From positions 1 through 64,000 of the forward strand of contig CAJQPA010000009.1 in NCBI GenBank assembly GCA_905480145.1: a stretch of 64,000 bases of DNA, written 5' to 3'. The first letter of the stretch is position 1, and each line of letters begins with the position of its first letter. The notes under the pieces are model-generated. The model worked only from the letters and a program-made list of their open reading frames with translations. It did not search any database and was not told the origin of the DNA. Source of the DNA: an uncultured Flavobacteriales bacterium (GTDB lineage: Bacteria; Bacteroidota; Bacteroidia; Flavobacteriales_D; Crocinitomicaceae). This document shows, in pieces, positions 1-64,000 of this stretch. A program made the position numbers and the translations under genes.

Positions 1-2
1 TA

Positions 3-293
3 ACTGAATGGATAGATGCTTTACCTGTTGCATTTATGAAACCATTAAGCGGAAGTGGAGCTCGAGGAGCATACTTGGAAATCATGAGTCATTATGGAGT
101 TGATTCTATGCAAGAAAAAATTGCCGCTACCTTCCAAGGAAGCACTGAAACAACCTTTTACGTTCTAGCCGTATATTTCGGGTCTGTCAAAATAAAACAC
201 ACTCGATACTCTGTAACAGCTGGATTAATTGCTGATTTTATCGGTATTGTGGCAGCTATATTTATATCTTACTTATTCTACGCTAATGTTTAA
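3..293 (+). CDS. SpmA/SpmB-like nucleoside-recognition membrane protein, C-terminal part (5' truncated)
   Basis: The frame is open from the window edge, so the true start lies upstream; 96 C-terminal residues are visible. The segment MKPLSGSGARG followed by a hydrophobic stretch that ends ISYLFYANV resembles the C-terminal half of spore-maturation/nucleoside-recognition (Gate-domain) membrane proteins. In Bacteroidota these are often SpmA-SpmB fusions found in non-sporulating cells. At least one, probably two, membrane segments are visible. The stop overlaps the next start by 8 bases, which suggests co-transcription. The role is unknown; small-molecule transport is an inference from the family. 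The assignment rests on the tail only. Confidence 0.7.
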   Translation, partial: TEWIDALPVAFMKPLSGSGARGAYLEIMSHYGVDSMQEKIAATFQGSTETTFYVLAVYFGSVKIKHTRYSVTAGLIADFIGIVAAIFISYLFYANV

Positions 294-768
294 CTGGATC
301 AAAAAAAAGAAAAGAAAAGTTGACTTATCTAAACAGGAATCAGTTCCTATGAAACCTATTGACTATTCTTCTAAGATAATTCTAGCATGGGCACAATCAA
401 TTTCCGGCAATAAGGAAATCACTCTTTGGTTGCGGAGTAATGGATATGAAGAATTAGGAATGGCAACTTCTGCTATCTATCTCAAAGATGAAGCACGAGA
501 TTGGCTGCAAAAAAATGGCTTCCCTCACCTACTCGCTATGATCAATGCGGCCGAAGGAAATGGAAGCGCTCAGCAATGGTTAAAAACACATGGATTTGAA
601 ACTTTATACCACATAGCTATGGCTGTAGAAAGTGAACAAGATAGTTGGCGATGGTTAAAAGAAGCAGGCACACAAGACTTGTTTATTTTAGCGCAATCGA
701 TCAAAAAAGTAAAAGATCAAATAGAAGAAAACCATAACGACATTCACTCTTTCGGACAAGACTTTTAA
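286..768 (+). CDS. Hypothetical protein with four 25-residue W-L-x3-G repeats
   Basis: This 160-residue protein begins at 286 inside the stop region of the upstream gene (ATGTTTAA overlap). A start at 229 would overlap 65 bases and is less likely. After a very basic N-terminus (WIKKKKRKV) come four tandem units with a strict 25-residue period: WLRSNG, WLQKNG, WLKTHG and WLKEAG. Each is followed by an aromatic or polar residue, a Leu about five residues after the Gly, and an Ala-rich helix end. The pattern suggests a small alpha-solenoid, perhaps for protein binding. No signal peptide or membrane segment is seen. I do not recognise a named family, and the function is unknown. Confidence 0.8.
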   Translation: MFNWIKKKKRKVDLSKQESVPMKPIDYSSKIILAWAQSISGNKEITLWLRSNGYEELGMATSAIYLKDEARDWLQKNGFPHLLAMINAAEGNGSAQQWLKTHGFETLYHIAMAVESEQDSWRWLKEAGTQDLFILAQSIKKVKDQIEENHNDIHSFGQDF

Positions 769-801
769 AATAAAGTTAGTAGTTCAAACGGAATAATATT
801 T

Positions 802-809
802 TAGTTTTG
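802..809 (+). promoter_or_regulatory. Possible -7 element (TAGTTTTG) for the 826 gene
   Basis: TAGTTTTG fits the Bacteroidota TAnnTTTG element and ends 16 bases before the ATG. No clear TTTG is seen at the expected upstream distance, so this is a match to one box only. Confidence 0.35.
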
Positions 810-825
810 TAATTCAACTTAAGAA

Positions 826-1572
826 ATGATAAAAGGTAAAAAATTAGTAGTCATTCTTCCTGCGTACAATGCAGCGAAAACATTAAAAAAAACATACGAT
901 GAAATCCCATTCGACATTGTCGATGAGGTTGTTTTAGTGGATGATAAAAGTAGTGACAATACTGCCGAATTAGGAAAAGAAATAGGCATTAAACACATCA
1001 TCGTTCACGAGCAAAATAAGGGATACGGAGGAAACCAAAAATCTTGCTACAATAAAGCTCTAGAGTTGGGGGCAGATATTGTTGTAATGCTCCATCCCGA
1101 TTATCAATATACACCAAAGCTTATTGAAAGCATGGCACATTTGATTGCAAATGATGTATACCCTGTCGTAATTGGATCTAGAATTCTAGGAAAAGGTGCA
1201 TTAAAAGGCGGAATGCCGATGTATAAATATATTGCAAATCGATTTTTGACTTTATCTCAAAATATTCTAATGAACCAAAAGCTTTCTGAATACCATACGG
1301 GGTACAGAATGTTTTCAAAAGAAGTTCTAGAAGGAATTGATTACAACATCAATTCTGATGATTTCATATTTGACAATCAAATGTTGTCCCAAATATTCTA
1401 TGCGGGATTTGAAATTGCGGAGATCACTTGCCCTACAAAATATTTTGATGACGCTTCATCTATTAATATCCAAAGAAGCACAACATACGGTCTTGGTGTT
1501 CTAGGTGTTTCATTCAAATACTTTTTCAATAAAATTGGACTGGTTAAATCGAGAATTTTTCATTCGAAATAA
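826..1572 (+). CDS. Glycosyltransferase family 2 (dolichyl-phosphate-mannose-synthase-like)
   Basis: The 248-residue protein starts with a GT-A fold signature: ILPAYNA near residue 10, then VVLVDDKSSDNT near residue 37, NKGYGGNQ near residue 65, and HPDYQY near residue 89, which replaces the usual DXD metal site. Lack of C-terminal membrane helices makes it resemble single-domain polyprenyl-phosphate sugar transferases. It probably moves a sugar from a nucleotide donor to a lipid carrier or glycan at the inner membrane face. Its stop overlaps the next start by one base (TAATG), so translation is likely coupled to the PHP-like gene and then the PMT-like gene. Donor and acceptor cannot be read from sequence. 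Confidence 0.85.
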   Translation: MIKGKKLVVILPAYNAAKTLKKTYDEIPFDIVDEVVLVDDKSSDNTAELGKEIGIKHIIVHEQNKGYGGNQKSCYNKALELGADIVVMLHPDYQYTPKLIESMAHLIANDVYPVVIGSRILGKGALKGGMPMYKYIANRFLTLSQNILMNQKLSEYHTGYRMFSKEVLEGIDYNINSDDFIFDNQMLSQIFYAGFEIAEITCPTKYFDDASSINIQRSTTYGLGVLGVSFKYFFNKIGLVKSRIFHSK

Positions 1573-2729
1573 TGAAAATACTTAGCCGTACTTTCCGTAT
1601 TTTTATTAAGCTATTTATCTCTCTCTTAACGTTAGTATTGTTTGGATGCTCATTATTTTACATCAATACAACAATCTATAACTTCCCTGACAAACAGGAG
1701 TTTAAAGGTAATTTCTTATTTAACCCTTACGAAAACCTTCCTGACTCCTCATACAAAGCTAACTTCCATGCCCACTCAATAGCTTGGGAAAAAGTAACGA
1801 ATGGACACAACACAGAAAAAGATCTCTTTGATGGATATTCTGATAGAGCTTATGATATTATTGGAATTTCAAATTACCATAAGATTAGCACATATGCGAA
1901 ATCCAGATCCGATTTATATGTTCCCGTATACGAACATGGATATAATGTATTTAAATCACACTATTTAGCGATTAACTCTCCGAAAGTATCATCCTTTGAT
2001 TACCCACTTTACCAGTTGGCTTCTCATAAACAGAAAATTATTCACAACATTCAAGAGAATGGGGCACTTATCGCTATGGCGCACCCGAAATTCGCAGGTG
2101 GGAGATCTTTCTCTGATATGGAGCAGCTTGTTGGTTACAACTTTACAGAAGTTCTTAATCATTATCGAATATCTGATGTTTATTGGGATAAAGCATTATC
2201 CGCAGGTAGATTAACATGGGTAATGGGAAATGACGATACGCATGACCTAGTTAAGGAAGCGACTTTTAGAATTTGGAATATTATTCATTCTTCGAAAAGA
2301 AATAGTGATTCTATAATGCAATCAATGTCGGAAGGAAAAAGCTATGCTATATGGAGTATAAACCAAGATTGTGACAACTTATTAAATGAGTGCAGTCTGA
2401 ATGAACAAACACTGCACATTAAGCTTGACAACCAAGCTGACTCCATCTTAATCATTGGACAGGGAGGGAAAGTTCTTCAAACATCCTTTAATACTGACAA
2501 CGTGAGTTATTTGATAAAAAAAGAAGATCCTTATGTGCGAACTGTTGCCTACAATACCAATAGTCATATTTACCTCAATCCAATTGTTCGATACGATGGA
2601 AAAAATGTTCCGCTTAGTGCAAATGTAGAAGTTGAGACTAGTTTTATTCTCACATGGTTGTTTCGCATCTGCATGACAATATTTAGCATCCTATTGTTAT
2701 TGTTTATGAGAAAAGTGATCCGTTTTTAG
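1572..2729 (+). CDS. Membrane-anchored PHP-like (metal-dependent hydrolase-fold) protein
   Basis: The 385-residue protein has a membrane segment near residues 12-32 and another near the C-terminus (about 355-378), with a large domain between that is probably periplasmic. That domain shows metal-ligand motifs of the PHP/amidohydrolase type: NFHAHS near residue 64, a DIIGISNYHK segment, MAHPKF in the middle, and GNDDTHD further on. PHP domains act as phosphoesterases. A membrane-tethered copy between two glycosyltransferases may act on a lipid-linked sugar phosphate, but that is inference. It is coupled to the upstream gene (1-base overlap) and abuts the downstream start with no gap. Confidence 0.65.
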   Translation: MKILSRTFRIFIKLFISLLTLVLFGCSLFYINTTIYNFPDKQEFKGNFLFNPYENLPDSSYKANFHAHSIAWEKVTNGHNTEKDLFDGYSDRAYDIIGISNYHKISTYAKSRSDLYVPVYEHGYNVFKSHYLAINSPKVSSFDYPLYQLASHKQKIIHNIQENGALIAMAHPKFAGGRSFSDMEQLVGYNFTEVLNHYRISDVYWDKALSAGRLTWVMGNDDTHDLVKEATFRIWNIIHSSKRNSDSIMQSMSEGKSYAIWSINQDCDNLLNECSLNEQTLHIKLDNQADSILIIGQGGKVLQTSFNTDNVSYLIKKEDPYVRTVAYNTNSHIYLNPIVRYDGKNVPLSANVEVETSFILTWLFRICMTIFSILLLLFMRKVIRF

Positions 2730-4370
2730 ATGAATGAATTATTTGACAAAATAGCGAACAACTCAAAGAACAGCATTTATTTTCTTGCTGGACTATCTGC
2801 CTTCTTCTTTATTGGATTAGGGAATACACATTTATTTGATTGGGACGAAATAAATTTTGCAGAATCAGCAAGGGAGATGATACAAAGTGGTGATTACTTG
2901 CGCGTTCAAATTAATTACTCTCCTTTTTGGGAAAAGCCTCCATTTTTCTTTTGGCTTCAAGTAGTCGCTATGAAGATATTTGGCATTAATGAATTTGCTG
3001 CCCGTTTTCCAAATGCCATTTTTGGTTTTACTTACTTGATATCTTTCTATTACATTGGAAAAAAGCATTTCTCCGCTAAATTAGGTTTGATATGGGCATT
3101 ACTCTTTTTTGGATCATTCCTACCCCACCTTTATTTCAAATCAGGAATAATTGATCCTGTATTTAATTACTTTATTTTCACATCAATTTATTTCATGATG
3201 CGGGTCGTTGAAAATAAAGAAGAGAAACTTTGGCGATTCGCATTGCTCTCAGGATTATTAAGTGGCTTCAGCGTAATTACGAAAGGGCCCGTTGGTTTTT
3301 TATTGCTCGGGTTGACACTTCTTGTTTATTTAATTTTGAAAAAATTCAAACCATTTCCAAGTCTAAAAAACATACTCTTCTTTTTTATCGGTCTCATTAC
3401 CGTGATAGGAGGCTGGCTCTGTATTGAATTTTCTCAAAACGGCATGGCTGTTATATATCAGTTTATTGAATATCAATCTGAATTATTTAACCAACCAGTT
3501 GCAGGTCATGCTCAACCCTTCTATTATCATTTTGTTGTTATTCTTATTGGCTGCTTCCCTATTTCTATTTTTGCCTTACCTTACTTCAGGCGAAAATCAG
3601 AACGGCTAGAACTAGATTTCCGAGTATGGATGTTATGTCTCTTCTGGGTAGTTCTAATTCTGTTTAGCTTGTCTACTACCAAAATCATACATTATTCTTC
3701 GATGACCTATATACCATTGTCATTTCTAGCGGCATTCTTCATGCATAAATTAATAATAGGAGAAGAATCATGGAAGAAATATCAAACGGTACTTCTTGGG
3801 CTGATTGGTTCTATTTGGGTAATTTTACTTACGGCTCTACCCCTCGTTATGAAAAATAAAGAATCTATTTTCCCATACATTAACGATCCTTTTGCTGTTG
3901 ATTCTATGAGTACTGAAATTTATTGGTCAGGTTATGAATTCTTGATTGGTATATTTTTCTTAATTGGCCTCATCTTCTCCATTCTTTTTATTGTTCGTAA
4001 ACAAATTCAAAAAGGATTAATTACATCCACATTCACTGTTGGGATAACATTATTGATGGTTCTATTTATTATTCTTCCAAAAATTGAAGGTTTTACGCAA
4101 GGCCCTGTCGTTGAATTTTATAAAAGTATAAAAGGCGAAGATTGTTATACTGAATCTTATGGCTACAAAAGTTATGCTCAATATTATTATTTCAATCAAC
4201 CTTTTGGCCTTTCTGAAAAAAGAAAAGATAGAGAATGGCTTTTGAATGGAGATATCGACAAACCTGTTTATTTCGTTTCAAAATCAACCAATTTAGAATT
4301 AGATAATCATCCAAATTTCCTGTTGATTGGTAAAAAAGGTGGATTCCGTTTTTACAAAAGAGACATTTAA
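2730..4370 (+). CDS. ArnT/PMT-family membrane glycosyltransferase
   Basis: This 546-residue multi-pass protein carries the DWDEINFAESAREM motif near residue 34, the first-loop acidic site of GT-C lipid-phosphosugar transferases such as ArnT and protein mannosyltransferases. It is followed by FWEKPPFFFWLQ and about eleven hydrophobic segments, then a soluble C-terminal tail of about 90 residues. It likely uses a polyprenyl-phosphate sugar at the periplasmic face. The start directly follows the previous stop. The upstream GT2 protein could make the lipid-linked donor, and this enzyme could then transfer it to a lipid or protein. The acceptor is unknown. Confidence 0.85.
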   Translation: MNELFDKIANNSKNSIYFLAGLSAFFFIGLGNTHLFDWDEINFAESAREMIQSGDYLRVQINYSPFWEKPPFFFWLQVVAMKIFGINEFAARFPNAIFGFTYLISFYYIGKKHFSAKLGLIWALLFFGSFLPHLYFKSGIIDPVFNYFIFTSIYFMMRVVENKEEKLWRFALLSGLLSGFSVITKGPVGFLLLGLTLLVYLILKKFKPFPSLKNILFFFIGLITVIGGWLCIEFSQNGMAVIYQFIEYQSELFNQPVAGHAQPFYYHFVVILIGCFPISIFALPYFRRKSERLELDFRVWMLCLFWVVLILFSLSTTKIIHYSSMTYIPLSFLAAFFMHKLIIGEESWKKYQTVLLGLIGSIWVILLTALPLVMKNKESIFPYINDPFAVDSMSTEIYWSGYEFLIGIFFLIGLIFSILFIVRKQIQKGLITSTFTVGITLLMVLFIILPKIEGFTQGPVVEFYKSIKGEDCYTESYGYKSYAQYYYFNQPFGLSEKRKDREWLLNGDIDKPVYFVSKSTNLELDNHPNFLLIGKKGGFRFYKRDI

Positions 4371-4443
4371 AGAAATACTACCAAATTCTGTTTCATTAAC
4401 ATTTCTTAATTGATTAGTGGCATAAATTATTTTAACTTGTCAC

Positions 4444-5238
4444 ATGAGAAACAGAACACTTATTACACTATTCTTATGCACTACAGTAATTTACTCGTGC
4501 AACACAGGTTTGCCCCAGTTAAGTATTGCGAATTCCACTAACAACGAAAAAGAACAAAATGTAGATTCATTAGAAATTGTTCAATACTATGCGAGAAATT
4601 CAAAAAGAACAAAGCCTAGCCAAACTATTGGATCTGTATCAAAAGGCAAATTAGCGCATGGAAAGCTTGCGCCTTTCTATGGCAAGAATTTTACATACTT
4701 CGACTCCAGGAGTTATCTGAATCATCGTGCATTTACAAGTGATCAAGTCTTATCTTCAATATTAGAATCATATCAAGAAATGGAGACCATAGCCGATAAA
4801 AGGCATTTTTACCTTATGGAACTCTCGAACAAACAAGGAGGGAAAATTTATCCGCATCGCACGCACCAAAATGGATTAAGCGTTGATTTTATGATGCCAA
4901 TGCTCAAAAACAATTTACCATACACGGGTTTAGATACTTTAGGAATTGATCATTATTGGTTGAAATTCAATAACGAAGGAGAATACTCCGAAGATGAATC
5001 CGTTAAAGTTGATTTTGAGTTAATTGCAAAACATATACTGAATCTTGAAAAAAAAGCGCGTAAAAACGGCCTTAAAATTTCAAAAGTGATTATCAAAATT
5101 GAATATAAAGACGAATTGTTTTCGAGCGCAGCAGGTCAGGAACTTAAAAACAGTGGTATATATGTTGTTCAAAATTTATCCAAAATAATTAATGACATAC
5201 ATGATGACCATTACCACATTGATTTCAAGGAAGTCTAA
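4444..5238 (+). CDS. Penicillin-insensitive murein endopeptidase (MepA)-like lipoprotein
   Basis: The 264-residue protein begins with a lipoprotein signal (hydrophobic stretch, then YSC at about residue 19). It carries the LAS-type metallopeptidase signature HRTHQNGLSVD (His138, His141, Asp148 by hand count) and a C-terminal HYH motif (His256, His258). These match the zinc ligands of MepA and VanX-like peptidases that cut peptidoglycan cross-links. It probably acts on murein from an outer-membrane anchor. The stop overlaps the stop of the converging Smr gene. It is longer than the minimal domain because of an N-terminal linker of about 60 residues. Confidence 0.8.
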   Translation: MRNRTLITLFLCTTVIYSCNTGLPQLSIANSTNNEKEQNVDSLEIVQYYARNSKRTKPSQTIGSVSKGKLAHGKLAPFYGKNFTYFDSRSYLNHRAFTSDQVLSSILESYQEMETIADKRHFYLMELSNKQGGKIYPHRTHQNGLSVDFMMPMLKNNLPYTGLDTLGIDHYWLKFNNEGEYSEDESVKVDFELIAKHILNLEKKARKNGLKISKVIIKIEYKDELFSSAAGQELKNSGIYVVQNLSKIINDIHDDHYHIDFKEV

Positions 5239-5783
5239 TAATTATATTTAATCTCAATTGCCGTTGCCCCTTGACCATATTCTGTGTAATCAGCATCATA
5301 ATACTCAATGCCGTTTTCGCCATTTAAGAAAGCACGAACTTCATGTCGTAAGACACCTTCCCCAACTCCATGAATGACTATGATTTTCCTCTGTTTTCTC
5401 GATTTTGAAATGTCATAAAAACGCTTAAACGCCAGCATTTGTCGAGATATGATCTCATAATTAGATAATCCTTGATGACTCTCCGTTAACTCCTCAATGT
5501 GTAAATTAATTTCAGGCAAACTTTTACTCCTTTTTCTTTCAGAGCCGACCGCATTAGACTTTAAATCAACAATTCCATTGTCTAAATTTGAAATCATTGA
5601 AATATCGGACTCGTCCACTGCGTAGTCTTCACCTTGAATGGCAACCAATTGCGATGCTCTATAATAACGTTCGAAGCCATCCTCATCCATCACAGCGTAT
5701 TTACCGTGCTCACTTATCGCTTGAATAACTCCACCTCCGCTTTCCGCTAAAAAAAGTATTTTTTGACCTACTTTAAACTCCAT
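5235..5783 (-). CDS. Smr-domain protein
   Basis: The 182-residue protein has an N-terminal small beta domain (KVGQKILFLAESGGGVIQAI) and a C-terminal Smr domain with KIIVIHGVGEGVLRHEVRAFL near residue 135, the HGxG-x-L motif of MutS2-type Smr nucleases. Single-domain Smr proteins in Bacteroidota are usually paired with a DUF2027-type domain, which the layout here resembles. It may nick or bind structured nucleic acid. The start overlaps the upstream M50 gene by 11 bases, so the pair is probably translated from one mRNA with hemB. Confidence 0.75.
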   Translation of the reverse strand: MEFKVGQKILFLAESGGGVIQAISEHGKYAVMDEDGFERYYRASQLVAIQGEDYAVDESDISMISNLDNGIVDLKSNAVGSERKRSKSLPEINLHIEELTESHQGLSNYEIISRQMLAFKRFYDISKSRKQRKIIVIHGVGEGVLRHEVRAFLNGENGIEYYDADYTEYGQGATAIEIKYNY

Positions 5784-6735
5784 TCGAAAAATCTAAAAAC
5801 CACTGTAAGTCCAAATTCATAAAAATAATATAAGGCAAGACAAAAGAGCCAATCCAAAAAACAATCACTATAATTCGAAATAAAAAACTCGTATCTCTTT
5901 TTAATGGAGTAACCAAGACATTATTCACTTGACTGGCAAAGATAGGATCTAATTCTTCTTCGGAAACTTGTCCCATATACCTTTGTAAGGTTGGTGTATT
6001 CTCCAAAACAACTCTTTTTATTTTTGCATAAGTTTCGTTACTCAAAAGCTTATACGTGGTTGTATAATCAACACCATTGCCCTTTAACTCCTTATGTATT
6101 TCATACTTCTTTTGCATCGCTCTTACCCGAAACCCCATGAAAAAACCAAACAGCATTAATATCATACCTCCACTCCCAATGGAATATAAATACCAGCCAA
6201 CACCAATCATTGCTAAAGAAGAAATAAAAGCAAAAATTAGAATGAATATTTCATTGTTCTTTCTTACTAACAGCTTAAACAATTGTCCTCCATCCAGAGG
6301 GTCTAGGGGTAGTAAATTAATGATATTCAATAAGTAAAAAAGCATTCCAACCGAAACCAACATTTGAATTTGCCATTGGTCCCCATAATAAATACAAGCA
6401 CTTCCTAATAAAATTCCTGGAAAAGGTCCTGCTGCTGTTACAATCAAACTCTCTCTCTGTGAATAATTGGATTTTATTCCTTGTACAAAAGCTCCCATCA
6501 ATGGGATGAATAACATTCTTACATTTTTGTACCTAAACAATTTCATTGCCATGAAATGACCCAACTCATGAATGAGCAAGACTACCACTAAATAAATAAT
6601 GAAATTTAATTCGTCCACCAGAAGATAAAACACAAGAATAAAAAGCACTAACGAAAAAAAAGTCAGAGACATTCCTCCCTTTTGTTTTTGTTCAATTAGC
6701 TGAGGCTTTTCAGGATAAAAATTATACTCACTCAC
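5773..6735 (-). CDS. Site-2-protease-like M50 family membrane metalloprotease
   Basis: The 320-residue protein contains HELGH in a membrane segment (VVVLLIHELGHFMAMKLF, about residues 73-90) and NLLPLDPLDGGQ near residue 140. Together these form the zinc site of M50 proteases. There is no PDZ domain. About six hydrophobic segments are visible, with a soluble loop of about 80 residues before the last one. Such proteases cleave membrane-embedded substrates, though the substrate here is unknown. It lies 32 bases after hemB and overlaps the Smr gene, so a three-gene minus-strand unit is likely. Confidence 0.85.
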   Translation of the reverse strand: MSEYNFYPEKPQLIEQKQKGGMSLTFFSLVLFILVFYLLVDELNFIIYLVVVLLIHELGHFMAMKLFRYKNVRMLFIPLMGAFVQGIKSNYSQRESLIVTAAGPFPGILLGSACIYYGDQWQIQMLVSVGMLFYLLNIINLLPLDPLDGGQLFKLLVRKNNEIFILIFAFISSLAMIGVGWYLYSIGSGGMILMLFGFFMGFRVRAMQKKYEIHKELKGNGVDYTTTYKLLSNETYAKIKRVVLENTPTLQRYMGQVSEEELDPIFASQVNNVLVTPLKRDTSFLFRIIVIVFWIGSFVLPYIIFMNLDLQWFLDFSNGV

Positions 6736-6767
6736 GAATTAAATGTACATAGAAAATAAGAATTAGC

Positions 6768-7739
6768 CTAACGTTTGTTCAACTTCGCGAAATCTTTCGC
6801 GAAATACGTTAAAATTCCATCTGCACCAGCCCTTCTTATGCTCAAAAGCATTTCTGACATGGCATCGTTATAATTCAACCAACCTCTTTCAGCAGCTGCG
6901 TATATCATAGCGCATTCTCCACTAACATTATAAGCTGTGATAGGGATGTCAAAATTTTCTTTCAATAAATGAATGATGTCTAAATAACAAGTAGCTGGCT
7001 TTACCATCATAATATCGGCTCCTTCATGGTAATCAAGCTCTGCTTCTATTAATGCCTCATTCTTATTTGAAGGGTTCATCTGGTACGACTTTTTATCTCC
7101 ACTTTTTGGTTGGGAATCTAGAGCATCACGAAATGGTCCATAAAAAGAACTCGCGTATTTAGCGGTATAAGACATTATACTGGTATCTGAGAATCCAGCC
7201 ATATCCAACTCATCACGGATAAAACCAATTCTACCATCCATCATATCTGAAGGCCCAACGATATCAATTCCTGCTTGAGCTTGAGCAACAGCCATTTTAC
7301 CCAGAATTGGTAATGTTTGATCATTCAAAATAACTCCATTCTGAACTAAACCATCATGACCATCAGAAGAATACGGATCCATGGCAACATCACTCATTAG
7401 CGATATGTTAGGGAATTCGTTCTTGACTTTATGGATAGCATCGAGGTAGAAGTTATCCGTTGAATAGCTATGAGAAGCTATCGTATTTTTAAGACCTTCT
7501 GCGATTGCTGGAAACAACACAAATTTATCGATTCCCAGATTCACGCAACTTTCCATTTCTGGCAAAAGTTGATCTATACTAAACCTAAAATTGTTTGGCA
7601 ACGATTTAATCTCCGTCTTAATGGCTTTTCCATCTTCAACAAACATGGGATAAATTAAATTTTGTACACTTAAATTTGTCTCCTCAACCATTGATCTAAT
7701 GGCATGTGAATTTCTATTTCTTCTAGGTCTTCTTCTCAT
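6768..7739 (-). CDS. hemB: Delta-aminolevulinic acid dehydratase (porphobilinogen synthase)
   Basis: The 323-residue enzyme condenses two 5-aminolevulinate molecules to porphobilinogen, the second common step of heme synthesis. Both active-site lysines are seen: Lys194 in TAKYASSFYGPFRDA and the Schiff-base Lys247 in MMVKPA. The metal region reads DVAMDPYSSDGHDG, so the three cysteines of zinc-type enzymes are absent; this is the Asp-rich, magnesium/potassium type. The length is normal. It heads the minus-strand unit with the M50 and Smr genes and is divergent from the lipoprotein gene at 7831. Confidence 0.95.
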   Translation of the reverse strand: MRRRPRRNRNSHAIRSMVEETNLSVQNLIYPMFVEDGKAIKTEIKSLPNNFRFSIDQLLPEMESCVNLGIDKFVLFPAIAEGLKNTIASHSYSTDNFYLDAIHKVKNEFPNISLMSDVAMDPYSSDGHDGLVQNGVILNDQTLPILGKMAVAQAQAGIDIVGPSDMMDGRIGFIRDELDMAGFSDTSIMSYTAKYASSFYGPFRDALDSQPKSGDKKSYQMNPSNKNEALIEAELDYHEGADIMMVKPATCYLDIIHLLKENFDIPITAYNVSGECAMIYAAAERGWLNYNDAMSEMLLSIRRAGADGILTYFAKDFAKLNKR

Positions 7740-7830
7740 AATATATAAGTCTGAAACAAAATTAACAATTCGCAGGAAAGATGACTATTTTAATTATATT
7801 TACCTTAAGCAAAATAACATACTATTATCT

Positions 7831-8727
7831 ATGAAATCTTACGGAATTCCGTGTTTAATAACACTAAGTCTAACAGCACTTTCTCTTCAATCTTGTGGCG
7901 ACACACAAGGTATTGAACAGAATGTAATTGACGAGGAAGTATTCAATCCAAACAATTCGATGAATACAATTTTTAATGACAAGATATTTAGTATACCCTC
8001 ACCTGTGCAAACAGCATTTCTGATAAAAGAATTAAACCTTGAGTATGATTCTAAAATTGGAAACGAAACAATGAATGGAAGTAGTTACATTTCAGAATAT
8101 CAGCAATCATTGAATTTAGGAGTTTATGGCGCTGACATGGGATATTCAGCCTTATATGACCAAAAAAATATAACATTAAATTATCTAGCCGCCATTCAAA
8201 ACATTACAAATGAATTAGGTTTGGATGCAGCATTTGACAAGTCATTCTTAGATAAATTTGCATCAAATGCAGATGATGATCAAGAAATGATTGAGTTAAT
8301 GTCAGAAGCTTTTAAGCAAGCTGACAATTTCCTAAAACAATCCAATAGAAAAGATGTATCTGCATGGATTCTTACGGGGGGATGGATTGAATCGATGCAT
8401 ATTGCATGTCATTTAAATGGTAAAGTTAATAACATCTCTATCCAAAAAAGAATAGGAGAACAAAAGCAAACAATCAACACAATTGTTGATATTCTTAAAG
8501 AATATAATACTAAAAATATAAATGATAGTTTAATAGCAGAACTTGAAGACTTAAACAGTTTATTCAAAAAGGTTAAAATAACCTACGACTACGTTGCCCC
8601 AGAAACTGATAAAGTAGAAAAAATAACAATGCTTCGCCATGGTTCAGATGTTCGCATTTCAAAGACATTACTTAGTGAGATCAAATCAAAAATAAGTTCT
8701 GTTCGCACTTTAATTACAAAATCATAA
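7831..8727 (+). CDS. Hypothetical lipoprotein
   Basis: The start at 7831 gives a clean lipoprotein signal (MKSYGIPCLIT, hydrophobic core, LQSC). A longer frame from 7699 would run through hemB on the other strand and is rejected. The mature part of about 275 residues is helical and charged, without a motif I recognise. Only 4 bases separate it from the next gene, which in turn lies 4 bases before the ABC transporter, so all three are probably one operon. It may be a periplasmic partner of the transporter; that is inferred only from position. Confidence 0.75.
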   Translation: MKSYGIPCLITLSLTALSLQSCGDTQGIEQNVIDEEVFNPNNSMNTIFNDKIFSIPSPVQTAFLIKELNLEYDSKIGNETMNGSSYISEYQQSLNLGVYGADMGYSALYDQKNITLNYLAAIQNITNELGLDAAFDKSFLDKFASNADDDQEMIELMSEAFKQADNFLKQSNRKDVSAWILTGGWIESMHIACHLNGKVNNISIQKRIGEQKQTINTIVDILKEYNTKNINDSLIAELEDLNSLFKKVKITYDYVAPETDKVEKITMLRHGSDVRISKTLLSEIKSKISSVRTLITKS

Positions 8728-8731
8728 TAAA

Positions 8732-9157
8732 ATGAAATTCCTATTAATATCTATTATTTCTCTTTCTTTATTCACTGTGAGTTATTCTCAAAATTGTGAG
8801 CAGATTGTTGTAGATTGTGAATCATTGCTAAAATCAAGTGAAGATGGCGACAGTTTCATTTCTGATGGGCAAACTTATACTGCTTTTTTAGATAGAGAAA
8901 AGGCAGAATTCACTACAACATTCTACGGTGGGGCAACTTATCGCTTGGCAGCGAGTGCCGGGAATAGAGAAAATTTTGTGATTTTCACCGTTAAAGATGA
9001 AGAAGGACATATACTTTTCACAAATAAAAACTATAGCAATTCTCCTTATTGGGATTTTAAAGTTGACACTACAATACCTGTGATTATTACCACTGAATTG
9101 GACCTTGACCTTAAAGGAACAGGATGCGTCGTTATGATGATTGGTTTTAAAAAATAG
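8732..9157 (+). CDS. Hypothetical secreted protein
   Basis: The 141-residue protein has a signal peptide (MKFLLISIISLSLFTVSYSQ) and a short beta-rich mature region with Cys pairs (NCEQIVVDC and a late GTGCVV). Residues around AEFTTTFYGGATYRLAASAG look like a beta-sandwich. I do not recognise a family. The middle position in the lipoprotein/ABC set implies a function linked to transport or the envelope, but this is not shown by sequence. Confidence 0.7.
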   Translation: MKFLLISIISLSLFTVSYSQNCEQIVVDCESLLKSSEDGDSFISDGQTYTAFLDREKAEFTTTFYGGATYRLAASAGNRENFVIFTVKDEEGHILFTNKNYSNSPYWDFKVDTTIPVIITTELDLDLKGTGCVVMMIGFKK

Positions 9158-9161
9158 TTGA

Positions 9162-12100
9162 TTGAGCGATAAAATACTTCAGGCATTAATGCATCTTTTC
9201 GCAATTATTGCGAAAGTTGATGATACAACTGAAAGTAGTCAAAATGCAGCGGCCATAAAGAGTACTGCAGGAGCAAGAATTGTGCAAGGCTTTTTAAAGT
9301 CCGAACTTAGCTCTGAACACATTCAAACTTATCTTTCTATTTTTGAGAGCTATTTGGTTTCTACTCGCAGTCGAATTCGCGATAAGAATAAAACTAAAAA
9401 AAGAAACTCACTTCAATCCGTTAAAATTTTAAGAATATGCAATCAAATAAATAAAGAATTAACGCAACGTCAGAAAACAATTGTTCTTGTAAGAATTATG
9501 GAATTTATTCACCTAGGTGGACATATAACAGAGCAAGAACTTAATTTTTTCACAACGGTATCTGAATCCTTTCATATCAGTACCGAAGAGACAAACAAAA
9601 TTAGATATCTTATTGCATTTGATGGTCTAGAGCATAGAGACGAAGAAGGTATACTTTATTATTCATCTAAATATTTAAAGAACCTAGAACATTCTAAATA
9701 CGCATTAGACCTAGGTTTGGATCGGGACATTATCGTAATTCAAATTAAGAGTATCCGCAGTCTTTTTTTCAAATATCTTGGAAAGGATGAATTATTCGTC
9801 AATGGTCAATTAGTTTCTTCTGCAAAAGCTCACATTTTCAATATTGGTTCAACGATCAGAACAACAAAGAGCATTCAGCTTTATTACAGTGATGTAGCAT
9901 CTAAATTAAATAAATCACAAGAAGAACTAAATATCACTCTTGAAGCAAACAATATCATCCATTCATTCCGAACCAATCAGAACGTAATAAATAAATTCAA
10001 ATTTTCTACCAACGGAGGACAAATTGTTGGATTGATGGGCCAGTCTGGTTCGGGAAAGACTACGCTAACCAGTATTCTCAATGGTAAATTAAAACCAAAA
10101 TACGGAACTGTAAAAATCAATGGAATTGACCTGCACAACAATGAAGGAGAACTAAATGGTGTTATCGGAAACATTAGTCAAGATGATTTACTAGTTGATG
10201 AATTAACTGTTTTTGAAAACCTTTATTTTAGCGCCAAGCTTTCTCTTAAAGACATTTCAAAAGGTAAACTTATTCGAAAAGTCAATAAACTACTTCATAC
10301 ACTTGGTTTATTTGAAGTAAGAAGGTTGAAAGTCGGCTCTATCGGGCAGAAAGTAATTTCTGGAGGACAAAGAAAAAGATTAAATATTGCATTAGAATTA
10401 ATCCGTGAACCATCCATACTTTTCGTAGACGAGCCAACATCAGGCCTTTCTAGCAAAGACTCTGATAACATAATGGATCTGCTCAAAGAACTTGCATTGA
10501 GCGGAAAATTGGTATTTGTGGTAATTCATCAGCCGTCATCTAATATCTTTAAATTGTTTGATCGTCTTTTAATCCTTGATAAAGGAGGATATTTAATTTA
10601 TGACGGCATACCGCTAAATGCAATTGTGCACTTCAAGACTTATTCATTTCATGGAAATGCACATGAACGGGAATGCACATTATGTGGCAATGTCAACCCT
10701 GAAAACATCTTTAACCTTATTGATGCAAAAACGGTAGACGAATTCGGAATAGAAACTAACATTCGAAAACAAAGTCCTTTGCACTGGAATAAGGAATTTA
10801 AAGAACATCGTGAACTCTACGAGATTGAAAAATACAACATCAATGAATTAATTGGAAAGAAAGTTCCTTCTAGAACTAGTCAGTTATTGACTTATTTAAA
10901 GCGTGACTTTCTTGCCAAGAAGTCCAATAAACAATACATTCTGATCAATGCTCTGATCTCCCCTATTCTGGCTTTTACTTTGGCATTTTTCATCAAGTAT
11001 CGTGGTTGGAATAACGACTCTTTAGATTACTCTTACTATCTGAATGATAATATTCCTCAGTATATTTTCATGGCCGTAATCGTTGCAGTATTTATTGGCA
11101 TGACCGTATCAGCAGAAGAAATTCTAAAGGACAAGAAAAACTTGATGCGTGAAAAATTCATAAACCTATCACGTTCTAGTTATCTACTTTCAAAAATTGT
11201 AATTCTATTTATTATATCAGCAATTCAGGCAGCTCTTTTCACGCTTATCGGAAATTGGATTTTGGAAATTAAAGATATGATGTTTGAATATTGGCTTGTT
11301 CTTTTTTCAACAGCATGTCTATCAAACCTAATCGGACTTAACATTTCAAGTGCATTTAACACTGCAAAGGTCATCTATATATTTGTGCCATTACTAATTA
11401 TACCGCAGCTATTATTTAGCGGAGTAATTGTACCTTTCAATAAATTAAATCCTGGATTATCTGAAGTAAAACAAGTGCCACTTGTTGGTAATTTAATGCC
11501 TTCAAGATGGGCTTATGAGGCATTAATGGTAGAACAAACTAGTCAAAATAAATTAACCAAAGACATTTTGCATTATCATATCCATAAAAGTCAATCTGAA
11601 TGGAAACGAAATTATTGGGTACCTGAAATCCGAAACCAACTAAGAATTTTATTAAACGAAGAAAGTTCTCCAGCAAAAAAAGAATCTGCACAGCTAATTC
11701 TTACTAAAGAATTAAATCAAGAAACAAGGATATGGAAATCAATGCAGCTTGCTGATTTAAGTCAACCAATTTTAAATAAATCGTTTACCAGTGAGTCTTT
11801 AGAGCCTATATATTCATTTTTAGAGAAAATTAGCAATCGTTATCTTACGATTGCAAACAACTATTCTGATTCTATACAGCAATTCATGAAAGCTTTAGGC
11901 CAAGAGAACTTCAAAGAAATTCGCTCCAACTATAGCAATATGGCATTACAAAATATCGTGGAGAATAAATTTGAAATCCAAAAATTAATTTTGCATGATC
12001 AGAAGATTTTTCAAATGCAAGATCCAATTTTTAATTTACCTCCAAAAGATTCATTTTTTGACGCGCACTATTACTCACCTTATAAATACATTTTTGGCTC

Positions 12101-12257
12101 TCCAATAAAAACATACTCTATTAATGTTCTAATCATTTGGGTAATGATTTTCATAGGTTACATTGTCTTATATCTCGACCTTCTTAAAAAATTGATTTGG
12201 AAAATTCAAGCTATTCGATTTGTCAAACAAAAAAAGCTCCCTAAGGAGCTTTCATAA
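9162..12257 (+). CDS. TerB-like/ABC ATPase/ABCG-type permease fusion transporter
   Basis: The 1031-residue protein starts with TTG at 9162, which keeps the first helix SDKILQALMHLFAIIAKVDD; the next ATG, at 9189, would cut it. Residues 1-160 look like a TerB-type helical domain. A beta-rich segment (about 190-250) precedes a full ABC ATPase: Walker A GQSGSGKTT near residue 293, signature ISGGQRKR, Walker B ILFVDEPTSGLS and H-loop VIHQPSS. Then comes an ABC-2-type membrane domain (about 590-800), a long helical insert, and a final membrane helix. The order ATPase then permease is that of ABCG half-transporters. The substrate is unknown. The last codons overlap the fabG terminator hairpin on the other strand. 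Confidence 0.85.
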   Translation: MSDKILQALMHLFAIIAKVDDTTESSQNAAAIKSTAGARIVQGFLKSELSSEHIQTYLSIFESYLVSTRSRIRDKNKTKKRNSLQSVKILRICNQINKELTQRQKTIVLVRIMEFIHLGGHITEQELNFFTTVSESFHISTEETNKIRYLIAFDGLEHRDEEGILYYSSKYLKNLEHSKYALDLGLDRDIIVIQIKSIRSLFFKYLGKDELFVNGQLVSSAKAHIFNIGSTIRTTKSIQLYYSDVASKLNKSQEELNITLEANNIIHSFRTNQNVINKFKFSTNGGQIVGLMGQSGSGKTTLTSILNGKLKPKYGTVKINGIDLHNNEGELNGVIGNISQDDLLVDELTVFENLYFSAKLSLKDISKGKLIRKVNKLLHTLGLFEVRRLKVGSIGQKVISGGQRKRLNIALELIREPSILFVDEPTSGLSSKDSDNIMDLLKELALSGKLVFVVIHQPSSNIFKLFDRLLILDKGGYLIYDGIPLNAIVHFKTYSFHGNAHERECTLCGNVNPENIFNLIDAKTVDEFGIETNIRKQSPLHWNKEFKEHRELYEIEKYNINELIGKKVPSRTSQLLTYLKRDFLAKKSNKQYILINALISPILAFTLAFFIKYRGWNNDSLDYSYYLNDNIPQYIFMAVIVAVFIGMTVSAEEILKDKKNLMREKFINLSRSSYLLSKIVILFIISAIQAALFTLIGNWILEIKDMMFEYWLVLFSTACLSNLIGLNISSAFNTAKVIYIFVPLLIIPQLLFSGVIVPFNKLNPGLSEVKQVPLVGNLMPSRWAYEALMVEQTSQNKLTKDILHYHIHKSQSEWKRNYWVPEIRNQLRILLNEESSPAKKESAQLILTKELNQETRIWKSMQLADLSQPILNKSFTSESLEPIYSFLEKISNRYLTIANNYSDSIQQFMKALGQENFKEIRSNYSNMALQNIVENKFEIQKLILHDQKIFQMQDPIFNLPPKDSFFDAHYYSPYKYIFGSPIKTYSINVLIIWVMIFIGYIVLYLDLLKKLIWKIQAIRFVKQKKLPKELS
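12226..12252 (-). terminator. Rho-independent terminator of fabG, inside the converging ABC gene
   Basis: A perfect 8-bp stem AAAGCTCC/GGAGCTTT (12233-12240 and 12245-12252) has a 4-base loop. On the minus strand it is followed by a T-rich run (TTTTTTTGTTTG). It lies 22 bases past the fabG stop and is made from the last codons of the ABC gene. Confidence 0.8.
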
Positions 12258-12274
12258 ATTATATTGTTTACTTC

Positions 12275-13021
12275 TTACATTAACATTCCACCGCAAACAT
12301 TTACGGTTTGACCAGTTATATATAAAGACATATCCGAACCTAAAAAGACAACTAAATTAGCAACATCTTTTGGTGTACCTCCTCTTTTTAGAGGAATACT
12401 TTTTCTCCAATCATCCACAACATTTTGATCTAAACTTGCCGTCATTTCCGTTTCAATAAATCCAGGAGCAATAGCATTACATCTTATACTTCTAGAACCT
12501 AACTCTTGAGCTATTGATTTAGTGAACCCAATCAACCCTGCTTTAGAAGCTGCATAATTTGATTGACCAGCATTTCCACTTACACCAACAACAGAAGACA
12601 TATTGACAATGGAACCTTTTCTAGCTTTCAACATTGGACGTTGAACTGCTTTCGTTAAATTGAACGCTGATTTTAAGTTTGTATTCATAACATCATCCCA
12701 CTGCTGTTCAGACATTCTCATCAAAAGTGTATCTCTAGTTATACCGGCATTATTTACGAGAACATCAATAGTTCCAAATTCTTCTATTACATTATCTACT
12801 AATGACTGCGCTTCATCAAATTTTGAGGCATCAGACTTAAACCCTTTTGCAACTCCACCATTTGTTGACAATTCAGCTTCTAATGCTTTTGCTTTCTCTT
12901 CAGAAGAAAGAAAAGTAAAAGCAACTTTAGCCCCTTGAGCGACGCATTCTTCAGCAATTGATTTGCCAATTCCTCTAGAAGCTCCAGTAATTAAAACTAC
13001 TTTATCTTGTAATAATTTCAT
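12275..13021 (-). CDS. fabG: 3-oxoacyl-[acyl-carrier-protein] reductase
   Basis: The 248-residue short-chain dehydrogenase reduces 3-oxoacyl-ACP with NADPH in each round of fatty-acid elongation. It shows the cofactor motif TGASRGIG near residue 13, NNAG near residue 90, the catalytic SSVVG Ser, and YAASKAG (Tyr and Lys four apart), and ends with the ITGQTVNVCGGM segment typical of FabG. Length is normal. It appears monocistronic, with its own terminator inside the neighbouring gene and a plausible -7 element upstream. Confidence 0.92.
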   Translation of the reverse strand: MKLLQDKVVLITGASRGIGKSIAEECVAQGAKVAFTFLSSEEKAKALEAELSTNGGVAKGFKSDASKFDEAQSLVDNVIEEFGTIDVLVNNAGITRDTLLMRMSEQQWDDVMNTNLKSAFNLTKAVQRPMLKARKGSIVNMSSVVGVSGNAGQSNYAASKAGLIGFTKSIAQELGSRSIRCNAIAPGFIETEMTASLDQNVVDDWRKSIPLKRGGTPKDVANLVVFLGSDMSLYITGQTVNVCGGMLM

Positions 13022-13035
13022 GTTCTATTTTTTTT

Positions 13036-13043
13036 CAAATATA
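13036..13043 (-). promoter_or_regulatory. Possible -7 element (TATATTTG) of fabG
   Basis: On the minus strand TATATTTG fits TAnnTTTG exactly and ends 14 bases before the fabG ATG. No TTG is seen at the expected -33 spacing. Apart from this and the hairpin nearer the next gene, I see nothing else in the gap. Confidence 0.4.
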
Positions 13044-13158
13044 CATTTATATTCATTCATAAGTGGTAAATATTCATTCCTCTTGCAAAAATTTGGTTAA
13101 GGCCTTCCTTGAAGTTAAATTTACAATAGGTTTAGTTATAAAAAGGTAGGTTAGGTAT

Positions 13159-13187
13159 AAGGCAGTGCAATCTAGTTGCGCTGCCTT
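13159..13187 (-). terminator. Hairpin after the beta-barrel gene (probable terminator)
   Basis: AAGGCAGTGCAA and TTGCGCTGCCTT form a 12-bp stem with one G-T pair and a 5-base loop. It begins 6 bases after the stop of the gene ending at 13194. There is no T-run on either side, so it may instead protect the 3' end of the mRNA. Confidence 0.55.
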
Positions 13188-13193
13188 CCTTAT

Positions 13194-14939
13194 TTAATTA
13201 AAGAAATCCCAAGTAACCCCTATTCTCATTCTGGCTTCTGGTATTGTATAATTCGTAATAACTTCACTTTGCTTATCCGACCATAAATAACTAAAGTTTT
13301 CATACCGAAAAAAGAATCTAAACTCCGAAATTCCGAGACTAATAAAAGCGCTTGTATTAAACCCTTCGTTAGATAAGTAAGTACTAGCGATCCAATCATA
13401 TGTATCCATATAAGGAACATATAACTTCAAATTGTATGAGCTCAAATAATTAATGTCAAAGCCAAAAACAGCCTCAAGTTTCTTTGCTTTAAACAACCTG
13501 CCTTTAACAAAAACTCTAGCTGATCCTTGAAAATCAGGTAAGTAATTAGAATCATCAATTGAATAGGTTATTCTCGGATGAATATTAAAAATTCCAAAAT
13601 TCAATTTAGATTTCAGTCCAATACTAGAAAACGTCACCGGGACTTTATCATATCTCCAATTCCCTTGACTGAAATCATAAGAATATCGTGATGATATATT
13701 ATTATATCCACCAAAAAAAGTTACATCAATAGACTCATTGAATTCATAAGACAAATTAGCTTTTATGCGAGTAAACGACTGCAACGCTTCTGAAGAATTA
13801 GAGTACATAGCTGCATTACCGAAATAATTTCGCTGCGTAACAAAAGAGGCCCGATTCTCTAGATTTAACATTGACTGAAAATTAATTTTTCCAAAATCGC
13901 CATTCACTTTTAAATTTTCAGAAAATTCATTGAATGCCCCAACCAAATTAACATGCAAATCATTTACTACTTCAAACCTCTTGAATTTCGCACTTACTTG
14001 TGAAGTTAGATTAAATTCATTTATATAATTGTGAGTCCCCAAGTTTTGGTAATCATAATATCTATGATTTAATGCAATGTCACCATATAACTTTTCTGTA
14101 AAGAAAAAAAGTCCTGCTCCATTTGAAACACTCGCAATGTTAAATTGATCGCGAGTACTTAATGTATCAATATTTAATTCTGGATATAGTTGATTTAAAG
14201 TATCTGACTCTTCCGTAAACACTCTATTATGTATAGAATAAGAATGTTTGGTGTAAAGTCCGACAGCAATATTATTATTCTCTTTTAAGGCATCAAAGAA
14301 ATTTTCAAACTCTATATCCCCTATTTTATTTACGCTAAAAGCATTTCCTTTACTTACACCAATAAATTCAAGGCCAAGTGCTTCAATGTTAGAATCGATT
14401 TTAAGCAATCCACCAGAATGATTTGTATTCGCTGAAAAATAATTCCCCTTAAGCTTAAACGAATAAAACTTTCCCAACTTTTGTAATTGCCCTTGTACAT
14501 TATTTCTTGAAAAGATAGAGTTTCGAATACTTCCATTTCCAGATCGTCTATTGTAAATTAGATTTAGATTTAAACTGTCCGAAAAAGCTTGTTGATAATC
14601 CGCATTAAGGAACTGAGAGCCCTGCCCTCCAAACGAGTATGAAAATCCTAAATGAGGAAGTGATGAAACCTGCATGTTTTTCCAACTTACCTTTGACTGG
14701 AATGTGGGTGATGTATAATTTTCAAACAGGAAATCAGCAGATAAACCAATTGGAGAAATCAATGAAACACCTCCGTCAAAGGTGGTTCCATAGTCCGCAG
14801 TAGAGATGTCAATAGAATCTATTGAACCACTCATTCTGTCATTATAGGTTAAGGTGTCAAATTGAGAATGTAACTGAGCGTTTACCCAATAGCACGAGCA
14901 AATCATTAATAACATTACCGTAAACTTCATGCCTCTCAT
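13194..14939 (-). CDS. Putative outer-membrane beta-barrel protein (Bacteroidota 'putative porin' type)
   Basis: The 581-residue protein has a signal peptide ending WVNAQ near residue 22. It then runs as alternating hydrophobic/polar strands with many aromatic residues and Asn/Ser turns to the end, closing with RIGVTWDFFN, the aromatic-terminated last strand of an outer-membrane barrel. It resembles the putative porin family common near proS and rpsT in Bacteroidota, but no substrate motif is visible. It follows the rpsT terminator, so it is probably transcribed separately. The family name is tentative; the barrel prediction is firmer. Confidence 0.7.
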   Translation of the reverse strand: MRGMKFTVMLLMICSCYWVNAQLHSQFDTLTYNDRMSGSIDSIDISTADYGTTFDGGVSLISPIGLSADFLFENYTSPTFQSKVSWKNMQVSSLPHLGFSYSFGGQGSQFLNADYQQAFSDSLNLNLIYNRRSGNGSIRNSIFSRNNVQGQLQKLGKFYSFKLKGNYFSANTNHSGGLLKIDSNIEALGLEFIGVSKGNAFSVNKIGDIEFENFFDALKENNNIAVGLYTKHSYSIHNRVFTEESDTLNQLYPELNIDTLSTRDQFNIASVSNGAGLFFFTEKLYGDIALNHRYYDYQNLGTHNYINEFNLTSQVSAKFKRFEVVNDLHVNLVGAFNEFSENLKVNGDFGKINFQSMLNLENRASFVTQRNYFGNAAMYSNSSEALQSFTRIKANLSYEFNESIDVTFFGGYNNISSRYSYDFSQGNWRYDKVPVTFSSIGLKSKLNFGIFNIHPRITYSIDDSNYLPDFQGSARVFVKGRLFKAKKLEAVFGFDINYLSSYNLKLYVPYMDTYDWIASTYLSNEGFNTSAFISLGISEFRFFFRYENFSYLWSDKQSEVITNYTIPEARMRIGVTWDFFN

Positions 14940-14981
14940 TAAACTGATCTAATCTAACTTTGATTAATAGAAAAGTAAAGA

Positions 14982-15008
14982 TAAAAAAAAAGAGGGCAAC
15001 GCCCTCTT
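14982..15008 (-). terminator. Rho-independent terminator of rpsT
   Basis: AGAGGGC/GCCCTCT form a perfect 7-bp stem with loop AAC, extended by A-T pairs. On the minus strand it is followed by eight T. It begins 25 bases after the rpsT stop. Confidence 0.92.
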
Positions 15009-15032
15009 AATGCTGTTCACACAATAAAGATA

Positions 15033-15284
15033 TTAAAGTGCATTAACACTTACCTTCAAACCTGACTTAAGGTTTGCAGCTTTATTCTTATGAATAATGT
15101 TTCTTTTAGCTAGTTTATCCAACATAGCGAAGATACCTGGAAGCGCTTTCTCTGCCTCTTTCTTATCTGTTAACTCTCTAAAAGCACGAATCGCGTTTCT
15201 AGTTGTTTTATGTTGGTATTTGTTACGAAGTCTTTTAGCTTCGTTCGATCTAATTCTTTTTAATGCTGACTTATGATTTGCCAT
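15033..15284 (-). CDS. rpsT: 30S ribosomal protein S20
   Basis: The 83-residue basic protein begins [20 protein letters not shown] and is helical throughout, the standard S20 form that binds 16S rRNA in the small subunit. Length is normal. Two tRNA-Glu genes lie directly upstream on the same strand (69-base gap) with a strong promoter before them and no obvious terminator between. All three may be one transcript ending at the hairpin just downstream. Confidence 0.97.
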
Positions 15285-15353
15285 AATATTTAATTTTAAT
15301 GTGCGCTTTCGCTATTTAATTTTAAAAGCTAAACGCTTTTCATTTTACTTTCG

Positions 15354-15425
15354 TAGCCCATAGGAGAATCGAACTCCTGTTACCAGGATGAAAACCTGGC
15401 GTCCTAACCACTAGACGAATGGGCC
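15354..15425 (-). tRNA. tRNA-Glu (anticodon TTC), copy 1
   Basis: On the minus strand a full cloverleaf can be drawn: acceptor GGCCCAT with ATGGGCT (G-T at the end) and discriminator A, anticodon stem CCAGG/CCTGG with loop TTTTCAT, hence anticodon TTC, and T-loop TTCGATT. The CCA end is not encoded. The sequence is identical to the second copy, 22 bases away. Confidence 0.95.
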
Positions 15426-15447
15426 AAATTTCTTTGGTACTCTTTGG

Positions 15448-15519
15448 TAGCCCATAGGAGAATCGAACTCCTGTTACCAGGATGAAAACCTGGCGTCCTA
15501 ACCACTAGACGAATGGGCC
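15448..15519 (-). tRNA. tRNA-Glu (anticodon TTC), copy 2
   Basis: This 72-base gene is identical to copy 1 and is the promoter-proximal one. It has the same TTC anticodon, stems and missing CCA. The tandem pair probably gives extra dose of the only Glu isoacceptor needed to read GAA and GAG. Confidence 0.95.
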
Positions 15520-15550
15520 AAAAATATTTAAACATCCCTATTTGGGAGTG

Positions 15551-15581
15551 CAAATATACAGTGTAATTATTTAATTACAAA
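15551..15581 (-). promoter_or_regulatory. Promoter of the tRNA-Glu/tRNA-Glu/rpsT unit
   Basis: On the minus strand TTTG (15581-15578), 19 bases, then TATATTTG (15558-15551) fits the Bacteroidota vegetative consensus TTTG-N19-TAnnTTTG. It ends 31 bases before the first tRNA base. It is the best promoter match I found in the window. Confidence 0.75.
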
Positions 15582-15598
15582 TGAAAAATCATTTTTTT

Positions 15599-16297
15599 TT
15601 AAATAATTTCTTTGTCCTCAGCCTTAAACTTAAAACCAAGTCGCTTCCCAGTTGCCACCTGCAAATCAGAACTAATTGCATTAATTTGCATTAAAGAAAC
15701 CTCCTGTATCAAATCATAGGGTGGTGTAATAAGGTCAAACTCAACAGCAAAGGATAGTCCGGCATGAATTACTTGAGAAATTACATCATCCGTTAACTCA
15801 CTATTTTCAAGGTCCCTAAACAGGGATCCAAGTTGTCCTTTTCCTTCAACTATAAAATGCTCTTCATGGTTTAAAAAAATACGGCCAATTAAATATCCTG
15901 CATCATTTAGTCTTCCTTGCTCAACTGATTCAGCTAGAAAATTATAGATATTGATCGTCGCAAAATAACCATTCGCTCCATTTTCCATTAGGTACTTCGA
16001 TTCCCAAATCGCGTGTTCATCAGGAAATCTAAAAATATTTGTATGCAATTGAAAAATTAAAGCATCAGAACCAATATAAACACGGAATTCATGCTTTCCG
16101 TTGTTTTTATATTTCATCCTAATACGTGAATCATCAATATGCCTTCCTAAAGCACTCAATTCATGCTGAACAACAGCTTTAAAACGTTTCAATACTTTTT
16201 CAGAGTACTCAGCAATATCTTGTTTAAGCGCGGCCTTGTTAATTAACAAGTCAACTAACTTTGCTCTCCGTACCTCTTGATCCTTCTTTAAATCCAT
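15599..16297 (-). CDS. Hypothetical protein following proS
   Basis: The 232-residue protein starts at 16297, one base after the proS stop (TAATATG); a TTG 18 bases upstream inside proS is less likely. It has no signal or membrane segment, so it should be cytosolic. It is mixed alpha/beta, with FRVYIGSDALIFQLHTNIFRFPDEHAIWES as a distinctive central part. I do not recognise a family. Tight spacing argues that it is translated with proS, but a link to translation is not shown. Confidence 0.7.
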   Translation of the reverse strand: MDLKKDQEVRRAKLVDLLINKAALKQDIAEYSEKVLKRFKAVVQHELSALGRHIDDSRIRMKYKNNGKHEFRVYIGSDALIFQLHTNIFRFPDEHAIWESKYLMENGANGYFATINIYNFLAESVEQGRLNDAGYLIGRIFLNHEEHFIVEGKGQLGSLFRDLENSELTDDVISQVIHAGLSFAVEFDLITPPYDLIQEVSLMQINAISSDLQVATGKRLGFKFKAEDKEII

Positions 16298-16298
16298 A

Positions 16299-17777
16299 TT
16301 AATATGCTTTTGCAAAGATTACCCTACCTTCTGATTTTTTCCCGGTAACCATACACTTACCTTCCTCCTGTTTTCTATCCAAAGGAATGCATCTAATAGT
16401 TGCTTTTGTCTGTTGCTTGATCAACTCCTCTGTTTCTGAAGTTCCATCCCAATGAGCCAAGAAAAAACCTCCATCCGATTTAATTTTGACCTTGAAATCA
16501 TCATAGCTATCAACTTCTTGAGTGTTATTAGTTCTGAATTCGAGCGCACGATTATATAAATTATTCTGTATGTCTTTCAATAAATTTTCAACGTAATCCA
16601 CAACCCCTTCAAAATCTTGAATTTCTTTTGTCTTATTATCTCTACGAGCAACCTCTATTTTACCACTTTCCAAATCTCTAGGCCCCATTGCTAATCTCAC
16701 AGGAACCCCTTTTGACTCATATTCAGCAAATTTCCATCCTGGTCTGCGATTATCGTCGTCATCATATTTAAATGAAATACCTTTTGCTTTAAATTTCAGT
16801 TCCAATTCTTTCATGAGAACAGTTATTTGTTCTAACTCCTCATCGGTTTTATAAATAGGTATCGCGGCAACTTGAATTGGAGCTATTTCCGGAGGTAAGA
16901 CTAAACCATCATCATCAGAATGGGTCATAATTAAAGCGCCCATCAATCGAGTTGAAACGCCCCAAGAAGTAGCCCAAACATGCTCTTGTTTACCGTCTTT
17001 TGTAGCAAATTTCACATCAAATGCTTTCGAGAAATTTTGACCTAAAAAATGAGATGTGCCAGCCTGAAGCGCCTTACCGTCCTGCATCATTGCCTCAATA
17101 CAATATGTCTCATCTGCACCGGCGAATCTTTCTGATTCAGATTTTAACCCTTGAACTACTGGCATTGCCATAAATTTTTCTGCAAACTCTGCATAAACTT
17201 GATTCATTTGTGCCGCCTCATCTAATGCTTCTTGCTTCGTAGCATGAGCGGTATGCCCTTCTTGCCATAAAAACTCTGCTGTTCTTAAGAAAATTCGCGT
17301 TCTCATCTCCCAACGAACCACATTTGCCCATTGGTTAATCAAAATGGGCAAATCCCTATATGATTGAACCCATTTCTTATATGTGCTCCAAATAATTGCT
17401 TCTGAAGTTGGCCTAACAATCAATTCCTCTTCTAATTTTGCTTTTGGATCAACAATAAGCTTTCCTTTATTATTAGGATCGTCTATTAGTCTATGATGCG
17501 TAACAACAGCGCATTCTTTCGCAAATCCTTCCGCATTTTTTTCTTCTGCTTCAAATAAACTTTTAGGAATAAAGATTGGGAAATAAGCATTTGAATGACC
17601 GGTTTCTTTGAATTTTTTGTCCAAAACCTCTTTCATTCTTTCCCATATGGCATATCCATAAGGTTTGATAACCATACATCCACGCACTTCAGAGTTTTCA
17701 GCTAAATCAGCTCTAGAAACGATCTCGTTGTACCATTTAGAATAATCCTCTTCTCTTGTTGTATACTTCTTTGCCAT
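16299..17777 (-). CDS. proS: Prolyl-tRNA synthetase, archaeal/eukaryotic-like type without editing insert
   Basis: The 492-residue class II synthetase charges tRNA-Pro. The N-terminus [16 protein letters not shown], motif 2 ([24 protein letters not shown]) and motif 3 region ([18 protein letters not shown]) are those of the archaeal-type ProRS. The insert that edits Ala-tRNA-Pro in the long bacterial form is absent. The C-terminus ends in Tyr (VIFAKAY), as in this type. A likely promoter lies upstream, and the unknown gene at 16297 follows at once. Confidence 0.95.
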
Positions 17778-17804
17778 CTTTAAATTGCATTAATTTTAGG
17801 ACTG

Positions 17805-17837
17805 CAAAAATAACAAATACAATGAGTTTTCAGTCAA
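17805..17837 (-). promoter_or_regulatory. Probable proS promoter
   Basis: On the minus strand TTG (17837-17835), 22 bases, then TATTTTTG (17812-17805), which fits TAnnTTTG. It ends 27 bases before the proS start. The spacing is at the long end for this consensus. Confidence 0.5.
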
Positions 17838-17857
17838 TTTATCGAGTTAGAAGAAAT

Positions 17858-19390
17858 CTATGCTGGCAATGACTTTTTAACAGCTTCTTCAAAAGAAATT
17901 TTTGAAATTTTTGAATCAATCCAAGCAACAATATCAAAGTATTCCAGTACCACGCGTTCATGGTGATCTTCTAATAAATCAGAAACCTCTTGACGCATAG
18001 TCTCAAATATCTCCATTCGATTAACATCTAAGTGAGATTTTGATAATTTTCGAATGTGTTTAATACAAAGAGTTTCTATTTTATAATCTCTGTCATGTCT
18101 ACTTAAATACCTATTTGTAGAACGAATCACATAATCGAGAAAATCATAGTTTTCTAGTTCATAATGAACTAATAAATTTATTAATCTCGAAAAACTATAA
18201 ATATCCTGTCTTAGGTTTTGTTCATTATCGTTAAGCACTTCATTAATGTATTGCAAAGAAGTTTTAAATTCTCCAACGCCAAAATAACTCACAGCCTTGT
18301 TATACGTAAGTTGAATTTCCATTTCCTTACTGACTTTCCCTCTTAACTTTAATAACTGTTTCTCAATTTCCGGAATTAGCGCAATACTCTTCTCAAATTC
18401 TCCCATTTTATGAAGTAAAACGAGCTCTTGATCGTATGAATTAGAAAATATCCGAACAGAAATATCCATCGATTTAAAACCTTTTTTCGACTCTAGCTCA
18501 CGAATATTTCCAATTAATTCTTTTGCCTTAACATAATCGCCACTATCAATGTAACATCTTAACAAATGAAATAGAGTCATCACATACCTTTTTCCAGACT
18601 CTAACTTTATATTAGGATTATCATCTAAAATCTCTCGTGTTCTATTAAAGAACGCATAACTATCACTATAGTTTCTATTCGTTGCAGCGCACAGCCCCTT
18701 TATATAATAGCAAATCGATGCTGCGGTTGTCGACAAGGCTGTATTCTTCCCTTTTATCAAATGATAATCGGCAATGTCGCTTACAATTTCAGATTCCTTA
18801 TCATTTCTTGTAAAACCACCACTCCTGAAAATCAAATTAATTTTGGCGTAAATCACCATGTATTCCGCAAGATTTCTAAGCTTTGCGATCACCACTTCCT
18901 CCTCTTCAACTAAATCATCTATGTTTTTTGAAAAAATCCCTGATTCATATGCAGAATCAATTAATTTCTTTTCCCAATTAATTAATTCAAACCAATAATA
19001 AAATTTCTCATACTTTTTCGCGGTAGCCTTGGCTCTTGAAACAAATTTTTCACACTCTTTATACAAAGCCTTACCATAAAGAATTTCGATATTCTTTAAA
19101 TCTTGAGCGAGCACACTACCAATTGACTTTTCACTATGAAAAGAACGTAGACTCTTCATAATCAATTTATACAAATGGCTTTTTTCTGAAGGCAAATGCT
19201 TAATGAAAGTTTCAGATTTAAACGCCTCTTTTAAAAGTCCCTCATCATAACTGGTTTGTTTTTCAACGAAATCGAAGATCTTTAAATAATTCTTATCTCC
19301 AGACTGCAGAGATGATGACAACTTAAAAAACCTTTTTTCAGATTTTGAAAGTGATTTTATAAGGTTAAAAAGTTCCGTTGAAGGTTTCAT
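17858..19390 (-). CDS. Hypothetical helical-repeat (TPR-like) cytosolic protein
   Basis: The 510-residue protein is predicted almost wholly helical, with alternating 30-40-residue helix pairs such as KGLCAATNRNYSDSYAFFNR and ELIGNIRELESKKGFK that suggest degenerate TPR units. No signal peptide or membrane segment is seen. The start MKPSTELFNLIKSLSKSEKRFFKLSS is highly charged. It resembles a Flavobacteriales hypothetical family of about this size, but I cannot name it. It lies between proS and a muramidase gene and probably has its own promoter. Confidence 0.7.
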   Translation of the reverse strand: MKPSTELFNLIKSLSKSEKRFFKLSSSLQSGDKNYLKIFDFVEKQTSYDEGLLKEAFKSETFIKHLPSEKSHLYKLIMKSLRSFHSEKSIGSVLAQDLKNIEILYGKALYKECEKFVSRAKATAKKYEKFYYWFELINWEKKLIDSAYESGIFSKNIDDLVEEEEVVIAKLRNLAEYMVIYAKINLIFRSGGFTRNDKESEIVSDIADYHLIKGKNTALSTTAASICYYIKGLCAATNRNYSDSYAFFNRTREILDDNPNIKLESGKRYVMTLFHLLRCYIDSGDYVKAKELIGNIRELESKKGFKSMDISVRIFSNSYDQELVLLHKMGEFEKSIALIPEIEKQLLKLRGKVSKEMEIQLTYNKAVSYFGVGEFKTSLQYINEVLNDNEQNLRQDIYSFSRLINLLVHYELENYDFLDYVIRSTNRYLSRHDRDYKIETLCIKHIRKLSKSHLDVNRMEIFETMRQEVSDLLEDHHERVVLEYFDIVAWIDSKISKISFEEAVKKSLPA

Positions 19391-19454
19391 TAATTTTCAT
19401 TTTAAAGTAAAATAGCCCCTATAAAAATGAGCTTTTTTACATTCTTATTATATA

Positions 19455-19462
19455 CAAATATA
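19455..19462 (-). promoter_or_regulatory. Possible -7 element (TATATTTG) of the 510-residue protein gene
   Basis: The minus-strand TATATTTG fits TAnnTTTG and lies 64 bases before the start at 19390. No -33 box is seen at the usual spacing. Confidence 0.3.
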
Positions 19463-19495
19463 GATTTTTAGTTTTTTATTATTGTAGTCCTAACA

Positions 19496-19526
19496 AACAA
19501 AAAGGGGTTCCATAACAGACCCCCTT
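19496..19526 (-). terminator. Rho-independent terminator of the muramidase gene
   Basis: On the minus strand AAGGGG...CCCCTT form a 6-bp stem with a further T-A pair, a 9-base loop, and a TTTTTG tail. It begins about 35 bases after the stop at 19562. Confidence 0.75.
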
Positions 19527-19561
19527 CTTTCACAACAACAAACTAAACCTTCCACTATAAC

Positions 19562-20473
19562 TTAGCGAAGAGTTATCCTTTCACCTTTTGCGATTACCCT
19601 ATCGTCCTTGGTGATATCATTTAATCTCCTAATTGTTTTAGCGTTAACAGAATATTTTTGAGATAATTTATTTACTGTACTAGTCGCGTCAACAACAATT
19701 TCCTCCTTTTTAAATAACCTTCTTTTCTTTTTTGACTTCAAATAGACTATATCTCCTATTTCTAAAAAATCCTTCTCATTAGAGAAATCATTATATCTAT
19801 ACAATTGCGTAAGAGTAAGTCCAAACTCGAGGGAAATTGAATAATATGTATCTCCTTTTTCAACATTCACGCATTTTACACCATTCTTAAGAAACGCAGA
19901 TCTTGAAGAAGATTTTTTTTGCGGCACAGATTGAACAACTGTTGATTCGTATATTACAGGAGTAATAATCACATCTAATTTTGACAAGTCCAATCGCTCA
20001 ATTAAATCAATGAGCAATTTTGGATACTTTGGATTTGTAGCATAACCGGCTGTTTTCAGGCCTTTCGCCCAAGATTTGTAATCTGTTTGATCTAAATCAA
20101 ATAAAAATGAATATCGATTATGTTCTGTTAAAAATAAGCTATGATCTACAAACGACTCCTGGGCTGATTTATAAGCTCTAAAACATTCATTTTTTGAATC
20201 ATCATCCTTGAACACCTTCTTACCTTTCCAGCCATGACACTTAATTCCAAAATGATTTTTTGCCTTAACTGCTAACATGGAATTACCGCTTCCACTCTCC
20301 AATATAGCCTGCGCCATAGTGATACTCGCTGGAATTTTATATTTATTCATTTGCTCAACAGCAACTTCGCTCCATTGATTCACATAATCACTGTTTGTCA
20401 TTCCATCCATTTCTGAACCTGCAATAACCGCGGAAGAACCTAGAACTAAAAATGCTGCTGTGAATATTTTCAT
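19562..20473 (-). CDS. Secreted glucosaminidase-domain muramidase with LysM repeats
   Basis: The 303-residue protein has a signal peptide (MKIFTAAFLVLGSSAVIAG). A FlgJ/LytG-like glucosaminidase domain spans residues 30-165, with ASITMAQAILESGSGNSMLA holding the likely catalytic Glu, then NHFGIKC and AGYATNPKYP. Two LysM-type modules follow: GDTYYSISLEFGLTLTQLYRYN, and a weaker one to the end (NKLSQKYSVNAKTIRRLND). It should cut glycan strands of peptidoglycan in the periplasm. The gene is divergent from clpB across a repeat-containing spacer. Confidence 0.87.
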   Translation of the reverse strand: MKIFTAAFLVLGSSAVIAGSEMDGMTNSDYVNQWSEVAVEQMNKYKIPASITMAQAILESGSGNSMLAVKAKNHFGIKCHGWKGKKVFKDDDSKNECFRAYKSAQESFVDHSLFLTEHNRYSFLFDLDQTDYKSWAKGLKTAGYATNPKYPKLLIDLIERLDLSKLDVIITPVIYESTVVQSVPQKKSSSRSAFLKNGVKCVNVEKGDTYYSISLEFGLTLTQLYRYNDFSNEKDFLEIGDIVYLKSKKKRRLFKKEEIVVDATSTVNKLSQKYSVNAKTIRRLNDITKDDRVIAKGERITLR

Positions 20474-20535
20474 ATTGTTTGATTGTTGTCGATGATATTA
20501 AACATTACGGAATAACCCTAAATTAGTTACAGAAA

Positions 20536-20621
20536 ATGTTAACAACTAAAGAATTGATGTTAACAACCTAATAAAGTAGACATTATGTCATTTAATACTG
20601 AAAAAGATGACAAAAAGTCAT
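20536..20621 (+). promoter_or_regulatory. Direct repeats and dyad in the clpB/muramidase spacer
   Basis: ATGTTAACAAC occurs at 20536-20546 and again at 20557-20567, exactly 21 bases apart (two helical turns). ATGAC-AAAAA-GTCAT at 20607-20621 is a perfect 5-bp dyad. Placed 65-150 bases before clpB, these could be operator sites for a heat-shock or envelope regulator. No CIRCE element is present. Confidence 0.4.
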
Positions 20622-20686
20622 GCATACATGTTAGTTTTAATCATGGTAAAGTATTTGACGCTTGAAGAGCAATCAAAATAACCAAC

Positions 20687-23305
20687 ATGAACCAAGATAA
20701 ACTGACAATAAAAACGCAAGAGGTACTCCAAAATGCACAAGAACTTGCCACTGAACTTAACAATCAATCGATTGAGATTGGACACATTCTAAGCTCTATT
20801 GTTCAAACCGACAAAGACGTTTATCCCTTTCTTCTTAAGAAAGCAAATATAAATTCGTCAATTATAGAAAAAGTAATAGAACGAGAAATTAAGAATTATC
20901 CTAAAGTAACAGGTGGACAAATGTATCTGTCCAATGAGGCCAACGAAGTAATTAATAAAGCATTTGAATTGATGAAGGAATTTGAAGATCAATTCTTATC
21001 AATAGAAATCCTTTTCTACTCAATTGCAAAATCAAACGGCTTATTTGGAAAAATATTAAAGGAGGCCGGAATAAAAATTAAAGAATTAAAAACAAACATT
21101 ATGGATTTAAGAAATGGCGAATCAGTTAAATCTAATAGCCAAGACAGCAATTACCAAGCTTTAGAGAAATATGCAAACAACTTAAATGAACTAGCCAAAA
21201 CCGGGAAGTTAGACCCTGTAATTGGCCGAGATGAAGAAATAAGAAGAGTTCTTCAAATACTTACTCGAAGAACTAAAAACAACCCTATATTGGTAGGGGA
21301 ACCTGGAGTCGGGAAAACTGCGATTGCAGAAGGCATAGCTCACAGAATAATTAATGGCGATGTTCCAGAAAATTTAAAATCGAAACTAGTCTATTCATTA
21401 GACATGGGTTCATTGATCGCTGGAGCAAAATACAAAGGAGAATTCGAAGAACGTTTAAAAGCGGTCATCAAAGAAGTGACTGATGCTTCCGGAGAAATTA
21501 TACTATTTATAGACGAGATTCACACTTTAATTGGTGCCGGAGCGAGCGAGGGAGCTATGGATGCCGCTAATATATTAAAGCCTGCTTTAGCAAGAGGAGA
21601 TCTTAGAGCTGTTGGAGCAACAACTCTATCAGAATATCAAAAATATTTTGAAAAAGATAAAGCTATGGTAAGACGATTTCAAACCGTTTTAATTAATGAA
21701 CCAAGCACTGAAGATTCTATATCAATACTTCGAGGGATTAAAGAAAAATATGAAAGCCATCATAAAGTTATGATTAAAGACGAGGCTATTATTAGCGCTG
21801 TGGAACTATCTCAACGCTACATAACCGATCGCCATTTACCTGACAAAGCAATTGATCTAATCGATGAAGCGGCATCAAAACTAAGAATGGAAATCAATTC
21901 AAAGCCAGAAGAATTAGATGAAATAGAACGAAAGATACTTCAATTAGAAATTGAAAAAGCCGCTATAAAAAGAGAAAATGATAAAGAGAAATTATTAAAA
22001 ATAGAAGAAGAATTAGCAAATCTTAACGAGCAAAAAGATGGCTTTTCGGCGAAATGGCAAGCAGAAAAAAACATCATTGATTCAATCCAACAAACAAAAG
22101 ATGAAATCGATTCATTTAAACTCGAAGCTGACCAAGCAGAAAGGTCTGGTGATTATGGAAAAGTAGCTGAAATCCGATATGGAAAAGTTAAAGAAATGGA
22201 AATTCATCTTGAACAACTAAAAGAAGAACTTAGTCTCAAACAAGTTGACTCCAAAATGATAAAAGAAGAGGTTGATTCTGATGAAATTGCCGAGGTCGTA
22301 TCAAAATGGACAGGCATACCAATAAGTAAAATGGTGGAGAGCGAAAAACTCAAGTTACTAAAACTAGAGGATGAATTATCAAAACGAGTGGTCGGCCAAG
22401 AGGAAGCAATTGGTGCATTATCTGATGCTATAAGGAGGTCGAGATCGGGATTACAAGATGATAAAAAGCCAATTGGTTCATTTATTTTCTTAGGAACAAC
22501 AGGTGTTGGTAAAACTGAACTTGCGAAAACACTTGCAGACTATTTATTCAATGATGAAAACGCAATGACGAGAATCGACATGAGTGAATATCAAGAGAAA
22601 CATTCAGTGAGCAGGCTCGTTGGGGCTCCTCCTGGATATGTTGGATATGAAGAAGGAGGTCAATTAACGGAAGCTGTCAGAATGAAGCCCTACTCTATTG
22701 TCTTATTTGATGAAATAGAAAAAGCACATCCAGATGTCTTCAATGTGCTCTTGCAAGTTTTGGATGATGGCCGCTTAACTGACAACAAAGGACGTGTTGT
22801 TAATTTCAAGAATACAATAATAATAATGACCAGTAATCTTGGCTCTGAATTAATTCATGAAACCTTCGACGGAATAACGGAAGCTGAATATGGCCAAGCC
22901 ACTATCCGAGCTAAAGAAAAGGTAATGTACCTTCTCAAAGAAACGATAAGACCAGAATTCTTAAATCGAATTGATGAAACAGTTCTTTTTCAGCCACTAA
23001 GCATGAGTATGGTGAAAGAAATTCTGAAAATTCAATTGAATATGTTAACGAAAAAATTAAATGAAAATGATATCAATGTAATCATCAAAGAAGAAGCATT
23101 TGACTACTTGACAAAAAAAGGTTACGATCCATTTTTTGGAGCGAGACCCATAAAAAGAATTATTCAAAAAGAAGTAATGAATGAGCTTTCCAAAGCGATG
23201 CTATCTGATTCAATCAATAAAGAAAAAAACGTGATTATAGATTGTATTGACGATATGATAATTATAAGAAAGCCAATTTCGGCAGAAGAGGAAAAGGTAA
23301 GTTAA
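20687..23305 (+). CDS. clpB: ATP-dependent chaperone ClpB
   Basis: The 872-residue disaggregase has the N-terminal double Clp repeat (1-150), AAA1 with Walker [10 protein letters not shown] near residue 205 and Walker [15 protein letters not shown], a long coiled-coil middle domain (about 400-525), and AAA2 with GTTGVGKTE near residue 603. It lacks the ClpP-binding loop that ClpC at 43987 has. ClpB works with DnaK to rescue aggregated protein in the cytosol. Length is normal. A strong terminator follows. Confidence 0.97.
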
Positions 23306-23310
23306 TTAGC

Positions 23311-23337
23311 AAAGGGATCACAATGATCCCTTTTTTT
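23311..23337 (+). terminator. Rho-independent terminator of clpB
   Basis: AAAGGGATCA/TGATCCCTTT is a perfect 10-bp stem with loop CAA and a run of T. It begins 5 bases after the clpB stop. Confidence 0.93.
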
Positions 23338-23365
23338 CTTTCTAAATAAAAAGTACCTTGCTCAC

Positions 23366-23860
23366 GTGTTACGAGTATGGAATAAAAAAATATCAGGTGC
23401 AATTCTTATAATAACCTTAGCAGTAGGTGTTTATTTCTTTTTTCAATCCATAATAAATTCAGATTTTAACATCCATCGATCATTATACGTCGCTGGAGCC
23501 GCACTGTTATTTATTATTTCACTTATTGATTTCATCAATAAGAACTCATCTGTTTTAAAAACGGGATTGCTATTGGCAACATCAATTGGACTGACTATAA
23601 GCTGCATTGAACCTTCATTATTTATTTCAACATGGAATTATCAACTGGCCCTTCTTACAATATTTCTATTCATATCTCTTTATGATTTAAATAGCAAACG
23701 CCCTACCCCGCTAATCATATTGCATCTTTTAGCATGCATAGGAATTGTTATTGTATTACTACTCAAATCAACCACGCCGTTGTTTTATAACATCATCTTT
23801 TTGACACTGAGTATACTAACAGCTTCAGAATTAGCTTATGTATTCTTGAGAAAGAATTAA
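23366..23860 (+). CDS. Hypothetical small integral membrane protein
   Basis: The 164-residue protein starts with GTG at 23366; no in-frame ATG precedes the first membrane helix. About five hydrophobic segments fill its length (AILIITLAVGVYFFF, SLYVAGAALLFIISLIDFI and others), with short loops and a basic C-terminus. I do not recognise a family. Its stop shares the palindrome TTAA with the stop of the converging NlpC/P60 gene. It lies after the clpB terminator, so it is probably transcribed alone. Confidence 0.65.
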   Translation: MLRVWNKKISGAILIITLAVGVYFFFQSIINSDFNIHRSLYVAGAALLFIISLIDFINKNSSVLKTGLLLATSIGLTISCIEPSLFISTWNYQLALLTIFLFISLYDLNSKRPTPLIILHLLACIGIVIVLLLKSTTPLFYNIIFLTLSILTASELAYVFLRKN

Positions 23861-24768
23861 AAATAACTCCCAAACCCATGAAGTCTCTGGGACCAATAAG
23901 AAGACTTATCTACATTTGTAACAATGATACCCTTACTTGAACTCGCATGAACCATTTGAATATCACCACCATTTTCTGAAACAATAATACCGACATGAGA
24001 AACTCCCGATCCATTACTAAAGAATACTAAATCTCCCTTTTGAATATTCTTTCGTTTTAGTTTCTCTGCTTGATGATACTGATCCGCTGCCCTTCTGGAT
24101 AATGTCATATCACTCTTACCTAGAACATAACTCGTAAAGCCGCTACAATCAAAACCGCTTGGTGAATTTCCAGCCCAGACATAAGGGACACCTATATGCT
24201 CCATCGCTTCGTTTACGACAATCATACGGAAATTACTCGTAGTATTCTCGGAACTATTGCTATCTTGATTTCCGCCATCACTATTGACCAAGGTTTCGTT
24301 AGGCAATTCAGCAAACTCAAATTCTCCAAATAATTCTTTAATGATTCTTTGAACTTCAAGAAAAGTGGATTCATGTCCGGTTCTTTTCAAGTCTGAAGCC
24401 CAAGATATCAAATCATTCTTGAGCCAAGCAATTTCATACATATGGGCATTGAAAATTTTCGTACCATCTTCCGCTCGTTTAACTTGCACAAATGACTCTT
24501 CTGCTCTTCTTAATGCCTGTGGATGATGAGATAACCAAAACTCATTCTGAGCCAATTGAAAAAGAGCAAGACTATTATAGTATGAAGGCATTACTGAATA
24601 ATCATACAGCGGATTATCTAGTAAACGATTCGATTTCCTATACACACGCTTATAATGTCTCTGAGAGAATAACATTTCAAGTTTATCGATCTTTGGATTT
24701 TGGGCATTAACGTTACCCCCTAAAAACAAGAATACGATTGACAATAATAATTTCATGTAAATTTTCAT
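23857..24768 (-). CDS. NlpC/P60 (C40) peptidoglycan hydrolase
   Basis: I chose the ATG at 24768 (303 residues), which gives MKIYMKLLLSIVFLFLGGNVNAQ as signal peptide; 24756 is also possible and 24813 is too far upstream. Residues 25-165 form a helical, TPR-like region. The C-terminal NlpC/P60 domain shows the catalytic Cys in PSGFDCSGF, GDLVFFSNGSGVSHVGI with the catalytic His, and MVHASSSKG. It should cleave stem peptides of murein in the periplasm. A TPR-like front on a C40 enzyme suggests binding to a partner. Confidence 0.85.
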   Translation of the reverse strand: MKIYMKLLLSIVFLFLGGNVNAQNPKIDKLEMLFSQRHYKRVYRKSNRLLDNPLYDYSVMPSYYNSLALFQLAQNEFWLSHHPQALRRAEESFVQVKRAEDGTKIFNAHMYEIAWLKNDLISWASDLKRTGHESTFLEVQRIIKELFGEFEFAELPNETLVNSDGGNQDSNSSENTTSNFRMIVVNEAMEHIGVPYVWAGNSPSGFDCSGFTSYVLGKSDMTLSRRAADQYHQAEKLKRKNIQKGDLVFFSNGSGVSHVGIIVSENGGDIQMVHASSSKGIIVTNVDKSSYWSQRLHGFGSYF

Positions 24769-25075
24769 CAATACGAAGAAACAAAAATATTTTGTACTTC
24801 TATTCAAAATCAAATTTGATAGTGTAAGATTAAAACAATAAAATTAAATGCCTTAAAAAAATTGACATTAGCAATCTTCAATTTTAGCTGTTTACAATTC
24901 TTGAAGTCAAAGATGAAGATCTGAAAATAGCAGTTGACTTACTTTTAAGCATATTACTCTCGTTAACTTATTGTAAATTATTCAACATTATTCAATTGTT
25001 TTTCCGTTATTAGTTGAACATATAAAGAGGGGCGTCATTTTTGTCCATCAACATGATTATTACTAAATAAAACAT
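24769..25075. other. Intergenic spacer between divergent NlpC/P60 and lipoprotein genes
   Basis: This 307-base, very AT-rich stretch holds no ORF I trust. Its last 45 bases form the initiation region shared with the S41 protease gene. No terminator or RNA gene is seen. Confidence 0.6.
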
Positions 25076-25085
25076 ATGCGAATTA
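25033..25085 (+). promoter_or_regulatory. Initiation region shared with the S41 gene, copy 1
   Basis: ATTTTTGT at 25037-25044 matches copy 2 at the same 33-base distance (G to A of ATG). From 25064, TAAATAAAACAT followed by the start ATGCGAATTA is identical to copy 2. Here the upstream box reads CATTTTTG, one base off TAnnTTTG. Confidence 0.5.
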
Positions 25086-26050
25086 ACTTTATAGTAAGTC
25101 TTATTTTAGGATTACTTGTTGTTAGCTGTAAAACATCGTTTAGAATTTCTGTAAAAGAACCATCGGTGGTAAAACTAGCTAATAACATACAAAATTTTGG
25201 AATTATCAATAACGTAAACAATGACAACAGTCCTGAGAAAATTATTAGTGTCGCTTTAGGTGCTCAAACATTAAATGGTAATGTTCTAGCTGCAGAAAGA
25301 GCAAGCGATGGAGTACTGAGAGCTCTAGGTAATTCGAGTTTTATGCAAGGAGAAATTATACCAATAACTTCAAATATGCGCAATAAGGACGCAGAGTTGA
25401 ATTGGTCGATTCTCGACTCAATTGCCAAAACAAAAAAACTCGATGGCTTTTTTGAATTAAGTGAACTAAGAACAATCTCACCTGTAGGTGGAACAATTTT
25501 AGCTGGAGCATCAGGAAAGACTTCAGCGCGACTAGACGGAACTCTATTCGTTACCATTCACATCTCTGAAACAGGGCAGAAATATGAGCGCTTTTCAGTT
25601 AACCAACATTACAATATTCCATTGAGCGGAACAATAAATATTCTAGACATTCTTAATGATGCTGTGCGCAAAAGAGAATATTATCGCGCTTTAGGTTTTG
25701 AGCTAGGTTATAAAGCTGGAAGATTAATTAGTCCAAATTGGGTTTGGGTAGGAAGAACATATTATACAAAAGGACATAGAACTATCAAGCGCGCAAAATC
25801 AATGATTAAAAATGGGAATTGGGATATTGCTGAAAAACAATTAATCCAAGATGAAGATTATGGAAAAGAAAAAATACGCGGTAGAATCTTATACAATTTA
25901 GCTCTAGTAAATGAAGGACAGGGAGAAATTGACAATGCCATTATGTATGCTGAGCGATCTGCGTTAGAATGTGGTAATAAATTAGCCAATGACTATATCG
26001 AGAAATTGAGAAAAAGAAAAAGAATTATCGATAAAATGAATGAACAATAA
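25076..26050 (+). CDS. Hypothetical lipoprotein with C-terminal TPR-like helices (DUF6340-like)
   Basis: The 324-residue protein has a lipoprotein signal (LGLLVVSCKTSF). The middle part, with KLDGFFELSELRTISPVGG, ends in a helix pair near residues 245-315 that looks like one or two TPR units. The overall form fits the Bacteroidota DUF6340 family as I remember it; this is tentative. Its start region is nearly a copy of that of the S41 protease gene 1.1 kb downstream. The function is unknown, probably on the periplasmic side. Confidence 0.7.
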   Translation: MRINFIVSLILGLLVVSCKTSFRISVKEPSVVKLANNIQNFGIINNVNNDNSPEKIISVALGAQTLNGNVLAAERASDGVLRALGNSSFMQGEIIPITSNMRNKDAELNWSILDSIAKTKKLDGFFELSELRTISPVGGTILAGASGKTSARLDGTLFVTIHISETGQKYERFSVNQHYNIPLSGTINILDILNDAVRKREYYRALGFELGYKAGRLISPNWVWVGRTYYTKGHRTIKRAKSMIKNGNWDIAEKQLIQDEDYGKEKIRGRILYNLALVNEGQGEIDNAIMYAERSALECGNKLANDYIEKLRKRKRIIDKMNEQ

Positions 26051-26140
26051 AACTTTAATGAGTAAGTTGATTTTTAATTAATTCTATACATTGAATAAAT
26101 TAAAAAAAAATCCGTTATCATATGCTTATCATGAACAGGG

Positions 26141-26193
26141 CATTATTTTTGTTGTTCTATTTCAATATTTTTAAATAAAACATATGCGAATTA
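26141..26193 (+). promoter_or_regulatory. Initiation region of the S41 gene, copy 2
   Basis: TATTTTTG at 26144-26151 fits TAnnTTTG exactly, with 32 bases between it and the ATG. The 22 bases from 26172 through ATGCGAATTA are identical to those at 25064. No good -33 TTG is seen. Confidence 0.5.
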
Positions 26194-27773
26194 CCTTTAC
26201 ATTAAGTCTTCTAACGATCCTCTTCACCAATTCTGTTTTCTCACAAAGTGACAAAATTGGAACTTCTCAAAAGTTTGATGAAGTCATCACATACATCAAC
26301 AGGTTATATGTAGATGATGTAGACGCAGAAGAATTGACAAACACAGCCATTGTTGCGTTACTAGAAAAACTAGACCCCCACTCTACCTTCATTCCAAAAA
26401 AGGAAGTATCTGGAGCTAACGAAAGAATTAATGGGAATTTTGTAGGTGTAGGAATTAGATTTCAAATTCTAAAAGATACCTTAATGGTGGTTGCAACAAT
26501 TTCTGGAGGTCCTTCAGAGAAAATAGGACTTCTTGCGGGAGATCAAATTGTAACAATAGCCCAAAACAATGTTGCCGGAATAGGATTACAAAATAGTCAA
26601 GTTAGAGAAAAACTTTTAGGTGATAAAGGGTCTAAAGTTGAGGTTACGATAAAAAGAAAAAATGTTGCCAAACCCTTAAACTTCACAATAACTAGAGATG
26701 TAATCCCGGTTCATTCTGTGGATGCAGCATACATGGTGACTAAAGAAACAGGATACATAAAACTGAATACATTCTCGCGATCGTCTCATGAAGAAGTGAG
26801 AGAAGGAATTAAAAAATTGAAGGCATTAGGTATGAAGAATCTAATCTTTGATTTACAAGGTAACGGCGGAGGATTATTATATACAGCAAAAGATATAGCG
26901 GATGAGTTTCTTTCAGATGATAAACTTATCGTATACTCTAAAGGTCGAGTTCAACCAAGAATTGATCTTAATTCAGAAAAAAAAGGTCTTTTTGAAAAAG
27001 GGAAACTAATCCTATTAACGGATGAATATTCCGCATCAGCAAGTGAAATTATGTCTGGAGCCGTTCAAGATTGGGACAGGGGATTAATTGTTGGTAGAAG
27101 AACATTTGGGAAAGGACTTGTCCAAAGACCAATTGATTTATCTGATGGCTCCCAGATTCGTTTAACAATCGCTCGCTATTATACACCTAGTGGCAGATTT
27201 ATTCAAAAATCATATGACGATGCCGATGAATATCATAAGGATTTGTTGAATCGTTATGAAAATGGTGAGTTCATGAATCAAGATTCTATTAAATTTCCAG
27301 ATTCTCTAAAACACACAACTTTAATTAAAGAAAGAACCGTTTATGGAGGTGGAGGCATAATGCCTGATTTTTTCGTATCACTTGACACCAATGGAATAAG
27401 TGACTACTACTCATCAATTATCAGAGGTGGACACTTCAATGCATTTACGTTGTCTTATGTCAATAATAACAGAAAGCAGCTTGAAGAAAAATACCCTGAG
27501 TTCAGTGATTTTAAAAAAGAGTTCAAGGTTAGTGAAGAGCTAATTGAAGAATTAGCAGCTTACGCTGAAAAAGCGGATTCTACACTTACTTTTGACGAAG
27601 AAGGATACAGAGAAAGCGAAACACAATTAAAATTAAGAATTAAAGCTATTTTTGCACAGAACCTTTGGGGATATGAAGAATTCTATGAGATATACAATGA
27701 ATCCAACGAAATCTTACAGAGAGCTATTGAAATTATTGAATCAAAAGAATATAATAAAGCAGGTTTGGAATAA
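26184..27773 (+). CDS. S41 family C-terminal processing protease
   Basis: The 529-residue protein has a signal peptide ending NSVFSQ. A PDZ domain (about residues 75-165, with GVGIRFQI and IGLLAGDQIV) precedes the S41 core. The catalytic dyad is read as Ser285 in YSASASEI and Lys310 in TFGKGLVQ, 25 residues apart as in the family. A C-terminal helical region of about 120 residues follows. It should trim periplasmic proteins from their C-termini. Thirty bases separate it from the DUF1573 lipoprotein gene, so the two are probably co-transcribed. Confidence 0.93.
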   Translation: MRITFTLSLLTILFTNSVFSQSDKIGTSQKFDEVITYINRLYVDDVDAEELTNTAIVALLEKLDPHSTFIPKKEVSGANERINGNFVGVGIRFQILKDTLMVVATISGGPSEKIGLLAGDQIVTIAQNNVAGIGLQNSQVREKLLGDKGSKVEVTIKRKNVAKPLNFTITRDVIPVHSVDAAYMVTKETGYIKLNTFSRSSHEEVREGIKKLKALGMKNLIFDLQGNGGGLLYTAKDIADEFLSDDKLIVYSKGRVQPRIDLNSEKKGLFEKGKLILLTDEYSASASEIMSGAVQDWDRGLIVGRRTFGKGLVQRPIDLSDGSQIRLTIARYYTPSGRFIQKSYDDADEYHKDLLNRYENGEFMNQDSIKFPDSLKHTTLIKERTVYGGGGIMPDFFVSLDTNGISDYYSSIIRGGHFNAFTLSYVNNNRKQLEEKYPEFSDFKKEFKVSEELIEELAAYAEKADSTLTFDEEGYRESETQLKLRIKAIFAQNLWGYEEFYEIYNESNEILQRAIEIIESKEYNKAGLE

Positions 27774-27803
27774 ACCAATTACACAACATAATAGATACCG
27801 AAT

Positions 27804-28313
27804 ATGATTTTAAGAAGAACAACACTAGCATTACTACCATTGCTTTTGGCATGCAATACACAAGTTGAATACATACAGAAAAGTGACGATGTGAAGTCTG
27901 CCCTTTCTGCTAGCAACCTATCTGATGAAGAATTAAAAGCTGCAGCTGAGGATTACGAAAAAGAAACAAAGGAACGAGAACTGGCATTCATTGCAAGCTC
28001 TACGTCAATTGATTTCGATAAATTAAAACATGATTTTGGTGATGTTTTACCTGACTCGGATAATACAACAGAATTTATCGTTTACAACACTGGAGATAAA
28101 CCTTTGATTCTTGATGATGTATCAGCTAGTTGTGGATGTACAATGCCTCAAAAGCCAGAAGGACCAATAGCTCCTGGTGAGTCTGATGTTATCGAAGTAA
28201 CATTTCACCCTAAACCGGGACAGGTGAATGAAATAAAGAAAACAATAACAGTAACTGCGAACACGGAGAAAAAGGTTCATATGCTAGAGATCAGAGCATT
28301 TGTAACGAAATAG
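27804..28313 (+). CDS. DUF1573 domain lipoprotein
   Basis: The 169-residue protein has a lipoprotein signal (LALLPLLLACN). A linker of about 55 residues leads to a DUF1573 domain, an Ig-like beta-sandwich: FGDVLPDSDNTTEFIVYNTG, the hallmark SASCGCTMPQ with paired Cys, then GESDVIEVTFHP. Such proteins are exported and common in Bacteroidota, but their role is not known. It follows the S41 protease closely. Confidence 0.88.
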   Translation: MILRRTTLALLPLLLACNTQVEYIQKSDDVKSALSASNLSDEELKAAAEDYEKETKERELAFIASSTSIDFDKLKHDFGDVLPDSDNTTEFIVYNTGDKPLILDDVSASCGCTMPQKPEGPIAPGESDVIEVTFHPKPGQVNEIKKTITVTANTEKKVHMLEIRAFVTK

Positions 28314-28370
28314 CCATGGCTTTAATAAAGAGCATTATCAACCATTCTGAATACAAAATAACTATAATCG

Positions 28371-28397
28371 ATTGGCCATGTACTTCGGCCCAATTTT
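28371..28397 (+). terminator. Possible terminator of the S41/DUF1573 unit
   Basis: ATTGGCC and GGCCCAAT pair with a one-base bulge around a 9-base loop and are followed by TTTT. It lies 57 bases after the DUF1573 stop. I see nothing else between 28314 and 28523. Confidence 0.4.
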
Positions 28398-28523
28398 AGT
28401 GTTAATCGTTGCCAACAATTGATAATAACTTTCTTCAAAAACCATTTCCCTCAGTAAACATTATTCTTTTAAGAGCTTAAAAAAAAACTGAATATGCCAT
28501 ACATACTTAATAATAGGTAAGTT

Positions 28524-30020
28524 CTATTTATTTGTAAACTTATTTTTAAGGTTGAAACTTAATCTATCGATGTATTTAACAATCTCCGGTTCTATCTTAA
28601 AGTAAGAGAAAGCTATAGCAAATAAGACTACCAGAATTATTGATCTAATTAAAATATTCAACCAATCTACTCCAACATTAATTGGGATTAAATAAAACAA
28701 CAAAAATGAAATGGTACCTAACACAACAACTTTAAGTTGATGAGAGGTAAAGGGTTTTAAATCATATTGATACCAAATAAATATCATTCTTAATAAATTA
28801 TACACAACATAGGCTATTGAAGTAGAGATAGCAGCTCCAATTGTGCCCCACAAAGGAATAAACAACACGTTCAACAATACAACAAGTACAATTAAAATTA
28901 AAGTGAAAACGATATCATATTTGAATTTTTTTGAAGTTACAACGATAGTTCCATTTAATCCAAAATACGCATCAATCACTTTACCTAACATTAAAAAGAA
29001 AAATATATAAATTCCATCTTCAAAAGAGTCCGGTAAAAAATTAAATATTTCATAAATATTTATCCAAACAATTAAGAAACCAAACATTCCTATCACCAAG
29101 CTAATTGAACTAATTCTTTTATAAACTGAATCTATTGCTCCAATATCATTACTCTTCCAGTATTCAGAAATCAAAGGAGCTGAAACCCTCAATAAAGACC
29201 TGTAAGGTATTAAGAGAGAACTAGTAAGATAAAGTACAATAGAATAGACTCCATTTTCTGACAAACCTAAATAAGCCGAAATCATTATGACGTCTAAAGT
29301 AACTACTAACAGCGCCCCCATCATATTAAAATAACTATACAATGAATAAGACCACATTATTTTTTTGAAACGACGATGTATATTAATTTTTTTGTACGAG
29401 GCATTCCACTCACCTATTTTATATAAATAAACACCTAAAACAAGCATGGGTATGATATATGAAAAGCAAATTAATTGCACCAATAAATCAAACGATATTA
29501 TATCATAAACAAATAACATTAAAAACACGGTAGTTAAAACTCGCAGTAATATATCTTTCACAAAAACACTCAATACATTTTTGTACATCGCCCTTAAGTA
29601 GTAATCAAATGTTGTGTAAAATGAAGTTGGAATTGAAACTAACAAGATCCAATAATAGTATTCAACGAAAGCAGGAGACTTCGTTATATAATAATTTGAA
29701 ATAGACTCTTCAAAAAACCAAAATAAAGCTGAAAAAACAAAAGAGCCGATTAATACAAGGAATATATTTAAAGAAAGGAAACCGAAGTTATTTTTCCCTT
29801 CATCACGAAAGAAGGGGAAAAATTTCCAAATAATATTTGCACTGCTGAAATTGGAAAACTGAGCTAATAACAATCCAACGGGCAGTATTAAACTAATCAA
29901 TCCTATTTGCTCAGTTGATAGAAAAATAATAAATAAAACACCCTTATTCAAATAGCCAAAAAGTAACCCGAGATAAGAGATTATGGATGTATTTATAGCG
30001 TTCTTTTGAATTATTCCCAT
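28524..30020 (-). CDS. Polysaccharide flippase (Wzx/MATE-like membrane protein)
   Basis: The 498-residue protein has about 12-14 hydrophobic segments spread evenly and the overall pattern of the MVF/polysaccharide-transport superfamily: an early GVLFIIFLSTEQIGLISLI segment and charged short loops. It likely flips lipid-linked glycan to the periplasmic face. It is the last gene of the minus-strand glycan set from 33463, 95 bases after the kinase-like gene. The gap holds no other gene. Base composition here looks more AT-rich than in the flanks. Confidence 0.85.
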   Translation of the reverse strand: MGIIQKNAINTSIISYLGLLFGYLNKGVLFIIFLSTEQIGLISLILPVGLLLAQFSNFSSANIIWKFFPFFRDEGKNNFGFLSLNIFLVLIGSFVFSALFWFFEESISNYYITKSPAFVEYYYWILLVSIPTSFYTTFDYYLRAMYKNVLSVFVKDILLRVLTTVFLMLFVYDIISFDLLVQLICFSYIIPMLVLGVYLYKIGEWNASYKKINIHRRFKKIMWSYSLYSYFNMMGALLVVTLDVIMISAYLGLSENGVYSIVLYLTSSLLIPYRSLLRVSAPLISEYWKSNDIGAIDSVYKRISSISLVIGMFGFLIVWINIYEIFNFLPDSFEDGIYIFFFLMLGKVIDAYFGLNGTIVVTSKKFKYDIVFTLILIVLVVLLNVLFIPLWGTIGAAISTSIAYVVYNLLRMIFIWYQYDLKPFTSHQLKVVVLGTISFLLFYLIPINVGVDWLNILIRSIILVVLFAIAFSYFKIEPEIVKYIDRLSFNLKNKFTNK

Positions 30021-30115
30021 TTAGTTATAGCAATTCTATTTCATTCATATTTACAATATACTCAAAGAAATGAATTCATTAATATTTATCCTTTAAAGTC
30101 AATTAAGCTTCGGTT

Positions 30116-30940
30116 TTATAAATTTTCACCAATGCGATATGAGAACTTCATCAAGTTCGATTCCGAATTCTTAATTAAAAGTTTTTGAAGCCCTTTTGTT
30201 TCCAAGACTCCCATTTCTCTATACATTTTATAGACATTAAATTTCGGAACAAATTTGCTCAGTTTTTTTGATATTAAAACTAAATCAAGTTCTGTTTTTT
30301 GAGCATATCCTTTTAGGAACTCTTTGGCTAGTTTTTCCCGTAAATTATATAAGAAATAGGTGGAGATAGATGACTGAAATAATGTCGAAATAAAAAAAGA
30401 TAAGTCCCAATATCTCGATCCGTAATTTGCTGGATATGCGAACATAGAAGACATACTCCAATCGATTATTGAAATTCTATCTAATTTATTATCGTACAAA
30501 ACATTTGACATTGTAAAATCAGCATGCAAATACACTAGATCAGACGGATTCGATTTTTCATCAATTTTTATTCTTTTTTTCTCTATTTTAGAAAAAAAGC
30601 TTTTATCTGAATGTATTTCACCCAAAACGATTCCTACCTTAAAGAATAATGTTTCGAGTTCTTTAACATCTGAAGCAGATAGGGTCCAAATCTTAGAAGA
30701 ATTGACAAAATAATTTCTTAAAGAAGTATTATCATCCAACAATTCAAAAATCAACTCATTTTCTTTTGAACCAATAACTTCAGGAACATGAAACAATCCT
30801 GAATATTCAGATAAAGAATTTGCACTCAAACTCATTTGTAATTCCATGTCAAACATCCAACTAGATGGATATTTATAGAATTTTTTATTCATCTCATCGA
30901 TGAATGTTTTTTGAGTTGAATTATTTTTTTTCACATACAT
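30116..30940 (-). CDS. APH/choline-kinase-like phosphotransferase
   Basis: The 274-residue protein carries the APH-fold catalytic loop LHADFTMSNVL (catalytic Asp and later Asn, about residue 140) and the metal motif IIDWSMSS near residue 158. The nucleotide lobe is less clear (a Lys near NELIFELLDD was not pinned down). It may phosphorylate a sugar or lipid-linked glycan. Its start overlaps the methyltransferase gene by 20 bases, so the two are made together. Antibiotic resistance is unlikely in this setting. Confidence 0.7.
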   Translation of the reverse strand: MYVKKNNSTQKTFIDEMNKKFYKYPSSWMFDMELQMSLSANSLSEYSGLFHVPEVIGSKENELIFELLDDNTSLRNYFVNSSKIWTLSASDVKELETLFFKVGIVLGEIHSDKSFFSKIEKKRIKIDEKSNPSDLVYLHADFTMSNVLYDNKLDRISIIDWSMSSMFAYPANYGSRYWDLSFFISTLFQSSISTYFLYNLREKLAKEFLKGYAQKTELDLVLISKKLSKFVPKFNVYKMYREMGVLETKGLQKLLIKNSESNLMKFSYRIGENL

Positions 30941-31694
30941 AAATTACGTTTCGAGATAATTTCTCAAAAAAATTCTTTTCAGAAAACCAATTTTCTATTT
31001 TCTCAAACTTCGCAACATCCTTCTTTCTTTTTTCACTCATGATTGGCCAAACATTTCGATGGACACAATGCGTTATTTTAAATCCACTCTCATCTAATAA
31101 TTCTTCAATTTGAGATTTAGACAACTTTTTCGGAATAAAATAGTTCTTTTTTGGCCAAATAAAATTTTTAAATTTCATGATTGAACGTTGCATTATTAAG
31201 CCTAAATGAGAACTATTACCATGGTTATTAAATATTAGCACTCCATCATCCTCTAACAATGGATTAAGTGCATTGAACGCTTCTTTTCGTAAAGAGTTTT
31301 GGGCATTTAAAAAGAATCTAAATGCCACAATAACTTGGAAACGCCTGTTAACCTCTAAAAAATTATCTCGAGTAATGTCCATATTCAATATTTCCGAATT
31401 AGAAACACGCTCGCGAGCAACACTCAGCATTGACTCAGACACATCCACTCCGACAACATTATCAGACATTTTAGTTAATTCCGCTAAAATCCTTCCTGTA
31501 CCACAAGCAAAATCAAGAATTGAATTTTTTTTAACTAAATGTGGTCTGATTAATTCATGTAGCTGCTTTTTCTCCCATATCCACATATATCTTCGATAGG
31601 GATAATTATCAAATGACTCATGGTAAGAAACTCCTTTACCCTCTGCTGTATGCGAAAGCCGATATTCGACTGATTCTTCACTTTTCGATTTCAT
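30921..31694 (-). CDS. Class I SAM-dependent methyltransferase
   Basis: The 257-residue protein has motif I ILDFACGTGRIL near residue 57, followed by VVGVDVSESML and NMDITRDN, a standard Rossmann methyltransferase. The region before motif I contains GVSYHESFDNYPYRRYMW. It ends by overlapping the kinase-like gene by 20 bases and begins 10 bases after the glycosyltransferase. In this cluster it probably methylates a glycan or its end group; the acceptor is not known. Confidence 0.85.
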   Translation of the reverse strand: MKSKSEESVEYRLSHTAEGKGVSYHESFDNYPYRRYMWIWEKKQLHELIRPHLVKKNSILDFACGTGRILAELTKMSDNVVGVDVSESMLSVARERVSNSEILNMDITRDNFLEVNRRFQVIVAFRFFLNAQNSLRKEAFNALNPLLEDDGVLIFNNHGNSSHLGLIMQRSIMKFKNFIWPKKNYFIPKKLSKSQIEELLDESGFKITHCVHRNVWPIMSEKRKKDVAKFEKIENWFSEKNFFEKLSRNVIYVCEKK

Positions 31695-31704
31695 AATATC
31701 AGAT

Positions 31705-32778
31705 TTAAATCTTTTTTTTCTTTACCCCTTCTTTGATTATCCTAGCACAAAGGGTCAATAACTTTTCTCGCTCATTTATTGGGTATTTTTCAATAATTCT
31801 ATGTCTCGCGCTGAGCGCTCCTTTTGTCTTATCTATTTGCAAAGCCTTTTCAATCAATCCATCTAAATGATTTGAAGATTTATAACTTAACACAAAACCG
31901 GTATCTCCAATTATTTCTGAAATTGCTGCAACATCTGAACCTATAGGGATACAACCACAAAGCATTGCTTCACAAATGGCACTTGGAAAGCCTTCACACA
32001 ATGATAATTGAAAATAATACTCATGAGAAGCATACAACGCGGTTAACTCCTCGTAAGAAACAGACTTCAGAAATTGTACATTCTTCGGGACGTCATCAAC
32101 TGGGATATCATCAATTCCCCCACCGACAATAGTAAATTTCAAAATAGGTTGGCGAATAGCCAGCTCAATAATTAAATCAATTCCCTTTCTATAGTAATTG
32201 GCACTATTCAAATATCCAACAGTAATAAATGAATTAGGAATTCTCTCCTTACCAAAAGTGAAAAGATTATGATCGTAACCATAATGTAACTCTGTATATT
32301 CAGCAGTTACTTTTGGACAAAAAACTTCATATCCTTGCTCGGGATAATCATCATCTGTGTATGTATATTTAGATCTAACTAAACTTTTATGCACCGGTGA
32401 AAGATGTGTAACCATTTCGTAAGACCAACGTGTTAATGTTTTCAAAAGTGGTCTATTAAAATTACCATAATTGATTGAGGGGAAACTTACACAATCACTG
32501 CCTCCAAGAATAATTAAAGATGGTCGAGAAAAAATCTTACCTAAAAGAGAAGGCAAAAAGGACTGGTATCCCCCGAACTGCGTTATTAACAAACTAGACC
32601 TTCTCAAATTTATCAGTAAAAAAAATAGTTGACACATAAATTGATATGGAACTAACCACTTTCTTTTTGGATCAAAAAAGAATTTTTTAACATGATACTC
32701 CCTTTCCAATAATACTAGATCTTTGCGGACAAATGAAGAATTAACCGAATGACTATATAATACCAACTTTTTATTCAT
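31705..32778 (-). CDS. Glycosyltransferase family 4-type (GT-B)
   Basis: I chose the ATG at 32778 (357 residues, MNKKLVLYSHSVNSS), which overlaps the previous stop by 8 bases (ATGAATAA); the upstream start at 32811 is inside that gene. GT-B features: NSANYYRKGIDLIIELA, FTIVGGG, then SYEELTALYASHEYYFQLSLCEGFPSAICEAMLCGCIPI, the EX7E region of GT4 retaining enzymes. It should add a sugar from a nucleotide donor to a lipid-linked glycan at the cytosolic side. Confidence 0.88.
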   Translation of the reverse strand: MNKKLVLYSHSVNSSFVRKDLVLLEREYHVKKFFFDPKRKWLVPYQFMCQLFFLLINLRRSSLLITQFGGYQSFLPSLLGKIFSRPSLIILGGSDCVSFPSINYGNFNRPLLKTLTRWSYEMVTHLSPVHKSLVRSKYTYTDDDYPEQGYEVFCPKVTAEYTELHYGYDHNLFTFGKERIPNSFITVGYLNSANYYRKGIDLIIELAIRQPILKFTIVGGGIDDIPVDDVPKNVQFLKSVSYEELTALYASHEYYFQLSLCEGFPSAICEAMLCGCIPIGSDVAAISEIIGDTGFVLSYKSSNHLDGLIEKALQIDKTKGALSARHRIIEKYPINEREKLLTLCARIIKEGVKKKKI

Positions 32779-33463
32779 CAATAGGAAAGTATTTTTTAAG
32801 TAAAAAATCAATATAATTATCGGAGAAATCTTGATTTAAATTTTCTAAATATTTTTTAATAGCTTTCACATCTATAATTGCTTTGTTTCCTTTTTCGATA
32901 TAGTTTCCAATAAATTTTTTCCCGAAATGATTTTCAATTTTTTCAATGATCATTGGAATACTATAACTACTCTCACTGGCTATATTAATAATTCTATTAT
33001 ACTCCCCTGAATCTATAACACTTTCCAAAATTGACTTCAGATCATCAACATCCAATAAACTTCGAGACGCATTTCTCCAAATATTTATTGATTTACCATT
33101 AATTACACTTTGAACCAAATAATTGAAAACATTCTTAGAATTGCCCCCAAACCCAACAAGATTTGATAGTCTACAAATTAAAAAATTAGAAGAACACTCC
33201 ATTATCAGTTTTTCAACTGCCAATTTATGAATCGTGTATTTACGGTTTTTAAATATTTCATCTGCAACACTGCAGGTACTAAAATATACAAATAGTGAGT
33301 TAGGATGATTTGATAAATGTAAATTAATAAGATCTAATTCTCGTTTAAATTCCGAATCACGTTGTTCATTAGAGTCAGATACTCCAGATGCGAAAATAAG
33401 CACCTCATCCGAAGTGCTATACTCATTAAATAAAGATGCTACCAAGCCCCTGCCTACAACCAT
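32771..33463 (-). CDS. SDR-type NAD-dependent epimerase/dehydratase-like protein
   Basis: The 230-residue protein begins with a compact Gly motif (MVVGRGLVAS), much shorter than the usual extended SDR of about 300 residues. The catalytic pair is Tyr and Lys in KYTIHKLAVEKLI, and FSTCSV gives the nearby Ser/Thr. ICRLSNLVGFGG and SRSLLDVDDL match the sugar-nucleotide epimerase pattern. It may act on a nucleotide sugar used by the next gene, which it overlaps. The trimmed size makes a specialised role possible. Confidence 0.75.
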   Translation of the reverse strand: MVVGRGLVASLFNEYSTSDEVLIFASGVSDSNEQRDSEFKRELDLINLHLSNHPNSLFVYFSTCSVADEIFKNRKYTIHKLAVEKLIMECSSNFLICRLSNLVGFGGNSKNVFNYLVQSVINGKSINIWRNASRSLLDVDDLKSILESVIDSGEYNRIINIASESSYSIPMIIEKIENHFGKKFIGNYIEKGNKAIIDVKAIKKYLENLNQDFSDNYIDFLLKKYFPIDE

Positions 33464-33505
33464 TAAATGAACTCTGTTCTTTTATTATTCACCCACATAA
33501 AAAAA

Positions 33506-36478
33506 TCAATTAATTTCTTCTCTATCAAATGGACTAAATTTCCAAAACCCAAATCCCACAATCAAGAAAAGGAATAAAGTTCCAATTATCGAAAAAACAT
33601 TGGAAATATTATACTTTGGAATTTCATAAATGAATGAAACTTTGTGTTTGCCTTTCTCTAATTCCAAACCTCTCAATAAGTAATTAACTTTGAGAATATC
33701 CTGTTCATTGCCATCAACTATTGCTTTCCAACCATGCGGATAATAAATTTCAGAAAAGACTGCTAATTGTTTTTCATTAAGCTCAATATCGTAATCAATT
33801 TGATTTGCTTTGTACATTGTCATTTTAGCAATCCCCTCTCCGCTATAAACTTTCTGAGAAAGCTTCTTAGCTTCACTGCTTAGCATTACACTTTCATTAT
33901 ATGGGTCAAAAGTGTCCACCACTTTAATTGATACCAAACTTGTGAAAGAATTAGACGTGTCAATAGACAAGGTTACAGCTGGGACTAAATTCGTTTGACC
34001 ATTTACATCCTGCACTAGAATAGCCTCCATTCCTTTCGACATTCCGTTTGATAACTGCACGGGTATTGTATCTTGTCCAGGCAATAAATAAATCATTTTT
34101 TCTCTACCAAAAACAGTTGCAACCTTAACACTTTCATCATTTACAACAAGTCTTCCTTTCCCGCGATTTTCTATTGAAAATTCAGTACCCAAAGCTCTTA
34201 TTTCATCATTTGGGGTTTCTTTTTCTTTAATTGATTTTACGAACCAAACATTACCCATCGCAGTTGGATTTGGCCTAGCAGAAGGGCCCTGAAGAAAATA
34301 TTTCACATTTAACATGTCAAACATTTTGTTGTTTCCGTTTGCCAATTGAAACTCAAACAAATTTTGGATATTTCTCAACTTAGCACCATGATACCCTCCA
34401 AGATTTTTATGGAAATAAGATGCTTTTGTACTTCCCCATGGATTATCATAAGTAAATACGCGATAATTCGTTGCAAAATTCAATGCAGAAAATTTATAAG
34501 AGTTAACCACTCTATTCTTGCTTGCTCCATTATATTCTAATGCTAAAGCTTTAACTTCTCCGGCTTTTTTACCTTCTTCGATTGCAGTCAACACTTTTGG
34601 ATCCAACGACTCCGTATCCATGATCTGTTGGTCAGCTCCTGTTATCGACATAGGATGGGTTAAATCCTCAATAGGCATCCAGTGTTTGTACTTTCCATTT
34701 TTTAACTCATCAGAATTTAAATAATTCCTATTTACAGGAATCAAATCAATCATGAGTAACAATCCTAATCCAGCGATAATATAGATTGTTTGAATGGATG
34801 TGTAAAAGTAAAGGGTGAAAATGATTAATGTCAAAATAGAAAAACCAATAGATCTATTCATCGAATTATGAAAGATGTCCTTTCTCGCTGTTTTAAAACT
34901 TGCCAGCTGCTCTTCAGATTTTTCCATTTCACCATTGACAATAGCCTTAACCTGAGCCTCATTAGATAAATCAATTCTGTTTTGAGTCAACTGTTCAGGA
35001 GTTAATGATTTTAGTTGATTCAATACACTTTCTTCTACTCTCTCAATTTGGACTCTGTCCGCAGATGAAGAATAGTTATCCCCTAATCCCACAAATTTAA
35101 GCCCTACTAAAAATACGATACAGACCCCTGAAACAATAGCAAACTGATTTTTCTTCTCAACAAAAACCTCCCTATTCTTAAACATACTTTCTAAGAAAAG
35201 AACGGCAATAACGGGAGATACTAATTCTATGAGTACCATAATAATGGTCACGGTTCTAAATTTATTATACCCTGGTATATAATCAATAAAAAACTCCGTC
35301 AATCCCATGAAGTTTTTACCCCATGATAAAAGCAATGCTAATACTCCTACAGCAAAGAATACCCACTTTCGTTTATCTTCTAAAAAAACAAGTCCCATCA
35401 ACATAATTAAGAATAGAACTATTCCAATATAGGTTGGTCCTGAAACAATGGGTTGTTCTCCAAAGTAAATGGGGAATGGCGCTGAATAAATAGCATTTTT
35501 TTCACTTCTTGTCCTGTCAGAATCTTCAATTAAATCTTTAAAATTAGAATCTGCCAAACCAACAGAAGCTGACCCTTTAACATAAGGGGATATAAGTGTG
35601 AAAGACTCACCAACTCCATAACTCCAAGTGGTAATATAATCTTTATCGAGTCCATCAGTATTTTTCTTTGCTTCCGTCCCATCGGGATTGATCGTTAAAT
35701 CATTACCTCCTCGAATCGTATGCTTCGCATACTCCCTGGTAATTGTCAAATTCCCATAATTAACAAATAACGCAAGACCGTATGCGCCAAGTAACAAACC
35801 ACTTACAATGAAGAAATGTTTTATTTTTTTAGCTCTAAATGCTTTCACAAATTCAAAAATTCCCAACCCAAGTAATAATATCCCTAAATAATAAGTTACC
35901 TGAAGATGGTTACTTGCGACTTCAAAACACATAAACAACGCAGAAAGGACCACTCCCCATTTCCAATTTTTCCGATAAGCCATTATAAATGCACCTAGCA
36001 CAGGTGCCATCAGCGCAACCGTTGTAGCTTTAGAATTGTGTCCTGCTTGAATAATCACAATTTCATAGGTGGCAAAAGCGAAAGCTACAGCCCCTATAAA
36101 CGCAACGAGAGGCCTAACCCTCAAACAGAGTGCTAGTATATAGAACCCTATCAAATGCAGTAAGAAAATTCCGGAAGGGACTCCGAAAAACCTTAAAAAA
36201 CCAATGATTGATTTTTGGAAAATATTACCCTGATATAAAACAGAAATTTGAGCTGCTGGCATACCTCCAAACATGGCATTTGTCCATAATGGCTCTTCGT
36301 CAAACTTTTCTCTGTGATGAACAATTTCATTTGACATACCTTTAAACTGCTCAACATCATGCTGTTTCAGTGAATAACCATCAAATTCGGGCATGAAATA
36401 TAAAAACATTAGAATGAAAAAAAGAGCAATAACAGCTATGTGTTGCCAGTTCTTCTTTACAATTTTAGCTAAATTCAT
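33506..36478 (-). CDS. YfhO family integral membrane protein
   Basis: The 990-residue protein has an N-terminal membrane helix, an acidic first periplasmic loop (GYSLKQHDVEQFKG), some 12 membrane segments to about residue 590, and a soluble beta-rich C-terminal region with YYPHGWKAIVDG, then a last membrane helix. This is the Bacteroidota form of YfhO, a GT-C-fold protein linked in some bacteria to glycosylation of lipoteichoic acid or envelope glycans. It lies 42 bases before the SDR gene and may be transcribed with it. Confidence 0.85.
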   Translation of the reverse strand: MNLAKIVKKNWQHIAVIALFFILMFLYFMPEFDGYSLKQHDVEQFKGMSNEIVHHREKFDEEPLWTNAMFGGMPAAQISVLYQGNIFQKSIIGFLRFFGVPSGIFLLHLIGFYILALCLRVRPLVAFIGAVAFAFATYEIVIIQAGHNSKATTVALMAPVLGAFIMAYRKNWKWGVVLSALFMCFEVASNHLQVTYYLGILLLGLGIFEFVKAFRAKKIKHFFIVSGLLLGAYGLALFVNYGNLTITREYAKHTIRGGNDLTINPDGTEAKKNTDGLDKDYITTWSYGVGESFTLISPYVKGSASVGLADSNFKDLIEDSDRTRSEKNAIYSAPFPIYFGEQPIVSGPTYIGIVLFLIMLMGLVFLEDKRKWVFFAVGVLALLLSWGKNFMGLTEFFIDYIPGYNKFRTVTIIMVLIELVSPVIAVLFLESMFKNREVFVEKKNQFAIVSGVCIVFLVGLKFVGLGDNYSSSADRVQIERVEESVLNQLKSLTPEQLTQNRIDLSNEAQVKAIVNGEMEKSEEQLASFKTARKDIFHNSMNRSIGFSILTLIIFTLYFYTSIQTIYIIAGLGLLLMIDLIPVNRNYLNSDELKNGKYKHWMPIEDLTHPMSITGADQQIMDTESLDPKVLTAIEEGKKAGEVKALALEYNGASKNRVVNSYKFSALNFATNYRVFTYDNPWGSTKASYFHKNLGGYHGAKLRNIQNLFEFQLANGNNKMFDMLNVKYFLQGPSARPNPTAMGNVWFVKSIKEKETPNDEIRALGTEFSIENRGKGRLVVNDESVKVATVFGREKMIYLLPGQDTIPVQLSNGMSKGMEAILVQDVNGQTNLVPAVTLSIDTSNSFTSLVSIKVVDTFDPYNESVMLSSEAKKLSQKVYSGEGIAKMTMYKANQIDYDIELNEKQLAVFSEIYYPHGWKAIVDGNEQDILKVNYLLRGLELEKGKHKVSFIYEIPKYNISNVFSIIGTLFLFLIVGFGFWKFSPFDREEIN

Positions 36479-36568
36479 TCTTGAATTATTTTAATTTTTA
36501 TTAATCAGATGAAGATAGTGTTTTCTTATGAAAATCAAACATTCTAAATCAATCAAACATTGATTTAC

Positions 36569-36600
36569 TAAAAAATCCAACATTATAAATAATGTTGGAT
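36569..36600 (-). terminator. Rho-independent terminator of the carB/DUF4834 unit
   Basis: ATCCAACATTA/TAATGTTGGAT is a perfect 11-bp stem with loop TAAA (36575-36600). On the minus strand it is followed by TTTTTAG. It begins 23 bases after the stop at 36624. Confidence 0.8.
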
Positions 36601-36623
36601 TCAATATATAATTTTACTTTCTA

Positions 36624-36884
36624 CTAGTCCACCTCTTCAAACTCTACATCTTCAATCGAACTTTGACCAGTTTTTTTATTTCTAAGAATTTTTGTTTTGC
36701 CAATATCTCCTCTCGCTTTCGCTTTCTGCTCTTTAAAATCACTTTTATTCTTATTGACCCTTCTCTCCTCTTCCATATTTCTTTTCGCGATCATTAACTG
36801 CCCTAAAAAACGGAGTAATAAAAAAACACCACCTATAATAAAAAGTGTTCTCAATAAACCAGGAAGACTTGCTTCAACTATCAT
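36624..36884 (-). CDS. DUF4834-like small membrane protein
   Basis: The 86-residue protein has one N-terminal membrane segment (LLRTLFIIGGVFLLLRFLGQLMI) and a charged tail that ends SSIEDVEFEEVD, the layout of the Bacteroidota DUF4834 family. Its ATG overlaps the carB stop by one base (TAATG), a strong sign of coupling. No function is known; the link to carB is positional. Confidence 0.78.
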   Translation of the reverse strand: MIVEASLPGLLRTLFIIGGVFLLLRFLGQLMIAKRNMEEERRVNKNKSDFKEQKAKARGDIGKTKILRNKKTGQSSIEDVEFEEVD

Positions 36885-39700
36885 TACCTAGATAAATGCA
36901 TGTTTCTTTCCGAATAAATTTTCAAGAAAAAAGGATCCTTTAACGTATCAATGAATTGAATTGCTTCACCTGTTGATTTCATTTCTGGCCCTAACTCTTT
37001 CTTTACATCTGGAAACTTCTCATATGAGAAAACTGGAATTTTAACTGCATATCCATTTTTCTTAGGTGAAAAATTAAAGTCCTTTATCTTCTTATCTCCA
37101 AGCATTACTTTAGTTGCATAGTTAACATATGGTTCGTCATATGCTTTGGCGATAAAAGGAACTGTTCTAGATGCTCTGGGATTTGCTTCAATAACGTAAA
37201 CAATATCATCTTTAATTGCGAACTGAATATTCATCAATCCAACCGTTTTTAACTCTACCGCAATTTTTTTCGTAATGTCCATAATTTGTTCCATGACGAA
37301 ATCTCCCAAGTTGTAAGGAGGAAGAACAGCATAAGAATCACCTGAATGGATTCCAGCAGGCTCTATATGTTGCATTACACCAATAATGTAAACGTCTTCT
37401 CCGTCACAAATCGCATCAGCTTCAGCTTCAATAGCACCTCCTAAAAAGTGATCCAAAAGAATCTGATTACCTGGCATTTCATTTAAAATATCGACAACAT
37501 GATGTTCTAATTCATCACGGTTAATTACAATTTTCATTTTTTGTCCACCCAAAACATAAGATGGACGAACTAACAATGGGAACCCAAGAGAATCTGATAG
37601 AACTAATGCTTGTTCGGCACTTTCAACGACCCCATATTTTGGAAAAGGAATATTGTTCTTTTCTAACACTTCAGAGAAACGCCCTCTATCCTCAGCAAGA
37701 TCTAATGCATCGAAACTGGTACCAAAAATTTTAATCCCATAACGTTCTAATTTCTCAGCAAGTTTCAATGCTGTTTGCCCACCTAACTGAACAATTACAC
37801 CATCCGGTTTTTCATGACGAATGATATCGTAAATATGCTCCCAGAAAACAGGTTCGAAATATAATTTATCAGCAGTATCAAAATCTGTAGAAACTGTTTC
37901 AGGATTACAATTGATCATAATTGTTTCATAACCTGCTTCTTTAGCAGCAAGAACACCATGAACACAACTATAATCGAATTCAATTCCTTGACCAATTCTA
38001 TTTGGTCCAGAACCTAATACTATTACTTTTTTCTTATCTGATCTTTTACTTTCGTTCTCATATTCAAACGTAGAGTAATAATATGGAGTTTGAGCTTCAA
38101 ATTCTGCAGCGCAAGTATCAACTATTTTATAAACCCGCTGAATATTAAATTCTTCTCTTTTCTTATAAACTTCCGATTCTAAACATCTTAACAAGTGTGC
38201 AATCTGACGATCGGCATATCCTTTTTGCTTAGCTTCGAACAACAACTCTTTAGGTATCGCATCCAAATGGAATTTTTCGATGCTTTTTTCTAAATGAATC
38301 ATGTCCTCAATTTGCCTTAAGAACCAGCTATCAATTCCTGTTTTATCTCTTATTGTTTTAAAAGGAATCCCCAATTTCATCGCATCATAAATATGAAACA
38401 ATCGATCATAACTAGGATGTTTAAGACTATGCAAAATTTTATTTTGATCGGTTAATTCACGACCATCTGCTCCTAAACCATTTCTACCAATCTCTAATGA
38501 TTGACATGCTTTTTGCAATGCCTCTTGAAAAGAACGACCAATGGCCATAACCTCTCCAACAGACTTCATCTGCAAGCCTAATTCTGCATTTGTCCCTGGA
38601 AATTTATTGAAATTCCAACGTGGTATTTTTACAATCACATAATCTAAAGTAGGCTCAAAGAGAGCTGATGTAGTTCCTGTAATTTGATTACTTAATTCGT
38701 CTAAGTGATAACCTATTGCTAGTTTTGCTGCAACTTTAGCAATAGGATAACCTGTTGCTTTCGATGCTAATGCAGATGATCTAGAAACCCTTGGGTTAAT
38801 TTCGATAGCAATAATATCTTCGTTTTCATCAGGAGAAACAGCAAACTGAACATTACATCCTCCAGAAAAATTACCAATAGAGCGCATCATTTTAATGGCC
38901 ATATTTCTCATTCTCTGGAAAGTTGTATCTGACAATGTCATTGCTGGAGCTACCGTAATTGAATCTCCAGTGTGCACTCCCATTGGATCGAAATTCTCAA
39001 TTGAACAAATAATAACTACATTATCATTCGCATCTCTTAACAATTCTAATTCATATTCCTTCCATCCAAGCAATGCTTTGTCAATCATTACTTCATGAAT
39101 TGGAGACAACTGCAACCCTCTTTCCAGTAGCGTATCAAAATCATCAGGATCATGAACAATTGAAGCTCCTGCCCCACCTAAGGTATAAGAAGCTCTGACG
39201 CATAACGGAAAACCAAATTCTTGTGCAATCTCCTTACCTTGCAAAAATGATTTAGCAGCTTCCTGAGGAGCCATTGGCACATCAATGCTTAGCATCAAAT
39301 CACGAAACGCTTCACGGTTTTCAGTAATTTCAATCGCATTAATATCAACTCCAATAATATCAATCCCATGATCTTCCCAAATCCCCAATTCATCGCATTT
39401 GATACAAAGATTTAATCCTGTTTGACCACCCATTGTTGGTAAAACAGCATCAATTTTATGTTTTGCTAAAATTTCAAGAATACTTGCAGGTTCCAACGGT
39501 TTTAAATAGACATTATCGGCAACAACCTTATCGGTCATTATCGTTGCAGGATTTGAGTTAATTAATGTTACTTCGATTCCTTCTTCTCTCAAAGACCTCG
39601 ATGCTTGTGATCCAGAATAGTCAAATTCACATGCTTGACCTATCACAATTGGTCCACTTCCTATTATTAAGATGGACTTAATTGAATTATTTTTCGGCAT
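36884..39700 (-). CDS. carB: Carbamoyl-phosphate synthase large subunit, short form
   Basis: The 938-residue enzyme makes carbamoyl phosphate from ammonia, bicarbonate and two ATP, feeding arginine and pyrimidine synthesis. Two homologous halves are seen, each opening with an ATP-binding motif (GSGPIVIGQACEFDYSG near residue 13 and GSGPNRIGQGIEFDYSC near residue 567) and each with an ATP-grasp core. The protein ends at IYSERNMHLSR; the C-terminal regulatory domain of about 130 residues found in the 1070-residue enterobacterial form is missing. I recall similar short forms in other Flavobacteriia. It is divergent from a PyrR-like gene. Confidence 0.95.
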   Translation of the reverse strand: MPKNNSIKSILIIGSGPIVIGQACEFDYSGSQASRSLREEGIEVTLINSNPATIMTDKVVADNVYLKPLEPASILEILAKHKIDAVLPTMGGQTGLNLCIKCDELGIWEDHGIDIIGVDINAIEITENREAFRDLMLSIDVPMAPQEAAKSFLQGKEIAQEFGFPLCVRASYTLGGAGASIVHDPDDFDTLLERGLQLSPIHEVMIDKALLGWKEYELELLRDANDNVVIICSIENFDPMGVHTGDSITVAPAMTLSDTTFQRMRNMAIKMMRSIGNFSGGCNVQFAVSPDENEDIIAIEINPRVSRSSALASKATGYPIAKVAAKLAIGYHLDELSNQITGTTSALFEPTLDYVIVKIPRWNFNKFPGTNAELGLQMKSVGEVMAIGRSFQEALQKACQSLEIGRNGLGADGRELTDQNKILHSLKHPSYDRLFHIYDAMKLGIPFKTIRDKTGIDSWFLRQIEDMIHLEKSIEKFHLDAIPKELLFEAKQKGYADRQIAHLLRCLESEVYKKREEFNIQRVYKIVDTCAAEFEAQTPYYYSTFEYENESKRSDKKKVIVLGSGPNRIGQGIEFDYSCVHGVLAAKEAGYETIMINCNPETVSTDFDTADKLYFEPVFWEHIYDIIRHEKPDGVIVQLGGQTALKLAEKLERYGIKIFGTSFDALDLAEDRGRFSEVLEKNNIPFPKYGVVESAEQALVLSDSLGFPLLVRPSYVLGGQKMKIVINRDELEHHVVDILNEMPGNQILLDHFLGGAIEAEADAICDGEDVYIIGVMQHIEPAGIHSGDSYAVLPPYNLGDFVMEQIMDITKKIAVELKTVGLMNIQFAIKDDIVYVIEANPRASRTVPFIAKAYDEPYVNYATKVMLGDKKIKDFNFSPKKNGYAVKIPVFSYEKFPDVKKELGPEMKSTGEAIQFIDTLKDPFFLKIYSERNMHLSR

Positions 39701-39757
39701 TCTATGCTCTAAATTAAGGGTTTCAACTCGCGCTTTTTAAAAGCTTTAAATCGAGAG

Positions 39758-39765
39758 CAAATTTA
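39758..39765 (-). promoter_or_regulatory. Possible -7 element (TAAATTTG) of carB
   Basis: Minus-strand TAAATTTG fits TAnnTTTG and ends 57 bases before the carB start. No TTG is seen at the usual upstream spacing. The leader between contains GCTTTTAAAAAGC, a small hairpin. Confidence 0.35.
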
Positions 39766-39882
39766 TATAAAAAACTTAAATTTGAGATACTTTAACGGTA
39801 TAGTTTTTAGATGTTGTTAACAATCTCATTGATCTGAAATAAATAATCCAAGAACTACCCTAAAAAACGAATCAAAAAAAGT

Positions 39883-39890
39883 TAACTTTG
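39883..39890 (+). promoter_or_regulatory. Probable -7 element (TAACTTTG) of the PyrR-like gene
   Basis: TAACTTTG fits TAnnTTTG and ends 20 bases before the ATG at 39911. Further upstream the 10-bp palindrome TTGTTAACAA (39814-39823) may be an operator for this gene or for carB. Confidence 0.45.
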
Positions 39891-39910
39891 CTTACTATAT
39901 ACACTTTACT

Positions 39911-40405
39911 ATGCAGGAAATATTATCGCGTACCGACATCGATCAAAAAGTGAATCGAATTGCTTACCAGCTTCTTGAAAATTGTTTTCAAGAGAAAGAA
40001 ATATTTATTGGCGGTATAATTGGGAATGGAACTGTTTTAGCAAAAAGAATAGCGCAAACAATTCAAAACAACTCTGCACTCAAAGTTCATCAATTTGAAA
40101 TAAAAATTCACAAGACAGAACCTTGGTCTAATCCAATCGAACTATCGCAAGATAAGTCAATGCTAAAAAATGGATATATCATACTAGTTGATGATGTACT
40201 TAACTCAGGCAAAACAATGCAATACGCGTTAATAGAACTACTCCAATTCCCTACTAAGGCAATAAAAACAGTAGCGCTGGTTGACCGAAAACATAGACGA
40301 TTTCCGGTTAAAGCAGACTTTGTCGGCCTAAGCCTTTCTACAACTTTAAAAGAACATGTTGAGGTAGTACTCGACGAAAATAGTCAACAAGCCTTTCTAC
40401 GATGA
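39911..40405 (+). CDS. PyrR-like phosphoribosyltransferase
   Basis: The 164-residue protein has the PRPP loop IILVDDVLNSGKT near residue 95 and the segment ALVDRKHRRFPVKADFVGLSLSTTLKEHVEV, which resembles PyrR, the bifunctional uracil phosphoribosyltransferase and pyr attenuation regulator. Uracil salvage is the safer call; RNA binding is only an inference from likeness. The gene is divergent from carB, a pyrimidine pathway gene, and overlaps murQ by 4 bases (ATGA). Confidence 0.75.
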   Translation: MQEILSRTDIDQKVNRIAYQLLENCFQEKEIFIGGIIGNGTVLAKRIAQTIQNNSALKVHQFEIKIHKTEPWSNPIELSQDKSMLKNGYIILVDDVLNSGKTMQYALIELLQFPTKAIKTVALVDRKHRRFPVKADFVGLSLSTTLKEHVEVVLDENSQQAFLR

Positions 40406-41211
40406 TTAAAAGAGTAACTGAATCTTCTTCTAATTATAATAATCTTGACAAAATGTCAACCTTGGACTTGATAACCAATATCAACAAGGAAGACAAAACA
40501 GTCGCAGAATCAATAGAAGAAATTCTACCAGAGATAGAACTATTCATTAATGCTTGTTTTTTAAGAATGAAGGACGGAGGTCGTTTATTTTATCTAGGAG
40601 CAGGAACATCAGGAAGGCTTGGAGTCATTGACGCCAGTGAATGCCCTCCAACTTTTGGAGTTGACCACGGAGTTATTGTTGGAATAATGGCTGGAGGCGA
40701 CGCTGCTATTCGAAAAGCGGTAGAAAATGCTGAAGATGATACACAACAAGGATGGAAGGATTTGCAAGAACATGCAATTAATTCTAACGACACTATTATT
40801 GGAATTGCCGCATCAGGCTCGACTCCATACGTTATTGGAGCATTAAAAAAGGCAAATGAAGAAGGTGTGTTAACTGGTTCAATCACATGTAATCCAGGGA
40901 ACATTGTTGCAGAAACTGCTCAATACCCAATGACAGCAGTAGTAGGCCCTGAATTCGTAACAGGAAGTACAAGAATGAAATCAGGAACAGCACAGAAACT
41001 GATTTTAAACATGATTAGCACATCTCTAATGATAAAACTTGGTCATGTACAAGGGAACAGAATGATTGACATGCAATTAAGTAACAACAAGCTTATTGAC
41101 AGAGGTACAAAAATGATTATTGAATCACTTTCAATAGAATACGAAAAAGCAAAAGAACTGCTAATAAAGTTTGGTTCCGTCCGAAAAGCCATAGAAAACT
41201 ACGAAGCTTAA
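40402..41211 (+). CDS. murQ: N-acetylmuramic acid 6-phosphate etherase
   Basis: The 269-residue SIS-domain lyase converts MurNAc-6-phosphate to GlcNAc-6-phosphate and D-lactate in cell-wall recycling. It shows YLGAGTSGRLGVIDASECPPTFGV near residue 65 with the conserved Glu, GIAASGSTPYVIGAL, and the second key region VGPEFVTGSTRMKSGTAQK. Length is close to the usual 300. It is translated with the PyrR-like gene, with which no functional link is known. Confidence 0.92.
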   Translation: MIKRVTESSSNYNNLDKMSTLDLITNINKEDKTVAESIEEILPEIELFINACFLRMKDGGRLFYLGAGTSGRLGVIDASECPPTFGVDHGVIVGIMAGGDAAIRKAVENAEDDTQQGWKDLQEHAINSNDTIIGIAASGSTPYVIGALKKANEEGVLTGSITCNPGNIVAETAQYPMTAVVGPEFVTGSTRMKSGTAQKLILNMISTSLMIKLGHVQGNRMIDMQLSNNKLIDRGTKMIIESLSIEYEKAKELLIKFGSVRKAIENYEA

Positions 41212-41246
41212 AAGAGATATTACCCCTAACAAAAAAAGGCATAAAA

Positions 41247-42401
41247 TTATTCAAGATCTAAATTTACAAGTTCCTCTAGGTTTCTTTCTACGATCATTTG
41301 AATGAAAATATCAGGCTGAATTTCGTTTACTCGAGATTCAATAAAATTTTGATGCCAAAAATAATGACTCTCTGAAAAATGATTCCCTAAAAACTGATGG
41401 ATATAGTTAATATAGGAATCATTCAACATCATTAATTTTGGTTGCTTTAAAGTAGGATTTAAATAACTAAAAGTTGCTTTGTATGAAACATCATATCCTT
41501 GGTATTCTTCTAAAAATTGGGCTTTCCCTTTATATAAACCAGGCTTTAGTGAATAGGAATAGCGCAAATTATCTTCATAGTTTCTAACACCTACCAAAGT
41601 GGTTAGATCTCCAGTTTGTTCAGACTCTTGAATAATATCAAACTGTTTTCTGTCATAAGCTCTTAAATCAGGGAAATCTCTTTTAATATAGTTCATGATC
41701 TCTCTATAAGCTCTAAAACCACCATTTTGATTGCAGTGAGAATCTGTTTTTTGGTAAACAAGTCTCTTTTTACTTTCATCAATTAGTGCTGCTCTCAAAT
41801 CAATAATATCGATATCAGTTCTTTTGAAATATTTCAAAACTTGATCAAACCTTGTACCGCCTGAATTATACATTGAATTTGGGAGATGTTGAGGATAAAT
41901 AGTCATTTTATCGGGGAATACAACAAGATAGAATTTACCTCCCTGTTTTTCTATAAAATCCTTTTTATAGCGTAAATTATTTTTCAGTTCATTTAAATCA
42001 CTTTCTGTTAATTTATGTTTCCCTGAATGATCTTCTTTACTGTAGCCGGCATTATAAAAATACCATCCCTTATCTCCTATTATCACTGCATTATGGGGAG
42101 AAACTTTAAACTGCTGTATTTTCCACCGATTATTTAAAGAAATAAAATGGTCACGGAAGCCAAAATTATCTTTGAAATAGCTGCCATATGAAGAAATCAA
42201 AGTATCTAATGACGAAGCCTGGACATCATCCCATTTTACCATTTCTCTTTTCTCATCAAAACTCTCAACCTCCTCTAGAATAAAAAAGTTTGATAACATC
42301 TGAACAACAGGAAGCATAATGAAGCCAAAAAAAGCAACTACAAAAAGTAGTTTCTTTAATTTACCATAATAGTCAACTATATAACTTTTCAATTCACTCA
42401 T
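41247..42401 (-). CDS. AlgJ/AlgX-like SGNH acetyltransferase-fold membrane protein
   Basis: The 384-residue protein has one N-terminal membrane helix (LFVVAFFGFIMLPVVQML) and a large domain, likely periplasmic. The motifs NAVIIGDKGWYFYNAG, YLVVFPDKMTIYPQHLP and KTDSHCNQNGGFRAY (the DxH of AlgJ/AlgX) identify the family, which transfers or delivers acetyl groups to polysaccharide. It lies 3 bases after the AlgI-like gene and is its likely partner. Confidence 0.85.
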   Translation of the reverse strand: MSELKSYIVDYYGKLKKLLFVVAFFGFIMLPVVQMLSNFFILEEVESFDEKREMVKWDDVQASSLDTLISSYGSYFKDNFGFRDHFISLNNRWKIQQFKVSPHNAVIIGDKGWYFYNAGYSKEDHSGKHKLTESDLNELKNNLRYKKDFIEKQGGKFYLVVFPDKMTIYPQHLPNSMYNSGGTRFDQVLKYFKRTDIDIIDLRAALIDESKKRLVYQKTDSHCNQNGGFRAYREIMNYIKRDFPDLRAYDRKQFDIIQESEQTGDLTTLVGVRNYEDNLRYSYSLKPGLYKGKAQFLEEYQGYDVSYKATFSYLNPTLKQPKLMMLNDSYINYIHQFLGNHFSESHYFWHQNFIESRVNEIQPDIFIQMIVERNLEELVNLDLE

Positions 42402-42404
42402 AAA

Positions 42405-43826
42405 TTAAAATCTCAAATAAATGAATGGGTTATATGTATCGCTTGCAATTTCAGTCACTGAGAAAAAGAAAATAGCCCCCAAAAACAAAAGGAAAAGAAC
42501 ACTTCGAATTTCCATGTATACTGGCTGACTAGTTAGCCCAATCTTACTCTCTGCCCATTTAATTCCAGATTTTACATTCATAGAGAATACAACCCCTAAA
42601 ATCAATGCCATTAATGTATAATTACTAAGAGAAGCTCCTATTTCAGCCTTTACACCATTTCCGAAAAGTATCGATACATAATTCAATGCATCACTGAAAT
42701 TTTCAACTCGAAAGAAAACCCAACTGATCATCACAACAAACAAAACATAAATATGTTGAAGAGGTGCAAATATGAAAACGAGAAATCTAGATAAACCTAG
42801 TCTCTCTGCAATTAAAAAGAAACCATGGAACAAGCCCCAAAAAACAAAACTCCAACTTGCACCATGCCAAAATCCCGTTAATGCAAAAACAATAATTAGA
42901 TTGACATACAATCTCAATCTTCCTTTTCTATTACCTCCTAGAGGAATATATAAATAATCTCTAAACCAAGTAGATAAAGAAATATGCCATCTTCTCCAGA
43001 AGTCTCGAATAGATTTTGCGATATATGGAAAATTGAAATTCTCTTCAAAATTGAATCCCATCATTTTTCCCAATCCAATAGCCATATCAGAATAACCAGA
43101 GAAGTCAAAATAAATCTGAAGAGTATATGAAACAACCCCAACCCACGCCATCAAAGTACTAATCTCACCATAATTACTTAGGAAAATTGCATCGGCAATT
43201 TGAGCCACTCCATTCGCAATAATCACCTTTTTAGCGAAACCAATAATAAATCTTTTTATACCTTCAGAAAGTTGAGACAATGTAGTCTTTCGCTCATCAA
43301 TTTGATCCATTATAGTTGTATATCGGACAATAGGACCTGCAATTAATTGAGGGAATAATGAGATATACAATCCTATTTTTAATGGGTTATACTGTGCCTT
43401 TGCATGCTTTCGATAGACATCTACAATGTATGATATACCTTGAAAGGTAAAAAACGAGATCCCGATCGGAAGATGAATTTTATCTAGACTGAGTTTATTG
43501 GCTCCTGTCAAATCCAGAAGGTGATTAATATTGTTAAAAAAGAAGTTGAAGTATTTGAAAAAGAATAATATTCCAAGATTAAAAAATACTCCGACACTAA
43601 GAATAAATCTAGCGTTATCTTTGCTCTTATCAATCAATACTCCAATCACATAATTGAGAAGGATTGACAAAATCATTATCAAAACTATCTCCGACTCGCC
43701 CCAAGCATAGAAAAAAAGACTCGCTACAAGTATAATCACATTCCTAACCCTTATGGGCATTATAAGACTACCAATCAAAACCAATGGTAAAAATAAAAAC
43801 AAGAAAATGACTGATGTAAAAATCAT
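42405..43826 (-). CDS. MBOAT family O-acyltransferase (AlgI-like)
   Basis: The 473-residue multi-pass protein has the MBOAT marks: FLYIPLGGNRKGRLRLY and the catalytic His in TGFWHGASWSFVFWGL, with SIRDFWRRWHISLSTWFRDYLYIP before it. It should carry acetyl groups across the inner membrane for polysaccharide O-acetylation, handing on to the AlgJ-like partner downstream. Length is as in AlgI. The glycan acted on is not known; the cluster at 28524-33463 is a candidate. Confidence 0.92.
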   Translation of the reverse strand: MIFTSVIFLFLFLPLVLIGSLIMPIRVRNVIILVASLFFYAWGESEIVLIMILSILLNYVIGVLIDKSKDNARFILSVGVFFNLGILFFFKYFNFFFNNINHLLDLTGANKLSLDKIHLPIGISFFTFQGISYIVDVYRKHAKAQYNPLKIGLYISLFPQLIAGPIVRYTTIMDQIDERKTTLSQLSEGIKRFIIGFAKKVIIANGVAQIADAIFLSNYGEISTLMAWVGVVSYTLQIYFDFSGYSDMAIGLGKMMGFNFEENFNFPYIAKSIRDFWRRWHISLSTWFRDYLYIPLGGNRKGRLRLYVNLIIVFALTGFWHGASWSFVFWGLFHGFFLIAERLGLSRFLVFIFAPLQHIYVLFVVMISWVFFRVENFSDALNYVSILFGNGVKAEIGASLSNYTLMALILGVVFSMNVKSGIKWAESKIGLTSQPVYMEIRSVLFLLFLGAIFFFSVTEIASDTYNPFIYLRF

Positions 43827-43936
43827 GAAGTCGAAATTAACAGAATTACTTCAATTCTCGTCATAAGCGATAAAAACGTAGGTTTTTAATTGATCTACAC
43901 TAATTCTGATTATAGTATTAGACAAAAAAAAAGCAT

Positions 43937-43972
43937 AAAAAAAAGGGAAGATATAAATCTTCCCTTTTTTTC
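43937..43972 (-). terminator. Rho-independent terminator of clpC
   Basis: AAAAGGGAAGAT pairs with ATCTTCCCTTTT around loop ATAA. On the minus strand it is followed by TTTTATGC. It begins 20 bases after the clpC stop and could act on both strands. Confidence 0.88.
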
Positions 43973-43986
43973 TTTAAAATCTAATT

Positions 43987-46527
43987 CTATTTTTTTTCTT
44001 GCTTCTTTTCAGCAGCAGATTTTTTTCCTTTAACTATGTCAATTTTCAATTCAGAATCACCTTCTTTCTTATCAACCTTAATCGTATCACCCTCGTTTAA
44101 ATGAGAATTAACAATCTCTTCTGCTAACGGATCCTCAATCAATTTCTGAATAGCTCTTTTCAAAGGACGCGCTCCAAACTTCTCATCATATCCTTTCTCA
44201 ACGATATAATCCTTAGCAGCTTCTGTCATCTCAATAGTATACCCTAAATCATTGATTCTTTCATAAAGTTTCTCTAATTCAAGGTCAATTATTAAATGAA
44301 TATTCTCTCTCGTCAAAGAGTTAAACATAATCATGTCGTCAACCCTGTTCAAGAATTCAGGTGAAAACGCTTTTCTCAAAGCCGCTTGAACTACTGCTTT
44401 AGAATTTTCAACCTTATTATCTGTTTGTGATTTTGTCCCAAATCCAACTCCTGTTCCAAAGTCTGCCAATTGTCTTGCTCCGATATTAGAAGTCATGATA
44501 ATGATCGTATTCTTAAAGTCAATTTTTCGACCCAAACCATCCGTCATATGCCCATCATCCAGTGCTTGAAGTAAAAGATTAAACACATCAGGGTGTGCTT
44601 TTTCAATCTCATCCAACAATACGATAGAATATGGTTTCCTTCTGATTTTCTCAGTCAATTGTCCACCTTCCTCATAACCTACATATCCTGGAGGTGCTCC
44701 TACCAACCTCGAGATTGAGAACTTCTCCATGTATTCAGACATATCAATCCTAATCAATGAGTCTTGTGAGTCAAATAAATACTGTGCTAGAACTTTTGCT
44801 AACTGTGTTTTCCCTACTCCAGTTGGTCCAAGGAAGAAAAATGAACCAATTGGCTTATTAGGGTCTTTTAATCCCGCTCTGTTTCTCTGAATTGCTTTAA
44901 CAACTTTATCTACAGCTTCATCTTGACCAATTACACGTCCTTTCATTTCGTTGGCCATAGTTGCTAAACGACCAGTCTCAGATTCAGAAATTCGAGTTAC
45001 TGGAACACCACTCATCATAGAAACAACTTCAGCTACATGCTCCTCTGTAACTTCTACTCGATTAGATTTTGATTCTTCTTCCCACTTATCCTTAGCTTTA
45101 TCAAGTTCTTCAATCAACTTTCTCTCATCATCTCTGAGTTCAGCTGCTTTTTCATATTGTTGAGATTTTATCACCTCACTCTTCAATATTTTTAAGTCTT
45201 CGATTTTTTTCTCTACTTCCAAAATGCCCTTAGGTACATTGATATTTGTCAAATGAACACGAGAACCTACTTCATCTAAAGCATCTATGGCCTTATCCGG
45301 TAAGTGACGATCCGTTATATACCTTTCCGTTAAACTAACACATGCTTCAATGGCCTCTATTGAATAAGTCACAGAATGATGATCCTCGTATCTTGCCTTG
45401 ATATTATCAAGAATTTGAACCGTTTCTTCATTGGAAGTTGGTTCGATGATCACTTTCTGAAATCTTCTTTCAAGAGCACCATCTTTTTCAATATGCTGTC
45501 TGTACTCGTCCAATGTTGTTGCTCCAATTGCTTGAAGTTCACCTCTCGCTAAAGCTGGCTTTAGCATGTTAGAAGCATCCAGAGATCCAGATGCTCCGCC
45601 AGCGCCTATAATTGTATGAATTTCATCAATAAATAAAATAACATCAGGATTTTTTTCAATTTCTTGCATGACAGCTTTCATTCTTTCTTCAAACTGACCA
45701 CGATATTTAGTCCCAGCAACCAAAGAAGCTAAATCTAAAGAAACAATACGTTTCCCAAATAGAATTCTAGACACTTTCCTTTGTACTATTCTAAGTGCCA
45801 AGCCTTCTGCAATTGCACTCTTTCCAACTCCTGGTTCACCAATTAAAATTGGATTATTCTTTTTTCTACGAGCTAGAATTTGACTAACACGCTCTATTTC
45901 GTTCTCTCGACCAACAATAGGATCTAACTTACCGTCTTCTGCCATTTTAGTTAAGTCTCTACCGAAATTATCCAACACAGGTGTTTTCGATTTTGAATCT
46001 ACGGTCTTTCTTGGTGTAACACCTGAATCACCAGCACCTTCTGCCTCAGCTCCTCCAGGAAACTCAGCTTTCGGTGTTATATCTTCGTCTTTCATTATAT
46101 CTAATTCATCTTTAACATTATCATAAATCACTCCGTATTTATTTAAAATACTGCAAGCGACACTGTCTTCATTTTTTAAAATAGAAAGCAGCAAGTGTTC
46201 CGTCCCTATCATGCTACTTTTGTGAAGTTTAGCCTCAAGATAGGTTAGCTTCAAAACTCTCTCTGCCTGTTTAACTAGTGGTATATTGGCTAAATTTTGT
46301 CCACTTGCTCCGCTTGCAGATTTCGTTAAGTTTTGCTCTATTTCTTTTCGAATCATCTTCAAATCAAGCTGAAATTCTTTCAGAACAACAATTGCTTTGC
46401 CGTCTCCTTCTCGAATTAACCCAAGCAACAAATGCTCAACTCCAATAAAATCATTACCCAACCGGAGCGCCTCTTCTCTACTAAAACTAATTACATCTTT
46501 TACCCTTTGTGAAAATTTTGCTTCCAT
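43987..46527 (-). CDS. clpC: ATP-dependent Clp protease ATP-binding subunit ClpC
   Basis: The 846-residue unfoldase has two N-terminal Clp repeats (RVKDVISFSREEALRLGNDFIGVEHLLLGL), AAA1 with GEPGVGKSA near residue 215, a UVR-type middle region (YEKAAELRDDERKLIEEL), AAA2 with GPTGVGKTQ near residue 560, and a GVGFG loop in AAA2 that should dock ClpP. These mark ClpC rather than ClpA or ClpB. It feeds proteins to ClpP, which is not in the window. It has its own terminator and is divergent from gyrA. Confidence 0.95.
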   Translation of the reverse strand: MEAKFSQRVKDVISFSREEALRLGNDFIGVEHLLLGLIREGDGKAIVVLKEFQLDLKMIRKEIEQNLTKSASGASGQNLANIPLVKQAERVLKLTYLEAKLHKSSMIGTEHLLLSILKNEDSVACSILNKYGVIYDNVKDELDIMKDEDITPKAEFPGGAEAEGAGDSGVTPRKTVDSKSKTPVLDNFGRDLTKMAEDGKLDPIVGRENEIERVSQILARRKKNNPILIGEPGVGKSAIAEGLALRIVQRKVSRILFGKRIVSLDLASLVAGTKYRGQFEERMKAVMQEIEKNPDVILFIDEIHTIIGAGGASGSLDASNMLKPALARGELQAIGATTLDEYRQHIEKDGALERRFQKVIIEPTSNEETVQILDNIKARYEDHHSVTYSIEAIEACVSLTERYITDRHLPDKAIDALDEVGSRVHLTNINVPKGILEVEKKIEDLKILKSEVIKSQQYEKAAELRDDERKLIEELDKAKDKWEEESKSNRVEVTEEHVAEVVSMMSGVPVTRISESETGRLATMANEMKGRVIGQDEAVDKVVKAIQRNRAGLKDPNKPIGSFFFLGPTGVGKTQLAKVLAQYLFDSQDSLIRIDMSEYMEKFSISRLVGAPPGYVGYEEGGQLTEKIRRKPYSIVLLDEIEKAHPDVFNLLLQALDDGHMTDGLGRKIDFKNTIIIMTSNIGARQLADFGTGVGFGTKSQTDNKVENSKAVVQAALRKAFSPEFLNRVDDMIMFNSLTRENIHLIIDLELEKLYERINDLGYTIEMTEAAKDYIVEKGYDEKFGARPLKRAIQKLIEDPLAEEIVNSHLNEGDTIKVDKKEGDSELKIDIVKGKKSAAEKKQEKK

Positions 46528-46589
46528 ACTACTATAATAACGTATTTTTTGATACTAATGATATAAAAATGGTCATTTTATATCACTTA

Positions 46590-46624
46590 CAAATATATAA
46601 CGAATAAAATTGTTAATAAGTCAA
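46590..46624 (-). promoter_or_regulatory. Possible clpC promoter
   Basis: Minus-strand TTG (46624-46622), 24 bases, then TATATTTG (46597-46590), which fits TAnnTTTG. It ends 62 bases before the clpC start. The spacing is longer than ideal. I found no equally good match for gyrA in the same 233-base gap. Confidence 0.35.
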
Positions 46625-46760
46625 TGGATTACGCAATTTTCCACAGATTTTTGTTAGTAAATAGCCGTAAGTAAACTTCATCCCTAACCTTTAATTTACT
46701 AATTTCGGTGCTTGCATTCAACACATCCAAACGGATGGTTAAAATATAAATTAAAGTACA

Positions 46761-49304
46761 ATGGCAGAAGGAGAAAGAATAATTCAAATCAACATTGAAG
46801 ATGAGATGAAATCAGCTTACATTGATTATTCAATGTCAGTGATTGTGTCCAGAGCATTACCAGATGTAAGAGATGGTTTTAAACCAGTGCACAGACGTGT
46901 GCTTTACGGTATGCAAGACCTTGGTGTTTATTCTAACAAATCCCACAAGAAATCAGCAAGAATCGTTGGTGAGGTGCTTGGTAAGTATCATCCACATGGT
47001 GACAGTTCGGTTTACGATACAATGGTAAGAATGGCTCAGCCGTGGTCGCTTCGATATCCTTTGGTTGATGGACAAGGTAACTTTGGATCTATTGATGGAG
47101 ATAGCCCAGCTGCAATGCGTTATACTGAAGCGCGTTTAAGAAAAATCGCTGAGGATATGTTAGCAGATTTGGAGAAAGAAACAGTTGATTTCGCTCCCAA
47201 TTTTGATGATAGTCTTGAAGAGCCAACTGTTCTTCCTTCTAAAATACCGAATCTTTTAATTAATGGCGCTAGTGGAATTGCAGTAGGTATGGCAACAAAT
47301 ATGGCTCCTCACAATTTAACAGAGGTTATTAATGGTATGATCGGATATATTGAAGACAACAATATAACGGATGAAGAATTATTACAACACGTTAAAGCTC
47401 CTGATTTTCCAACTGGAGGTATCATATATGGATACGAAGGTGTTCGTAGTGCTCTTTTAACAGGTAAAGGACGTATTGTTATGCGTGCGAAAGCTGAAAT
47501 TGAAGAGACAAAAAGTGGTAGAGAAGTAATTATTGTTACTGAAATCCCTTACCAAGTGAATAAAGCAGACATGATTAAGAAAACTGCTGACTTGGTAAAT
47601 GATAAGAAAATTGAAGGTATTTCTGATATTAGAGATGAATCAGATAGAAATGGTATGCGTATCGTTTTTGAATTGAAAAGAGATTCTATTCCTAACGTTG
47701 TTTTAAACAAACTATACAAATATACAGCTCTTCAAAGTTCTTTCTCTGTAAACAATATCTGTTTAGTTAATGGTAGACCAGTATTGGTTAATCTTAGAGA
47801 GATGATCCAACACTTCATCGATTTTAGGCATGAGGTAGTTGTTCGTAGAACTACTTTTGAATTGAAAAAAGCGCAAGAAAGAGCACATATACTTGAAGGG
47901 TTAATTATCGCTTCTGATAATATTGATGAAGTAATTAAGTTAATTAGAGCCTCTAAGAGCCCTGATGAAGCAAAAGAGAAATTAATTGCTCGTTTCAATC
48001 TTAGTGATATTCAATCTCGTGCCATCGTTGAAATGAGATTACGCCAATTAACGGGGCTTGAACAAGACAAGTTAAGAGGTGAATACGATGCATTGATGGT
48101 TACTATTGCAGACCTAGAAGACATTCTTGCGAACAAAGAAAGAAGAATGACTATCATCAAGGACGAATTAACATATGTTGGTGAGAAATATGGTGATGAG
48201 AGAAGATCTAGAATTGAATATTCTGCAAGTGAAATGCGAATTGAAGATTTGATTCCAGATGAAGAAGTTGTTGTTACAATATCTCACGCAGGTTACATTA
48301 AAAGAACAAGTTTAGCTGAATACAAAGTTCAAAACAGAGGTGGAATGGGATCTAAAGGTTCCACTACTAGAGATAAAGATTTCTTAGAAGAATTATTTGT
48401 TGCAACGAATCACAATTACTTATTAATATTTACAGAGAAAGGTAAATGTTTCTGGATGAGAGTCTTTGAGATACCTGAAGGATCTAAAGTAAGCAAAGGA
48501 AGAGCTATACAAAACTTATTAAACATAAGTCAGGATGATAAGATCAAGGCATATGTTAAAGTATCAGACCTTACAGATAAGGAATACGTTGACAACAACT
48601 TTATCATTATGGCAACTAAGAATGGTGTCATTAAGAAAACGTCATTAGCTGCATATTCTCGCCCAAGATCAAATGGTATTAACGCCATTACAATTAGAGA
48701 CAATGATGAATTATTAGAAGCTAAATTAACGAATGGTTCAAACGAAATCGTTTTGGCAACTTCTGCAGGTAGAGCAATTCGTTTCAACGAAGAGAAAGTT
48801 CGTTCAATGGGACGAAATGCTGCCGGAGTGAGAGGTGTTAAACTTTCTACAGATACTGATGAAGTTATCGGAATGATCTGTGTTGAAGACATCCACTCTA
48901 CTATTCTAGTTGTTTCTAAGAAAGGTTACGGAAAACGTACTTACTTGAATGACCCTACTGACGATGAACCAATTTACAGAGTTACAAACCGTGGTGGTAA
49001 AGGTGTGAAAACATTAAACATCACTGATAAAACTGGAGCTTTACTTTCTATCAAGAATGTAACCGATGAAGAGGATCTAATGATCATCACAAAATCAGGT
49101 GTTACCATTAGAATGCATATTGACAGTATAAGAACGATGGGACGTTCTGCACAAGGCGTTAAATTGATAAACCTTAAAGGAAAATCAGAAATAGCGGCAG
49201 TTGCCAGAGTTCCACGAAGTGATGAAGAAGAAGACAACCAAGAAGATGAAAGTGAAGATTCAATTGATAATGGCACGGATGTTGAAAACGATTCTGTGGA
49301 ATAA
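46761..49304 (+). CDS. gyrA: DNA gyrase subunit A
   Basis: The 847-residue subunit breaks and rejoins DNA in gyrase. The N-terminus has [15 protein letters not shown], the quinolone region [18 protein letters not shown] (positions equal to E. coli Ser83 and Asp87 are Ser and Asp, the sensitive form) and AMRYTEARL with the active Tyr. The C-terminal domain of blades carries the QNRGGMG box that separates GyrA from ParC, then an acidic tail ([14 protein letters not shown]). Length is normal. The next gene follows after 34 bases. Confidence 0.97.
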
Positions 49305-49338
49305 TTAAAAAATTGCATCTAAATAAATAAAACATAAT

Positions 49339-50544
49339 ATGAAAATTTCTTTATTGAGCTCTGTTATAGTAATAGGAGCATTAACATTAGTGAGTAGTTC
49401 TTTTGGACAAAAAAAGAATGAAACGACCGCTGCAGTTATCTATAAGAACCAGTACATGATGAACATGGCAAAGGGAAAGTTAGATGAAGCTAAATTGGCT
49501 TTAATTGAAGCTAAAAGTTTTATCGATTTGGCAGCCGCACATCCTGAGACAAAAAACAGTCAAAAAACACTGTATTATAAAGGTGAAATCTATGCTAATT
49601 TCTTGACTTTAGGAATGCAGTCTCAAGATACTACTTTTATAAAAAAAGCAGGCGAAGATGCAATGGACCAATCAATCGGTGCATTTAAACTGGGGTATCC
49701 ATTAGGTAAAAAATACAAAGTAGACATCAAAGATGCTGCAAACCAAAAGGTAGTAATGCTGAGTAAATATGCAGGTATGCTATTTGGTATGGAGCAATAT
49801 GAAGAAGCTGCTGAACTTTATGAATACCAGGCAAAATACAGTGATGCTATTGAAAGGCTTGACACTTCTGCAATTTTTAATACAGCACTATGTTATGATA
49901 AAGCAGGTATTTATGACAAAGCAGCCATTAATTACGAAAAAGTCGCATTGGTAAATTACCGAGGAACTAATTCTGCTATTCTTGCATCAAGTGCCTACCG
50001 AAAAATTAAAAATCTAGAAAAGGCAAAAGAAATAATCAACAACGCACGGAAATCAAACCCTTCAGACAAAGGTCTTCTTTTAGAATTGGTTAACACGAAT
50101 ATTGATGCTGGTGATGCTGCTGGTGCAGAAAAAGCGCTTGCTGACGCAATTTCAACTGACCCTGACAATAAACAACTACATTATACAATTGGAACCATTA
50201 ATATTGACCTCAAGGAGAACGAGAAAGCAGAAGCATCATTAAATAGAGCCCTTGAAATTGATCCAAATTATGCGGATGCTCAATATCAACTAGGAGCACA
50301 CCTTGTTACATGGGCAGGTAAAATTAATACCGACGCAAAACAATTGAAATTTGGTGACGCTAACTACGATGTTATGATAGCTAAAAGCACAGCAACATAT
50401 GAAAGAGCCGTCATTCCATTAGAGAAGTATATTGCTAACTTCCCGAAGGATAAAGCAGTATTGAATATATTATTTCAAATTCACAGAAACTTAGGTAATT
50501 CTGAAAAAGCTATTGATTATAAAAAAAGAGCCGAAGCTCTTTAA
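49339..50544 (+). CDS. Exported TPR protein
   Basis: The 401-residue protein has a signal peptide (LSSVIVIGALTLVSSSFGQ) and then TPR units throughout, clearest at LYEYQAKYSDAIERLDTSAIFNTALCYDKAGIYDKAAINYEKVAL and LKENEKAEASLNRALEIDPNYADAQYQLGAHL. It should be periplasmic and bind protein. Its leader has the 12-mer TAAATAAAACAT also seen before two other exported-protein genes. It follows gyrA by 34 bases and ends at a two-way terminator. Confidence 0.8.
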   Translation: MKISLLSSVIVIGALTLVSSSFGQKKNETTAAVIYKNQYMMNMAKGKLDEAKLALIEAKSFIDLAAAHPETKNSQKTLYYKGEIYANFLTLGMQSQDTTFIKKAGEDAMDQSIGAFKLGYPLGKKYKVDIKDAANQKVVMLSKYAGMLFGMEQYEEAAELYEYQAKYSDAIERLDTSAIFNTALCYDKAGIYDKAAINYEKVALVNYRGTNSAILASSAYRKIKNLEKAKEIINNARKSNPSDKGLLLELVNTNIDAGDAAGAEKALADAISTDPDNKQLHYTIGTINIDLKENEKAEASLNRALEIDPNYADAQYQLGAHLVTWAGKINTDAKQLKFGDANYDVMIAKSTATYERAVIPLEKYIANFPKDKAVLNILFQIHRNLGNSEKAIDYKKRAEAL

Positions 50545-50562
50545 TCACATTTTAAAAAAAAT

Positions 50563-50597
50563 AAAAAAGTCCAAGATTTTCATCTTGGACTTTTTTT
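50563..50597. terminator. Bidirectional terminator between converging genes
   Basis: AAAAAAGTCCAAGAT pairs perfectly with ATCTTGGACTTTTTT around loop TTTC, with T runs on both strands. It ends the TPR gene (+) and the beta-propeller gene (-). Confidence 0.95.
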
Positions 50598-50602
50598 ATG
50601 CG

Positions 50603-51823
50603 TTATTTTTTAATCCATCTCAACATCTCATTTTCATTCAGTCGTATAAAATACACTCCTGAATTAAGATGACTAATATCGATGCGGTTTCTTGAATTAG
50701 CTTCAATTTTTAACATTTGTGCTCCGGTCATATCGATGATTTCTATTTGTGCTCCAAGCTCAACCCCATCCACTACAAGATAATCATTAGCCGGATTAGG
50801 ATAAACAAGAACCTGAGAGACCTTATCCTTTGCTCCTATGCTTGCATGTCTTGAAAGAACTTTATAAATGGCACCTTCTTTTTTCTGACTAAAATATAAT
50901 ACATCTCCAAAGAAAGCCAAACGAGCCCCAGACTCTTTTGCCAACGCTACTCTTTCGACAACTGCGGTATGTCCATTACTTATGTCTATTCTGCTAATAA
51001 AATTATTGGTGTTTGAAGAAAAATAAAGAAAATTTCCATGCAAAGCAATCCCTTCTGGACTTGCTAATTTAGCTACAAGAATTTCTTTTCCGAACAAATC
51101 ACGTTCATATAAAATATTCTTCCTTGAAATCATACCTGAAGTTCTTTCTGCGAGGTATAGAAAATCACCCTGAAAAGCAATATCTGAAGGCCCTGCCAAA
51201 TCAATCAATATTTTTTCATAAGGAAGCTTAAACCCTGGCATTATTGGACTTATTATCCTGTTATCATCAAAGTCCGAAATATATAATTTCCCACTGCTAT
51301 TCGCAGCAACTCCTGAAGGGGTATTCAAATTATTTAAAACAACTTTAAATGGCGCTCCAACGCCTAATTCATGTAAATTCACTCTAATCACTCTCCCCAT
51401 GTTATTGCCCCTAACACTTAATTCAGAAGCAATAAAATCATCTTCAGGGCTACCTACAAGATTTGCCGGGTTCAATGGTGGATCTACCGGATAACCTAAT
51501 TCAGACACAACAAGACCATCTTCAGAACTAATGGTAACATCTATTGGATAAACAAGACCATCAATTGCAATATTTTTGGATGGATAAGTATCTCTTTCTC
51601 TAATATCGAAATACGAAACTTTTTTTCCCCAAGACTCAGCAACAAACAAGTTATTACCATCAAAAGAAATTCCAATAGGTCCTGAAAGCCCATCAATTAC
51701 TTTTTCAACTTGAGCCATTCCATTTGGAATTAATACGCCAGTACTTACAAATTTTTGATCTTTTACTTGGGCAGAGCTACTCAACCCAATTAACACGGAA
51801 ACTAATAGTAAAGAATTTTTCAT
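50603..51823 (-). CDS. Secreted beta-propeller protein with type IX secretion C-terminal signal
   Basis: The 406-residue protein has a signal peptide (LLLVSVLIGLSSSAQ). Repeated units of about 40-45 residues follow, such as GISFDGNNLFVAESWGKKVSYFDI and GVAANSSGKLYISDFDDNRI, typical of NHL/SMP-type propellers. The last 75 residues (VLVYPNPANDYLVVDG ... GVYFIRLNENEMLRWIKK) are a type A T9SS sorting domain. It should be secreted across the outer membrane and be released or lipid-anchored. Its leader contains the 60-nt block shared with the SprB-like gene. Confidence 0.87.
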   Translation of the reverse strand: MKNSLLLVSVLIGLSSSAQVKDQKFVSTGVLIPNGMAQVEKVIDGLSGPIGISFDGNNLFVAESWGKKVSYFDIRERDTYPSKNIAIDGLVYPIDVTISSEDGLVVSELGYPVDPPLNPANLVGSPEDDFIASELSVRGNNMGRVIRVNLHELGVGAPFKVVLNNLNTPSGVAANSSGKLYISDFDDNRIISPIMPGFKLPYEKILIDLAGPSDIAFQGDFLYLAERTSGMISRKNILYERDLFGKEILVAKLASPEGIALHGNFLYFSSNTNNFISRIDISNGHTAVVERVALAKESGARLAFFGDVLYFSQKKEGAIYKVLSRHASIGAKDKVSQVLVYPNPANDYLVVDGVELGAQIEIIDMTGAQMLKIEANSRNRIDISHLNSGVYFIRLNENEMLRWIKK

Positions 51824-51870
51824 AACATCTAATTTTAAGTGGATATAAAAATTTTAGTTTATTAAGTTTT

Positions 51871-51930
51871 GAGTTTTTAAGTTCGCATGATTAGTTTGTG
51901 GTTGTATATAAAAGTACAATTATTTTCGAC
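51871..51930 (-). promoter_or_regulatory. Conserved 60-nt leader block, copy B
   Basis: Read on the minus strand, GTCGAAA, 5 bases, TGTA, 2 bases, TTTATA, then ACCACAAACTAATC and ATGCGAACT. It is identical at 50 of 60 positions without gaps to 60447-60506 on the plus strand. It ends 47 bases before the ATG of the propeller gene. GTCGAAA plus TAnnTTTATA could be the two boxes of a non-standard sigma factor. Confidence 0.7.
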
Positions 51931-52254
51931 AAAACAAACTTTTTATACGTTTAATTAGTGTTTTTCATAGACTAAATTAATTAAATGCAATATAAACAAG
52001 GCTTAAGGAGATGGGAAATAAATTACCATAGACTTATAATATGTATACCACAAATCATTAATGATAAATAGTTTCACCAGAATGGAAAACTATTGAATCT
52101 TTCTTTAATCACATATTATATAATTCCCAAGATAAATAAACGCAAACCAAAAGGTTTCGATGAATTATATTCATTTTTTGGGCCTTTTCGTCGAATAAAT
52201 GCTTAAATTCACGAAAAACTGGCATAAATCAGTAAAAAACACTCCATATCTTTT
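51931..52254. other. Rest of the divergent spacer before the CDO/CSAD gene
   Basis: This AT-rich stretch has no credible ORF. AAACC-AAAA-GGTTT (52144-52157) is a perfect small dyad about 100 bases before the ATG. No TAnnTTTG box with good spacing was found, and no riboswitch is recognised. Confidence 0.5.
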
Positions 52255-54123
52255 ATGAACTTATCACGAGAGGACGTTATTCCTAAAGAATTAGATTTAC
52301 TATTTCAATCAATTAAAAAGGAAAACGAAGATTTCAAAACGCTTATCAAAAAACATAATATTAATTCTTCTACCCTGCTGCCAATAGCTAGATGGACTGA
52401 AGAAACATATACAAGAATCTGCATAGATCGAAATGACAATTATGAATTAGTTCTGATCTGCTGGAATAAAGATCAAAAAACTGAAATTCACGGACACCCG
52501 GGCCAAAAATGTTGGGTTAACTTTGTAATGGGAGAGTTTCGTGAATGTATTTATGACCCTATAGATTTAACCACCTTAAAAGAAGAGAATACAGTAAATC
52601 CTGGTTCAGTCACTTTTATTGAAGATATAATGGGACATCATTGTCTTGAAAACGTTTCAGAAAATTTAGGTATAACTTTACATTTATATAAATCTGATTC
52701 AACAATAGACAGTGGATTGGAATTTCATTTTGATTATTCAAGTGAATCAAAACAGAATGAAGATATAACGCAAGAACTAGATTATTTTGTTCAAATATCT
52801 AACTCTCTGTTAATTGATGAGAAAGTCAATCCTATCTCAAAGAGAATACCAGTAGAAAACCTTAAAACTGAGCTTGACTTTGCATTAACAGATCAAGGTA
52901 TTGACGATACTCGATTTTATAAAACAGTTGAGGAAATTGTTTTAGCTACACCCAAAACATCATCTAAATTATTTTTCAACCAATTATTTGCCGGACGACA
53001 AAGTAAAGCAGTATTGGGAGATTTATTAGCGGTTATGCTTAATAACAGTATGTACACTTATAAAGTGGCTGGTGTTCAAGTTGGCATTGAAAAAGAAATA
53101 ATTGCTCAAGTACAAGAAAAAATTGGTTACGGATCTAATTCTGGGGGTACATTTCCTACCGGTGGCTCAATGAGTAACTTTATGGCAATTTTAATGGCAA
53201 GAGATAGGGCTGATGAACAGAGTCAGTTTATTGGTATTCAATCAGACTTAATAGCCTATACATCTGCTGAATCTCATTATTCTATAGAAAAGAACGCAAC
53301 ATTCATTGGACTAGGAAGAGATAATGTTCGGAAAGTACCTGCTGATTCTGTTGGAAGAATGGACTCGTCTAAATTAGCACAAATGATTGCTGAAGATAAG
53401 GCAAAAGGCAAAACTCCATTCTTTATCAATGGAACTGCTGGAACAACAGTTCTTGGCGCATTTGATCCATTTGAAGAACTCGCTGAAATTAGTAAAGCAA
53501 ATAACTGCTGGCTTCATATAGATGGAGCTTATTCTGGAGCTGTATTATTCAGTGAAAAGTATAAGGGCCTTATACAAGGAGTTTCAAAGTCAGATTCTTT
53601 TAGTTTTAACCCTCATAAAATGCTAGGCACACCAATGACGTGTTCTATCATCATGGTGAATGACCAAAAACACTTATATAACTCATTTAGTAACAGTGCG
53701 AAATATCTATACCAAACCGATCATGATGATTATAATTTAGGAAAGACTTCTTTTCAATGTGGCAGAAGAAATGATTCTTTAAAACTTTGGACACTATGGA
53801 AATCAGTTGGAACAGATGGGCTGGAAAAAATTGTTGATACACAGTTCGAATTGGCAGATATTGCTAGAAATTATATCAATTCTAATTCCGATTATACGGT
53901 TTATAGTTTTGATGATTCAATTTCTATTTGTTTTAACTACAAAGGAATTCCTGCGGACACCTTATGCACATCATTGTACGAAAAAGATGAATTGATGGTA
54001 GGATTTGGGAGCTTTAACGAAAATCAGTTTATTCGGTTAATTACAGTAAACGCTACCAACTCTGAAGCGGATATACTGAACTTCTTTAAAGTACTAGAAG
54101 CGCACGTAGATAAATATTTTTAA
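52255..54123 (+). CDS. Fused cysteine dioxygenase / cysteine-sulfinate decarboxylase
   Basis: The 622-residue protein joins two enzymes. Residues 1-160 are a type I cysteine dioxygenase cupin: Tyr52 and Arg54 (YTR, substrate carboxylate), iron ligands His79, His81 and His129, Cys86 and Tyr145 at the places of the crosslinked Cys93-Tyr157 pair of mammalian CDO, and His143. Residues 205-622 are a group II PLP decarboxylase: FFNQLFAG, GGTFPTGGSMSN, His341, HIDGAYSG (Asp423), and the PLP Lys455 in FNPHK. Together they could turn cysteine to cysteine sulfinate and then hypotaurine. Glutamate or aspartate as the second substrate is possible but less likely given the fusion. No oxidase for hypotaurine to taurine is seen nearby. 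Confidence 0.87.
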   Translation: MNLSREDVIPKELDLLFQSIKKENEDFKTLIKKHNINSSTLLPIARWTEETYTRICIDRNDNYELVLICWNKDQKTEIHGHPGQKCWVNFVMGEFRECIYDPIDLTTLKEENTVNPGSVTFIEDIMGHHCLENVSENLGITLHLYKSDSTIDSGLEFHFDYSSESKQNEDITQELDYFVQISNSLLIDEKVNPISKRIPVENLKTELDFALTDQGIDDTRFYKTVEEIVLATPKTSSKLFFNQLFAGRQSKAVLGDLLAVMLNNSMYTYKVAGVQVGIEKEIIAQVQEKIGYGSNSGGTFPTGGSMSNFMAILMARDRADEQSQFIGIQSDLIAYTSAESHYSIEKNATFIGLGRDNVRKVPADSVGRMDSSKLAQMIAEDKAKGKTPFFINGTAGTTVLGAFDPFEELAEISKANNCWLHIDGAYSGAVLFSEKYKGLIQGVSKSDSFSFNPHKMLGTPMTCSIIMVNDQKHLYNSFSNSAKYLYQTDHDDYNLGKTSFQCGRRNDSLKLWTLWKSVGTDGLEKIVDTQFELADIARNYINSNSDYTVYSFDDSISICFNYKGIPADTLCTSLYEKDELMVGFGSFNENQFIRLITVNATNSEADILNFFKVLEAHVDKYF

Positions 54124-54146
54124 TTCCAATTCAAGAACTGGAATTA
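54121..54146 (+). terminator. Hairpin at the stop of the CDO/CSAD gene
   Basis: TAATTCCA/TGGAATTA is a perfect 8-bp inverted repeat that starts with the stop codon itself. No T-run follows, so it may be an mRNA-end structure rather than a true terminator. Confidence 0.4.
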
Positions 54147-54535
54147 ACAGATTCTTAAAATAGAATTTTGGATTGTATTTACACTATTAACTCTTACTTC
54201 TTGTTTCAACTATAGAAATATGAGACTTTAGCTAATTTTAAGGATTTATCAATAATGGTTTGAGCTCAAACAGAACAACTAATCAAGGCTTAAACCCAGG
54301 TATTAAATTATTACAGGCATTGCTTTATAATCAATTCAGCTAAGAGTTTTAATATTAAATATTAATTTAGATTTCTAATGATTTTAGCAATTTCTAATGT
54401 TATTATTTGATCATAAAATTTAGATAGAATTTGTCAAACCAACTATGTCAGACTATTATTTATTTGCTGCCTACACAATAAGAAAAGGTTATTATAGCGT
54501 TAGCCACAATCATTGCATTATTTAAAATATATTCT
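54147..54535. other. Long spacer before the M1 peptidase gene
   Basis: This AT-rich stretch of 389 bases has no credible ORF. GTTTGAGCTCAAAC (54258-54271) is a perfect 14-base palindrome, a possible operator site. No clear promoter match or RNA gene is seen. Confidence 0.5.
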
Positions 54536-56125
54536 ATGTACAAGACGCTCCTTCTTTTCTTATTAATCTCTGCAATCTCTTATAGTCAGCATGGCATTGA
54601 TGTCCTGGACTACAATATGACCATTGCTGTAAATGACTCCACGGACAATATTGTAGTTGAAGAAATAATAACACTCAAAAAAAAAACTAATTCTAAAAAC
54701 ATTAATCTTGATTTGATATCTAAAAACAATGATGGTTTTGGAATGGCTGTTTTATCAGTTACAAATAATAATGAGCAATTAACCTTCAACCACTCTGGAT
54801 CTATCTTAAATATTTCAAATTTAAATTATAATCAAGATGAAAAATTTACACTTACCATAATTTATTCTGGAATCCCCAAAGATGGATTAGTTATCGGTAA
54901 GAATAAATATGGGAACAGAACTTTTTTTGGAGACAATTGGCCGAATAGAGCGCAGCATTGGATAGCATCTAACGATCATCCTTCCGATAAAGCAACCGTT
55001 AGTTTCGCTGTTATCGCACCTGAGAAATATAAGGTAATTGCGAATGGTACTTTTGTTAGAGAGGAAAAAATTAATGATCATAGAAAATTAACTTTCTACA
55101 AATCAAAAGTTGAGTTGCCAACAAAAGTAATGGTCATAGGAATTGCTGAATTTCATACATCGCCATTAGAGTCAAAATTCAATTTTCCTATTGAAAGCTG
55201 GGTATACATGGAGGATAAAATAAACGGAGTTAATGATATGAGTGTTGCACTTGACCCATTGACTTTTTTTATAAGTGAAATTGGAGATTACCCGTACACT
55301 AAACTTACAAATGTTCAGTCCACAACTAGATATGGAGGAATGGAAAATGCCAGTTGTATATTCTACGATGAGAATGCAATCACTGGAAAAAACACAATGG
55401 AGAATTTAATTGCTCATGAAATTGCTCATCAATGGTTTGGAAATTCTGTGTCAGAAAAAGACTGGAAACATATTTGGTTAAGTGAAGGATTTGCCACGTA
55501 CTTTACGAATTTACACATTGAACAGAAATATGGTCGCATGAAAATGAATGAACAACTCATTAAAGATCGAGATAAAATTATTCAATTTGAAAATAAAGTA
55601 CAACTTCCAGTTGTTGACACCTTGTCAACTAATCTGATTCATCTGCTTAACCCCAACTCATACCAGAAGGGCTCGTGGTTTTTACACATGCTAAGAAATA
55701 AAATTGGTAAAGAAAACTTTCGAATTGGAATTAAGAATTTCTATACCGAATACAAATTTAATAATGCCACCACTTCAGACTTCATTGCGATGATGTCTGA
55801 AGTATCCAAGCAAGATTTAAGTATGTTTTCAAATCAATGGCTAAAACAAAGCACAATGCCAGAACTAGAGGTACAAATAACTAAGAAACGAAAAAAGATA
55901 CTTTATACGATAACAAATACCAGTGAGTTAAATTATGAATTCCCTCTAGAAATTTCCATTGTGACTAATGGTAAACCAAATTTGAAAATTATTCAATTTA
56001 ACGAACAAGTAAAGAGTTATACATTTAAATTCCATAAGGAAGAAGACGCCATTCTCAAGCTAGATCCAAACGTTAACTTACTCTTTAGGGAAACGCAAAA
56101 AATAAGCAAAGAAAAAAAACAATAA
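54536..56125 (+). CDS. Exported M1 family zinc aminopeptidase
   Basis: The 529-residue protein has a signal peptide (LLLFLLISAISYSQ). An N-terminal beta domain is followed by the substrate motif GGMENA, a variant of GAMEN, near residue 265, and by HEIAH-x18-E (zinc ligands His294, His298 and Glu317; catalytic Glu295). It lacks the large C-terminal helical domain of long M1 enzymes and ends in a beta-rich segment, as in short Bacteroidota forms. It should clip N-terminal residues from peptides in the periplasm or outside. The universal stress gene follows after 30 bases. Confidence 0.92.
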   Translation: MYKTLLLFLLISAISYSQHGIDVLDYNMTIAVNDSTDNIVVEEIITLKKKTNSKNINLDLISKNNDGFGMAVLSVTNNNEQLTFNHSGSILNISNLNYNQDEKFTLTIIYSGIPKDGLVIGKNKYGNRTFFGDNWPNRAQHWIASNDHPSDKATVSFAVIAPEKYKVIANGTFVREEKINDHRKLTFYKSKVELPTKVMVIGIAEFHTSPLESKFNFPIESWVYMEDKINGVNDMSVALDPLTFFISEIGDYPYTKLTNVQSTTRYGGMENASCIFYDENAITGKNTMENLIAHEIAHQWFGNSVSEKDWKHIWLSEGFATYFTNLHIEQKYGRMKMNEQLIKDRDKIIQFENKVQLPVVDTLSTNLIHLLNPNSYQKGSWFLHMLRNKIGKENFRIGIKNFYTEYKFNNATTSDFIAMMSEVSKQDLSMFSNQWLKQSTMPELEVQITKKRKKILYTITNTSELNYEFPLEISIVTNGKPNLKIIQFNEQVKSYTFKFHKEEDAILKLDPNVNLLFRETQKISKEKKQ

Positions 56126-56155
56126 CTTTACACAGCTAAAACTAATAAATAAACT

Positions 56156-56983
56156 ATGGAAAACTCTCCGATTTATCTTATCCCTTTTGACTTCACGCCT
56201 GTATCTTCAAGTGCAATGAGACTTGGCTTAGACCTTGCAATTGCCAACAATGGCAGTGTAATGCTATTGCATGTCGTAAATAAACAGTCTGAAAAAAAAG
56301 AAGCAAAAAAACAATTTAAGAAAACAATTTCTGACCTAAGCGAAAGTGATGCAAAACTGGTCGTAACAAGAATTTTGATTGGTGACATATTTGACGACAT
56401 TACAAAAGCTGCGGAAATTATTGATGCTGCGCTAATCGTTATGGGCACCCATGGAGCGCGAGGCTTTCAAAAAATATTTGGAAGCAATGCTGTCAAAATG
56501 ATCAGTCACTCCTCTACTCCGTTAATGATTACACAGGGTAAAAAGACCGTTGATAAAATTAACTCTATCGTTATGCCTTTTTCTTTTGAGAAGAAGACGA
56601 TTCAAATAACAAACTTAGCGACATCGATCGCTAAGAAATTTAATGCTACAATTCATCTTGTTGGCTATCATGACACTGATGAGTGGTTGGAAAAAAACAT
56701 GGTGAATAATCAAAAAATAATTCGTCAGCATCTTCAAGAAAATGGAATTGAACATGTAATCGCAAATATCCCAGCTGGATCCGATTACATTGAAGAATTA
56801 ATGAAATACGCCCAGGAAGTCGATGCCGATTTAATGGCTGCTGGGTACTATCAAGAAGGAATCATTACTAACCCAAATTCATTTATTCAGTCGATGATTG
56901 AAAATGAACTTCATTTACCTTTACTAACAGTCAATGCTGAAGAATTGGGAGTTCAAGTGGGGAGCGCTGCGTCAGGTTTCTAA
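56156..56983 (+). CDS. Universal stress protein, two-domain type
   Basis: The 275-residue cytosolic protein holds two Usp domains in tandem. The first (1-145) has the ATP-type motif MGTHGARGFQKIFGSNAVKMI; the second (about 146-275) keeps the fold, with MAAGYYQEGIITNPNSFIQSMI in place of a full motif, so only the first is likely to bind ATP. Such proteins aid survival in stress or growth arrest. A strong two-way terminator follows. Confidence 0.9.
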   Translation: MENSPIYLIPFDFTPVSSSAMRLGLDLAIANNGSVMLLHVVNKQSEKKEAKKQFKKTISDLSESDAKLVVTRILIGDIFDDITKAAEIIDAALIVMGTHGARGFQKIFGSNAVKMISHSSTPLMITQGKKTVDKINSIVMPFSFEKKTIQITNLATSIAKKFNATIHLVGYHDTDEWLEKNMVNNQKIIRQHLQENGIEHVIANIPAGSDYIEELMKYAQEVDADLMAAGYYQEGIITNPNSFIQSMIENELHLPLLTVNAEELGVQVGSAASGF

Positions 56984-57000
56984 TCTAGTTTATATTCATA

Positions 57001-57032
57001 AAAAAAGGGACGCTGAAACGTCCCTTTTTTTT
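57001..57032. terminator. Bidirectional terminator between Usp and PorE-like genes
   Basis: AAAAAAGGGACG and CGTCCCTTTTTT pair perfectly around loop CTGAAA, with T runs on both strands. It serves the plus-strand Usp gene and the minus-strand gene ending at 57053. Confidence 0.94.
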
Positions 57033-57052
57033 ATGAAATTGATAACTACTTC

Positions 57053-59116
57053 CTATAGTGCCAAAACTTTAAATTCAGTTCGTCTATTTAATTGACGACC
57101 GGCTTTTGTTTCATTCGTAGCAATTGGCTCATCCTCTCCGTATCCTGCAGAAACTAATCGCGCCCCGCTAATTCCAGCTTTTGTTAGGTAATCAACAACT
57201 GCTTTAGCTCGTCTTTCTGAAAGTGACTGATTATATGCCGTGGCCCCTTGCGAATCTGTATGACCTCCTAATTCAATCTTAAGAGTAGGAACATCATTCA
57301 TCAACTTGATCAATCGATTTAACTCAGCTGTTGATGCAGGCCTCAGTGTTGCTTTGTCTAAATCAAAAAAGATATTCTTTAATACGATTTTAGCTCCTAC
57401 CTTCAGGTTCTTCAACTCAACATCCTTCTCCACCGTTTGAAAAGCAGATTCATTAGGTATGTCAAAATTCTCAGAATGGAACAAATAATTCTCTTTCTTC
57501 ACAGCGATACCATAATTTTTACCTGCTGGCAAAGAAACAAGGTATCTACCCGTTTTACTATTTGATTTGAAAGTGGCGATCACTTTGTTTGCGTCATTAT
57601 CGACAATTTCTATCTCTGCCTCTAGTACTTCCTTAGTTAAATAATCAGTTATAACACCCTTTAGTATTGTCAGCTGAGCCTCTTTAACAACTACGACTGG
57701 TGCAACTATCACTTCTTGAATCGGAGCAGCAATGTTTGCCAATAAATTATCTTCATTATTCAATACCATTGGTTTTTCTTCCCCTAGGAATGTTACCATA
57801 TAAAGATCTCTCAATCCAAGACCATCTTCACTCAAAGATGTATAATAACCATGTCTTCCACTTGCCGAAATAACAAAAAAGATATCGTCTTCAGTTGTAT
57901 TTACAGGATATCCGATATTTTCTGGCGTTCCCCATTTTTTTGTATCAGCATCATATACTGACTTAAAAATATCAAATCCTCCCATTGACTCGTGCCCTTG
58001 GGAACTAAAATACAATGTCTTACCATCTGGATGCATAAAAACACCTTCCTCAGAATACATTGTGTTAATTGTAGTACCTAAATTTTCAGCTTCACCCCAT
58101 TTGCCTTTTTCATCTATTCTAGAAATGTAGATATCATGATCTCCCTCTCCACCGGGCTTATCACTTACAAAATAGATAGCATTTCCATCAGGAGAATAGC
58201 ACGCCGATGATTCATGAAAATCCTTCGTGTTGATATTTTTACCTAAACTCACAGGCTCACCCCATACATCACCTTCTAATTTACATTCAAACAAATCACC
58301 CATTCCTTTTCTACCAAGGTAGACCAAGAATCTCTGACCATCTGCGGACAATCCAGAATTAGCATCGTGATTTGATGTATTAACATTAGTTCCTAAGTTG
58401 ATTGATTTTGTCCAAGAACCATCATCTTGTTTTTCAGACATATAAATATCTTCAAAATTTTCATTCAATGAAGGGTCAATTTTACCTCCGGTAGAATTAG
58501 GTCTTCGAGCAGTAAACAATAAAACTGATTCATCTGCAGAAATAACAGCACCGTATTCATTGTATTCTGTATTTACATTTTTACCAAGGTTATCAATAAA
58601 GACACGAATTGGTCTTTTAATCACCTCTTTACCATTATAGCAATGTTGGATTCGCATTTTTAAATCCTGCAAAACCATTGGATTAGGATTTGACATTGCT
58701 GATCCTTGATACCTACTATAGGCAGTAATAGCTTTGTCGAATTGCTTGTCCAAATGCAGAGCCCTTCCTAATAAAAAATAGGCATACGAATCAATACTTG
58801 GATTAAGTTTTACTGCTTTTTCCAAATGCTCTAATGCCTTATACTTATAGATTGAAGCCAAATAGCATTCGCCTAATTTCATGTTCAAATCTGAATTGTT
58901 CGGATTGAAATCATTTGCATTTTTAAAGAAAGGAATCGCATTTTTATAAAATGTTGCTCCGCTCTCATAAATTTCATTTCCTTCTTTAAGGTTATCCTTT
59001 GCTGCTTTAAAGCCTTCCTTGTTATCCTTAAAATTAGCTTTGTCAAATGCCACATCTTGCGCGAAAAAGGCATTTGAAATAGCAACTATTCCTATAATTA
59101 ATATTTTTCTTATCAT
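57053..59116 (-). CDS. PorE-like outer-membrane-associated protein (TPR, PD40, CRD, OmpA)
   Basis: The ATG at 59116 gives a signal peptide (MIRKILIIGIVAISNAFFAQ) and 687 residues; the longer frame overlaps the upstream gene. Domain order: TPR (20-165), PD40 beta-propeller repeats (about 185-455, SACYSPDGNAIYFVSDKPGG and similar), a carboxypeptidase-regulatory-like beta domain (about 490-560), and a C-terminal OmpA domain (GHTDSQGATAYNQSLSERRAKAV) that binds peptidoglycan. This order and size match PorE of the type IX secretion/gliding machinery; many related OmpA proteins exist, so the name is a best guess. It is 19 bases after the TPR gene. Confidence 0.85.
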   Translation of the reverse strand: MIRKILIIGIVAISNAFFAQDVAFDKANFKDNKEGFKAAKDNLKEGNEIYESGATFYKNAIPFFKNANDFNPNNSDLNMKLGECYLASIYKYKALEHLEKAVKLNPSIDSYAYFLLGRALHLDKQFDKAITAYSRYQGSAMSNPNPMVLQDLKMRIQHCYNGKEVIKRPIRVFIDNLGKNVNTEYNEYGAVISADESVLLFTARRPNSTGGKIDPSLNENFEDIYMSEKQDDGSWTKSINLGTNVNTSNHDANSGLSADGQRFLVYLGRKGMGDLFECKLEGDVWGEPVSLGKNINTKDFHESSACYSPDGNAIYFVSDKPGGEGDHDIYISRIDEKGKWGEAENLGTTINTMYSEEGVFMHPDGKTLYFSSQGHESMGGFDIFKSVYDADTKKWGTPENIGYPVNTTEDDIFFVISASGRHGYYTSLSEDGLGLRDLYMVTFLGEEKPMVLNNEDNLLANIAAPIQEVIVAPVVVVKEAQLTILKGVITDYLTKEVLEAEIEIVDNDANKVIATFKSNSKTGRYLVSLPAGKNYGIAVKKENYLFHSENFDIPNESAFQTVEKDVELKNLKVGAKIVLKNIFFDLDKATLRPASTAELNRLIKLMNDVPTLKIELGGHTDSQGATAYNQSLSERRAKAVVDYLTKAGISGARLVSAGYGEDEPIATNETKAGRQLNRRTEFKVLAL

Positions 59117-59135
59117 CTTGTAGTTTCTTAAATTC

Positions 59136-60197
59136 TTAATGGCAGATTCCAATATGTGATTGAGCACCTTCTGCACCTAATTCTAAAGCTTTTTTCCAAT
59201 CTTGGCAAGCACCTTCATCATTTCGAAGTAATTCTTTAGCGTTACCTCTATTTAAATATGCGTATGCATAATTTGCATCTAAGGAAATTGCCATTGAACA
59301 GTCATCAACACAACCTTGGTAATTTTTCAGTTTAAATTTAGCAGCAGCTCTGTTATTATAGGCATAAGAATAATCCTTGTTGACAGCAATAGCTTTTGAG
59401 AAATCATCGATAGCTCCTTTAAAATCATCAGTATCAAACTTTGCACTCCCTCGATTATTAATGGCAATATAATAGTCTCCATCCAAACTAATTGCCTTGG
59501 AGTAGCTTATAATAGCCTCTCTAAATTGACCTTTTTTTCTTAAAGCACTACCTAAATTATTATGAATAAATGGTAATTTATTGTTAAATTCAATCGCTTT
59601 TCTATAGTCCAGAATTGCTCCTTCATAATCTTCCAACTGTCGCTTTGCACTACCTCTGTCATTGTAGGCATAAGAAAAATCTTTTTTGGCATTAATTGCT
59701 TTGGTATAATCTTCAATTGCTTCTTTATATTTTTTTTGAGAAAATTTATAGCTAGCTCTATTATAAAAAGCTCTATGATGACTTCCATCAAGAGATATTG
59801 CCATGTCATAACTATAAATTGCATCTGTTAGATTATTCATTTTCTCTTGCGTCTCACCCTTCTTAAAATATGTTTCAGCTTTTGGATTCAACTCAATTGA
59901 TTTATTAAAGTCATTCAATGCATCTTGAAATGATTCCAAAGAATAATAAGCGAGCCCTCTATTATAAAATGCCAACTCAAAACTATCTTTTAACGTAATA
60001 GCCTTTGTGAAATTATCAACTGCATTTTTATACTTCTTTTGTTCCAGATCACTTACTCCTGTGTTATAAGCAATATCTGCAGCAATATCTGCACTATCTA
60101 ATATTACTGCTTCAACTATAGAATCTTGCTGTGCGAACGTAATTGAACTCATGAGAATCATGAATAAACAATAGCACGTTGTACGAATTTTTTTCAT
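59136..60197 (-). CDS. Exported TPR-repeat protein
   Basis: The 353-residue protein has a signal peptide (CLFMILMSSITFAQ) and then eight to nine regular 34-residue TPR units with the NRGxAxxxLxxYxxAIxDYxKAI pattern from residue 40 to the end. The last unit ends CQDWKKALELGAEGAQSHIGICH. It should be periplasmic and act as a scaffold. It lies directly before the PorE-like gene, so the two are likely partners in the envelope. Confidence 0.88.
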   Translation of the reverse strand: MKKIRTTCYCLFMILMSSITFAQQDSIVEAVILDSADIAADIAYNTGVSDLEQKKYKNAVDNFTKAITLKDSFELAFYNRGLAYYSLESFQDALNDFNKSIELNPKAETYFKKGETQEKMNNLTDAIYSYDMAISLDGSHHRAFYNRASYKFSQKKYKEAIEDYTKAINAKKDFSYAYNDRGSAKRQLEDYEGAILDYRKAIEFNNKLPFIHNNLGSALRKKGQFREAIISYSKAISLDGDYYIAINNRGSAKFDTDDFKGAIDDFSKAIAVNKDYSYAYNNRAAAKFKLKNYQGCVDDCSMAISLDANYAYAYLNRGNAKELLRNDEGACQDWKKALELGAEGAQSHIGICH

Positions 60198-60446
60198 CGG
60201 ATATATATTGATTTAATTTAATGAACACTAAAATACAAAATTGATACGAGGACAGATCAAAAATTATTCGATTGTTGCAAACAAGAATAAGACCAAGTAA
60301 TAAAAAATTGAAAACTATCAAAGAATTTCATTTAATAAACATAAAGTTTTTATTTTTTTTTCATCAACAAAAGCCTTATTGACATTATGAAATAGCACAT
60401 TTTAAACTTCATTTAATTATTATTCGTCGACAAAAAACTTGCTTTA
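60198..60446. other. Divergent spacer before the SprB-like gene, upstream part
   Basis: No credible ORF is seen in this AT-rich part. Just before the conserved block, CGTCGAC (60425-60431) gives a second GTCGA site 18 bases before the GTCGAAA box. No clear promoter for the minus-strand TPR gene was found. Confidence 0.45.
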
Positions 60447-60506
60447 GTCGAAATGTTTTGTAAATTTATAGACGACCACAAACTAATCATGCGAACTAAA
60501 AAACTA
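60447..60506 (+). promoter_or_regulatory. Conserved 60-nt leader block, copy A
   Basis: Same layout as copy B at 51871-51930: GTCGAAA, 5 bases, TGTA, 2 bases, TTTATA, ACCACAAACTAATC, ATGCGAACT. In this copy the inner ATG (60489) opens a 12-codon frame ending at 60527; in copy B the same ATG meets a stop after three codons, so a conserved peptide is not supported. Confidence 0.7.
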
Positions 60507-60538
60507 AGAATACCCCTCAACTATTGAGCTGGGATTCT
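60507..60538 (+). promoter_or_regulatory. Leader hairpin of the SprB-like gene
   Basis: AGAAT, bulge A, CCC, then CTCAA-CTA-TTGAG, CT, GGG, ATTCT form a two-part stem of 13 pairs. It sits between the conserved block and the ATG at 60586. It could be an attenuator or a stability element; no matching hairpin is seen after copy B. Confidence 0.5.
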
Positions 60539-60585
60539 AATGTTTTAAACTGTAGTTAACCCATATTAACCTAAACAGATTCGCT

Positions 60586-63500
60586 ATGAAAACAGAATTA
60601 ATCTTCTTCCGAAAAACGCAACGTATAATTGCAACTTGCACATTTTTATTATTAATTACCGTCTTAAATTCAAACAGTATATCACAATCTTTACCAGAGT
60701 GTACTGAAGAAGTTGTGCTACTAACAATTGACCTATCTAGTGATCCCGACAGTACTTACACATCCCCTTCCATAGAGCGAGTTGGTCAGTGTTGTGGCGC
60801 TAATGCAAATGTAAATTTCATATCATTTTACGCTACTCTGCACCCAAATGCGGCGATGGTCGAAATTGGAATTGTTGATGGCGCCAATCCAGCAGGTTCT
60901 GCCGATTATCACTTTGTAGATGGCGGAGACTTGCTTATTCCTGGAATATGTACAACACCAATACCCGGTGGGACAGATGGTGTTTGTATTCCCGATGGAA
61001 TTGTTGGTCCTGATTATAAAATAATGTTTAGTAAACCAGGAAATAATACAAATCAATTTTTCTTTAGACAGATTTTAAGACCAACTTATCCTGAAGATGA
61101 TTCAACGCGCATAGGTTGTTCTCTCCCTTTAAATATTTATGGGCTTGACAATATTCAAATCAGTGCTTTGAATTCTTCCGATGGAAATATGGATTTAAGT
61201 TTATACGAATCTTACTTAAGTTGTCTCAATTGTAATATTCCTAGCTTTGCTCCTGCTGCTGGCGCTCCTGATTGGATAGACTATATAATAACTGGTGATC
61301 CTCAAGCAATAGGTGCCTGTGGAACATACACTACAGCAGATACCGTTCGTTTATATACATTCTCAGAACTAGCGGCAACATATTCTCCTGACCCTGCAGA
61401 AATATGTCAGGGAGGTGATATTTTAATTACTGCTTCTGTTACTGGTGGCAACGGAGATTATTCATTCGAATGGACTAACAGTAACCAGGATATTATTTCC
61501 TCAACTGATAATCATACAATTTCTGTAGAAGGATCATTTACTGTTTCTATCGGTGATGAGTTAAATAGCCCAACTTGTCCTTCTTTCAACTTACCAGTAT
61601 CAGTAACATTAAGTGAGTTACCAACGGTTTTTGCCGGCGATGACCAAATTATTTGCGCAACAAGTCCAGAAATTTTTCTTCAAGGAGAATCCACGAATAC
61701 CTCATCTGTTGAATGGTCTGGTGGTAATGGAATATTTTCTCCAGATGAAAATTCTTTATTAGCTTCTTATTTACCAACAGCAAGTGAAATTAGTGCCGGT
61801 TCAGTTACATTAACATTATCCTCTACTGGAGCAGGCGCGACCTGTTCTGAGGTATCAAACGATATCTTAATAACATTTTCAGATTCAGTATTTGCCATTC
61901 CTACATTTTCAAATATCGATTGTAATGGAGAAACATCAACATTAAGCGCTGGCGTAATAGGCGGATCTCCGGGCTATATTTATAACTGGTCAACTGGAGA
62001 AACATCAGAATCGATTATTGTTCCAGCAGGAACCTATAGTGTTTCGGTATCAGATATATACGGGTGCCCAGCTAGTTCAACTGTTTCCATTTTGCAACCA
62101 GATCCTTTAACAGCAACATTGAGTAGTACGAACACCTCTACCGATATAGCTTGCGATGGAACTGCTTCAGTTATTATTTCTGGAGGTACAGGTCCATACA
62201 CCGCTGTTTGGTCTAATTCTGACATAGGGTTAACAGCCTCAAATTTATGTTATGGAATTGCTACTGTCGTCATTACTGACGATAATGGATGTATATTTAA
62301 TGGAAGCGTAGTTGTTAACAACCCTACTTGCTCTGCATTTAGCGTATTCGCAACTGGAACAAATGTATCTTGTTATGGTGATTCAGATGCACAAGCCTTT
62401 TCTTTCCCTTCAGGTGGAACCGCTCCTTATATCTATTCTTGGAACACCGCTCTCATTCAGGCGACACAAGATGCCTCAAATTTATCTGCAGGAACATATA
62501 CAGTTACCGTAACAGATAATTTAGGCTGTATAGATGTAGCAAGTGTGACCGTTCTTCAACCTTCTATAATTACCAACACGATGACCCATATGGATGCATC
62601 TTCAATTGGAGGTACAGAAGGTTACGCAACAGCAAACCCTATGGGTGGAACACCAGGATATACATATACTTGGGTGCCATCCGGTCAAAATACGCAAACC
62701 GCAATTAACCTTTCTACAAATACATATTATGTAAACATTTTAGATGCTAACTCTTGTTTAAAACAGGATAGTGTCTTTATTAGTGAACCTCCATGTAATA
62801 ATTTTGTTCTTGGAGTTAATGCTACCCATGTTTCATGTAATAGCGTTTCTGATGGTTCCGCTTATGTTGTTATTTCTCAAGGAACTGCGCCATTTTCTAT
62901 CGTTTGGTCTAGTGGAGAGTTAAATGTCAATTCTGTTTCAGGTCTTGCTGCTGGTTCATATACTGTTACAGTAACAGATGCTTCGAATTGCACGACTTTC
63001 GAAACGTTTGATATAACCGAGCCTGATCAACTTACGATTGGATTAGCTCCAACTGATATCTCATGCTTTGGTGCTGAAGATGGAACCATAGATTTAACTG
63101 TTGCTGGCGGTTTTTTTCCATACAGTTATGATTGGACACTAGGCGTAAACACAATTGCAAAAACTGAAGATTTAGATAACTTATCGAGTGGATCCTACTC
63201 CATTAAAGTAACTGATGCGAATGGATGTATGATTCAAGGAGGAAGCGGAATTTCTGAACCTGATCAACTTATAGGAATGTTAACCGTTTCTGACATTATT
63301 TGTAATGGTGATGATAATGGTTCTATTGATGTTGAAACAACAGGGGGAATTCTCCCTTACTCTTATAGCTGGGAAGGTCCAAATGGATTTACTAGTGGCT
63401 TAGAAGATTTAGTCGATCTTTCTAACGGCCTATATGAACTGCAAGTTTTGGACGGAAACAATTGTATGTTCTCTACAGTACTACAAAGTTATATCAACGA

Positions 63501-64000
63501 ACCAGATTCAGTAATCATTCAGCAATACTCAATTGATTGTCCTATCGCCGCTGAGAATGAAGCTATTGTTTCAATTGATTCAATCTCAGGAGGAGCTAAT
63601 GGAGAATATCAGGTTTCATTTGACAATGGATCTTCATTTGGCAATTTTGGAGAATATAATGCTAGTTTAGTGATTGATCAGTCATATGTGATTGTCGCGA
63701 TTGACAGCAACGGATGTTTAACGCCGAACTCTTTAAATATATCAATTGACCCTAAAGTAGAAATTACTTCAGTGGATTTTGACCCTTGTGTATTAGAAAA
63801 TCAAAACGATGTAAGTATATCAGTTTCTGTAACTGGTGGAGATGGTAATCCTTTTGAAATATCTACAGATGGCGGATTGTCTTTTAACAGTCCTGGTACA
63901 TATGTAATATCTTTAACTTCTGGTGAATCTTATGACATTGTTGCCAAAGACTCCAAAGGATGTTTATCAGTGCCATTCCCTATAGTAATTCCTTCATCAT
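60586..64000 (+). CDS. Giant SprB-like cell-surface adhesin (3' truncated)
   Basis: The frame is open from ATG at 60586 to the window edge: 1138 codons, no stop. A long basic signal peptide (MKTELIFFRKTQ, hydrophobic core, NSISQ) precedes an N-terminal domain of about 240 residues rich in Cys and Gly, common in Bacteroidota surface proteins. PKD-like units follow (about 260-440), then seven SprB-type repeats (from about residue 443). SprB proteins are T9SS-exported adhesins that move over the cell in gliding. The sorting domain would lie outside the window. Its leader carries the shared 60-nt block. Confidence 0.87.
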   Translation, partial: MKTELIFFRKTQRIIATCTFLLLITVLNSNSISQSLPECTEEVVLLTIDLSSDPDSTYTSPSIERVGQCCGANANVNFISFYATLHPNAAMVEIGIVDGANPAGSADYHFVDGGDLLIPGICTTPIPGGTDGVCIPDGIVGPDYKIMFSKPGNNTNQFFFRQILRPTYPEDDSTRIGCSLPLNIYGLDNIQISALNSSDGNMDLSLYESYLSCLNCNIPSFAPAAGAPDWIDYIITGDPQAIGACGTYTTADTVRLYTFSELAATYSPDPAEICQGGDILITASVTGGNGDYSFEWTNSNQDIISSTDNHTISVEGSFTVSIGDELNSPTCPSFNLPVSVTLSELPTVFAGDDQIICATSPEIFLQGESTNTSSVEWSGGNGIFSPDENSLLASYLPTASEISAGSVTLTLSSTGAGATCSEVSNDILITFSDSVFAIPTFSNIDCNGETSTLSAGVIGGSPGYIYNWSTGETSESIIVPAGTYSVSVSDIYGCPASSTVSILQPDPLTATLSSTNTSTDIACDGTASVIISGGTGPYTAVWSNSDIGLTASNLCYGIATVVITDDNGCIFNGSVVVNNPTCSAFSVFATGTNVSCYGDSDAQAFSFPSGGTAPYIYSWNTALIQATQDASNLSAGTYTVTVTDNLGCIDVASVTVLQPSIITNTMTHMDASSIGGTEGYATANPMGGTPGYTYTWVPSGQNTQTAINLSTNTYYVNILDANSCLKQDSVFISEPPCNNFVLGVNATHVSCNSVSDGSAYVVISQGTAPFSIVWSSGELNVNSVSGLAAGSYTVTVTDASNCTTFETFDITEPDQLTIGLAPTDISCFGAEDGTIDLTVAGGFFPYSYDWTLGVNTIAKTEDLDNLSSGSYSIKVTDANGCMIQGGSGISEPDQLIGMLTVSDIICNGDDNGSIDVETTGGILPYSYSWEGPNGFTSGLEDLVDLSNGLYELQVLDGNNCMFSTVLQSYINEPDSVIIQQYSIDCPIAAENEAIVSIDSISGGANGEYQVSFDNGSSFGNFGEYNASLVIDQSYVIVAIDSNGCLTPNSLNISIDPKVEITSVDFDPCVLENQNDVSISVSVTGGDGNPFEISTDGGLSFNSPGTYVISLTSGESYDIVAKDSKGCLSVPFPIVIPSS
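61912..63510 (+). repeat. Seven SprB-type protein repeats
   Basis: Units of about 70-80 residues share a Cys-Asn/Tyr/Phe-Gly start, a GG-x-x-PY-x-Y-x-W core (for example GGTAPYIYSW and GGFFPYSYDW), a Leu-x-x-G-x-Y turn (LSAGTYTVTVTD) and a D-x-x-GC end. They are diverged at DNA level, so recent tandem duplication is not obvious. Two weaker units may follow to the window edge. Confidence 0.8.

Follow-up and report, generated by a model that had tools for sequence, protein, structure and literature searches.

Two inverted copies of a promoter-like block precede unrelated T9SS-related surface-protein genes in a Crocinitomicaceae bacterium

Two unrelated surface-protein genes of an uncultured Flavobacteriales bacterium (Crocinitomicaceae), both T9SS-related, are each preceded by a copy of one and the same block, which occurs nowhere else in the sequence searched. 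The block can be read as a control module of about 80 bp that would consist of a sigma-A-like Bacteroidetes promoter and the first ~25-35 transcribed nucleotides, present twice, in inverted and outward-facing orientation, at a distance of 8.5 kb. One copy may have been derived from the other by local duplication or conversion within the species' own lineage. The copies would drive a gene for a beta-propeller protein and a gene for an SprB-like protein, respectively, and the two genes would be expected to respond alike, because each would be under one copy of the module. On the strength of the sequence, we consider it somewhat probable that an inverted local copy of a promoter and leader start has in this way given the two genes shared control. 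All positions below refer to the window, that is, the whole 64,000-nt stretch of DNA analysed (Table 1).

The original prediction had matched 60 nt of the minus strand (51930-51871) to 60 nt of the plus strand (60447-60506), and the window alignment confirmed this match: the two copies are identical at 50 of 60 positions without gaps and share a core, ACCACAAACTAATC...ATGCGAACT, in which 23 of 23 nucleotides agree. The exact spacing reported for the boxes GTCGAAA and TAnnTTTATA was borne out as well, being equal in both copies. The runners-up among ungapped 60-mers of the whole 64-kb window match the sprB-side copy at only 33 and 32 of 60 positions, and the 22-mer with up to three mismatches was observed twice, against an expectation of 0.00 from 100 shuffled windows. 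Furthermore, the repeat is longer than 60 nt. A repeat finder delimited inverted, outward-facing arms of 78 nt that are 8488 nt apart, and the similarity ends at both edges of these ~78 nt. Since 15 of the 78 columns differ, the block is not an assembly duplicate. Gene duplication as its origin, already dismissed in the original prediction, was ruled out: the propeller and SprB-like proteins lack similarity to each other (best BLASTP E = 0.20).

Table 1 Positions of the duplicated block, its elements and the downstream genes in the window
Feature	Position	Strand	Basis or remark
NHL beta-propeller gene with T9SS Por_Secre_tail	50603..51823	-	Pfam
SprB-repeat surface protein gene	60586..63999	+	Pfam SprB; 2421-codon frame, extends past the window end
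Block copy 1, 78 nt	51867..51944	-	5′ of propeller gene; inverted-repeat arm, 81% to copy 2
Block copy 2, 78 nt	60433..60510	+	5′ of SprB-like gene; inverted-repeat arm
23-nt identical core, copy 1	51880..51902	-	1-2 nt past predicted transcription start
23-nt identical core, copy 2	60475..60497	+	Sequence match to copy 1 core
GTCGAAA, copy 1	51924..51930	-	Pattern search
GTCGAAA, copy 2	60447..60453	+	Pattern search
-7-like box TACTTTTA, copy 1	51909..51916	-	Read from sequence
-7-like box TAAATTTA, copy 2	60461..60468	+	Read from sequence
Candidate -33 TTTG, copy 1	51935..51938	-	18 nt 5′ of -7-like box; alignment
Candidate -33 CTTG, copy 2	60438..60441	+	19 nt 5′ of -7-like box; alignment
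Stable hairpin, sprB leader	60507..60538	+	-10.7 kcal/mol alone; not common to copy 1

Pfam matches uphold the earlier reading of both downstream genes as T9SS/surface-protein genes, with an NHL propeller and Por tail in one product and SprB repeats in the other. Among the genus matches listed for the propeller gene there is no full-length relative; these matches cover only the C-terminal part of the protein, from residue 234 at the widest. Past the window end, in locus L064 (positions 3853-11385), the SprB-like gene is followed by what we take to be PorP/SprF-like, OmpA-like and additional PorP-like genes, along with one for a gliding-type C-terminal protein. Together with the SprB-like gene, these form a surface-protein cluster. 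Pfam was run on 42 ORFs of the window, 7 of which have no family, and we recognised no transcription factor, sigma factor, RNA-binding regulator or recombinase among them; the scan covered the ORFs of at least 100 codons except two long ones, presumably clpC and gyrA, and four that are short and overlapping. The sigma-54 interaction domain gave a side match of 35.4 bits (cut-off 20.2) on a ClpB-type AAA protein (20687-23305), which was taken as AAA cross-matching. The ORF at 52255-54123 encodes, according to Pfam, a cysteine-dioxygenase-type domain fused to a PLP decarboxylase, possibly a one-protein route to hypotaurine/taurine. This fusion is matched over both parts in 4 of 23 genomes at E <= 1e-30 (the own genome, G008, G017 and G023), the other 19 matching genomes covering the decarboxylase part only.

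The source genome (2.44 Mb in 63 contigs, 90.3% complete) was searched for the block by pattern, BLAST and profile, and two copies were obtained, those upstream of the propeller and SprB-like genes. The 22-mer with up to three mismatches hit the two block sites only. BLAST with the 80-nt sprB-side copy hit its counterpart at E = 8.4e-15, with everything else at E >= 0.3; the eight weaker matches (E from 0.3 to 2) are short pieces of 14-38 nt, several of which contain TTTTGTAAATTT. A profile built from both copies recovered these at ~1e-22 and nothing else below E = 0.4, and none of the five weaker profile matches in the own genome (E from 0.4 to 9.8) holds the whole block. The scatter over random sites that the original prediction had contemplated did not appear, as no other genomic sites were found. 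The same holds for the surface-protein regulon that it had proposed: both copies recovered from the 90.3% complete genome belong to one locus. A further copy is conceivable, as the assembly may lack about a tenth of the genome. With two copies in the searchable sequence, the block is therefore a two-site feature of one locus rather than the mark of a regulon.

Beyond the source genome, the core with up to three mismatches was absent from every other genome among 60 searched as relatives (the own genome included), 33 of these others being congeners. In an order-wide sample of 399 genomes (own included), five others gave a single three-mismatch match each, versus three in a backward control, so that the order-level matches to the core are at chance level; two of the five share a mutually similar, putatively coding sequence. 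The exact 18-mer was found once among the 84,980 species of the GTDB collection, in a planctomycete, where it presumably stands in front of a nifH-like frame, and once in viral contigs (the own genome is possibly not in either collection). Neither match has a shared context, and both were taken as chance. When the collected loci were scored with the block profile, the best non-self score was 13.0, compared to 84-85 for the block copies.

Both copies lie at gene-start distance and contain a TAnnTTTA box. The consensus reported for the Bacteroidetes primary sigma factor is -33 TTTG / -7 TAnnTTTG, and in F. johnsoniae the -33 element is described as weak and the final G of the -7 box as nearly invariant (PMC6847099). 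The block resembles such sigma-A (sigma-ABfr) promoters in the TAnnTTT part, present in TACTTTTA and TAAATTTA, and in its distance to the gene start; a candidate -33 element is TTTG 18 nt upstream of the box in copy 1 and CTTG 19 nt upstream in copy 2. The block departs from these promoters in the last base of the box, which is A rather than the consensus G in both copies, as the original prediction had correctly noted. This replacement is an ordinary variant in the genus: at 30 of the 58 FNR-like motif sites described below, the box ends with G in 23 cases, with A in 6 and with T in 1, and at 26 of these 30 sites an open frame of at least 60 codons starts within 260 nt downstream. In the window, TAnnTTTA is enriched 3.05-fold in intergenic versus coding DNA, compared to 1.88-fold for TAnnTTTG, 2.17-fold for TAnnTTTT and 1.07-fold for TAnnTTTC. 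Since TAnnTTTT is enriched as well, AT-richness accounts for part of the signal, which is weak promoter evidence. Across 50400-61000, a scan for sigma-70-type promoters (46 versus 46.7 in shuffles) and a scan for terminators (5 versus 5.1) remained at shuffle level. The block reads best as one that works like a sigma-A-type Bacteroidetes promoter; it is not filed as a proven member of that class because its -7 box ends with A instead of G.

Transcripts of the primary sigma factor are reported to start 4-5 nt 3′ of the -7 box (PMC6847099). This spacing would put the start at 51903/51904 (-) and 60473/60474 (+), just 1-2 nt ahead of the 23-nt core, which would thus be the very start of the mRNA. 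Accordingly worded, the earlier claim of a promoter with a conserved 5′ leader stands with respect to a promoter-like region and a conserved leader start, and is not supported with respect to an alternative sigma factor. The changes between the copies are unevenly spread: 12 of 42 columns differ on the promoter side (columns 2-43) and 1 of 31 on the leader side (columns 44-74; Fisher p = 0.005 with boundaries chosen post hoc). With the leader side widened to columns 44-79, 3 of 36 columns differ (p = 0.04, again with post hoc boundaries), and under random placement of the changes 23 identities in a row have P = 0.04-0.05. The clustering is hence of moderate significance as a statistic. It favours a leader start that is either constrained or recently homogenised, the two sequences fitting both, and the smaller share of changes in the transcribed part is suggestive, though no proof, of a role for the leader start as such.

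A common structure does not explain the core, because the sprB leader (60476-60585) folds strongly (z = -3.85, with 0 of 200 shuffles as stable), in contrast to the propeller leader (z = +0.81); structure conserved in both leaders was therefore rejected. The block resembles structured 5′ cis-regulatory leaders in that its sprB leader is structured, but it differs from them in that no Rfam family reaches threshold over it and the structure is absent from copy 1. The nearest family by score, the PreQ1 riboswitch (RF00522), aligns over copy 2 at 16.2 bits versus a threshold of 39 (E = 0.34), with agreement mainly in the A-rich 3′ tail, and does not match copy 1 up to E = 5; we took this sub-threshold match as chance. 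At the gathering threshold, Rfam yielded nothing in the window but two tRNAs, which form a tandem of equal Rfam score (15354-15425 and 15448-15519). Pairing of the core with the start codon region was also discarded as an explanation: at the sprB start it is stronger than in letter shuffles (P = 0.019), yet equally strong pairing is seen at 4 of the 35 further gene starts in the window, and the propeller start gives P = 0.39. A short upstream ORF (ATGCGAACT...) is 3 codons long in copy 1 but 12 codons long in copy 2, so its length is not conserved. AACT is over-represented in both leaders (5 versus 1.7 expected, P = 0.001, and 5 versus 2.0, P = 0.019), a post hoc count in leaders that share the core.

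The gene order M1 peptidase, USP, OmpA-like, TPR is kept in three (G010, G016 and G019) of nine loci of relatives in which the OmpA-like and TPR genes are present, and was not found in the other six, in at least four of which (G011, G022, G030 and G032) the contig ends less than 300 nt from the OmpA-like gene. Only one of the nine, G011, resembles the window in having a SprB-like gene that diverges from this TPR gene. The upstream regions of four SprB-like genes were compared with that of the window gene. Those of G011 and G028 carry TGAC-N4-GTCA and, after a further 23 nt, TAnnTTT; this arrangement is also present at the paralogue on contig C3 of the own genome, although 350 nt before the start codon, and G004 has only a one-mismatch palindrome without the 23-nt spacing. 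No TGAC-N4-GTCA-type site with fewer than two mismatches was detected in the 389 nt upstream of the window sprB. Because this element is absent, the window sprB promoter differs from its positional counterpart in G011 and has probably been rewired. Genus-wide, the full motif (TGAC-N4-GTCA, 23 nt, TAnnTTT) has 58 matches over 34 genomes (for example, in loci L034, L124, L138, L141, L153 and L163) versus 3 in a backward control, and may be an activator site of the FNR/CRP type, positioned at about -43. Among the frames downstream of it are those for a cytochrome c, a radical-SAM protein that we take to be HemN-like, a protein of phenylacetate catabolism, a DUF983 protein and SprB-like proteins. 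A literature search found no paper on a TGAC-N4-GTCA-type site in flavobacteria.

Several other explanations of the block have to be set against local copying. The original prediction had attributed it to an alternative, perhaps ECF-type, sigma factor marking a surface-protein regulon. Sigma-54 promoters contain GG in their -24 element, and neither GG nor CGT nor TAnnTTGY is present in either 80-nt copy. According to PMC9723704, T9SS genes of F. psychrophilum have promoters with an ECF-type CGT box in the -10 region (SM6), an ECF factor has been reported for P. gingivalis, and the F. psychrophilum sprB operon (remFG-sprCDBF) is preceded by a sigma-54 promoter (SM4) and a TAnnTTGY promoter (SM5). 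The block shares with these systems its T9SS-related downstream genes and the position of copy 2 upstream of an SprB-type gene. However, unlike SM6 promoters, it lacks CGT in both copies and has no multi-gene set in the own genome, where pattern and profile searches located no further sites; unlike SM4 and SM5, it lacks GG for a -24 box and TAnnTTGY. GTCGAAA, proposed earlier as a genome-wide box, fared no better: the spaced pair GTCGAAA-N11-TTTATA with up to one mismatch has 7 matches in the own genome, below the 17 of the reversed pattern, and the five outside the block lie within or antisense to open frames. Given the missing CGT and this lack of enrichment, and with the A at the -7 G being a genus variant, the ECF regulon is largely refuted and very unlikely to be the explanation. 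The main rival to copying is a dedicated regulator of only these two genes, either a protein that binds DNA around the start site or an RNA-binding protein or small RNA acting on the first 25-40 nt of the mRNA, with selection keeping exactly two targets. The identity of the core next to a promoter half that differs at 12 of 42 columns would fit such a regulator, as would the AACT excess, with the reservation already given. On the other hand, the Pfam scan recognised no candidate (one may lie elsewhere, or among the 7 of 42 ORFs without a family), the leaders lack a common structure, and recent copying accounts for the identity equally well; we regard a dedicated regulator as rather unlikely, although worth serious consideration. 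Quite doubtful is the proposal that the first ~25-40 nt of the two mRNAs would act as a transplantable leader element with its own dedicated reader, an RNA-binding protein or small RNA; such an element would tie expression of the propeller to that of the SprB-like adhesin and would have replaced the FNR-like input seen at SprB-like genes of relatives.

The inverted, outward-facing arrangement and the perfect 23-bp core could also indicate recombination sites of an invertible 8.5-kb segment, that is, phase variation. We consider this very improbable: no recombinase was recognised among the 42 Pfam-scanned ORFs, inversion would keep both promoters in place, and in G016 the M1-USP-OmpA-TPR genes have the same orientation relative to gyrA as in the window, so that this one comparator shows no net inversion and disfavours inversion between the copies. 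An inactive dispersed repeat, a remnant of a mobile element or an assembly artefact, for which nothing positive speaks, is highly unlikely: only two copies were found, both at a promoter position, and the gene order partly matches that of relatives. In favour of local copying we counted the presence of two copies in the own genome versus none in 33 congeners and control-level matches in the order, the lack of a full-length propeller relative among the genus matches listed, and the dissimilarity of the window sprB promoter to that of G011. The lack of a terminal G in the -7 box, the enrichment of TAnnTTTT alongside TAnnTTTA in intergenic DNA, the moderate clustering of changes and the sample of two sequences were counted against the copying and promoter reading.

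Collectively, the block provides a compact case in which a control region is common to neighbouring, unrelated surface-protein genes, probably by copying. It also illustrates that a striking shared leader need not imply a regulon, the whole-genome search having left two sites. Should the leader be functional, it would point to RNA-level control of adhesion proteins in Bacteroidetes, and the FNR-like motif of the relatives raises the prospect that some SprB-like adhesins may be under oxygen or NO control. In the bacterium studied here, two T9SS proteins may fall under one input.
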